36,160 nucleotides of DNA. Source: a virus. A program made the position numbers and the translations under genes. Under the pieces are notes generated by a model. That model worked only from the letters and a program-made list of their open reading frames with translations. It searched no databases and was not told the DNA's origin. The stretch spans positions 1 to 36,160 of the IMG/VR virus record IMGVR_UViG_3300025109_000031; one strand, 5' to 3'. Every line of letters begins with the position of its first letter. Position 1 is the stretch's first letter. Positions 1 through 36,160 of this stretch are shown here, in pieces.

Positions 1-1
1 A

Positions 2-349
2 GGTATAACACTTCAGCTTGGGGATTCTTATAGACATCTTAGTGTACAACAGGAACAGTATGATGCTGCAAAAGGCACTCCTAAAGAGGGTAAGATTGCT
101 CAACCAAAGAATTCTCTACATCCTAAGGGTATAGCTTTTGACTTAGCTCAAACAGATGAGATGAAAAAGCCTGCAGTTCATAAAGCTCTTATTGCTGCTG
201 GTTTTGTGAGATCAAGACCCGATGAATGGTATCATTATTCTATGTCAAATAAAAAAGCATTGGAGTTAGGTAAGATTACTCGGGAACAATTTGAGATGTT
301 TTCAGCTTATGAAGATTCAGCAGCCCAAATAGTATCATCTGGTACATAA
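2..349 (+). CDS. M15-family peptidoglycan peptidase (5' partial; endolysin/VanY-like)
   Basis: This is the C-terminal 115 residues of a zinc peptidase; the gene begins before the window. The frame is open from base 2. It carries the M15 signature S-L-H-P-K-G-I-A-F-D (SxHxxGxAxD, codons around 113-142) and the later E-W-Y-H-Y, equivalent to the EWWHF motif; together these supply the His, Asp and His zinc ligands of the family. M15 enzymes cut peptide cross-links in peptidoglycan (D-Ala-D-Ala carboxypeptidase or L-Ala-D-Glu endopeptidase), so here it is probably a lysin for release or for entry. The stop codon overlaps the start of the giant downstream gene (TAATG), so the two are translationally coupled. 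Subfamily and exact bond are not decidable from this fragment. Confidence 0.85.
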   Translation, partial: GITLQLGDSYRHLSVQQEQYDAAKGTPKEGKIAQPKNSLHPKGIAFDLAQTDEMKKPAVHKALIAAGFVRSRPDEWYHYSMSNKKALELGKITREQFEMFSAYEDSAAQIVSSGT

Positions 350-3300
350 TGCCTTTAGATAGACAAAGTGTAATAGATGATATAAGAGCTACTGATCCCG
401 AGTTTTTTGAAACTTGGGACGACTCTAAAATATTTGGTTTTCTACAATACGCTGAACCAGAATTAAAATTTAAACCCGAGACTGAGGGTGCTGCTATATA
501 TAGACAGTATGGTGCTGTTGAAGTTCCCAACTTTATGGAGAGAGCTGCACATCAATTAGAGACTCAATGGGATGAGATGAATACTGGTCTCTATGGTATG
601 ATGCCATGGACTGATATAGAGGCTGCTGAAAACCTAAGACAATATAATAAAAATTTATATAAGGCAAAAATAGCTGACAATATTGAACTTCAAGCCTTGA
701 CTGCTTGGAAAGAAGACGAACCTGGATGGACTAATTTAGATACTGGGTTGAGGTCTTTATCTGAGGCTATACCATCTTTGGCTTTGGCTATGACTGGTAC
801 TCTTATGGGTGTTGGACTCGCTAAGGTAACTGGTGGGAGTTCTTTAATGTATAGTGTTGCATCTCTTGCTCCAATGTTTGCTATGGAATCTGGGGCACAG
901 TATAATGAGGCTATGGCTACTTTAGTAGATGAATTGGGGATGGACCCCGAAGATGCTAGGGGATATGCACAAATGACTGCTGTTGGTTATGGTGCTGTTG
1001 CTTCTATGCTTGAAAAAATTGGTGCACAGCATTATTTAAGATTAGTTGGAATTGGTAGAAAAGCGTCAACAGATGCTTTAAGAACGTCTATTGCCAAGCG
1101 TTTAGTTATGAGTGGTATGGATAAGGGAACGCTAATAAGAGGCGGGACAAGGATGCTGGCAGGTTTCTCTAAAACAATAGAAGGTACTTTACTTGAGGGT
1201 TCAACTGAGTGGTTACAGGCATATACTCAAAATACAATTAATGAAGGTATGCGATTAGGCTTTGGTGAGGATCAAATGTCTGTTAAGGGGGCTTTGCAGG
1301 AAGCGTTTAAGAAAACTTGGGACAACCCAGCAGTTTGGGAAGAGGGTTTTGCTGGTGCAACAACTGGTGTTCTTGGTTTCCCATTTGGCGCAGCTACATC
1401 AACTCAAGCATCTAAAATTTCTCAAGAGGAGATTGCAGAACTTCAAGATGCTGATGAAACTGACACAAAACAAGTAGCAGAACCTGGGAAATTTGGTGGT
1501 TATTTATCTGCTCTTTTTGACCCAGATTTAATGGATGATACTCTCAGTGATATAAAACAAGGCGATGAAATGGGAGAAAGGATGCAATTTGCTGAAGACA
1601 GAATAGGAAATATAGGTAAGAAAATACTATATGTTCTTGGGAACAACGCAGACTCTGTAAATGATCTATATAATCATCTAAATAAAGATATACTCTTAGC
1701 TGAAGTAAAGAAGGTTTTCATTGAAGAAGCTGGTTTAGATGAAGCCTCTGGGGAAGCTGAATTACGAGCTTTTATTTCTCATTTTGTATCGACTGGAAAA
1801 TTTATTGATTCGGAAACAGTTGCACAAGAGGGGATGCTTAGTGAGATTATAAAAGATCCTACATTATCCATGCCCGAATTTGCAGAGCAAGAACCTTCTG
1901 ATCTCGACTTTTTGGTCGTACCCCCAACGCTAGACACTAAACCAACATTTAAACAACTTGAAAAAAGCATTACTGAGGCTAGAAAGAATGAGCTTATTGA
2001 TGCAGCGGAGGCGGGTAAAAAACCCAAAATGTCTGATGCTGAGAAGGCTTGGTTTGATGTAGTTATGTCCCCAGAGATGGTAGATGCAGTTCTTGCAGAT
2101 TTTCAAGCCACTCCCGAAGGGAAAGCTGGTGGATCAGCACCTGGGGTTATACCGAGTGCTGAAACTGGTGGACCAGCAGTACAAAAAGTTATATCCGCAT
2201 TTGATAAGGGTGTAGCTGCAGAAAATGTTCAAATAACAGAGAAAAATGAGAAGATAATTGCAGAGCATGAAGCTGGTACAGTAATTAATGATCCTCAAGG
2301 TAATTACAAGAAAGGTCAGCGTGTACAATTAAACATTGACCCATCAACAATATCAAATAAAAAAAATCAAAAAGCTTTAGAGGCGATAGGAAAAGATAAG
2401 ACATATGCTGTTGTTGCAGTTTCTGAAACAAGTATAAGACTAATTGAACTTAATTCAGAGGGAGAACTTTCTGTTAACCCAGCTGAACAAAAGGCAAAAG
2501 ATCAAATATGGATACATAAAACACTCTATAAGGGCAAAGAAAGACAGACAGATCATTTAAAAATCGTTGGTATAGGTGGTAAAACATATCAAACACAATA
2601 TGAGAAAAAGTATGACACAACATACGAGGAGACAGATAGAGTAAAGGTTGGAGATAAGGTAGTTGAAACAAAGGCACAGTCTGATGTGGATAAGATGACT
2701 CCTTCTCAGTTACTTGCTAAGGCTAAAGAATTAGGTGTAAAAGACCAGCTTCCTACAACACCAAGTGGAGCAGTAAGTAAATCAGCAGCGAATATTGAAA
2801 AAATCAAAAAAATAATTAAAGCTGCAATGCCTCAACCAGTTCAAGCAGTAAAACCCACAACGCCTGGGAAGACTAAAAGTCTTATCGCAGAAATAGAGGC
2901 AGAGAAGAAAGAAGCTCCAGCTGAAGTAAAAGCAGAGAAGAGAATTACTTCTGTTATGAAAGAATTTTTTAAATCACCAGAAGATATTCAGAAAGCAAGA
3001 ATTGCAAATGTTAGTGATGATGTAGTTGTTGGATATATATCATCTGCACCTGATAACGTTGTTGAGGATATTTTAAAATTGATGCCAGCTGATAGAGCTA
3101 ATAGATTAATGGATACTATAGTTCAGTATAAAAATATTATAGAAAAAGATTTTGCATCTAAATCAGATCGTGAAAAAGCATTTGCAGAAGAAAATATGAT
3201 ATATATGCCTTCCGTTGATGCAAAGATACAATTTTTTAAAGAATTAAATAAATCAATTAAAGCTCCAGCAAAGAAAGATGTACAAAAAACTGGAGAAACA

Positions 3301-6300
3301 GACCAAGTACAAACACCAGATACATTTGATGACGTTACAGGGATTCCTCAACAAGTATCTGACCTTTCTGTTAAAGAATTGAAAAAGATATTAAAGGGAA
3401 AAGACCAAAAAACTGGAGGGACTAAACAAGCTTTAAGAAGGAGACTAGAAGCTTTAATTAAATTAACTGCTTCAGATCAGCATTCTGACAAAGAAAGTGT
3501 TACTGATGCTGAATTAGAAAAAACTGAGAAAGCCATTTTTAATACTTTGGCAATTTTAGTTGGAGGTGACAGGAATAGGGGAGCAAGAGAAAAAGCTGGA
3601 GTTACTGAGACTCGTCTGGAAGAGAATAAGAGATTAAAGGCTGAAGAGAAAGAACTCAGTGATAATCTTATTTTTGACGATGCACTTGAAGAGTCATTAC
3701 TGGATATTGAAGAATCAAATTCACCTCCTATACAGAAAAAGAGAGACAGGGTAGAATTACTAAGGGCAGCTAAGGCTAAACAAGAAACAGGGACTAAAAA
3801 GGCTCAATCCAGGAAAACAATTGAGGGTAAAGGTAGGGTAGCACCCTCTACAAAGAAAAAAACAGCACCTAAAAAGGCGGTTACGGAGAAAAAAGGCTTA
3901 TCTGATAAGCAGAAAACAGAGTTTGTCAAGAAACGTCTTGCTGGTGAAAAAGCCAATGAAGCAGATATGACCAAGGCAGAATTAGCTTATTATAATAGTG
4001 AAGAATTTAGTCAAGATTATGAATCTCAAAAACTTATGGAAGACGCGGGAGATCAAGATTTCAATAGACCCACAGATAACTTTGATTATCAAGATGAAAT
4101 GGATAGTAACGAGAAGTTGGCATCTGAAGATAAAATACTTATGGATAAAATTCTATCAAGGCTACAAAAACATTTTCCTTATGTAGATGTGAAAACTTTT
4201 GAAGGTCTTATAAAGGTATATGGAAGAAATAAAATTGGTTATGCAACGGAGGCTCTTGTAGCATGGTCACTGGATAAGGGAAAACTTGATACACTCCCAC
4301 ATGAATATGCTCATATATATGTTAAACTACTTAGAAATGAAAAGATCATTAAACTTGCTCTTAAGCAATTCAAGACTGAAGAAGCTTTGGTTCAGGCTAT
4401 AGCAGATTACTATATGAAGAGGATTAGAGATAAAAAGTTTCTTAATACAGTTAAAGTCTTTTTGAAACAAATGGTAGCAAGATTAAAAAGGATGTTTAAG
4501 ATTGAGCCTCAAAATCAAGATGAAGTTTTACAATTCATAGCTGAGGAATTTTATCAAGGAAGGTATCTTGGAATAGATGTAACTGTTGGAGACCAGTGGA
4601 TTGGATATCAAGATGAAAATGAGTCAACTGAAGAGAATGACGAAGAAGGGACTACTGAAGATGAATCTGATGCTCCAGGTGCAAAGCAAACAACTATTCC
4701 TAGTGGTATCAAATTAACTCATTTCCACCATGAAGTTCTTGGTATTTATATCAATAACAAATTTGATTATCCTATAATGATGGATTTAGCTGATAAATAT
4801 AAAACATATCAAGAATATGAGGATGCCCTTTTTGAGTGGGCAGCTGAAATGGCTGCTGAAAGGAATTTTATTGGTGATGAGAATGTCAAGTCTCAAGCGG
4901 AACTGACTGACGATCAAAAGAATAAGATGAAAAATGAGTGGAGTAGGATACAATCAAGGATTAAAAGATTTAGTAGGACTAATCCTGCCGCTCAGGGAAG
5001 AGATACAAGAGCCTACCTTGAAATTACTTTAAATTATGATGAAGACACTGCGGAGGGAAACTCAGCTGGTATGCAACCTGCTGGAACATATGATAAGGTA
5101 AATGAAAAGGAATTTCCTGAATATCAAGTTAGAAATTTTATTGAAGATGACTATATAAATGGAACGCATGATTCAAGAGCCATGATACTTCCCTTAAAAC
5201 AGATTACTAAAAGATTAGTAAGAAAGAAAGATAAAAAAGTTTTCCATAAATCATCTGCTCCAGAAATGAGTTTAGGCTTTTTAGGATTTCTACAGAGGAA
5301 GGCTGGTCTTGAATATAAGAGAAAATTTGAGAGGCAAGTATTAGGAATTAAAGCTAGGGCTATGGCAAGGGCTGAAGCAGGCTTAACAGAGAAGGAAAAT
5401 ATTAAAATAATATTAGAAGATTTAGAGAAGATGGATAAGAGAGGTACTCTTCTCAGTATTATAGGTTCTAAGCTTGGTGATAATGCAGCAATTATCTCTA
5501 CAAATGTGCGGAATATGCCTCATACATTGACTCCAGAAGCATTTAATCAGATTATAGAAGATGAACTTAGTTTTAACAATATAAATAAAGACCATGCTAA
5601 AATTCTTAGGAAAGACTCAAATTATGAAACATTAAAGAACAGTAAAAATCGCTTGGTGACTGCTACTAGCTTTAACGAGTATGCAAGAGAGAAAATTGAT
5701 GAATTAGGCTCTATTAATGCATTTTTTGATACTCTTTACGAGGAAATGAATCATAAAGACTTTACAGATATGGTAGAGATGTCACAATCTCTTGCTCAAC
5801 TTAGATGGTGGCAGAATGTGAGGACACCAGATTATTTTATGTATGAGAAGAGTGCTGGTGATTCAATGATTAGGTTAAGTATCAATCTGGCAGAAGGTCC
5901 AAGTCCCACAGAAGCTGGTGATATGGAAGTGATGATTATAGATGAGGATGTTCAGATTGGTGGAAAAGTATGGGAAAGAGATGAAAATGGTGATTGGGTA
6001 TTAGACAGCAATGGCAATCATAGGTTAATAGATGAAGAGATTAATGCAGATTCCCTAACATATGGCGAAGTTGATGGTGCTTCTTATACTGGTACCAGAT
6101 ATTTAAGCAAAGTCGGTGGTTCTCTTGGTTATAATGTATTACAGCAGTTAAAAACTTTTATTAGGCAAAGAGATGTTAATGCAGGGACTGGGGAGGTCGA
6201 GGGCTACATCGGAATGAAACATATGATGTTTGCAGTTTATAAGGGAATGAAATTTTATAAAAATGGAGAACTATTTGCAGAAGTTAGAGAAGATTCAAAT

Positions 6301-9006
6301 AGACTAACATATTTTTATGACGTTAAAAATGAAAAAGAATTTGACATGATAGCATCTCCTAATGAGGCTAAGATGACATTTGGGAAGTATGCAAGTGCCA
6401 AACAGAAGGCTGATGCTTTTGGTGGGCAAGAGACTGATTATGATAATGGTTTCTATAAAACCCACACTATAAAAGCTACATCTATTAAAGTAACACAGGT
6501 TATGGATAAAAGTAAGTGGAGTGCATCATATCCTATCGCTGTGGGTGAGATGTTGTTGTCCTTAGGATACACTTCTGACGAGGTAAAAGCCCTCTTAAAG
6601 ACGATGCGCGGTAGATATGTAGATATTGTGAACCATTACACTGAACAGATGAAAAGCTACTATGAAAACCCCAAGCTGTTAGCAGATTTTATAAGGAAAG
6701 CAGACAAAGCTGGTGAAATACCAGATGATCTACAAAAATGGGTAAAAAGACTAGGAGAAGGTGGTCTGGGAATCTTTCATCCAGCCCTTATTACTCATAT
6801 TCTACCAGTTCTTAATAGTAAGCTTATAAAGGATGGTATTAATAAAGCCAGAGGATATAAAGGAGAGGGTACGGTTTTATATCTCAAACCAGCAAGAAAT
6901 AAGAGTAATTCCAAACATCATCATTTGATGAAAGATAATATTATTCTATCAGCAGATAATAAAATGGCGTTTAAGAAAATTGCAAATTTGATTAAAGAAG
7001 GGATGAATAAGGATGACATAGCAACGTGGGATAGCTTAACAAAACATGAGAAGCTTAAATCTATAAATCAATATCTTGAGACACATGATGTTCATATGTT
7101 AATACATAGAAATCCAATTGCTAAAGTAACTGGTCCAGTAGTGAGGAGAGTACAAGCTCTTGAAGAAGGTCTTGGTCAAACAACAATCATGTCTAAAGAG
7201 GATGTTAAGAATATTTTGGATGGTGATTGGGATGGAGACAAAGGTGCTTTGGAATTTATAGGTAAAACAGAAATAGATGCTATGTTGTCATGGCAAAATA
7301 GTGAAATGTTTAAAAAGGTAGACAATATTGTTTCATTAAAGCCTTTTGGAAAAAGAATTGATGACCCAACTAATACTGAAAACTCAACTGTTTTATCAAG
7401 AGATGATATTGCTACTGAAGTGCATAGAAATAGTAAAAATGATGGTGCTACTGGTGTTATGATGAATGGAAGAACTATTATGGCTCAGTTGTTTAGTAAA
7501 GATTTGAGTATAGAGATTGGTAAGGGTAAGGACAAATATACATTAACAGCAGCAGACCCATTGTCAGAAGTTGTTATGGACTATATTAAAATTGATCCTT
7601 ATCAACTGACTAGTGAAGAATTGGGGATTATATCTGAGAATGGAGATACAATAGTTGTATATAAAGATGGTAAGCCAACAAATAAAACTGTTGATATAAC
7701 AAAAGGGGTAACCAAATATCATATAGAAGAAGTGTTACCTGCCGATGATGAAACATGGCATCTTAAAACAACAAAAGGACATGAAATGTCAGTATTGTTT
7801 CAAATGGCAGTTGATGGAAATAAATTCCCATTCCTTGGGCAAATTGTAGCTGAGGCTAAAATGTCTAATTTCAGATTTATGCTTTCAAGAATTTTTCAAA
7901 ATAATGGTACTGATGTATTTAGTCCAAAAGACTTAGATTTTCTTGCAAAGCTCTATGCAGCTCAAAATCTTAGTAGGCAAAGAGCTGGTAGAACAAGAAG
8001 TGGACTTAGTACAGACTTTGATATCAATCTTAGCATGAGTGAAGGTTTACATAAAATGCATAATACTAGACCAATGAAAGATAATGAAATGCTGGGGGAT
8101 GAAAATGGTATTGTAAGGGGGACAAGAAGCGATAAAAAATATGCAGAAGAATTTGGGAAGGCTATATCTCATGAAATTTCAGAATCAAATTGGCAAACTG
8201 AGTATGGTAGAAAAGGTTATCAAGGACATCATGTAGCTGATGTTACTATCAAAATAAAGAATCATATTACACCAATGGAATCATTGTTATTGATGCTTGG
8301 TCCTAAAATAAAATCAAGTTCTTTCAATAAGATGCTTACTGATGATGTTGCCAAAGCAGGGGCTCATATACTTGCTATGCAAGAGTTGTGGGGTTTGAAC
8401 TCTATTGAAGATTTAATGACAAAAGCTGCTCAAAATGAAGATGGTGCGTTTACTGACGCTTATGAATTCATATATAAAACTAAAATTTCTTGGATGCCAG
8501 GACTTGCTGATAATTTACAAGAGACTGTTAAAGGTATTACAGATGAGGTTAAAGGTACAAAAAAAGATTTAAGTTTTGCAAACATATGGGAATATTTAAT
8601 GGATCATACAAAGGATATGAAGGCAGTACAAGCCGACACAAATAAATCCTTTATTGATTTTACTGATTTGTTTATTGAACAATTTCTTTCTCTTACGCCA
8701 GAGGCTCAAGCTTGGACAACACTTGAATTTTTAGGGAGTAGACAGGGTCATGTTAATATACTTAAACTTTTACCACCAAATTTAATGAGTGATAAGATTA
8801 TGGACATTTATCTACCTATGTTTGAAAGACATTTAAGAGAAATAATTGCACTCCCAAAGAAACAAAGGGCTGGTGCTAGGGATATTAGAAAAGGTGGAAA
8901 AGCTGGAGGCGCACTTATTTATAGAACTGATTTAAAGAAGAGTGTAACTCAAATGAGAAAAGACCATAAGAAACGGAACGATAATATTAAAAAGGGAGAG
9001 TGTTAA
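349..9006 (+). CDS. giant multidomain protein: membrane-like N-terminus, SAP motifs, HExxH zincin, RNA polymerase-like DxDGD core
   Basis: A 2885-aa protein, started at the ATG that overlaps the upstream stop. Seen in order: hydrophobic helices at about residues 142-184; a lysine/glutamate-rich linker; SAP-like DNA-binding motifs at about 782-827 and 1005-1038 (the second with the L..KELK.. pattern and a conserved G); a zinc metalloprotease motif H-E-Y-A-H at 1318-1322; and a C-terminal part with R2254-N-P2256 followed 39 residues later by D2293-W-D-G-D2297. An R-x-P about 35 residues before NADFDGD is the layout of the beta-prime catalytic barrel of multisubunit RNA polymerase, and RNP...DxDGD is that of eukaryotic RNAi polymerases and crAss-like phage polymerases. 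A possible partner barrel has D1909-G1910 and K1957. Phage 'large polyvalent proteins' share this size and mosaic build. The polymerase role is an inference; the motifs are directly visible. Confidence 0.75.
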   Translation: MPLDRQSVIDDIRATDPEFFETWDDSKIFGFLQYAEPELKFKPETEGAAIYRQYGAVEVPNFMERAAHQLETQWDEMNTGLYGMMPWTDIEAAENLRQYNKNLYKAKIADNIELQALTAWKEDEPGWTNLDTGLRSLSEAIPSLALAMTGTLMGVGLAKVTGGSSLMYSVASLAPMFAMESGAQYNEAMATLVDELGMDPEDARGYAQMTAVGYGAVASMLEKIGAQHYLRLVGIGRKASTDALRTSIAKRLVMSGMDKGTLIRGGTRMLAGFSKTIEGTLLEGSTEWLQAYTQNTINEGMRLGFGEDQMSVKGALQEAFKKTWDNPAVWEEGFAGATTGVLGFPFGAATSTQASKISQEEIAELQDADETDTKQVAEPGKFGGYLSALFDPDLMDDTLSDIKQGDEMGERMQFAEDRIGNIGKKILYVLGNNADSVNDLYNHLNKDILLAEVKKVFIEEAGLDEASGEAELRAFISHFVSTGKFIDSETVAQEGMLSEIIKDPTLSMPEFAEQEPSDLDFLVVPPTLDTKPTFKQLEKSITEARKNELIDAAEAGKKPKMSDAEKAWFDVVMSPEMVDAVLADFQATPEGKAGGSAPGVIPSAETGGPAVQKVISAFDKGVAAENVQITEKNEKIIAEHEAGTVINDPQGNYKKGQRVQLNIDPSTISNKKNQKALEAIGKDKTYAVVAVSETSIRLIELNSEGELSVNPAEQKAKDQIWIHKTLYKGKERQTDHLKIVGIGGKTYQTQYEKKYDTTYEETDRVKVGDKVVETKAQSDVDKMTPSQLLAKAKELGVKDQLPTTPSGAVSKSAANIEKIKKIIKAAMPQPVQAVKPTTPGKTKSLIAEIEAEKKEAPAEVKAEKRITSVMKEFFKSPEDIQKARIANVSDDVVVGYISSAPDNVVEDILKLMPADRANRLMDTIVQYKNIIEKDFASKSDREKAFAEENMIYMPSVDAKIQFFKELNKSIKAPAKKDVQKTGETDQVQTPDTFDDVTGIPQQVSDLSVKELKKILKGKDQKTGGTKQALRRRLEALIKLTASDQHSDKESVTDAELEKTEKAIFNTLAILVGGDRNRGAREKAGVTETRLEENKRLKAEEKELSDNLIFDDALEESLLDIEESNSPPIQKKRDRVELLRAAKAKQETGTKKAQSRKTIEGKGRVAPSTKKKTAPKKAVTEKKGLSDKQKTEFVKKRLAGEKANEADMTKAELAYYNSEEFSQDYESQKLMEDAGDQDFNRPTDNFDYQDEMDSNEKLASEDKILMDKILSRLQKHFPYVDVKTFEGLIKVYGRNKIGYATEALVAWSLDKGKLDTLPHEYAHIYVKLLRNEKIIKLALKQFKTEEALVQAIADYYMKRIRDKKFLNTVKVFLKQMVARLKRMFKIEPQNQDEVLQFIAEEFYQGRYLGIDVTVGDQWIGYQDENESTEENDEEGTTEDESDAPGAKQTTIPSGIKLTHFHHEVLGIYINNKFDYPIMMDLADKYKTYQEYEDALFEWAAEMAAERNFIGDENVKSQAELTDDQKNKMKNEWSRIQSRIKRFSRTNPAAQGRDTRAYLEITLNYDEDTAEGNSAGMQPAGTYDKVNEKEFPEYQVRNFIEDDYINGTHDSRAMILPLKQITKRLVRKKDKKVFHKSSAPEMSLGFLGFLQRKAGLEYKRKFERQVLGIKARAMARAEAGLTEKENIKIILEDLEKMDKRGTLLSIIGSKLGDNAAIISTNVRNMPHTLTPEAFNQIIEDELSFNNINKDHAKILRKDSNYETLKNSKNRLVTATSFNEYAREKIDELGSINAFFDTLYEEMNHKDFTDMVEMSQSLAQLRWWQNVRTPDYFMYEKSAGDSMIRLSINLAEGPSPTEAGDMEVMIIDEDVQIGGKVWERDENGDWVLDSNGNHRLIDEEINADSLTYGEVDGASYTGTRYLSKVGGSLGYNVLQQLKTFIRQRDVNAGTGEVEGYIGMKHMMFAVYKGMKFYKNGELFAEVREDSNRLTYFYDVKNEKEFDMIASPNEAKMTFGKYASAKQKADAFGGQETDYDNGFYKTHTIKATSIKVTQVMDKSKWSASYPIAVGEMLLSLGYTSDEVKALLKTMRGRYVDIVNHYTEQMKSYYENPKLLADFIRKADKAGEIPDDLQKWVKRLGEGGLGIFHPALITHILPVLNSKLIKDGINKARGYKGEGTVLYLKPARNKSNSKHHHLMKDNIILSADNKMAFKKIANLIKEGMNKDDIATWDSLTKHEKLKSINQYLETHDVHMLIHRNPIAKVTGPVVRRVQALEEGLGQTTIMSKEDVKNILDGDWDGDKGALEFIGKTEIDAMLSWQNSEMFKKVDNIVSLKPFGKRIDDPTNTENSTVLSRDDIATEVHRNSKNDGATGVMMNGRTIMAQLFSKDLSIEIGKGKDKYTLTAADPLSEVVMDYIKIDPYQLTSEELGIISENGDTIVVYKDGKPTNKTVDITKGVTKYHIEEVLPADDETWHLKTTKGHEMSVLFQMAVDGNKFPFLGQIVAEAKMSNFRFMLSRIFQNNGTDVFSPKDLDFLAKLYAAQNLSRQRAGRTRSGLSTDFDINLSMSEGLHKMHNTRPMKDNEMLGDENGIVRGTRSDKKYAEEFGKAISHEISESNWQTEYGRKGYQGHHVADVTIKIKNHITPMESLLLMLGPKIKSSSFNKMLTDDVAKAGAHILAMQELWGLNSIEDLMTKAAQNEDGAFTDAYEFIYKTKISWMPGLADNLQETVKGITDEVKGTKKDLSFANIWEYLMDHTKDMKAVQADTNKSFIDFTDLFIEQFLSLTPEAQAWTTLEFLGSRQGHVNILKLLPPNLMSDKIMDIYLPMFERHLREIIALPKKQRAGARDIRKGGKAGGALIYRTDLKKSVTQMRKDHKKRNDNIKKGEC

Positions 9007-9009
9007 AAT

Positions 9010-12000
9010 ATGCCTAGTGTATGTTCAGTAATACAAGCAGCCACAGATGATATGGCTCAAACTGAAACCTTTTTTAAGTATCAGGTAATTAATGCCATAA
9101 CTTACCTCATTGGTCGTCCTACGAAAAGTTTGATGAGGAAAGCTCAGGCTGCTTATAAAAAAAATCCATCAACAACTAATAAGAAAAAATATGATTTAGA
9201 GACAGCCAGATATATTGAACATAAAAAATTAAGAGACCAAATGATTGCATACACGATGAAAACTGGTAAGGAGGCTAATTATAATTTGCATTTAGCAAAC
9301 CCTGAAGAAATAACAAATTCATGGAGATCAATCTTTGCAAGGAGACTTAGAGGTGAAATAAATCCAATGACAATTATGCAGGGTTCTAGAAAAATAAAAG
9401 CATTAAGAACTCTTGTTAACAGAGTTGAAAATAAGAGAGAACAGTTAGTTAAAAAGGATAAATTACAAAAAACTGCAATTTTTCTCTCCCCTCCTGAAAT
9501 TATTGTTTCCCATTTTGATAAATTTGGATTCTTAGGTCAGCTTGTTGAGAAAATATTAACAATGGGAGATAGGAACATTCAAGAATCATCTAGATTTTTA
9601 GACCCCATTACTAATGCTAGAAATGATTTAACCAATAACTTAGAGAGTTTAATAAAAGATAGTATATCTGGGTTTAATATCACTGCTTCAAGTATGGGAG
9701 GAATAACTGGTCTTCATAGCAACACATACGGAGCAGTTACAATACATGAAAGAAGAGAAACTGTTGATGAGGGTATTGTATATGTGGTTACTTTAGATGA
9801 TGCGAATGATGGTGTTAGAAAATATTTGCCCGAAGACGATCTTGAAACAAATAAACAAGGTGTTGATGCTAGGGTTGTACAGATGTATAGAGATGAGTTG
9901 ATGGATGAACTTGGTAATGGTCAAACGAGATTAATTGTTCCCCAGTTACTTGAGAATGCTAGTGAGAGTGACATGAGAAAGGTCAGAAGAATACTTGATG
10001 TAGCATACCGAGAAAAAGAAAGAGAGGACGCTGGGCAGAAAGTTCCTGGGATGCATTCAATTAGAGTTGATGTTTATGATGAGGAATTGGGCTATACGAC
10101 TCCGTGGGAATATACTTATATAATGATTAAACAAGGCGAGGGTGAACACGAAATCGATGGTGAGATTAAAGCTGAAACTTATAATGCTTATCTAGTTAAT
10201 AAAAAACAAGAATTGTCTGGGGTAAATAAATTTGGAGACAAAATAAATTTTCTTGGTAAAACAAGACAGTTAACAGAAGAAGAAGAGATAATTGATATAC
10301 AATATAGTTATAACCAAGTAGAATTAGATGATGTTATGAAAAGAGGGTTTTACAGGGCAGAGAGAAATGAGAATTTTGGGAAACATACATATAAAAACAA
10401 AAAATCTATTGTATTAGCAGACGGAACAGCAAAAGATATTGATACAGAAACACCTGTATATCTAGATGAAGAAGTTAAAGGAAGTGCAAAAAAGAATTGG
10501 GTTGATTTTCAATATATGGAAAAACAGCCTCACGAAAAAGCTATGGATATGATTTGGACAGCTCTGGCAAAAATTAGGGACAGTTATGCTGATGCATACA
10601 GGGATTTGCGAATAAAGAATAAAGCTAGTATGGAGAAGAGAGCCAATCTTAACCAAACTATTATTAATTGGAGAATAAAAGGAATGGGGGATTCCCCTGA
10701 TGATGCAGCTATTTGGTTATCAGACCAATTAAAGAAGGTAGGTATTAATGAATATATAAGAGTAAATGATGATGGCAGAGTTGTAACATCTACAACATAT
10801 GCTAAAGATAAAAAAGAAAACTATTTTCCTCAGATGTATCATAGAGAGAATATTTTTGTTGTACAGATACCAGCTGCAATTAATGAATTGAAAGAAAAGA
10901 TTGAAGAATATGAGGATAATAATGGAGTGTCCAAAAAAGATTTAGAAGAAGCGGATGAATATGGAGGCTCCAGATTAGAAAATCTTAATGAAGGACTTGC
11001 ACATTTATCAAAAATGTTAGAAGATTATAATAAAGGGTTAGATGTTGACATGGGTTCTCTGAATGACTTGAATGCATTAAAGAGTATGAAGCATATAACA
11101 TCTTGGACTAATCCTATGATGCGCAGAAAAGATGGAGGCGTACATCAGGATTATTTTGAACAGTCATACAATACTCTTCACAAAAATGAAATTATGATTG
11201 AATTAATGAACGCTATATATAAAATGACAAGAGTTGATAAAAATATTCCACAAGGTTCATTAGATTATATAATTAATAGAGTTAAAATAGGATTTGGTGA
11301 TCCAACATCAAGAGCTATGACAATCACTGGTAAAGAAACCAGCTATGAGAAATCATCTGAAACATTAAATGGTTTGCCTTCATGGGTTCTTGGTGGAGTT
11401 GTTCATGATGCAAGGTCAGCAGAAAGACTAACTAAATGGCTAACTGCTCCTGCATCTATGATGTTTTTAGGAGGGAGTTCTGCTCTTGGTAATTCAGCAC
11501 AAATTGTAAACCAAATTATGAGAGTAGGCTGGAAAATTGCTGGTGAGGCTTATTCAAGATATCAAGGTAATCCAGATGAGTATAAAAAAATTATAAGAAA
11601 CACTGGTATTCTTAATGTTATGACAATGTTTACTGATATTATGTTAAAAGATGGGAGTTCTAAATGGAATGATGCAGGATTAGTAAATGCTGCTGGTGTT
11701 CCAATACCCACTATTAACATGGTAAAATTTGGCAGATTATTATTAGCAGGTAGAGAAAACTTTGTTGAAAATGGTACAGATGAAATTGACAATTTTTTAT
11801 ATCAATTAATAAAAGCTTCTGGAGGTGAAACAAGAGAAGAAATCATAAGATTAAGGACTATTAATGAATTAAGAAAAGGAATAGGTGATACAGAATTAAG
11901 AAAAAAAAGAGGTCAACTGTATGATGTTTTTACTTTGAAAGAAAATGAAAGTAAAGCAGTAGTAGAAAAAGCTTTCAGAGAACTTCTTACAAAGGTTGCT

Positions 12001-12813
12001 GACACTAAACTTAAACAAATGGTTAGCTGGAAACTATCTTGGTGGTTTGATGAAGCTGGTGGACCTGGAAAAGATTTATTTACATTTACAGAGAGTGAGA
12101 ATAGACTAAGGACTCTCACAGCAATTATGGGTCTTATACACGCAGAGAAAACAGGTCTATTAGGAGGATCAGATAATTGGAAAAAAAATTGGCAAAGTCC
12201 ATTAGCCGTAAGAATAGCGAGGAACGCAGTATATTATACACAATTTGGTATGACTCCTCCTTATCTAGGCGAGGGGTTTAATGGATTTGGACGAGCATTA
12301 TGGCAATATAAACAATATCCCACTCTGCAAATGATACATGATGGTCAAGTAATGTTGACTTTTATGGATGGTAACTATGGCATGGGCGATGGATTTGGAA
12401 GAATAATAAAAGCAGTGTCATATTCTACAAGTAATTTTTGGAAAAAAGGAAAAACATATGATCCTGCTGACCCCGATATAGACCATGAAGCAATAATGAT
12501 GGCACGATGGATAGGAACAAGGGGTATAGCATCTGTATTGGCTTCAACTATTGGTTCAATTCCCTTTTTAGGACAAGGGATACGAGCTTTAGCACCTACT
12601 CTGCCAATTTATTCATTATTTAGAGGAGCAGAAAATCCAATGATAGGATTAGCAATGAGAAGTATAGTATGGAGTTCTATGTTTATGATGGGATTAGATG
12701 ACGAGGACGAGAGGAACGATATGACCAATTCAATTGGCTTTTTCTTTCTACCCGTCCTCCTCGGTATGATGATTAGGGGTGTCTACGGAGCTTATGAGAG
12801 TTTTGAGGATTAA
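9010..12813 (+). CDS. large virion/ejection-type protein (polyvalent-protein C-terminal type)
   Basis: A 1267-aa protein starting 3 bases after the previous stop, with a GGGAG ribosome site in the end of the upstream gene. The N-terminal 230 residues are basic and helical. The middle is charged and soluble. The last third has several hydrophobic stretches: near residue 810 (WLTAPASMMFLGG), near 1172 (GIASVLASTIGSIPFLGQG) and 1242-1263 at the C-terminus. A G-R-A-L-W-Q-Y-K-Q-Y-P stretch resembles the end regions of phage large polyvalent proteins (comparison from memory). No catalytic motif was recognised. Position and size suggest an internal virion protein delivered with the DNA and perhaps forming a membrane channel together with the 2885-aa protein. 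It could also hold unrecognised domains of the same transcription machinery. Confidence 0.6.
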   Translation: MPSVCSVIQAATDDMAQTETFFKYQVINAITYLIGRPTKSLMRKAQAAYKKNPSTTNKKKYDLETARYIEHKKLRDQMIAYTMKTGKEANYNLHLANPEEITNSWRSIFARRLRGEINPMTIMQGSRKIKALRTLVNRVENKREQLVKKDKLQKTAIFLSPPEIIVSHFDKFGFLGQLVEKILTMGDRNIQESSRFLDPITNARNDLTNNLESLIKDSISGFNITASSMGGITGLHSNTYGAVTIHERRETVDEGIVYVVTLDDANDGVRKYLPEDDLETNKQGVDARVVQMYRDELMDELGNGQTRLIVPQLLENASESDMRKVRRILDVAYREKEREDAGQKVPGMHSIRVDVYDEELGYTTPWEYTYIMIKQGEGEHEIDGEIKAETYNAYLVNKKQELSGVNKFGDKINFLGKTRQLTEEEEIIDIQYSYNQVELDDVMKRGFYRAERNENFGKHTYKNKKSIVLADGTAKDIDTETPVYLDEEVKGSAKKNWVDFQYMEKQPHEKAMDMIWTALAKIRDSYADAYRDLRIKNKASMEKRANLNQTIINWRIKGMGDSPDDAAIWLSDQLKKVGINEYIRVNDDGRVVTSTTYAKDKKENYFPQMYHRENIFVVQIPAAINELKEKIEEYEDNNGVSKKDLEEADEYGGSRLENLNEGLAHLSKMLEDYNKGLDVDMGSLNDLNALKSMKHITSWTNPMMRRKDGGVHQDYFEQSYNTLHKNEIMIELMNAIYKMTRVDKNIPQGSLDYIINRVKIGFGDPTSRAMTITGKETSYEKSSETLNGLPSWVLGGVVHDARSAERLTKWLTAPASMMFLGGSSALGNSAQIVNQIMRVGWKIAGEAYSRYQGNPDEYKKIIRNTGILNVMTMFTDIMLKDGSSKWNDAGLVNAAGVPIPTINMVKFGRLLLAGRENFVENGTDEIDNFLYQLIKASGGETREEIIRLRTINELRKGIGDTELRKKRGQLYDVFTLKENESKAVVEKAFRELLTKVADTKLKQMVSWKLSWWFDEAGGPGKDLFTFTESENRLRTLTAIMGLIHAEKTGLLGGSDNWKKNWQSPLAVRIARNAVYYTQFGMTPPYLGEGFNGFGRALWQYKQYPTLQMIHDGQVMLTFMDGNYGMGDGFGRIIKAVSYSTSNFWKKGKTYDPADPDIDHEAIMMARWIGTRGIASVLASTIGSIPFLGQGIRALAPTLPIYSLFRGAENPMIGLAMRSIVWSSMFMMGLDDEDERNDMTNSIGFFFLPVLLGMMIRGVYGAYESFED

Positions 12814-12937
12814 GGGTTCTCTTAAGATTCTCTAAGGTCCTTATTAATGAATCTGTAATTAACTTTACTTTTTTTACAGCAGTTAATATTTCTTCAAGAA
12901 ACTCTGTATCATATTTATTATAATTAAGCTGGGGCAT
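12773..12937 (-). CDS. small helical protein (54 aa)
   Basis: An ATG lies inside the last codons of the upstream 76-aa gene (CTATGCC), giving a 54-residue product that starts MPQLNYNKYD and continues with an amphipathic, coiled-coil-like helix (TEFLEEILTAVKKVK, then LIRTLENLKRTL). The overlap suggests translational coupling as the last gene of the minus-strand operon. Its 3' end runs about 41 bases into the end of the convergent 1267-aa gene. The ribosome site is weak (GGAA 8 nt before the ATG). Function unknown; being a chance reading frame is the main alternative. Confidence 0.45.
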   Translation of the reverse strand: MPQLNYNKYDTEFLEEILTAVKKVKLITDSLIRTLENLKRTLNPQNSHKLRRHP

Positions 12938-13154
12938 AGTCAAATTCCAGTCCTATAAGGAATTTAAATAATCGTACTCCTACTCTTACATATCTTTTGT
13001 TTACATATGATAATTCAAAAGAAATTGGAAATGTTCTTATTCTAAGTTCTGTTTGACATTCATGATCAGAAATTACTTTTATCATTGAAATTCCTAAGTA
13101 ATCATCTCCTTTGGCTACTACACTTATTATTTCTGGTGCTTTTATTTTATCCAT
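12924..13154 (-). CDS. hypothetical phage protein (76 aa)
   Basis: The start chosen is the ATG overlapping the resolvase stop (ATGGATAA), because GAGGA lies 6 nt upstream; an ATG four codons earlier is possible but poorly placed. The product is a mixed beta-rich sequence (EIISVVAKGDDYLGISMIKV, then TELRIRTFPISFEL) without a signal peptide or membrane span. No family recognised. It lies between the RuvC-like gene and the terminal 54-aa gene in the same operon, so a role near DNA processing is possible but not shown. Confidence 0.65.
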   Translation of the reverse strand: MDKIKAPEIISVVAKGDDYLGISMIKVISDHECQTELRIRTFPISFELSYVNKRYVRVGVRLFKFLIGLEFDYAPA

Positions 13155-13650
13155 ACAGTTCCTCATAACCGTGCAAAGCTAGTAATATTGCATCTGCTGT
13201 TTTTAATGTAGTTTTTAAACCACTCATATCAGATGCTATTTGTTTTATCATATTCTTTCGTTCCTTTTTGATCTTAGGCAATTTACCTAAGCGTTTTTGC
13301 CATTTCTGGGGAGTTACAAGAACAACTTTTACATTGAAAGAACTTAGTATACCTTGCCAGATTCCAAAATTCATTCCAAATTTAAACGCTGAACTTCTCC
13401 CGTCTGTTGGAAAAGCATGAACTGCTTCTAAATAACAGACACATTTCTTTTTATTTGTAATTTCCTTTATTAGACTAGTCATCTTATCTACATCATCTGG
13501 GCAGTTCTGTGCGAATATTGCTACATTTTCATCTATCCAAGCTATTCCTCCAGATTTCCCTGGATCAATTCCTATTATTATCTCTTCCAAACAGTTTTCC
13601 ATCTTCTTTATCTTTTTTCCACTTTTTTGATAGTGTGTATTTTGTTCCAT
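13147..13650 (-). CDS. RuvC-like Holliday junction resolvase
   Basis: A 167-aa protein of the RNase H fold. Visible catalytic acidic residues are D29 in G-I-D-P-G-K-S-G-G, E75 in Y-L-E-A-V and D153 in K-T-A-D-A-I-L-L-A, in the order and spacing of RuvC-type and poxvirus A22-type resolvases. TPQKWQK (about 113-119) is typical of phage members. It would cut four-way junctions left by recombination or replication so that DNA can be packaged. The start at 13650 has AAGGG 6 nt upstream; an alternative ATG at residue 17 would give a shorter protein beginning just before the catalytic strand. The 5' end overlaps the zinc-ribbon gene by about 85 nt, or 38 nt with the shorter start. Confidence 0.85.
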   Translation of the reverse strand: MEQNTHYQKSGKKIKKMENCLEEIIIGIDPGKSGGIAWIDENVAIFAQNCPDDVDKMTSLIKEITNKKKCVCYLEAVHAFPTDGRSSAFKFGMNFGIWQGILSSFNVKVVLVTPQKWQKRLGKLPKIKKERKNMIKQIASDMSGLKTTLKTADAILLALHGYEELYG

Positions 13651-13804
13651 AATATTCCCTTATTGCACATTTATAACATATATTAAGTTTTGTATCGCTT
13701 AATTGTGAGTGATATCTATAAATAAATTTTGCACTAGAAAGCTTCTTGCACATCTGACAGTATTCTGTCGCTGTCAATTTTAACTTTGTTTCTATTTTTA
13801 TCAT
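13565..13804 (-). CDS. small zinc-ribbon protein (79 aa) overlapping both neighbours
   Basis: This frame carries two CxxC knuckles, C16-Q-M-C19 and C43-Y-K-C46, which would form a zinc ribbon, followed by a very basic tail (SKKWKKDKEDGK). It overlaps the 3' end of the helicase gene by about 70 nt and the resolvase 5' end by about 85 nt. Such deep overlap is unusual even for phage, but the paired cysteines and the absence of stops argue that it is real. An AGAGATGAGAG stretch precedes the start. It may bind nucleic acid or a protein partner of the helicase; the role is unknown. Confidence 0.6.
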   Translation of the reverse strand: MIKIETKLKLTATEYCQMCKKLSSAKFIYRYHSQLSDTKLNICYKCAIREYYGTKYTLSKKWKKDKEDGKLFGRDNNRN

Positions 13805-15134
13805 CTCTCATCTCTTTTCTTGCATCATCAGGTTTTGCATAGAATTTGCATTTGTTCCCACTAAATCCCATTACATATGTTCCTATCTTGCCATATCTTG
13901 CTTTATCACATATAATTTCTATTTCATATCCATCATATTTATCATCATTAAAATTATATCCATAAAATAATAACAATGCTGTTTCTGCTGTTTGTTCTAT
14001 TGTTCCACTTTCTGCAAAATCTGCTAATCTAGGTCTAGGTTCAATTCTCTTTTCGATTTCTCTATTTAATTGAGATACAAGTATAGCAGCACAATCTTCT
14101 TTTTTACATACCCATTTATATTCTGTTAATATATCTTCAATTTCAAATCTTCTATCTTTATGTTGACGATTGTCAACTTTAATTAATTGAATATAATCAT
14201 CAACTACAACATCTGGTTTTTCTCTTTGTATTTCTCGCATAGCATCATCAAGATTTCTAATGTCATCATACATTATAAGATTTTGAAGCTGATCTTTTAA
14301 TTCATCAACAAGAAGTTCTATTATTTGCATCCTGCCTTCATCTATATTGCCTGTTCTTAAATGTCTGTAATTCAAATCTCTGCTTTTCATTATCATAAAC
14401 TTCTTAATTACTTCAACATTGCTCATTTCTCTGTTAAATAGCATTACTCTGTATCCTTGTTTTAACAAACTGGTTACGATATTCAATGTTAAGGTCGTCT
14501 TTCCATGTCCAGGTCGTCCTCCTATGACTGTAAGCTCTTTACGAGTCATTCCTCCTGCTATGTTATCTAGCTGCGGGTATCCAAATTTTATAATATTTTT
14601 ACCAGTTCTTAAAGTTTCTACAGTTTCGTTAATAGTAGCACTAATTTCTTTCTTTCTGCTTGGTGCTATTTCTAAGAGTTCATTAATTAATTTTGAATGA
14701 TGATATAATAACGCTTCAACACTTTCATCCTGTTTTTCAAAACTTGAATTGTATAATTTATATGATGATTTTATAGCTTCTCTTTTAATATATTTTTCCC
14801 AAATTATTTTTGAATATGTTTCTACATTAGCTATTGTTGGTATACTTTCTGGAAGACCAGTAATATAGTATAGTGTTAATCCAGTTGTTTCATCCATTTT
14901 ATTTTTATTTTTTACCTTATCAGCTACAGTAATCATATCAATATCTTCACCATCTCTGTGCATTTTATGTATTATATTCCATAATACCTTATTTTTATCA
15001 TAATAGAAGGCTTCTTCTTCCCTTATCCAAGCATTCGCTTTTTCAAAGACACTTCCGCCTCCTTGAATTATACAACCAAGTACAGCTTCTTCAGAATCTT
15101 CAGAATGTGGATATATTTTTATTCTATCTTCCAT
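13734..15134 (-). CDS. DnaB-type replicative DNA helicase
   Basis: A 466-aa protein with the two-domain layout of DnaB. The N-terminal helical domain has S-E-E-A-V-L-G-C-I-I (about 14-23). The C-terminal RecA-like ATPase has Walker A G-R-P-G-H-G-K-T-T at 206-214, Walker B V-V-V-D-D-Y-I-Q-L at 309-317, and the S-Q-L-N-R-E motif at 354-359. It should form the hexameric 5'-3' helicase at the phage fork. AGGAGAATAA precedes the ATG. It lies 8 nt after the methylase gene in the same operon. No primase or DNA polymerase is seen in this window, so these are either encoded elsewhere in the genome or supplied by the host. Confidence 0.95.
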   Translation of the reverse strand: MEDRIKIYPHSEDSEEAVLGCIIQGGGSVFEKANAWIREEEAFYYDKNKVLWNIIHKMHRDGEDIDMITVADKVKNKNKMDETTGLTLYYITGLPESIPTIANVETYSKIIWEKYIKREAIKSSYKLYNSSFEKQDESVEALLYHHSKLINELLEIAPSRKKEISATINETVETLRTGKNIIKFGYPQLDNIAGGMTRKELTVIGGRPGHGKTTLTLNIVTSLLKQGYRVMLFNREMSNVEVIKKFMIMKSRDLNYRHLRTGNIDEGRMQIIELLVDELKDQLQNLIMYDDIRNLDDAMREIQREKPDVVVDDYIQLIKVDNRQHKDRRFEIEDILTEYKWVCKKEDCAAILVSQLNREIEKRIEPRPRLADFAESGTIEQTAETALLLFYGYNFNDDKYDGYEIEIICDKARYGKIGTYVMGFSGNKCKFYAKPDDARKEMRDDKNRNKVKIDSDRILSDVQEAF

Positions 15135-15142
15135 TTATTCTC

Positions 15143-15973
15143 CTATAAAATGGTTAATTGATAATTGACTGGTTTAAAATTGGTTATAACCAACTCATTT
15201 TTGTAATCCTTACCATGCAACTGTCCGCTATATTTTACTGGTATCTCCGTTATTATATATTTATCATATAGTTCATGTACTAATCTGTGGTCATCATACG
15301 AAATCATGAATTTTCCATTCTCATCATTGATAGTATCAGCCATTACAGATAAATCTAAATGATCTTTCTCAGTTAATGAATGTACATAGTAATCACCTCT
15401 TTCACCAGCTATAACATATGGGGGGTCAAAATACCAAAAATCATCATCTCTTACTGGGTATTTTTTGAGTAAATCCCTAAAATCTACATTCTCTATCATG
15501 GTATCTTGTAATTTTTGCTTACTTGCTGATAAACAATTCCACATTTTCTCGTTCCACTCTGATTCTTTAGCTATAGGGTTATGGAAATTTACATTAAAGG
15601 CATTCTTTATAATATAGAAGTATTTTGCTGCTCTTTTTGGATCAGGCATATCGTAATAGTTAATCTCTTTCTTCAAGTCTTCTTTAAATGAATTATATAA
15701 TAATCTACTTTTTAATAAAGATTCACAATGTTTCATGAATATTTCATAATATTCCATTACTGTCAAATATAAATTTATTAAATCATTATGTTTGTCATTC
15801 AATACATTAAGTTTAGCTTTCTTCTTTCTGAAAAACATACTCCCACCACCTAAAAATACTTCTATATATCTAAAATGGGGAGGTATCATTGGTATTAATT
15901 TTCTACTTAACTCAAATTTTCCACCCATATATGGAATTAGCACAGGACATTCAAACCATCTAGGATCAGGCAT
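15143..15973 (-). CDS. D12-class (Dam-like) N6-adenine DNA methyltransferase
   Basis: A 276-aa protein, close to the length of E. coli Dam. Visible motifs are P-Y-M-G-G-K at 14-19, the SAM-binding F-L-G-G-G-S at 40-45, the V-L-N-D-K-H-N-D-L-I-N-L-Y stretch, and the catalytic D-P-P-Y at 183-186. It methylates adenine in a short site (GATC in the best-known members; specificity here not determined), probably to protect phage DNA or mark replication. Its start has CTGGAGATTATA just upstream and lies inside the end of a 13-codon reading frame with a stronger ribosome site, so its translation may be coupled to that leader. Confidence 0.92.
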   Translation of the reverse strand: MPDPRWFECPVLIPYMGGKFELSRKLIPMIPPHFRYIEVFLGGGSMFFRKKKAKLNVLNDKHNDLINLYLTVMEYYEIFMKHCESLLKSRLLYNSFKEDLKKEINYYDMPDPKRAAKYFYIIKNAFNVNFHNPIAKESEWNEKMWNCLSASKQKLQDTMIENVDFRDLLKKYPVRDDDFWYFDPPYVIAGERGDYYVHSLTEKDHLDLSVMADTINDENGKFMISYDDHRLVHELYDKYIITEIPVKYSGQLHGKDYKNELVITNFKPVNYQLTIL

Positions 15974-16007
15974 TATAATCTCCAGTAATATCCATTGAAT
16001 ATTTCAT
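15966..16007 (-). CDS. 13-residue leader peptide upstream of the methylase
   Basis: A 14-codon frame (product MKYSMDITGDYNA) is preceded by the near-perfect site AAGGAGGAAAATA. It ends at a TGA 6-8 nt inside the methylase gene, so the methylase ATG lies within it. This geometry is that of a translational-coupling leader: ribosomes loading on the strong upstream site would terminate next to the methylase start. Too short to support as a functional protein. Confidence 0.4.
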   Translation of the reverse strand: MKYSMDITGDYNA

Positions 16008-16025
16008 TATTTTCCTCCTTAAAAG

Positions 16026-16141
16026 TGGGTGAGCAACTTTGCTTTGCATTGTAGGTGAGGGTTGGAGATAAAGGGCTGACCTTTATATGCGAAACCACAA
16101 GTACCAATGTCTGCTAAACTCCAAGTAAAATTACTCACCCA
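16026..16141. ncRNA. structured intergenic element with three nested helices
   Basis: This element occupies most of the gap between the DUF932 gene and the methylase. It is closed by an 8-bp inverted repeat, TGGGTGAG (16026-16033) with CTCACCCA (16134-16141). Inside are TTGGAG (16062-16067) with CTCCAA (16119-16124) and a hairpin ATAAAGG (16068-16074) with CCTTTAT (16080-16086). The helices nest without conflict and leave conserved-looking single strands. It would be part of the mRNA leader just upstream of the methylase's strong ribosome site, so it may be a cis-regulatory RNA or a processing site. No known riboswitch class was recognised. Confidence 0.5.
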
Positions 16142-16146
16142 GGTTA

Positions 16147-16917
16147 TTATGCTTGAGCAGCTTTATCTGCCCATTTTTTGATATTAGGAAATATCTTGGT
16201 TTCTAAATTGTGTGTTGACTGGTAATGTCTTTTCATATGATGAGTAGCTAAGAAAGTAGCTGCATTTAATAATCCCCAATAATCTGATGGTCTATTAGCT
16301 ATTAAATATTGAACTAAGAATTCACTCATTTGACTTGGAAATAATTCTACCAATCTCACAATATCTCTGTCATCTAATACAGTATTTACTAAAAATTCAA
16401 ATTCACTTCCAACTTCTATACTATGATCTATTGTTTTTTCTATAGCTTCATCCATATGATTCAGATTTATATTATTTATATTGTGTTTATAGTTTTTATG
16501 TCCAAGTGTTACACCTATTATCATACCATTACTGCACACTAATCTAAAAGCTCCAGCAAGTATATGAACTTGTAAGCTGCCATCATAACTATTCTTTATT
16601 ATAATCTCTGGATTCATTATATCATCTTCAGCAATTTTTATTTTAATACCTGGGATTTTCCATTTATATACAGTTTTCTGACCATCTCCTAATGATATAG
16701 CTTCTGTGAGTACAGCATTATGTTTTTCTAATATTGGTGTAGCGACATCTGTTAGCTCTTTATTTGTAACCATTCTATATTCATCTGTCATACAACTAAG
16801 TACTTGTTCTGTGTCTTCTCTTACTATGAATTTATGACCAGTATTTTTATTCCATATATTATCATTTGTGAAAACTGCTGGTATCTCTTTTACTGGAAAT
16901 AGTGTACTTGATAACAT
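16147..16917 (-). CDS. DUF932 / phage-plasmid-like protein
   Basis: A 256-aa protein that matches the DUF932 pattern in my reading: an early W-N-K-N-T-G-H-K-F-I-V-R, then E-Q-V-L-S-C-M-T-D-E-Y-R-M-V-T-N-K-E-L, and a central L-A-G-A-F-R-L-V-C-S-N-G-M-I-I-G-V-T-L-G-H-K (about 120-141). The N-G-M and H-K stretches are characteristic of the family, which is common in phages and plasmids and has no established biochemical function. GAGGAAGATTA precedes the ATG, which overlaps the upstream stop (TAATG), so it is coupled to the zinc-finger gene before it. A role in replication or recombination is often proposed from context only. Confidence 0.8.
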   Translation of the reverse strand: MLSSTLFPVKEIPAVFTNDNIWNKNTGHKFIVREDTEQVLSCMTDEYRMVTNKELTDVATPILEKHNAVLTEAISLGDGQKTVYKWKIPGIKIKIAEDDIMNPEIIIKNSYDGSLQVHILAGAFRLVCSNGMIIGVTLGHKNYKHNINNINLNHMDEAIEKTIDHSIEVGSEFEFLVNTVLDDRDIVRLVELFPSQMSEFLVQYLIANRPSDYWGLLNAATFLATHHMKRHYQSTHNLETKIFPNIKKWADKAAQA

Positions 16918-17300
16918 TAATCTTCCTCCATTATGACTACTGATGGGGGCTTTCCTCTCATTAGTCGTTCATTTTTACTGACTGTATCTCTATTTTTGTG
17001 ATGATTATTAATCACAGCAGCCAAATATTTGAATCCTTTACCATCAAAGATAGGTTTTTTATTTTCCAAATATCTTAAAATAGCCCAGTCAACAGTTTTA
17101 TCATCTATTTTTGATATTGATTGATAGAAATAATATTCACTTCTTATGTTATTATCACTAGGAATGTTTGTTTGTATGAAATTAATTACTCTACGCAGTA
17201 ATTTTTTAGTGAATTTCGATCTTTTACTTCTTAATTCTTGAATTTTCTTCGATGGATTGTATTTTGCTTCCTCATTATATCCACAGGCAGGACATTTCAT
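16917..17300 (-). CDS. zinc-finger-containing hypothetical protein (127 aa)
   Basis: The N-terminus M-K-C-P-A-C-G-Y has one CxxC knuckle, followed by a basic helix with KKIQELRSKRSKFTKK. The C-terminal half (DKTVDWAILRYLENKK then FKYLAAVINNHHKNRD) looks like a small helical, winged-helix-like module. A single CxxC would need other ligands or a partner to hold zinc; H109-H110 are candidates. The start overlaps the stop of the 37-aa frame before it (ATGA) and the end overlaps DUF932 by one base. Function unknown; DNA binding is a reasonable guess given the basic character. Confidence 0.7.
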   Translation of the reverse strand: MKCPACGYNEEAKYNPSKKIQELRSKRSKFTKKLLRRVINFIQTNIPSDNNIRSEYYFYQSISKIDDKTVDWAILRYLENKKPIFDGKGFKYLAAVINNHHKNRDTVSKNERLMRGKPPSVVIMEED

Positions 17301-17410
17301 AGAGTATCATAGTATGTTTTATTTCTTTCATTACTAATTCTTAATTCTTTAGCTATTTCTTCTAAGCATACAACTATTTTTGGTACATATTTTACAATTA
17401 TTTGTGCCAT
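17297..17410 (-). CDS. very small protein (37 aa)
   Basis: The frame begins MAQIIVKYVPKIVVCLEEIA and ends 4 bases into the next gene (ATGA overlap). AGGA lies 6 nt before the ATG, in the 19-nt gap after the preceding gene's stop. Coupled overlap, a ribosome site and an amphipathic helical product support a real small gene. Function unknown. Confidence 0.5.
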   Translation of the reverse strand: MAQIIVKYVPKIVVCLEEIAKELRISNERNKTYYDTL

Positions 17411-17429
17411 TTGTAATCCTATTTGAGTT

Positions 17430-17837
17430 TTAAGCCATGTCATCTTTATAACTATCCTGAGCTTCTATATCTGATATAGCATCTCTATAATCAATACTTA
17501 CTTCTGTCTCTTCGCCAAAGACTATTCTTCTACCTACTTTATACTCAGGTGTCATCTTTATTACTTGAGTTGTTGCTTTTATTGAGTCAATAGTATTCTT
17601 CTTCTGAGATTCTTCGTTCCGATATTTTTCTTGCATTTCATCTGTTATCTCATTCAATTTACTAAATGTCTGACGTAGTTGACGATATCCTGCAGTGAAT
17701 GCTGGATCATTTCTTGTTGATCTCATTTCTTTATGTGCCAACATAAACCCATGAGCCAATTCAGTTCCAACCTCCTCTATAAGTTCCTTCATATTATCAG
17801 TCTCACATAAATATGAAATCCTTGACATTTTTCCCAT
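17430..17837 (-). CDS. hypothetical protein (135 aa)
   Basis: A soluble, charged, mostly helical protein with no recognised family. Residues 16-95 form a probable helical bundle (MKELIEEVGTELAHGFMLAHKE, then QLRQTFSKLNEITDEMQEKY) and the last 40 are acidic. The start has a strong AGGAGG 5 nt upstream; an internal ATG at codon 4 is less well placed. It lies in the middle of the minus-strand operon between two small genes, so it is probably expressed with the replication proteins. Confidence 0.75.
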   Translation of the reverse strand: MGKMSRISYLCETDNMKELIEEVGTELAHGFMLAHKEMRSTRNDPAFTAGYRQLRQTFSKLNEITDEMQEKYRNEESQKKNTIDSIKATTQVIKMTPEYKVGRRIVFGEETEVSIDYRDAISDIEAQDSYKDDMA

Positions 17838-17856
17838 AAGTGCCTCCTTTTGGGTT

Positions 17857-18141
17857 TTATTTTTTCAAATGTTCTGTTCCCTGTATTTTCTTTATGTATT
17901 CTTTTCTTGTTTCAGCTGGTTTTTTCTGGTAAGCAATTGCATCTTCTTTAGGTTTAAACATTTCAAAACATTTCTTTAATTCTACTATAATATTCTCTAA
18001 TTGACTCCAATTTGTCTTATATTTTTCTAAAATGTGACCTTGCTTATACAATTCTAATGCTGTTAATAGAAATTCAACCTCTGTTTGATTATCAAATGCT
18101 AATGCTGGTCTCTTATCTTGTGATGAAGCTGTAATACTCAT
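17857..18141 (-). CDS. hypothetical protein (94 aa)
   Basis: AGGAG stands 4 nt before the ATG. The product has a central amphipathic helix (VEFLLTALELYKQGHILEKY) and a lysine-rich C-terminus (KKPAETRKEYIKKIQ). No cysteine knuckles, membrane span or known motif. It resembles many small phage early proteins in size and charge. Function unknown. Confidence 0.7.
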   Translation of the reverse strand: MSITASSQDKRPALAFDNQTEVEFLLTALELYKQGHILEKYKTNWSQLENIIVELKKCFEMFKPKEDAIAYQKKPAETRKEYIKKIQGTEHLKK

Positions 18142-18176
18142 TTTGACTCCTATCTTTTATATTTTTTTCCAGTAGA

Positions 18177-18452
18177 CTAGTTTGTTCTTTCATCATTATA
18201 TTCATCAGCTGTAGTTGGTTCTCCATCTAATGTTGCTTGTGCTGTCATTACCAATTCATTTTCATCATTATTTGCTAATTTTATTATTAATTTTAATCCT
18301 TTTTCTAGCCATGATATTCTAGATTCAAGTTCTCTTACAGATTCTGCTATTTCTTTATTACCTTCTTCATATTTTTGTTCACAATTGATACATATTCCAG
18401 TTTTATTCATTGTGGTTTTATCACACCAATGACACGCAAAAGGAGTAGGCAT
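18177..18452 (-). CDS. small zinc-ribbon protein (91 aa) with coiled coil
   Basis: The start chosen is the ATG that overlaps the stop of the 42-aa membrane protein (TAATG). A longer frame runs upstream of it, but that part lies over the membrane-protein gene. The N-terminus has C-H-W-C and C-I-N-C (residues about 7-10 and 21-24), a compact zinc ribbon, followed by an acidic coiled-coil helix (KEIAESVRELESRISWLEKG) and an acidic tail. It may be a regulatory or adaptor protein. Not assigned to a family. Confidence 0.65.
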   Translation of the reverse strand: MPTPFACHWCDKTTMNKTGICINCEQKYEEGNKEIAESVRELESRISWLEKGLKLIIKLANNDENELVMTAQATLDGEPTTADEYNDERTN

Positions 18453-18580
18453 TAATCTAAAAATCTTTCTTTTATAGACTGTAATGTAACTACAATTATT
18501 ATCAAGCTTCCTGCAATCAGTCCAAGTCCTATACCGCCAATAAATAAACTTCCACATATTTTAATTAATCCTTCAACCAT
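18452..18580 (-). CDS. single-span membrane protein (42 aa)
   Basis: GGAGGAAATT immediately precedes the ATG, one of the best ribosome sites in the window. The product begins MVEGLIKICGS and has a glycine-rich hydrophobic segment (LFIGGIGLGLIAGSLIIIVV, residues 12-31), then a short charged tail (KERFLD). The stop overlaps the next start (TAATG). One membrane span with a positive, short C-terminal side fits a small inner-membrane effector. It is in the early region, so a holin role is less likely than interference with a host membrane protein. Confidence 0.65.
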   Translation of the reverse strand: MVEGLIKICGSLFIGGIGLGLIAGSLIIIVVTLQSIKERFLD

Positions 18581-18589
18581 AATTTCCTC

Positions 18590-18856
18590 CTATAGTTGTT
18601 TGATCTCTGTTGTTGATGCTATTATTTTTGTCCCAAGAAGTGTCTTATCACTCTCAGCTAATGGAGCATCAAGAATAATTACTTTAGCATTTACATTACA
18701 TTCAATTAGTATTCCTTTTATTCTTCCCTGTGTTATAAACACAGTTCCATTTTCACAATCTTCTAAATATTTATAACCTTTAGCTGCTTTCCATATTGGT
18801 TTATCTTTTAAAGCTTTCGCTACTAATTTCTTTATTTTTTTAGGCGTTAGCCTCAT
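18590..18856 (-). CDS. hypothetical protein (88 aa)
   Basis: A basic N-terminal helix (RLTPKKIKKLVAKALKDK) is followed by a beta-rich segment (GTVFITQGRIKGILIECNVNAKVIILDAP). The first codon overlaps the end of the preceding membrane protein gene by 4 bases (ATGA), so it is coupled. The 9-nt gap to the next gene includes that gene's ribosome site. No recognised family; a small nucleic-acid-binding fold is possible. Confidence 0.7.
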   Translation of the reverse strand: MRLTPKKIKKLVAKALKDKPIWKAAKGYKYLEDCENGTVFITQGRIKGILIECNVNAKVIILDAPLAESDKTLLGTKIIASTTEIKQL

Positions 18857-19047
18857 AATCTTGGTTCAATTTGTTCTATTAGTTCTTTTAATATATCTTT
18901 TACAGTCTCTTCTTCTTCATCTATTTTATATTCTATTCTATGTAATCTCCATAACATAATTAGCTGAAAACATAACATCATTATCATAGTAAATTCCCAA
19001 TATGGGAAATATTCTACACTAAACAGTGCTTCCCAGTAATATCTCAT
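18853..19047 (-). CDS. small membrane protein (64 aa)
   Basis: AAGGAG lies 6 nt before the ATG. After an aromatic N-terminus, residues 18-34 (EFTMIMMLCFQLIMLWR) form one membrane span, followed by a highly acidic amphipathic helix (DEEEETVKDILKELIEQIE). This gives a cytoplasmic acidic tail on a membrane anchor, assuming the basic residues after the span stay inside. It is the first gene after the intergenic hairpins at 19067-19301. Function unknown. Confidence 0.65.
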   Translation of the reverse strand: MRYYWEALFSVEYFPYWEFTMIMMLCFQLIMLWRLHRIEYKIDEEEETVKDILKELIEQIEPRL

Positions 19048-19066
19048 GATACTCTCCTTGTATTTA

Positions 19067-19134
19067 AAGGGGGAAGAACAACCTATTCAAGGTTGATTTT
19101 GATCCCAAAGGAAATTAAAACAAACTTCCCCCTT
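19067..19134. promoter_or_regulatory. long-stem intergenic hairpin upstream of the 64-aa gene
   Basis: Perfect 10-bp inverted repeat AAGGGGGAAG (19067-19076) with CTTCCCCCTT (19125-19134), enclosing a second hairpin CAACC (19079-19083) with GGTTG (19091-19095). In the minus-strand transcript it ends about 14 nt before the AAGGAG site of the 64-aa gene. It may act in leader regulation, processing or attenuation. There is no U-run typical of a terminator right after the stem (TTTAAATA). Confidence 0.5.
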
Positions 19135-19235
19135 ATATTTTAGGAAGTATCTTTAGTTTGCCAACCAAAATTCCTGCTCGTTTTCACTAGCCATCATCTT
19201 TTTTATACTCCCTAATTTAAAAAAATTTCAAAAAA

Positions 19236-19301
19236 GAGAGAGACCACGTTATTGCTCTCAGGCAATATTAATGGTACAGTGGTTTTAGCCATAACTCTCT
19301 C
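19236..19301 (-). ncRNA. repeated structured RNA motif, copy 1
   Basis: On the minus strand it reads GAGAGAGTTATGGCTAAAAC at its 5' end and CGTGGTCTCTCTC at its 3' end. It forms a 7-bp closing helix (12 bp if the flanking A/T runs are counted), a 5-bp ACCAC/GTGGT helix stacked directly on its 3' strand, and a one-sided bulge carrying GGCTAAA. The apical part holds a hairpin ATTGC/GCAAT. A second copy lies at 24895-24985 with the stems and bulge kept but a different apex, which is the pattern of a conserved RNA rather than chance. On the minus strand it is followed by U-runs, so this copy could also terminate transcription. Confidence 0.55.
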
Positions 19302-19321
19302 TTTTTCTAGGATGCGGTATG

Positions 19322-19909
19322 TTAGAAGGGTAAATCGTCCTTAACTTCGTCTTGGGATAATTTATCTCCGTCATTCCATGGGAAAACGTCAAACGCTTTC
19401 CAAACCCATCGTTCTTCACCATCTCTTACATAATGTTCTCTATTTAATTTAACAAAACATGGTTGACCTATGACATCATTTTCTTCGACTTCAGCAAGAA
19501 GGACATCTCCAGCTTTATTAGTTGGAAATTCAACGCCAAGGTGTTCAAAGAATTCCTTATAGCGTCTATTTTTCCAGCCTTCGCCGTCCTTAGGTTGAGG
19601 AGTGAGCCATATACCAGTAGAATTAAATCGTTTACCAGTCATAAATGATGCTGATATAACTCTTGGTGTACCATCGTCATTCAACGATTGGGTATACTCA
19701 CCTGAGCCATTTTTAACGAGTTTATTCACTTGAGTTTCACCAGCTTCAGCAGCTATTAAGAAAGTAGCGTTAAATACTTTCTGTTCACCTGCTTTAGTAG
19801 TGAGGTCTTTACCTTCAAGTCCTGCTACATGAGCTGGGTATATTCCTGGTACTATTGGTATCATTCCATCCTTTTCTTCATTATATTTAGTATTTGCTAG
19901 TTTTATCAC
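19322..19909 (-). CDS. single-stranded DNA-binding protein-like (DUF669-like)
   Basis: A 195-aa protein that ends D-D-L-P-F after an acidic stretch. This is almost the same as the D-D-I-P-F tail by which bacterial SSBs recruit partner proteins. The body has an OB-like pattern: P-G-I-Y-P-A-H-V-A-G-L, N-A-T-F-L-I-A-A, a glycine-rich loop, and V-I-G-Q-P-C-F-V-K-L-N-R-E-H-Y (about 146-160), similar to phage DUF669 proteins found beside recombinases. The start is GTG with AAGGAG 9 nt upstream. It lies just downstream of the Rad52-type gene and nuclease, so it probably coats ssDNA during recombination-dependent replication. Confidence 0.75.
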   Translation of the reverse strand: MIKLANTKYNEEKDGMIPIVPGIYPAHVAGLEGKDLTTKAGEQKVFNATFLIAAEAGETQVNKLVKNGSGEYTQSLNDDGTPRVISASFMTGKRFNSTGIWLTPQPKDGEGWKNRRYKEFFEHLGVEFPTNKAGDVLLAEVEENDVIGQPCFVKLNREHYVRDGEERWVWKAFDVFPWNDGDKLSQDEVKDDLPF

Positions 19910-19922
19910 TGATCTAATCTCC

Positions 19923-20201
19923 TTATGATTTTGTGGGTGTGTTAGTGGTAGTATATTTTGTCACCAAAGTATTGAACTTCTCTTTCAGCTCAGACATTTC
20001 TTCGCTGTATTCATCTGTTCCAATACCTTGAAAATACAGTTGAGGGGATACGAGATTTCCATTAGAAGTCTTCATGTATCTACGAGAACTCCTTCGTCTG
20101 GTGGAAACCAATCCTTTATCCTGCATTTCTTTGACTGCTTCTGTTGAAAGTACTCCAGCCTCCTGAAGAGCTTCAGTTTCAGCTATTGTTAGTTTTCCCA
20201 T
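19923..20201 (-). CDS. hypothetical protein (92 aa)
   Basis: Its start overlaps the previous stop (TAATG), with AAGGAG 6 nt upstream. It has a short helical N-terminus (TIAETEALQEAGVLSTEAVK), an arginine-rich patch (TRRRSSRRYMK) that could touch DNA or RNA, and a coiled-coil-like C-terminus (SEEMSELKEKFNTLV). It lies between Rad52-type and SSB-like genes, so an accessory recombination role is plausible but not shown. Confidence 0.65.
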   Translation of the reverse strand: MGKLTIAETEALQEAGVLSTEAVKEMQDKGLVSTRRRSSRRYMKTSNGNLVSPQLYFQGIGTDEYSEEMSELKEKFNTLVTKYTTTNTPTKS

Positions 20202-20452
20202 TATTTGTCTCCTTTTATTAGGTCTTCAGGCATAGGAAACTGCCCTTGTTCTTCTACAGTAAATGAATTATAACTTGGGTTAATTGATACTTGAGAACCA
20301 TTTTCAGTTTCAAAACACATCATTGTTTTTCCACCAAAGTTTTTAGTTCCTTTATATACAACTCGATTGAATATCTTTCCATCATTTGTCCCAACAGAAT
20401 ATTCAATACCTTCAGTTAATAATCCTTCGTCAATTGCTTCGAATCTTGTCAT
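20201..20452 (-). CDS. hypothetical beta-rich protein (83 aa)
   Basis: The start overlaps the end of the Rad52-type gene (ATGA) and the stop overlaps the next start (TAATG), so it is tightly coupled on both sides. The sequence is beta-rich (GIEYSVGTNDGKIFNRVVYKG, then TMMCFETENGSQVSINPSYN), like a small SH3- or OB-like fold. No known family. It sits in the recombination module. Confidence 0.65.
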   Translation of the reverse strand: MTRFEAIDEGLLTEGIEYSVGTNDGKIFNRVVYKGTKNFGGKTMMCFETENGSQVSINPSYNSFTVEEQGQFPMPEDLIKGDK

Positions 20453-21060
20453 TTGCTTAACCTCTTTAGTTTTGCGACACTCGCTTTATAATTATTATTA
20501 TTTATATCTCCATTAACTATTTTATGTACGATATCGTCTTCAATATTTGCTTTCTTTGCTAATTTACCAAGTTTTTCTATTTGAGTATCATCTAAGGTTG
20601 GATCTTCACTTCTATAAACATCTGCTGCTATATCCATATATACATTTAGAGCTTTCTTCATGCAGTCTGTGTTAGCTGATTTAATGTCATTACCTATGTC
20701 AACAAAATCATTTTCTGATCCACCACGTTTTGTTTGAATTCTGTGTGCAGCAACCATATCACCTTCTCTCCACATACCGTTATCAAACCACTTTAATCTT
20801 CCGTGTACCACATACGCAGAACCACCAAGAGCTTCTGATTTTATAATTGTCCAAGACCATCCTGGAAATTGTTCATTTGCAATATTTTTCATATAACTTA
20901 ATTCGACATAATCAAATCCTAGTTTTTTCTTAACTAATCCTTTAGGTGTTTCTATTTTTCCTATTTTCTTATGCTGTTCTGTTATTTTACTGAGAGCATT
21001 CCTTATACTACCAAGTGATAAAGAACCATCTCCGTTGATTGTCATCATTGTTTCTGACAT
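20449..21060 (-). CDS. Rad52-type single-strand annealing protein
   Basis: A 203-aa protein with the Rad52/phage annealing-protein core: D-Y-V-E-L-S-Y-M-K, W-S-W-T-I-I-K-S-E, V-V-H-G-R-L-K-W, G-D-M-V-A-A-H-R-I-Q and then I-K-S-A-N-T-D-C-M-K-K-A-L-N-V-Y, the helix corresponding to the family's conserved A-x-T-x-A-x-K-R-A-L. These proteins form rings that anneal complementary single strands. AAGGAGAATAAA precedes the ATG. Gene order (nuclease, annealase, SSB-like) is that of a phage recombination cassette. The C-terminal 60 residues may bind a partner. Confidence 0.85.
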   Translation of the reverse strand: MSETMMTINGDGSLSLGSIRNALSKITEQHKKIGKIETPKGLVKKKLGFDYVELSYMKNIANEQFPGWSWTIIKSEALGGSAYVVHGRLKWFDNGMWREGDMVAAHRIQTKRGGSENDFVDIGNDIKSANTDCMKKALNVYMDIAADVYRSEDPTLDDTQIEKLGKLAKKANIEDDIVHKIVNGDINNNNYKASVAKLKRLSK

Positions 21061-21076
21061 TTTATTCTCCTTTTCA

Positions 21077-21835
21077 TTAATTTATCCCTGGACAATGAAT
21101 GTCTTTAAATCCACAGTATCTGCATTCCCAATTTTCCATAGGAGTACCATATGATCCAGGTATTAATGCTTCACTTCCTTCACCTGCATAGTCATTTAAA
21201 TCTGACCAGTAGTCAAGAGCTTTCTTTATCCATTCATTACCAACATATTCTTCTCTCATGGCACTAGTATCTTTATTATACCATAAAAGAGACATTTCTC
21301 TGTCCCACTCTACACCATTATAGGCATCTTCTGCGTTCATTTGCTCTTCTATAAATCCGTATAAGTATGTTGCCAACTGTAAATTATATCCAGGATTTCC
21401 TTTAGGATCAGGTTTTCTTCCAAATTTCATTCTCCACTTATAACTAGCACAAGTTTTTATATCAAATACTTTTACACTTTTCCCCTGAACTACACCTATA
21501 TCTAAATGTCCTATAACATTGAATTCTGGTAATCTTACTTGGTGTTCTATAAAAATTGTCGCATTATTGGATTGGTATTTAGAATCTGGATCATTTATAT
21601 ATTGAGTTAATGATTCTTCTATATCGGTATGCATTACAGTACCCAGTCTTAATAGCCTCATTACTCTGTCATCTAATGGTGGTTCTTTGACATCTTCTTT
21701 TCTTAATATCTGTTTCTTGAAACAACTCCCAGCTGATGAAGCTGACCATTGACCTTCCAACTTAGTATATTTTGCTCTGTTTTCTATTTGTTTTTTATTT
21801 AAAAAGTGGGCATATATAGTTTCAACATTTATCAT
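21077..21835 (-). CDS. PD-(D/E)XK nuclease of the Cas4/RecB type with probable Fe-S cluster
   Basis: A 252-aa protein with the full motif set: H69 in G-T-V-M-H-T, D112 in G-H-L-D, D125-I-K127 (the D-x-K pair), and Q153-L-A-T-Y-L-Y-G. Four cysteines, C38 near the N-terminus and C238, C241 and C248 at the C-terminus, match the Fe-S cluster layout of Cas4 and AddB nucleases. It probably resects DNA ends for the neighbouring annealing protein. GAGGAGATAAA precedes the start. A short hairpin (21853-21886) separates it from the gene before it. Confidence 0.88.
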   Translation of the reverse strand: MINVETIYAHFLNKKQIENRAKYTKLEGQWSASSAGSCFKKQILRKEDVKEPPLDDRVMRLLRLGTVMHTDIEESLTQYINDPDSKYQSNNATIFIEHQVRLPEFNVIGHLDIGVVQGKSVKVFDIKTCASYKWRMKFGRKPDPKGNPGYNLQLATYLYGFIEEQMNAEDAYNGVEWDREMSLLWYNKDTSAMREEYVGNEWIKKALDYWSDLNDYAGEGSEALIPGSYGTPMENWECRYCGFKDIHCPGIN

Positions 21836-21852
21836 TTTATCTCCTCAAAATA

Positions 21853-21886
21853 GCCCCTAAATTTAATAATATATACATTTAGGGGC
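21853..21886. terminator. hairpin between two operon genes, possible weak terminator
   Basis: Perfect 10-bp stem GCCCCTAAAT (21853-21862) with ATTTAGGGGC (21877-21886) and a 14-nt AT-rich loop. On the minus strand it is followed by TATTTTGAGGAG, with only a short U-run, so it may be a weak terminator or an RNA-stability element just before the nuclease ribosome site. Confidence 0.5.
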
Positions 21887-21895
21887 ATTAACTAT

Positions 21896-22240
21896 TTAAT
21901 AATATTGCAATTTTTCACGCATTTCTTTCTCTTTATCCTTCCGACCTTTATAAACTGCGTCATCACGTAATTCTGGATATTGAGCTTGGAGTTTCCTTCT
22001 GCATCTCGTAACTGATTCAGATTTTGTGAGTTCACCATTTCTTAACATATCAAGAAATTTTAATGCTGTTATTTGATTAATCCCACCATAATGTATTCTG
22101 TTAACATCATCAAACCATATTCGTGACATTAATGCCAAATCTGATCTTTGATATTTGTGTCCTACATCAGGGTCGGCTAAAAGTTGTTTAACTCTTATTT
22201 CTAAGAATTTCCCTTTACTTCTTCCACCTGCTGCTAACAT
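21896..22240 (-). CDS. hypothetical protein (114 aa)
   Basis: GGAGGA lies about 8 nt before the ATG and the start overlaps the upstream gene by 7 bases. The product is basic, with an early G-G-R-S-K-G-K-F-L-E-I-R-V-K-Q-L-L and a helical end (RDDAVYKGRKDKEKEMREKL). The middle (ITALKFLDMLRNGELTKSE) has a helix-turn-helix flavour but no clear family. Possibly DNA-binding. Confidence 0.65.
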   Translation of the reverse strand: MLAAGGRSKGKFLEIRVKQLLADPDVGHKYQRSDLALMSRIWFDDVNRIHYGGINQITALKFLDMLRNGELTKSESVTRCRRKLQAQYPELRDDAVYKGRKDKEKEMREKLQYY

Positions 22241-22854
22241 ATTTCAAATCCTCCTGATTGTTCGCAAAAGTTTGCAAATTGCATGATTACATCTTTACTA
22301 GTTGGGTAACTAGAACCCCAACTCTTTTCATCATAGATGTCATTCCATTGAGTTTTATAAGGTTCAGGATAATCAGATGGAACTATGCTATCACCAAATT
22401 TAACCTTTACTACATCTTGAAGATAATCAAGCTGTTTTTGTATAGCTTCATTATGTTTCTCAGCTTCCTCATATTTCTTCATATATTCATCAACCCAAAC
22501 ATCTATAACACCTGTTCTGTCTAATTTACGTAGCCTAGAAGCAATTCTTAATGATTTAGTCTTACTTATAGTCTCTCCACCATTATGATCACCTTTCTCA
22601 CAATCTTTAGCACTTAGGAAATCACAAGAATAACAAACAAACATCCATATAGGTCTCCACCACCATACATTAGCTCTGAAATATATTCCAGGATTTTCTT
22701 TTTGGTGAGTTGAATCAGCTTTGAAGTATGCTTCTTTATCTTTTTCTGTCATCTTTTCCCAGTTATTCCATCCAGTATTGTCTTTAAATTCAGATAATAT
22801 TGGTGGTCCTATTGTGTTTTCTTGAGGATTTAATCCATATAAGTCGAATCCCAT
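22234..22854 (-). CDS. conserved phage protein of unknown function (MGFDLYGLNP type)
   Basis: A 206-aa protein starting M-G-F-D-L-Y-G-L-N-P, a beginning I recognise from many phage hypothetical proteins. It has a tryptophan-rich segment (Y-F-R-A-N-V-W-W-W-R-P-I-W), a C-Y-S-C pair (about 74-77) and a helical C-terminal half. The family has no established function. AAGGAG is 7 nt before the ATG. Confidence 0.75.
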   Translation of the reverse strand: MGFDLYGLNPQENTIGPPILSEFKDNTGWNNWEKMTEKDKEAYFKADSTHQKENPGIYFRANVWWWRPIWMFVCYSCDFLSAKDCEKGDHNGGETISKTKSLRIASRLRKLDRTGVIDVWVDEYMKKYEEAEKHNEAIQKQLDYLQDVVKVKFGDSIVPSDYPEPYKTQWNDIYDEKSWGSSYPTSKDVIMQFANFCEQSGGFEIC

Positions 22855-22868
22855 AATATTTCTCCTTT

Positions 22869-23600
22869 TTAGTATAGTCTGATAGGGTTTCTATTTCTGT
22901 AATTATAAATATCTTCGATCATTCTAAGATATTCTTTTTGAGTACCTTTTCTGACAAATCTGTCAGGTACGATACTGCACTTATGAACCAATATTTCATG
23001 GTCAAAGTCTGGATGAGTCAACAAATCAAAATATGTTAACACAAATGTCTTATGTCTGAAAACTCTATCATCAAACTCTTTGAATTCTCTTAGTTTTATG
23101 AGTATGTCTTCAACTTGTTTTAAGCTTTGTGTGATTTTGAATTCTCCCTTTTTGAAATCCTTCAATATCTGCTTTGTATTCTGTGCAGTTAACAGTATTA
23201 CCATTGTAGCAATCGGGTATGGGAATTTCTTAGTGAATTCGTGCAATATTAGGTAATCTTGATAGCCTTCTACACAATAATGGTTCAATATGTCAGGATA
23301 TGACCATGATTTTTGAACTGAATTGAATAGACCAATATCACTTACTGTCATATCAGTATATTTGTACACTATTGATAATCCGAGGTTTTTTGAAGCTATA
23401 TAAGTATGCTGACCTTCTAATATTTCATGGTTTTCATTAACTTTTACTGGATTTTCGTGTCTGAGGTCATTTCTTTTGATTTCACTCATGATTTCTTCAA
23501 CGTGGTGATCACTTATACCTCTATTTGATGCTACAAAACTGAACTTATCATAATTCATGGTTTCATAGGTTTTTCCGAATACTAATGTATCTCTTGGCAT
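22869..23600 (-). CDS. ParB/sulfiredoxin-fold domain protein
   Basis: A 243-aa protein. Residues 26-74 show the ParB-N/sulfiredoxin pattern: N-R-G-I-S-D-H-H-V-E-E-I, N-P-V-K-V-N-E-N-H-E-I-L-E-G-Q-H-T-Y-I-A-S-K-N-L-G. The E-G-Q-H-T stretch corresponds to the D-G-Q-H-R / G-E-R-R motif. Phage proteins with this fold act as nucleases, CTP-dependent clamps or regulators; which one is not evident here. The C-terminal 150 residues are helical and unrecognised, without an obvious ParB helix-turn-helix. AAGGAG precedes the start, which overlaps the previous gene by 19 nt. Confidence 0.7.
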   Translation of the reverse strand: MPRDTLVFGKTYETMNYDKFSFVASNRGISDHHVEEIMSEIKRNDLRHENPVKVNENHEILEGQHTYIASKNLGLSIVYKYTDMTVSDIGLFNSVQKSWSYPDILNHYCVEGYQDYLILHEFTKKFPYPIATMVILLTAQNTKQILKDFKKGEFKITQSLKQVEDILIKLREFKEFDDRVFRHKTFVLTYFDLLTHPDFDHEILVHKCSIVPDRFVRKGTQKEYLRMIEDIYNYRNRNPIRLY

Positions 23601-23776
23601 GGTTTATGCTCCTTTATCTTGGTGTTAATAAATTTAATTCGACAAGTATCGAGTACCAATACTGCGTTACTGCCTTCTGCGTAAACATCCACTATTTTAT
23701 CGGGATATTTCTTCATTATTTCTTTAATTGTTAGGTCTTTAAGTCTGAAGTTTTGAGTTTGTGTTATTTCTTTCAT
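23582..23776 (-). CDS. hypothetical protein (64 aa)
   Basis: A small beta/alpha protein (LTIKEIMKKYPDKIVDVYAE, then AVLVLDTCRIKFINTKIKEH). Its end overlaps the ParB-fold gene by 19 nt. The ribosome site is an imperfect GGAAACCCCAACAA stretch. No family recognised. Confidence 0.6.
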   Translation of the reverse strand: MKEITQTQNFRLKDLTIKEIMKKYPDKIVDVYAEGSNAVLVLDTCRIKFINTKIKEHKPCQEIH

Positions 23777-23791
23777 TTGTTGGGGTTTCCT

Positions 23792-24007
23792 TTAATCATC
23801 ATATATAATATCCTCTGTTTTTTCCTTTAATGTTGTGGTATAAGTATGGATTTCTTCCAATTTTGTACCCATCAGATATAAGACAGCCTGTACATCTTCT
23901 AATGCATCTTTGATTTCAGTAAGCTTATTTTTTTCTGAAGAGTCTAGCTTATATCCTATGTTACTGACAACTGTGTATAATTCTTGGATGATCTGTTTTA
24001 AGTCCAT
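23792..24007 (-). CDS. hypothetical coiled-coil protein (71 aa)
   Basis: The start chosen is the internal ATG (MDLKQIIQEL) because AGAGG is 8 nt upstream; an earlier ATG eight codons before lies inside the 34-aa membrane gene and has no ribosome site. The whole protein is an amphipathic helix pattern (KLTEIKDALEDVQAVLYLMG, then KLEEIHTYTTTLKEKTE). Function unknown. Confidence 0.6.
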   Translation of the reverse strand: MDLKQIIQELYTVVSNIGYKLDSSEKNKLTEIKDALEDVQAVLYLMGTKLEEIHTYTTTLKEKTEDIIYDD

Positions 24008-24018
24008 TGTTTTTACCT

Positions 24019-24123
24019 CTAGAATACCCATTTTATTATGGATATGACTATAAGCATGACAAATGTGATAACTATTAGAACTTCAAAATAAGAATTAATC
24101 CATTCTACGATTTTGTCTATCAT
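24019..24123 (-). CDS. tiny membrane protein (34 aa)
   Basis: GGAGAAGGTA directly precedes the ATG. The product starts MIDKIVEWINSYFE and then is one membrane span (VLIVITFVMLIVISIIKWVF). It overlaps the end of the 77-aa gene. Its layout (short MID... amphipathic start, then a span) matches the 39-aa protein at 25787-25906, so the two may be related or act alike. Confidence 0.6.
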   Translation of the reverse strand: MIDKIVEWINSYFEVLIVITFVMLIVISIIKWVF

Positions 24124-24328
24124 TACCTTCTCCTTTTTTCCATTTATAGTAATTTAATTGTGGTTCATCAACGTATTTCATTAGGTCTTGTAAACCATCA
24201 AGTACATCATTTAAATATAGTATGCCATCAGTATAGCCACGATTATTTCTATCTGGCATATGCTTTTGTGCTTTCTTAATGAATGATCTCAAATGTTCAA
24301 CACCTTTCTGTAAATGTATAACTTTCAT
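24095..24328 (-). CDS. hypothetical protein (77 aa)
   Basis: AAGGAGG lies about 13 nt before the ATG, overlapping the previous stop. The product is helical (GVEHLRSFIKKAQKHMPDRN, then YLNDVLDGLQDLMKYV) with a basic tail. Histidines and a central G-Y-T-D-G turn are visible, but no family motif. Function unknown. Confidence 0.6.
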   Translation of the reverse strand: MKVIHLQKGVEHLRSFIKKAQKHMPDRNNRGYTDGILYLNDVLDGLQDLMKYVDEPQLNYYKWKKGEGNDRQNRRMD

Positions 24329-24346
24329 TTTAATTTATTAGCCTCC

Positions 24347-24592
24347 TTATTGCTTATGGTATGATGCTATTAATTCAGTTTTAGAATAATCTTCAAATGC
24401 TCTCTGATCTACCTTGCTCTGATCTTCATTTTTGATATGATAACTCCAACCAAATCTGTCAAATATAGCTTGTGTGAATGCTTTATAAAATTCTTCGTCT
24501 GTATTAGTATGTTCATCACAATGATTTACTATATCTGTTATATTTGTCGTAAGCAATCCTGTAATATGATTATTTATTTCTTTGACATTCAT
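24347..24592 (-). CDS. hypothetical protein (81 aa)
   Basis: The start overlaps the previous stop (TAATG) with AGGTGTAAATA upstream. The sequence is acidic and helical (INNHITGLLTTNITDIVNHC, then EEFYKAFTQAIFDRFGWSYH). No recognised family. It is the second gene downstream of the large non-coding region, so probably early-expressed. Confidence 0.6.
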   Translation of the reverse strand: MNVKEINNHITGLLTTNITDIVNHCDEHTNTDEEFYKAFTQAIFDRFGWSYHIKNEDQSKVDQRAFEDYSKTELIASYHKQ

Positions 24593-24792
24593 TATTTACA
24601 CCTTTTATTTATGAATACAACTGCTCTAAACCCCAGTGCAGGAAATAGTCTACCAAATGACAGTATTAAGACTAATCCATCTATTATACTAGCAAATCCT
24701 CTCATCATTGAAAAAACAGTATCAATGAAGAAATTTAAGAATGGATTATTAATGAATTTTTCACTTTCTCTTACTATTATTTTGTATTTCAT
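24592..24792 (-). CDS. small membrane protein (66 aa)
   Basis: The start chosen is the ATG of MKYKIIVRES because AAGGAG is 6 nt upstream; an upstream ATG lacks a ribosome site and runs into the hairpin element. Residues about 25-60 hold two hydrophobic stretches (NFFIDTVFSMMRGFASIIDG and LVLILSFGRLFPALGF), so one or two membrane spans, ending in a basic KRCK tail. It is the first gene after the structured region. Function unknown. Confidence 0.6.
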   Translation of the reverse strand: MKYKIIVRESEKFINNPFLNFFIDTVFSMMRGFASIIDGLVLILSFGRLFPALGFRAVVFINKRCK

Positions 24793-24824
24793 ATTTCTCT
24801 CCTTGGTTAAAAATTTTATTAAAA

Positions 24825-24885
24825 ATGGGTGGATGCATAGCGTCAAACTACACCCTTTATGCCTTTAACACGCTATGGCACCCAT
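24825..24885. ncRNA. two-step hairpin element
   Basis: ATGGGTG (24825-24831) pairs with CACCCAT (24879-24885), and CATAGCGT (24836-24843) pairs with ACGCTATG (24870-24877), giving 15 base pairs with an uneven internal loop and a 26-nt apex. A- and T-runs flank both sides. It ends the structured locus next to the first downstream gene, so it may be a terminator-like or processing hairpin. Confidence 0.55.
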
Positions 24886-24894
24886 AAAAATATT

Positions 24895-24985
24895 GAGAGA
24901 GACCACGCTTAATCACAACTTGCTCAAGCCGACCTGCTCAAGCCGTGCTTTTTAACGAATGGTGGTTTTAGCCGTCAACTCTCTC
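24895..24985 (-). ncRNA. repeated structured RNA motif, copy 2
   Basis: Same architecture as 19236-19301: on the minus strand GAGAGAG, a bulge with GGCTAAA, ACCAC, an apex, then GTGGT joined directly to CTCTCTC. The spacer between the closing helix and GGCTAAA is TTGAC instead of TTAT, and the apex here is longer, containing a tandem repeat of CGGCTTGAGCA (minus strand; about 24918-24945). Conserved stems and bulge with a divergent apex support a functional RNA. Confidence 0.55.
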
Positions 24986-24992
24986 AAAGGAT

Positions 24993-25120
24993 TTGCAGAT
25001 AGGTTTGGCAGCAATACCTAATACAGAACTATAGTACCCTGCTTTATGACAGTGAAAATGTACTATTCTATAGTATACTAGGACACTCTTTACATGCACT
25101 GACTCCCTAACTATCTGCAA
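24993..25120. ncRNA. 128-nt element closed by a perfect 10-bp helix
   Basis: TTGCAGATAG (24993-25002) pairs perfectly with CTATCTGCAA (25111-25120). Inside, ACTATAG near 25028 pairs with CTATAGT near 25068, and CAGTG...ATGTA near 25050-25062 can pair with TACAT...CACTG near 25091-25101. The two inner pairings are interleaved, so they are either alternative states or a pseudoknot. Part of the larger structured locus. Confidence 0.5.
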
Positions 25121-25125
25121 GATAT

Positions 25126-25174
25126 GCTGGGACTACATTTCTGTAGCAATAACCGAGCCTTGACCTATCCCAGC
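25126..25174 (-). ncRNA. compact stem with GAAA tetraloop hairpin
   Basis: GCTGGGA (25126-25132) pairs with TCCCAGC (25168-25174). Next to it, CTACA (25133-25137) pairs with TGTAG (25142-25146) around a four-base loop that reads GAAA on the minus strand, a GNRA tetraloop. GNRA loops commonly dock into receptors in large folded RNAs, which fits minus-strand transcription. The strand opposite the hairpin carries the repeat described at 25156-25171. Confidence 0.5.
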
Positions 25175-25696
25175 TTTAGCCTTTCTACAAGGGAGAATTG
25201 TCAATCGGTTGTATATATAAAAATTTGATGCGTTATGCAAGATTTAGAGATGGAGTTCCAACTACCAATTACCCTACAATGCGGAGTAGCTTCGGTTTAT
25301 GCCCTTTCAGGTCACGTTTGTACTGGTCGTTAAGATCACTCTACATCCCATGTCTCACTCTGGTATTATCAGACTATTAACACAACACGATCATGTTCAA
25401 TTACTCGAACTTAAACCGTCAGGATTTAAACCATTGATACGATTGAGGACTACATTCCCCGTATCAGTACTACCGCCTTATCAAACTCTCGTTTAATATG
25501 AATCCACACTTACAGTTCAGACATTACATCATAGGGTGAGCATTAGCCCCTTTTTATCCCTATCTAGATCCTTAGAGAATCTAGTTCACTGCCCTTGGCA
25601 CACGTCTGATTGGACAAATATGTTCTTCCAAGGATATAACTACGGAAGTGTATAAGTCTAGCATTGACCTATCGCACCTCCTGCATCATATATTTG

Positions 25697-25769
25697 TTGC
25701 GGAAACAGGATTCGAACCTGATGTCTTCAGCTTATGAGGCTGACGAGGAAACCATTTCTCCCTTCCGCA
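25697..25769 (-). tRNA. tRNA with CAU anticodon (Met or Ile2)
   Basis: The minus strand folds as a 73-nt cloverleaf: acceptor TGCGGAA/TTCCGCA (7 bp), a short D arm GAG/CTC with GG in the loop, anticodon stem TCAGC/GCTGA with loop CTCATAA (anticodon CAT), and a T arm with TTCGAAT. One T-T mismatch lies at the base of the T stem, and position 8 is G rather than T. No CCA is encoded (ACA follows). The anticodon stem lacks the three G-C pairs of an initiator, so it is an elongator Met tRNA, or Ile2 if the C34 is modified to lysidine. Confidence 0.85.
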
Positions 25770-25786
25770 ATTGACTCCTTGCCAAA

Positions 25787-25906
25787 TTAATCCCACTCAT
25801 CTGGCATTATATACAGTATGTAATTACATATAAATACTATAGCCATGAATAGAAAGAATATTATTAGATCAGAATAGTGTTGAATAAAATTAAATAGGTC
25901 TATCAT
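25787..25906 (-). CDS. tiny membrane protein (39 aa)
   Basis: The start overlaps the stop of the 126-aa gene (ATGA), with AGG at -9 as a weak site. The product starts MIDLFNFIQHYSD and then has one membrane span (LIIFFLFMAIVFICNYILYI), ending in MPDEWD. It resembles the 34-aa protein at 24019-24123 in layout and in the first three residues. It lies between the tRNA and the 126-aa gene. Confidence 0.6.
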   Translation of the reverse strand: MIDLFNFIQHYSDLIIFFLFMAIVFICNYILYIMPDEWD

Positions 25907-26283
25907 TCTTTTACCTGTTCAACTTCATATAAAATACTATCTTTAATAAATACTGAATCTTCATAAATAGCCTTTTCTATCATACCATACTTCTCAAGAT
26001 TGCTATGTGTTAAGACTGCTGTCCTTACATTATTCAATGTATCACAAATAGCTTTAGTCGTGTAGAGTTCACAATTGAACACATCAAACATTATCTCGGT
26101 AAATAATGTATTAAACTGACGTCTATAGGACGATGTTCCTTCATCTTCAGCATATATTTTGTCAAGATGCTTTTCAATGTATACTAGAATATCATTGAAT
26201 TTGATTGGATCACAGGTTAGTTCACCTGTATTAAAGTTTACCAATGTGTGATTGTTACTATTTGTTTGTCTTACTGTAGCCAT
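25903..26283 (-). CDS. hypothetical protein (126 aa)
   Basis: AAGGGAG lies 7 nt before the ATG. A soluble helical protein (PIKFNDILVYIEKHLDKIYA, then FNTLFTEIMFDVFNCELYTT) with an N-terminal polar segment. No motif recognised. Its stop is coupled to the tiny membrane protein that follows. Function unknown. Confidence 0.65.
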   Translation of the reverse strand: MATVRQTNSNNHTLVNFNTGELTCDPIKFNDILVYIEKHLDKIYAEDEGTSSYRRQFNTLFTEIMFDVFNCELYTTKAICDTLNNVRTAVLTHSNLEKYGMIEKAIYEDSVFIKDSILYEVEQVKE

Positions 26284-26359
26284 GATATGTCTCCCTTATT
26301 GTTTGTCTATGATTAAAAGTTTGCTAGTTTTCTCAAGATCTAGCAACTTGGGTAATAGA

Positions 26360-26485
26360 TCAACAGCCTCGTTGCTCCATATACTGGACGCATTGAGTAC
26401 GTTCAATACTGAAGAACAGGACTATGCTCGTGCCTGTGAGGACAACAAGCCATAGTTTCTCTGCTGGTGCAAAATGTAGGCTCAT
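26360..26485 (-). CDS. tiny membrane protein (41 aa)
   Basis: The start chosen (MSLHFAPAEK) has AAGGAG 10 nt upstream; the longer frame runs through the hairpin cluster and is not protein-like there. Residues 11-26 (LWLVVLTGTSIVLFFS) form one span, followed by a cysteine-containing tail (Q-C-V-Q-Y-M-E-Q-R-G-C). A small inner-membrane protein; function unknown. Confidence 0.5.
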   Translation of the reverse strand: MSLHFAPAEKLWLVVLTGTSIVLFFSIERTQCVQYMEQRGC

Positions 26486-26567
26486 ATAGTGTAGTCTCCT
26501 TGTAGTTATGTTATTGCCCATGTTATTTGAAAGTATGGTGTTATGTGTGATAGTAGAATAGAATGAA

Positions 26568-26659
26568 GCCCCTTGAGTGATAGAGCGGGGCGAGACTCCG
26601 CATCCGTTGACCACTGCGCTCATTCTTACGCAGTATGAGATAGCCGCCCCCGAAGGGGA
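26568..26659. ncRNA. GC-rich cluster of hairpins
   Basis: Three strong hairpins in a row: GCCCC (26568-26572) with GGGGC (26587-26591); ACTGCG (26613-26618) with CGCAGT (26629-26634); and CCCC/GGGG around 26647-26658. The last reads CCCC-TTCG-GGGG on the minus strand, a very stable UUCG tetraloop only a few bases after the stop of the 63-aa gene. The G+C is far above the genome average. Terminator, processing site and small structured RNA are all possible; no long U-run follows. Confidence 0.45.
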
Positions 26660-26663
26660 GTCA

Positions 26664-26855
26664 TTACTTGGAGGTAATGGCTGTGACCATCTCGGCACTG
26701 ATGTCATAAGGGGTGCTGTTCCTTCCTACGAAGATGCACTTGCCTGTCGAAGGATCATACTCCATAAGAAACCATACTGGAGTCTTCACTTCCTTGACTT
26801 TGCCCTTAACATCAACACGTTCAATGACAATGCGTTCAAGTTTGAATTGAATCAT
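26664..26855 (-). CDS. hypothetical protein (63 aa)
   Basis: The first gene of the minus-strand operon. The start chosen (MIQFKLERIV) has AGAGG 8 nt upstream; an ATG 24 codons earlier lacks a site. The product is beta-rich (ERIVIERVDVKGKVKEV, then VWFLMEYDPSTGKCIFVGR) with a helical end. A small, perhaps DNA- or protein-binding early protein. Higher G+C than most of its neighbours. No family recognised. Confidence 0.6.
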   Translation of the reverse strand: MIQFKLERIVIERVDVKGKVKEVKTPVWFLMEYDPSTGKCIFVGRNSTPYDISAEMVTAITSK

Positions 26856-27113
26856 AATTAGAACCTCTTTAGTTAAGATTAAAAACCATTTTAAGGGTAG
26901 GGGGTGTGAGTATAGGTCGCACTGCATTTGCCAACTATTTTTTCAGATTTTACATTGAAAATTAGATATAAGTTTATCACATTTCCTCTTGATTTATATT
27001 TGCACATTATTTACCTTCGAGGGTGAGGTGGGGGGTTTAAATAGTATATATACAATATAGGAATTACAGTTAATTACAGTAGGAGTCGAATCTGGTAAAG
27101 CGTAAATTTCTGC
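26856..27113. promoter_or_regulatory. divergent intergenic region with G-tracts and AT-rich promoter-like stretches
   Basis: 258 nt between the minus-strand early operon and the plus-strand late operon. Two similar G-rich tracts occur on the plus strand: AGGGTAGGGGGTGTGAG near 26892-26908 and GAGGGTGAGGTGGGGGG at 27019-27035. The second is followed by TTTAAATAGTATATATACAA, a promoter-like AT stretch. Leftward, TTGGCA and TATACT occur but only 14 nt apart. No clean sigma-70 promoter is seen for either direction, which would fit use of a phage polymerase. An AGGAG at 27081 lies 28 nt before the first plus-strand ATG and has no in-frame start next to it. Confidence 0.45.
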
Positions 27114-27293
27114 ATGGCTAAATTAATCGAAGAATTGGCAACGTTACCCCGAGCTGGACAAGAATTTGTTTTGTCAGGTCTAGCAAATGATTATATTCCA
27201 ATAGAAATAGATGGTATTGTGTATGTTATCCCAAAAGAAGTAGACAGACTTATAAAAAAATTGGCACACGTACTTCACAAAGAGGAGGAATAA
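27114..27293 (+). CDS. small protein upstream of terminase (59 aa)
   Basis: The frame begins MAKLIEELATLPRAGQEFVL, continues with a beta segment (YIPIEIDGIVYVIPKEVDRL) and ends in a charged helix with KEEE. The protein-like composition and position at the head of the late operon support it. There is no close ribosome site: the nearest AGGAG is 28 nt upstream. Its codons include A_AAA_AAA at 27254-27260, a canonical -1 slippery heptamer; a -1 shift there would join it to the small terminase frame, which is open from 27191. Confidence 0.6.
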   Translation: MAKLIEELATLPRAGQEFVLSGLANDYIPIEIDGIVYVIPKEVDRLIKKLAHVLHKEEE

Positions 27294-27415
27294 AAGTCGA
27301 GCATGGGAAAATAAGAGGGGTTAAATACTTCGTTTACGAATCAAGAGAAGAATTTAAAAAGGAACTAGGGCTTCCTATTAAATATTGGAAAGATTCACCT
27401 GAAGAGGGAGACTGG

Positions 27416-28081
27416 GTGGAATCTGATGATGGAGGCATAGTTCAGATATTAAAAGTTGGGAAAATTAAGCATCCTAACGACAGAAAGAATTATAAGGCTA
27501 ATGATTGCTATGTACGAACAATTGTAGGTACATTCCTTGTTAATGACAAGTCTAAAATGGATACGGATTTTAACCAACATCCTAATCGGTATACTTTTTC
27601 CAAGAAACTGAAGTATGCATCCGATAATTTTAATTCCAGAAAAAAAATTACAAGTAAAGAAAGAGTGTTTACGACTCATGTTATTACAGGTACACCTGCT
27701 GTAGATGCTGCTAAGAACGCATACAATCTGGATGATTTTCAAAAAGCAAAGAGTAAGGCAATTGTTTTACTTAAACAGGAGAGAATTATGAGTGAAATAG
27801 AAAGGGGGGTAAATGATATAGCCAAGTCTTTAGGTATAAATCATGAATATATCCTCCATAAACTTAAACATTTAGCTGATAGAAGTGATGATGATAATAT
27901 TATATTACAATCTGCTAAAGAACTTGGTAAAATTATAGGTACAATAGGTAATATTAAGAAAGATGTCGGAGTTGTGGGACTATTTAAAGGCTTTTCTCGT
28001 GAGCAACTAGAGGCGACTAACCAACAAATAGCTGATAAATCTTTGGAGATACAAAATGGAAACAAAGAAGAATCAATCTAA
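27416..28081 (+). CDS. terS: terminase small subunit, start unresolved (frame continues upstream of the GTG at 27416)
   Basis: 221 aa from the first standard start (GTG), but clear coding sequence in the same frame extends upstream to about 27300 (GKIRGVKYFVYESREEFKKE). An ATG at 27303 preceded by GAGGAGG lies one frame off: it reads ATG-GGA-AAA-TAA. One more A in that run, or a -1 slip on G_GGA_AAA, would give about 259 aa. The middle (D-A-A-K-N-A-Y-N-L-D-D-F-Q-K-A-K-S-K-A-I) resembles the small-terminase recognition helix region, and the following ILQSAKELGKIIGTIGN resembles the family's conserved 'LGK' helix. Its place just before the large terminase agrees. It would bind the packaging site and load the large subunit. 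Confidence 0.7.
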   Translation: MESDDGGIVQILKVGKIKHPNDRKNYKANDCYVRTIVGTFLVNDKSKMDTDFNQHPNRYTFSKKLKYASDNFNSRKKITSKERVFTTHVITGTPAVDAAKNAYNLDDFQKAKSKAIVLLKQERIMSEIERGVNDIAKSLGINHEYILHKLKHLADRSDDDNIILQSAKELGKIIGTIGNIKKDVGVVGLFKGFSREQLEATNQQIADKSLEIQNGNKEESI

Positions 28082-29093
28082 ATTTGACATAAATGATTAT
28101 AAAAAGGGTGCAGAGTTGGCTGAACTTTACACCACAAGATATGCCGCTGAGGTTATGGGTGTACATCCAAGAACAATCAGAAAATGGAAGGGGAGAGTAA
28201 AGCAACAAAAGATAGAAGAAGATTTTTCTGTTGAGGATTACTCTACGGGGAATGAGCCTATAGGTGATTTAATTGAAAATAGAATAAGAAAGTTTGATTT
28301 AAGGAGCAAAGCCACAAGTGATGAAATATTACTTAATGTTAAGATCAATATAGATGGTCCAATAGGGATTGCTCATTTTGGCGATCCTCATATAGATGAT
28401 GATGGTACTAATATTGCTCAATTATTGATGCACGCAGATTTAATACAAAATGCTGAGGCTATGTTTGGGGGTAATATAGGTGATAATCAAAATAACTGGA
28501 TTGGAAGATTGGCAAGGTTATATGGTGAACAATCTACTTCAGCTAGAGAATCTTGGAGATTAACTGAGCATTTTATCACAAAAGTTGATTGGTTATATTT
28601 AGTTGGTGGAAATCATGACGCTTGGACTGGTCCAGGTGACCCATTAGAGTGGATGACCAGTCAAAAGAATGGTATTTTTAATAAAAATGGCGTAAGGATG
28701 AATTTAATTTTCCCTAATAAGAAGGAAGTGAGGCTGAATGCAAGGCATACTTTTGCAGGACATTCAATGTGGAATACAGCTCATGGATTAGTTAAAGCAA
28801 TACAAATGGGGTGGAGAGATCACATATTAACTGCTGGACATACTCATGTTAGTGGCTATCAAGTTCTCAAGTGTCCTGCTACTGGATTAATATCCCATGC
28901 ATTGAGAATTGCTTCTTATAAGGAGATTGATAGATATGCTGCAGAAAAGGGATTACCTGACCAAAATGTATTTAAATGTCCAGTGACAATTATTGATCCC
29001 CAGTATGCCGATAACGATAATAGATTAATTACTACAATTTTTGACCCAGAAGAGGGTTGTGATTACTTAGCATGGAAGAGAAGAAAGAAGTAA
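28056..29093 (+). CDS. helix-turn-helix plus calcineurin-like metallophosphoesterase
   Basis: 345 aa. Residues 15-50 form a helix-turn-helix (Y-A-A-E-V-M-G-V-H-P-R-T-I-R-K-W-K). Then come the five metallophosphoesterase motifs: D110-P-H112, G142-D143-N, G-N186-H187-D188, H236 in F-A-G-H, and G261-H262-T-H264. These ligate two metal ions in enzymes that cut phosphate ester bonds, including DNA nucleases of the Mre11/SbcD type. The gene overlaps the small terminase by 26 nt and the large terminase by 22 nt, so it is made with the packaging motor. Possible roles are a DNA-end or branch-clearing nuclease, or a regulator of packaging; substrate unknown. Confidence 0.85.
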   Translation: METKKNQSKFDINDYKKGAELAELYTTRYAAEVMGVHPRTIRKWKGRVKQQKIEEDFSVEDYSTGNEPIGDLIENRIRKFDLRSKATSDEILLNVKINIDGPIGIAHFGDPHIDDDGTNIAQLLMHADLIQNAEAMFGGNIGDNQNNWIGRLARLYGEQSTSARESWRLTEHFITKVDWLYLVGGNHDAWTGPGDPLEWMTSQKNGIFNKNGVRMNLIFPNKKEVRLNARHTFAGHSMWNTAHGLVKAIQMGWRDHILTAGHTHVSGYQVLKCPATGLISHALRIASYKEIDRYAAEKGLPDQNVFKCPVTIIDPQYADNDNRLITTIFDPEEGCDYLAWKRRKK

Positions 29094-30661
29094 ACATTAA
29101 TTTAAGGGATGTGTCTAAGGCAGAAGAAGTCTTAGAATTAGCTAGACATTCTCTTGTAGCTTTTGGCAAACTGTTTTTGCCTGGAGACTTTGGTAAGTCA
29201 AAATCCCCTCCATTTCATTATGAGATAGCTGATGCATTATTAGAAAATACAACTAAAAGTCTTGCCTTAATTCTACCTAGGGGAAGTGGTAAGACGCAAC
29301 TGTTCAAAACCTTCCTTATGCACAGAATTCTTTTTAAAGACCCTGATGAACTTATGTTTATGGCTTGGGTATCTGATAACCATAGGAAATCTGTTCTAAA
29401 TCTTCAATATCTTAAACAACATTTTCAAACCAATGATATGATACATTATTATTTTGGTAATGTAGAGGGTGTAAAATGGACAGAAACTGATATTGTTACC
29501 TCTACCAAGGCTAAATTGATCTCAAGGTCTAATCTTTCTAGTGTTCGTGGTGAAAATTATCTTGGAAAGAGATATGATGTTGTGGCTGTTGATGATGCAG
29601 AGAGTGAAACGAATACTGTGACTCAAGATGCTAGGGAGAAAATTAAGAATATTATATATAATGGTGTCAAACCTGCTTTAGACATAAACACTGGAAGGCT
29701 TATCTTTGCTGGTACTCCTGTTCATTTTGATAGTCTTTGCCAGAATATATATGATGGATATCAGAAAGCTAAAGATAAATCAAAGTACACTTGGGATGTT
29801 ATTACATATAGGTCTACACAACCAGAAATGCCTGGGGGAGTATTGTGGCATTCTTATATGCCGAGAAAGAAATTAGATACTCTAAAAAGGGAGTATGCTG
29901 AGGCAGGTAGGCAACAGGGATATTATCAAGAGTATGAATTAGAAGTACAGAATGTTGACGATGCTTTATGGGGACAGAATTATATTAAGGAGTGGAAGGG
30001 GTATTATTTATATGAGGATGACATTAGCTATTTATTTATTAATAAAGAGAAAGTTCCTGTCAATACTTTTATTGGATGTGATCCAGCTACGGATATTGAT
30101 ACTAGAGATTCAGATTTTAGCGTTATTATGGTTGTTGCTGTCGATCCAGAGAATAATGCCTACGTTCTTGAGTACGAGAGGCATAGATCAATTCCAACTG
30201 TTGGTCCAAGAGGTACGGATGACAAATTAACTGGGAAAAAAGGTGTTGTTGATTATATTATGGAATTACATGAGAAATATCATTGTCGTTCAAGTACAGT
30301 TGAAGATGTGGCAATGAACCGATCGGTGTTTCAGGCATTAAATGAGAGACGCAGAATCGAAAATAAGTTTGAAGTTGCAGTGATACCTGAGAAGCCAGGA
30401 GGTCAACAGAAAAGAAATAAGATTTATTCAGGTTTATCTGGCAGATTTAGCACAGGAACGGTATATTTAAGAGACAATATGTTCGATTTAATGCACGAAA
30501 TCGTTACATTTGGGTCAAAAATGGCACATGATGATACAATTGAGACACTTTTTTATGCACTTTTGCACGCTTACCCTCCAAATATGAAGCCAAAAGGTGA
30601 GGGAAAGGAAAGAAAGTGGTTTAAACCAAAAAGAAAGGCAAAGCCTTGGATGGTGGCATAA
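29072..30661 (+). CDS. terL: terminase large subunit
   Basis: 529 aa. The ATPase has Walker A P-R-G-S-G-K-T (about 69-75) and Walker B V-V-A-V-D-D-A-E (170-177). The C-terminal RNase H-like nuclease has D337 in I-G-C-D-P-A-T-D, a V-E-D motif near residue 411 (S-T-V-E-D-V-A-M-N-R) and H486-D487-D488. It pumps DNA into the prohead through the portal and cuts it at headful or at a site. The start is weakly marked (overlap of 22 nt; no close ribosome site), so it depends on coupling. A 32-nt gap follows before the portal gene. Confidence 0.95.
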   Translation: MEEKKEVNINLRDVSKAEEVLELARHSLVAFGKLFLPGDFGKSKSPPFHYEIADALLENTTKSLALILPRGSGKTQLFKTFLMHRILFKDPDELMFMAWVSDNHRKSVLNLQYLKQHFQTNDMIHYYFGNVEGVKWTETDIVTSTKAKLISRSNLSSVRGENYLGKRYDVVAVDDAESETNTVTQDAREKIKNIIYNGVKPALDINTGRLIFAGTPVHFDSLCQNIYDGYQKAKDKSKYTWDVITYRSTQPEMPGGVLWHSYMPRKKLDTLKREYAEAGRQQGYYQEYELEVQNVDDALWGQNYIKEWKGYYLYEDDISYLFINKEKVPVNTFIGCDPATDIDTRDSDFSVIMVVAVDPENNAYVLEYERHRSIPTVGPRGTDDKLTGKKGVVDYIMELHEKYHCRSSTVEDVAMNRSVFQALNERRRIENKFEVAVIPEKPGGQQKRNKIYSGLSGRFSTGTVYLRDNMFDLMHEIVTFGSKMAHDDTIETLFYALLHAYPPNMKPKGEGKERKWFKPKRKAKPWMVA

Positions 30662-30693
30662 ATGAATAGAATTTTAAAAGATAGCGAAGTCTG

Positions 30694-32907
30694 ATGGCTA
30701 AAGTAAAAACAGCCGAAAGAATACACGATGTATGGAGATCAGCGAATAGCCAAGAGAGAATTAAATGGCAAGTGGACAGTCAAAGAGGATATGATTTTTA
30801 TCTTAATGAACAATTAACGAAGTCGGAGAAAGATGCTTTAGAAGAATCTGGGATGCCCACATTCATGATTAACAGAATTACTCCCATTATTGAGATAATG
30901 AAGTATTTTGTTACAGCGAACAATCCTAGATGGAAGGCTGTTGCTGTAGAAGGTAGCGATACAAATATTGCACAAATTCATAGTGATATATCTGATTACT
31001 GTTGGGGTATATCAAATGGGAAATCAGTATATGGAAGTGTGATTTTAGATTGTCTTGCAAAAGGCATAGGATATTTCTTTGTAGATGTTGATACTGACCT
31101 TGACAATGGAAAGGGAGATGTAATATTTAAAAGAATAGACCCTTATGATGTTTATCCTGATCCAATGAGTAGGGATTTTCTCTTGAGGGATGCTTCTTTT
31201 ATTCTAGTAAAGAAAATGGTTTCACGAAGGCAGCTGAATCAAATGTTCCCAGAGCATAAGAGGAAGATAAAGAAAGCATCAATGCAGGGTGGGGGAGATG
31301 TTTATTCTCAGGCTGACCGTGGAGAAGCTGATGCTATAATTCCTGAGGATATTATAACTGCTGTAGACGAGCATGGTGAGAAGGATGATATTCTTGATTA
31401 CTATGAATGTTATGAGAAGACCAGAGTTGCTCATTACAATTTAACTATTAGTGTTTATCCTTCTAAAGATGATATTAAAAAAGTTAAACAAATAGGGGAA
31501 AGACAACTTAAAGAATATATTGAGGAACTCTCCGTTTCGACTAAAGAGAAGATTCTTCAAATAGAAACAGCTTTTGAATCAGGTGAGATGATAGAAGATA
31601 GAGCTGCTTTAGAGATAAAGAAAGCTGAAGAAGCCCTTCAAGCTGGTATTAAAAGGAAAAAAGCGGAACTTGATTATGCTACTCAAGAGGAACTTAATAG
31701 GACAGAGCAAAAGGTTGTAACTGAAGAAGACTACAAAATTCTTATACAAAATAAGGATGTAGTAAAAACAATAATAGATGCATCTTTATTTCATGAGAGA
31801 AGAGTAAAGGTATCTTGTACTGTTGGTAGTGATATAACTCTATATGAATATATTCTTCCAATTTCTGATTATCCTATAATCCCCATTCCTTATATGTATA
31901 CGGGGACTCCATTCCCCATGAGTGCTGTTATTCCCATGGTTGGGAAGCAACAAGAAATTAATAAAGCTCATCAAGTAATGTTGCATAATGCTAACCTTGC
32001 TTCTAATTTAAGATGGTTATATGAGGAGGGAAGTGTTCCAGAAGATGAGTGGGAACAATATTCTTCTGCCCCAGGCGCATTATTAAAATATCGACCTGGA
32101 TTTACTCCTCCAACACCAGTCCTGCCAGCTGCTATTAACAATGCTTTTTATACAGTTACGCAAGAAGGTAAAGGGGATATGGAATATATTGCTGGTATTC
32201 CTAGTGCGATGATGGGTTTTGTACAGGAACAAGCAGAAACATATAGAGGTTTACTTGCGAATGATGAGTTTGGTACTAGGAGAATAAAGGCTTGGATGAA
32301 TAGTGTTTTAGAACCAGCGTTGGAACATTTAGGTATGGTTTTTAAAGAACACGCCCAGAAACATTATCAAATAGATAAGGTATTCAGAATTGTTCAGCCT
32401 AATTCCTCTGGAGATTATGATGAAAAGGAAACAAGAATTAATATTCCCATATATAATGATTATGGTGAACAGGTTCAACTTTGGAATGATTATGCATCTT
32501 CAAGATTTGATATAAGAATAATAGCTGGAGCAGTAATGCCTATTAATAGATGGGCGTTAATAGAGGAATATTTTAAATGGTTCCAGGCTGGTCTTATAGA
32601 TGATATAGCTATGTTAGCAGAAACTGATGTCCGTGGGAAGGAAGCAATTATAGAGAGGAAATCTCTTTATGCTCAATTGCAATCACAGATTGAACAATTA
32701 ACAGAACAAGGTAAAGATAAGTCTGGAACAATTGAGACTCTTGAACGTCAATTAGTACAAGCTGGAATAAGGCATAAGGTGGATGTAGGCTCTGCTGACA
32801 CAACCCGTGACACTCTTGAAACAGAAGCAGCACAAAAATATTACAGAAAACTTCTTAAAGATGATTATGATAAAAAGAACTTGCAGGACAATGATAATAA
32901 GAAATAA
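30694..32907 (+). CDS. portal protein
   Basis: 737 aa, long for a portal and in the range of podovirus (P22-type) portals. Typical stretches are P-T-F-M-I-N-R-I-T-P-I-I near residue 55, the I-D-P-Y-D-V-Y-P-D-P motif near 150, and I-P-I-P-Y-M-Y-T-G-T-P near 405. A charged, coiled-coil insertion (about 260-350) and a C-terminal helical part with coiled coil (QLQSQIEQLTEQGK) are visible. It forms the dodecameric vertex for DNA entry and exit. The ATG overlaps the stop of a 10-codon frame (30662-30694, TGATG), with no good ribosome site of its own, so coupling is likely. Confidence 0.88.
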   Translation: MAKVKTAERIHDVWRSANSQERIKWQVDSQRGYDFYLNEQLTKSEKDALEESGMPTFMINRITPIIEIMKYFVTANNPRWKAVAVEGSDTNIAQIHSDISDYCWGISNGKSVYGSVILDCLAKGIGYFFVDVDTDLDNGKGDVIFKRIDPYDVYPDPMSRDFLLRDASFILVKKMVSRRQLNQMFPEHKRKIKKASMQGGGDVYSQADRGEADAIIPEDIITAVDEHGEKDDILDYYECYEKTRVAHYNLTISVYPSKDDIKKVKQIGERQLKEYIEELSVSTKEKILQIETAFESGEMIEDRAALEIKKAEEALQAGIKRKKAELDYATQEELNRTEQKVVTEEDYKILIQNKDVVKTIIDASLFHERRVKVSCTVGSDITLYEYILPISDYPIIPIPYMYTGTPFPMSAVIPMVGKQQEINKAHQVMLHNANLASNLRWLYEEGSVPEDEWEQYSSAPGALLKYRPGFTPPTPVLPAAINNAFYTVTQEGKGDMEYIAGIPSAMMGFVQEQAETYRGLLANDEFGTRRIKAWMNSVLEPALEHLGMVFKEHAQKHYQIDKVFRIVQPNSSGDYDEKETRINIPIYNDYGEQVQLWNDYASSRFDIRIIAGAVMPINRWALIEEYFKWFQAGLIDDIAMLAETDVRGKEAIIERKSLYAQLQSQIEQLTEQGKDKSGTIETLERQLVQAGIRHKVDVGSADTTRDTLETEAAQKYYRKLLKDDYDKKNLQDNDNKK

Positions 32908-32938
32908 ATTTCAACAATAAAAACAGGATCAAGAGATT

Positions 32939-33775
32939 ATGGAAAATGAAACAGGCAACTCTTCAATAGAAGACCCCCAATCCAGTCCAGGATCAATCTC
33001 ATCTGATGACTTTTTTGCTGCATTAGACAGCGAAGTCAATCAGGGGATTTTGGATGATGACTCTTCACTCAATTTATCTTCTAACGAGGGTGTTGTTCGT
33101 GAAGTTCAGCAAAAAGAGGATGTCGAGACTCTCAAAAAGCGGTACGCAGATTCAAGCACAGAAGGAAAACGACTTAACACTCGCCTAAAGGAACTTGAAC
33201 CTTACTTACCCATACTTGACGAAATGCGAAAAGACCCTAATTTAATTACTCATGTGAGAGATTATTTTAAGGGTGGAGGTCAAACTCCAGAAAGCATAAC
33301 ACAGAAACTTCAATTGGATGAAGATTTTATATTTGATCCAGATGAAGCGGTTTCTAAACCTAACAGTGATTCGGCAAAAGTGCTGAATTCTACTATTGAT
33401 GGTGTTGTACAGAGCAGGCTTAATGAAAATGTTCAGAAACAGAAAGAAGAAGCGAAAGTGCATTCCGAAATTGATGACTTTAGAACTAAGCATGATATGA
33501 CAATGGATCAATGGGATGAATTCAAAGCATATGCAGATGCTCGACCTCTTTCTTTGGAGGATATTTTATATCTAAAGAATAGAGAAGATGGAGAGGAAGT
33601 GCCGACCAGATCATCGGGTGTAATGGAAAGAGCCTCTCAGCATACTAAAAATGCGCAGAGTAAGCCTCGGTCTTTAGCATCTGTTGGTTCTACAGTTAGT
33701 ACTGCTTCAGAAGAAGATGAAGTGTTTGATGCTATTATGGGGATTGACAAGCAACTTGAATCCGCATTTGGTTAA
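32939..33775 (+). CDS. capsid scaffold protein
   Basis: 278 aa, acidic and low in hydrophobics, with serine-rich disordered ends (SSIEDPQSSPGSISSDDFF) and a central coiled coil (about 60-85 and 150-190). The position between portal and major capsid protein, the composition and the length are those of scaffolds that guide prohead assembly and then leave or are cleaved. AGGA lies about 10 nt before the ATG. Sequence identity to a known scaffold cannot be claimed; the call rests on context. Confidence 0.75.
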   Translation: MENETGNSSIEDPQSSPGSISSDDFFAALDSEVNQGILDDDSSLNLSSNEGVVREVQQKEDVETLKKRYADSSTEGKRLNTRLKELEPYLPILDEMRKDPNLITHVRDYFKGGGQTPESITQKLQLDEDFIFDPDEAVSKPNSDSAKVLNSTIDGVVQSRLNENVQKQKEEAKVHSEIDDFRTKHDMTMDQWDEFKAYADARPLSLEDILYLKNREDGEEVPTRSSGVMERASQHTKNAQSKPRSLASVGSTVSTASEEDEVFDAIMGIDKQLESAFG

Positions 33776-33832
33776 TAGCTGAACGCTCATTAGCCAGGTG
33801 CTTTAACCCTAAGTAAAAAGGAGTAAAGTCAA

Positions 33833-35323
33833 ATGGCTGATTTATTTCAATTAGGCAACCTTGGTGTTGCTGATGATAATAGTAGTCTATCGACTGGTGA
33901 CCTTAGACGAAAGTACAACTTCGGGAGTAGAGTATCTGAGTTAGCAATAGCACAAGACCCTTTCTTCCGCTTAGTTAGTAAACTATCTAAGAAACCATGT
34001 GACGACCCTCAGTTCAAATTTACTGAGAGGCGTCCCTCGTTCCACAAAAGATACGCTTATGCGTGGGGGGCAGATGATACTGCCGCACCTTCCATAGGTG
34101 GAGCTTTAACTGCCAATACCACGAAAATCGTGATGGCTGGAGATTACTATTCTGCTGGAAATAAAGGCAGCGTTTATGGTAACTCTTCCAATCGAATCAC
34201 GATTGGTGCGTCTGGCACAGACCCTGAGTTTTTTATCCCAGGTCAACTTGTTAAAATACCCGCATCTGGTACTTTAGGTGATCCCTATACTGGATATGCG
34301 ATATTTAAGGTGACTGGTGTGGCTGATTCTGCTCAGGCTAACATGAAACTACTTACTGGTGAAATGGTAAAAGTTCCGACGAATTTGGCACTTACCTACG
34401 ATCACTCTAGTGACTCTGGATTGGGAGGTTCTTCTCAAGAAGCTCTTGCAGAAAAACGATCCTTTGTTATTGGTACGGCGTTTGCCCAAGGTAGTGGATA
34501 CCCCGAAACATGGAAAGACCAGCCTTTCTCAACTGGATATGGTAACACCCAGATTTGGAAGACTGCGATGGCAATGGATAATACATCCAGAGCTACGGTC
34601 TTAAAATACGACGCTAGTGAATGGGCTAGAGTATGGAAAGAAAAACTGATCGAACATAAATTCGATATTGAACAATCACTTCTGTTTAATAGCACAGCCG
34701 ACACAAGTGGCGATGCTTGGTATACAGATGGTGTTGTTAATTACATATCTGGTTTTGGAAATCAGTTTTCTATGCCTCTAGCTACTAAGTCTCAAGATGA
34801 TTTTCTTGATGACCTTAGTGCATTTCTAGACCCCCGTTACAACAATGCAAATGCAACTATGTTCTTCGTGAACACTGCAGTTTACAATTGGTTGCATAAG
34901 CTAAGTGGTTACTTTGCCAATAACATTGGTCAAGTACAACCTTGGACTGGTGGTGACACTAGTAGTGCCAGAACACCTGGATCTCATGAGAGTCGTGTCT
35001 TAGCGAGAGCTGATTTCTCTATGATGGGAAAAAAGAAAGTCTTTGGCGTGGACATTTCAGTAATTTCTACACCTTACGGTGATATGAATGTTGCTCGGAA
35101 TATTCACCTCGATGGAACAGACATTAATATGCTTGGTATTAATATGCGTTATGTAGCCTACCGTCCATTGGTCGGTAATGGCTTACAACGTGATACTGCC
35201 ATTTATGTTGGTGTCCAGACTTTAGAAAACAGTGGCGTTGACCGTCGGGTCGACTTAATTCAGACAGAAGCTGGCTTGGAAATTCATATGCCCGAAGCCC
35301 ATGCTATCTGGACTGCATCGTAA
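33833..35323 (+). CDS. major capsid protein
   Basis: 496 aa, following the scaffold, with the strong site AAAAGGAG before the ATG. Less AT-rich codons than the early genes, as expected for the most abundant virion protein. A conserved-looking N-terminus (L-R-R-K-Y-N-F-G-S-R-V-S-E-L-A, then D-P-F-F-R-L-V-S-K-L-S-K-K-P) leads into beta-rich, glycine-rich regions (residues 90-200) and a C-terminus with Y-V-G-V-Q-T-L-E-N. An HK97-type fold is likely from gene order, but no fold-specific motif is visible by eye. Confidence 0.85.
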   Translation: MADLFQLGNLGVADDNSSLSTGDLRRKYNFGSRVSELAIAQDPFFRLVSKLSKKPCDDPQFKFTERRPSFHKRYAYAWGADDTAAPSIGGALTANTTKIVMAGDYYSAGNKGSVYGNSSNRITIGASGTDPEFFIPGQLVKIPASGTLGDPYTGYAIFKVTGVADSAQANMKLLTGEMVKVPTNLALTYDHSSDSGLGGSSQEALAEKRSFVIGTAFAQGSGYPETWKDQPFSTGYGNTQIWKTAMAMDNTSRATVLKYDASEWARVWKEKLIEHKFDIEQSLLFNSTADTSGDAWYTDGVVNYISGFGNQFSMPLATKSQDDFLDDLSAFLDPRYNNANATMFFVNTAVYNWLHKLSGYFANNIGQVQPWTGGDTSSARTPGSHESRVLARADFSMMGKKKVFGVDISVISTPYGDMNVARNIHLDGTDINMLGINMRYVAYRPLVGNGLQRDTAIYVGVQTLENSGVDRRVDLIQTEAGLEIHMPEAHAIWTAS

Positions 35324-35337
35324 GGAGGGAATGAATA

Positions 35338-35808
35338 ATGGCTAATCCTCTATATGGACAAAACAAGGCTGACAACAGTATTGATAATATTTCCGCTCAA
35401 TGGAAAGTTTTGAGATACATTGTAGCTGACGTTGATTCAACTGGCGTTGCTAATGGCAGTGCTGTAGTTGAAGAAGGTATTCCAGGTTATTTCGTTCCCG
35501 TGCTATGCTCGGTAAGGAATATGTCTGATACTGCCGCTGATGATTTTGGTGCAGTTGCTTGCGTACTTGATGTTGAGACATCTGGTCAAAAACTGACGAC
35601 TACTTTAAGTGGTCTTGGTGATGGCGAGTCTATCCATTGTGTATGCAGTGACGAAGCTGCTGATCAATCAGTTGCTAGAGTTTACAGTTCAGCTGCCTTA
35701 GATATTTTGGCAGAAGCTGCAGACTTCAAGTCGGCTGCTGGTAAAACTGTTTCTTATGAGATTACTGTTTCTGGATATGATCTATCCGCTTCAGTCTCAG
35801 GAGAATAA
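35338..35808 (+). CDS. head decoration or capsid-associated protein (156 aa)
   Basis: AAGGAGGG lies 8 nt before the ATG, 14 nt after the capsid gene. The product is beta-rich and low in basic residues (N-G-S-A-V-V-E-E-G-I-P-G-Y, then repeated short hydrophobic strands). It has the character of outer-capsid decoration proteins, which usually lie next to the capsid gene. Function is inferred from position; a head-closure protein is an alternative. Confidence 0.6.
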   Translation: MANPLYGQNKADNSIDNISAQWKVLRYIVADVDSTGVANGSAVVEEGIPGYFVPVLCSVRNMSDTAADDFGAVACVLDVETSGQKLTTTLSGLGDGESIHCVCSDEAADQSVARVYSSAALDILAEAADFKSAAGKTVSYEITVSGYDLSASVSGE

Positions 35809-35820
35809 CCAATAAACGAA

Positions 35821-35857
35821 GATTGATAGCCTTTCGTCTTTCGGAGGGCTATCGATC
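35821..35857 (+). terminator. hairpin after the capsid genes, possible terminator
   Basis: GATTGATAGCC (35821-35831) pairs with GGCTATCGATC (35847-35857), 11 base pairs with one G-T wobble. It lies 12 nt after the decoration gene stop. The following sequence is ACTTTATATAATAT, AT-rich but without a solid T-run, so it may be partial termination or an mRNA-end hairpin that raises capsid mRNA stability. Confidence 0.5.
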
Positions 35858-35871
35858 ACTTTATATAATAT

Positions 35872-36160
35872 ATGGCAGTGACAGACATACAGACAACGGT
35901 AAGCAACCTTACAGGGGTGAGTCCCTCTGCTAATACAGTGGAGGATGCCCAGAAGTTTGTGGTTGCCAGTATCCCAAAAGATTTATTATCGTTTGCTCAA
36001 AAAGCATCTTCACCATCTAATGATGGGAGTGCAATTAGTTTTTCAGTAAATGACTCTATTACAGATGTTCAAAGGAATGGATATAGTTGTAGAGAGATAT
36101 CGATGAGTGATGCTGTATGGGTATTAGATAGTACAAGTTTAAGATATGCAACTGCCAAAC
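35872..36160 (+). CDS. structural protein (3' partial)
   Basis: The frame opens at the ATG (MAVTDIQTTVSNLTGVSPSA) and stays open to the window edge, 96 codons. The sequence is rich in Ser, Thr and Val, with V-A-S-I-P-K-D-L-L and short strands, similar in feel to phage neck or tail-completion proteins found after the capsid gene. There is no ribosome site: the leader is TTATATAATAT, AT-rich. Either a host with little need for one, or coupling to the hairpin. Function not assigned. Confidence 0.65.
   Translation, partial: MAVTDIQTTVSNLTGVSPSANTVEDAQKFVVASIPKDLLSFAQKASSPSNDGSAISFSVNDSITDVQRNGYSCREISMSDAVWVLDSTSLRYATAK

Follow-up and report, generated by a model that had tools for sequence, protein, structure and literature searches.

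A giant phage protein with a predicted single-chain two-barrel RNA polymerase core and an N4-like N-terminal motif

The window, that is, the whole stretch of DNA analysed here, is the 36,160-base IMG/VR viral contig IMGVR_UViG_3300025109_000031. No terminal repeats were found in the window, and it is therefore a fragment. It belongs to a small short-tailed phage type that is seen only in metagenomes, with a genome of about 55-60 kb as judged from two near-complete relatives (G002, 54 kb, and G006, 58 kb), and comparison with the relatives suggests that about 20 kb is missing between the head gene and the giant gene of the window. The genes of the window are arranged as follows.

2-349: partial gene just 5′ of the giant gene, with a weak match to VanY D-Ala-D-Ala carboxypeptidase (E 0.009)
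349-9006, + strand: giant protein P0001, 2885 aa, an intact open reading frame with ATG start
9010-12813, + strand: second large protein, 1267 aa, directly 3′ of the giant
12924-26927, − strand: early/replication operon (RuvC-like, DnaB-like helicase, DNA adenine methylase-like, SSB-like and recombinase-like genes, named by inspection of the sequence only), convergent with the giant genes
25696-25769, − strand: tRNA-Met (CAT) gene, in the divergent region
27416-35808, + strand: part of the late operon (terminase small subunit, phosphoesterase-like protein, TerL, P22-like portal, 278-aa protein, major head protein, 156-aa protein)
28056-29093: the phosphoesterase-like gene between the terminase subunits, with an N-terminal helix-turn-helix (PHROG 7339, E 3.8e-35)

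P0001 consists, in order, of an N-terminal ejection-like module, a low-complexity middle, a zincin-like motif, a predicted two-barrel RNA polymerase core and a C-terminal part. The features on which the analysis turns, all on the + strand, are listed below.

814-966: residues 156-206, motif in common with the N-terminal domain of the N4 virion RNA polymerase (gp50 268-341), found by hhalign
3355-3459: residues 1003-1037, SAP-like stretch (Pfam, 19.2 bits against a cut-off of 23.9)
4300-4314: residues 1318-1322, HEYAH, the HExxH signature of zincin metallopeptidases
5824-6546: residues 1826-2066, predicted beta-side double-psi barrel region, DPBB-A (own model, VIA-align)
6073-6078: D1909-G1910, invariant in 16/16 members
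6151-6153: K1935, candidate active-site lysine, invariant in 16/16
6217-6219: K1957, candidate active-site lysine, invariant in 16/16
6844-7320: residues 2166-2324, predicted beta-prime-side double-psi barrel region, DPBB-B (VIA-align)
7108-7116: residues 2254-2256, R-N-P, with R and P in 16/16
7225-7239: residues 2293-2297, D-W-D-G-D, predicted metal-binding triad, with D, D, G and D in 16/16
7801-7824: residues 2485-2492, Q-M-A-V-D-G-N-K, a third motif resembling the crAss 'NAxVDxAKD'

The preliminary description of this DNA had singled out R-N-P and, 39 residues further on, D-W-D-G-D as the mark of an RNA polymerase, and the positions of both were confirmed. The D-W-D-G-D of P0001 is the only DxDGD in all six frames of the window. 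In 20,000 shuffles of the P0001 sequence DxDGD appeared in 7.3%, and RxP followed after 30-45 residues by DxDGD in 0.17%. The motif pair is thus rare yet possible by chance in one sequence, so that it is the conservation that decides.

A related-locus search with P0001 as the single query gave no match. Homologous giants were recovered from IMG/VR by a back-translated DGDWDGDK pattern first and by protein alignments next; since such motif-based recovery risks circularity, the downstream 1267-aa gene was also used as a bait that is independent of the motif, which added five giants (L032-L036). Among the resulting 16 homologous giants, with 19-42% identity in the core, the invariant residues are D1909, G1910, G1927, K1935, K1957, K2008, G2012, R2168, N2240, L2243, R2254, P2256, D2293, D2295, G2296, D2297, G2369 and K2384. 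The three aspartates whose conservation had been put forward as a check are therefore kept in all 16, with the second residue of DxDGD varying among W, N, F and Y. The five giants recovered independently of the motif all retain R-x-P and DxDGD, the latter as DADWDGD, QGDNDGD, QGDFDGD (twice) and RGDYDGD. Moreover, the third block, QMAVDxxK (NAATDNAK in L036), follows DxDGD at a distance of 150-325 residues, in the same order as NAxVDxAKD in the crAss-like polymerase. With this conservation and the fold described below, a chance origin of the R-N-P and D-W-D-G-D pair is ruled out.

An AlphaFold2 model of residues 1455-2640, built on the alignment of the 16 sequences, has a mean pLDDT of 81.9 and a pTM of 0.83. 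When the whole core is compared with the PDB by Foldseek, rank 1 is 6vr4_A (E 3.6e-9, TM 0.37 on the query), followed, among the matches listed, by RNA polymerase large subunits only (cellular beta-prime/Rpb1 chains). The entry 6vr4 is the virion RNA polymerase of a crAss-like phage, phi14:2 gp66 (Drobysheva et al. 2021). The RNA polymerase-like character ascribed to the core is thus borne out by its best PDB match, and the comparison with the predicted viral proteins of BFVD gives unnamed proteins and many crAss-like phage giants. The beta-prime-side barrel, DPBB-B, aligns by VIA-align with AR9 nvRNAP and with bacterial beta-prime chains at Z 12.3-13.9. The VIA list for the whole core was concerned mostly with one barrel, and a separate model was therefore made of residues 1826-2066, with a pLDDT of 81.4. 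This model of DPBB-A aligns with 6vr4 (882-1240) at Z 8.9, with ZmRDR2 at 8.8, with QDE-1 (657-923) at 7.7-7.9 and with bacterial beta chains at 4-5, as compared with Z of at most 4.7 for non-polymerase chains. Foldseek found no significant match for the isolated DPBB-A, and the first barrel is therefore less strongly supported than the second. Structure prediction thus returns both of the barrels that had been proposed, and since D1909, G1910 and K1957 are conserved in 16/16 relatives, the candidate second barrel drawn around them is considered real. The two invariant lysines, K1935 and K1957, are candidates for the active-site basic residues of the beta-type barrel. Taking the motifs and the models together, we regard the core of P0001 as a predicted single-chain two-barrel RNA polymerase module.

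At the level of sequence the link to known RNA polymerases is much thinner. The core gave no significant sequence-profile match to crAss RNA polymerases, to gp96 of the Thermus phage P23-45, to Pfam or to PDB sequences. In the hhalign comparison of residues 2236-2560 with the crAss profile, the RxP-DxD block lies in register (score 22.2 versus 19.8 for the best of 60 column shuffles), and the E values against crAss RNA polymerase profiles range from 0.12 to 0.72, short of significance, with 0.12 for the in-register alignment. Apart from PHROG 2987 (RNA polymerase beta subunit), which matches two core members with a best E of 0.0012 and in the full-length giant L033 falls on RxP..DxDGD (E 0.05), no RNA polymerase was matched when P0001 or the core profile was searched against Pfam, PHROGs and PDB sequences. 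Two-barrel enzymes are described as having little similarity beyond the triad (PMC10770324). The link between this core and crAss RNA polymerase thus rests on the predicted fold and the motifs, and because the sequence link is weak the core is placed outside crAss RNA polymerase: in our modelling it constitutes a new family within the two-barrel superfamily, unrecognised by Pfam and PDB sequence searches and nearest to the crAss enzymes in fold. A scan of bacterial and archaeal genomes gave no relative of the giant and therefore no link to a host. In a tblastn search of 50,697 phages P0001 gave only a 95-residue match, in the zincin region, and the core gave nothing of weight.

In the N-terminal part, residues 156-206 align by hhalign with five N4-like sequences at E 1.1e-4 (score 44.8, the highest of 60 column shuffles being 21.0) and with N4 gp50 alone at E 8.6e-4 (40.5, as against 26.0 for the best of 80 shuffles), the match being partial and covering about 50 columns. 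The N-terminal region of P0001 does not match the phi14:2 giants or P23-45 gp96, and its zincin and C-terminal parts do not match N4 gp50. From the alignments, residues 156-206 may be either a module specific to N4-like phages or a motif found widely among phage proteins that are ejected. The N-terminus had also been called membrane-like, which is weakly supported: no run of residues passes the transmembrane threshold, the maximum hydropathy being 1.57 at about residue 140. As for the SAP motifs ascribed to the protein, there is one stretch rather than several, and it scores below the Pfam cut-off. The HExxH is kept in 11 of the 16 members, four others apparently being cut off by contig ends; it is absent in L036 and is therefore not obligatory.

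No further effector domain was matched in P0001 beyond the zincin motif and the sub-threshold SAP-like stretch. In relatives (e.g., L015, L007 and L017) the variable middle and N-terminal parts contain PIF1/UvrD-like helicase, ART-PolyVal and 2OG-Fe(II) oxygenase domains, and accessory domains of the cpYpsA (SLOG-type), Rho_N and DUF7831 families are also present. It is noted that two similar giants, L034 (1-4062) and L035 (1-3684), have different inserts near the C-terminus, matching PHROG 788 at 986-1119 (E 1e-3) and PHROG 2072 at 978-1096 (E 2.8e-8), respectively, which looks like the exchange of cassettes at one place.

Most genes of the window are common to both near-complete relatives. 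In these, terminase, portal, head, tail and fibre genes, small proteins, the giant and the gene of about 1270 aa, in that order, form a single late operon, which is convergent with the replication operon and at the end of which the giant sits. The location in the virion-side operon that had been assumed for the giant is thus confirmed in these two genomes. In G006 the two genes immediately before the giant encode a 189-aa protein, hydrophobic at its N-terminus, and a 588-aa protein, an arrangement that reproduces the order and approximate sizes of N4 gp52-gp51-gp50; the small upstream proteins have no sequence match to N4 gp51 or gp52. A relationship to N4 gp68 is seen for TerL (phmmer, E 1.9e-14), and by our reading of the host list most of the named tblastn relatives are from host genera with known N4-like phages; the portal and head protein are not close to those of N4. 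In other relatives a gene of 263-318 aa is inserted just 5′ of the giant. Every relative whose contig extends far enough has a counterpart of the 1267-aa gene directly 3′ of the giant (nine relatives, at 27-46% identity). Its product gave no match of weight in Pfam, PHROGs or the PDB and no match to N4 gp50, and its family gave no significant match to phi14:2 gp076 (E 0.34); it is probably a partner in ejection or transcription.

It had further been argued that the lack of a clear bacterial-type early promoter fits an injected polymerase. A scan for the sigma-70 consensus gave 95 sites versus 79.7 ± 9.4 expected, close to what chance would give in DNA so rich in AT, and a k-mer search for a repeated early-promoter motif found none within genomes, so that this argument is not usable. 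Note also that the divergent early regions of the window (23602-27415, − strand) and of G002 (26463-30762) share the exact 14-16-mers TGAGAAAACTAGCAAA, TTTCAAATAACATGGG and TACCCTTAAAATGG, with zero common 14-mers in shuffled controls of the two regions; from sequence, these are candidate conserved control sites or promoters.

The best-known phages that inject their own transcription machine are quite different viruses. The crAss-like phi14:2 gp66 is the top match in fold, for the core by Foldseek and for the beta-side barrel by VIA-align, and it is likewise a single chain with the beta-side barrel ahead of the beta-prime-side barrel and with the motif order RxP ... DxDxD ... (N/Q)AxVDxxK. In phi14:2, too, a giant structural gene is followed by another giant gene, the RNA polymerase giant and neighbouring giants being annotated as structural by mass spectrometry. 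By contrast, the crAss members compared have D[FY]D[IV]D where the P0001 family has DxDGD, their sequence profiles do not significantly match the P0001 core, Crassvirales genomes are about 100 kb as compared with about 55-60 kb and different head genes in the P0001-type phages, and it is in P0001 that the zincin and the N4-like N-terminus stand on the polymerase's own chain. Gp96 of P23-45, another giant virion protein, likewise combines a two-barrel RNA polymerase with a metallopeptidase domain (PMC10770324), and its RNP...DFDGD block has a spacing of 38 residues versus 39 in P0001, while the polymerase there is N-terminal in a 5002-aa tape measure protein of a long-tailed phage and shows no significant sequence match.

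In N4 the ejection cassette consists of gp52 (150 aa), gp51 (644 aa) and gp50 (3500 aa) (PMC12633501). As in P0001-type phages, the giant of N4 and the Schitoviridae ends the late operon; it is preceded by ejection proteins of about 150 and about 644 aa, comparable in order and size with the two gene products of G006, and it shares the HExxH zincin motif and the N-terminal motif, with a related TerL. However, the RNA polymerase module of gp50 has the T7-type palm fold, which has no relation to double-psi barrels, and gp50 has no DxDGD; conversely, Pfam and PHROGs scans of P0001 gave no match to T7-type RNA polymerase families, its module being of the predicted double-psi barrel kind. The eukaryotic RNAi polymerases QDE-1 and RDR2 resemble P0001 in DPBB-A (Z 7.7-8.8) and in three catalytic aspartates at alternate positions, and QDE-1 has two lysines, K743 and K767 (PMC1750930), spaced similarly to the invariant K1935 and K1957, their equivalence being drawn from the spacing alone; unlike P0001, they are cellular RNA-templated enzymes without ejection or zincin parts. 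Finally, P0001 resembles the polyvalent proteins (Iyer et al. 2017, PMC5512222) as a giant phage protein with a zincin motif, to which its relatives add ART-PolyVal, PIF1-like helicase, 2OG-Fe(II) oxygenase, cpYpsA and Rho_N domains, in the pattern of such proteins; within the portion of the survey drawn on here the RNA polymerase modules are of the N4 (T7-like) type only, and a two-barrel RNA polymerase goes unmentioned.

Based on these comparisons, we propose, with a probability of about 0.8, that P0001 is packaged and ejected as a polymerase for early genes, combining an N4-like ejection protein with a crAss-type polymerase. Because the giant is placed among ejection-protein genes, the phage probably delivers its DNA into the cell together with a transcription machine of its own, and injection of P0001 itself is plausible; packaging, ejection, a DNA template, the early-gene role and proteolytic processing are what we infer for it. 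In the proposed pathway, the single-chain two-barrel polymerase, which follows an N4-type ejection module and a zincin-like domain on the same chain, would be packaged in the phage head and ejected through the tail together with, in relatives, the small hydrophobic protein and the protein of about 590 aa, which would line the channel. It would possibly be cut by its own zincin, and would refold in the cell and transcribe the early genes of the phage until host or later polymerases assume this task. The site of catalysis would be the interface of DPBB-A (K1935, K1957) and DPBB-B, where D2293, D2295 and D2297 would hold Mg2+.

The position at the end of the late operon is only suggestive of packaging, and non-virion two-barrel RNA polymerases are known in other phages (PMC10770324), so that P0001 could be a genuine two-barrel RNA polymerase, produced late, that works within the cell unpackaged, its place in the operon being incidental. 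We consider this unlikely: the motif resembling the N4 virion RNA polymerase, the N4-like order of the ejection cassette in G006, and the fused zincin together with the polyvalent effector domains in relatives, all of them typical of injected proteins (PMC5512222), speak against it. Much less probable still is that the core carries out another reaction, as a PolD-like DNA polymerase, a primase or an RNA-dependent RNA polymerase. The two-barrel active site is indeed common to PolD and QDE-1 (PMC7281927), and inspection of the early genes of the window revealed none for a DNA polymerase; yet the best fold matches are DNA-dependent RNA polymerases, above all 6vr4, PolD is absent among the matches listed, and a late operon and an ejection module are ill-suited to a replicase.

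It would be more surprising again if the polymerase fold were degenerate and kept, without catalysis, as a structural or ejection scaffold. The very fast divergence (19-42% identity) would agree with this, as would the fact that giant ejected proteins often retain domains of unclear use. But the catalytic residues are all invariant amid diverging surroundings, in which even the second residue of DxDGD varies freely, and this indicates selection on catalysis.

Single-chain two-barrel RNA polymerases bear on the origins of cellular transcription and of the eukaryotic RNA interference polymerases, and to our knowledge only a few have been characterised. The P0001 family would add a divergent one, in a compact phage type of about 57 kb that sequence libraries have missed. 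The wider reading, to which we give even odds, is that the N4-like ejected giant is a chassis that has received RNA polymerase folds of two kinds with no relation to each other, a T7-type palm in the schitoviruses and, here, the two-barrel fold of cells, and that the P0001-type phages are a third lineage in which a virion RNA polymerase of the single-chain two-barrel kind occurs, next to P23-45 and the crAss-like phages, and, moreover, one with interchangeable effector domains. If the N4-like N-terminus is true, phages would have swapped the whole catalytic fold of an injected polymerase and kept its delivery part, and the function of the ejection module and its possible cargo would become directly testable.

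Some further observations on the relatives are noted. A 111-kb IMG/VR contig (G003:C1) has TerL twice, at 11710-13275 and 71905-73476, 60.2 kb apart, and looks like a tandem copy of a genome of about 60 kb, one TerL copy having an in-frame TAA. In another contig (G013:C1, 26725-28290) the TerL frame is broken by one TGA, which may be an intron, recoding or an assembly error. Finally, in L036 the giant is split into an 852-aa N-terminal-like protein (1885-4443) and a separate 1395-aa polymerase-core protein (4437-8624), the latter being a convenient target for biochemistry.
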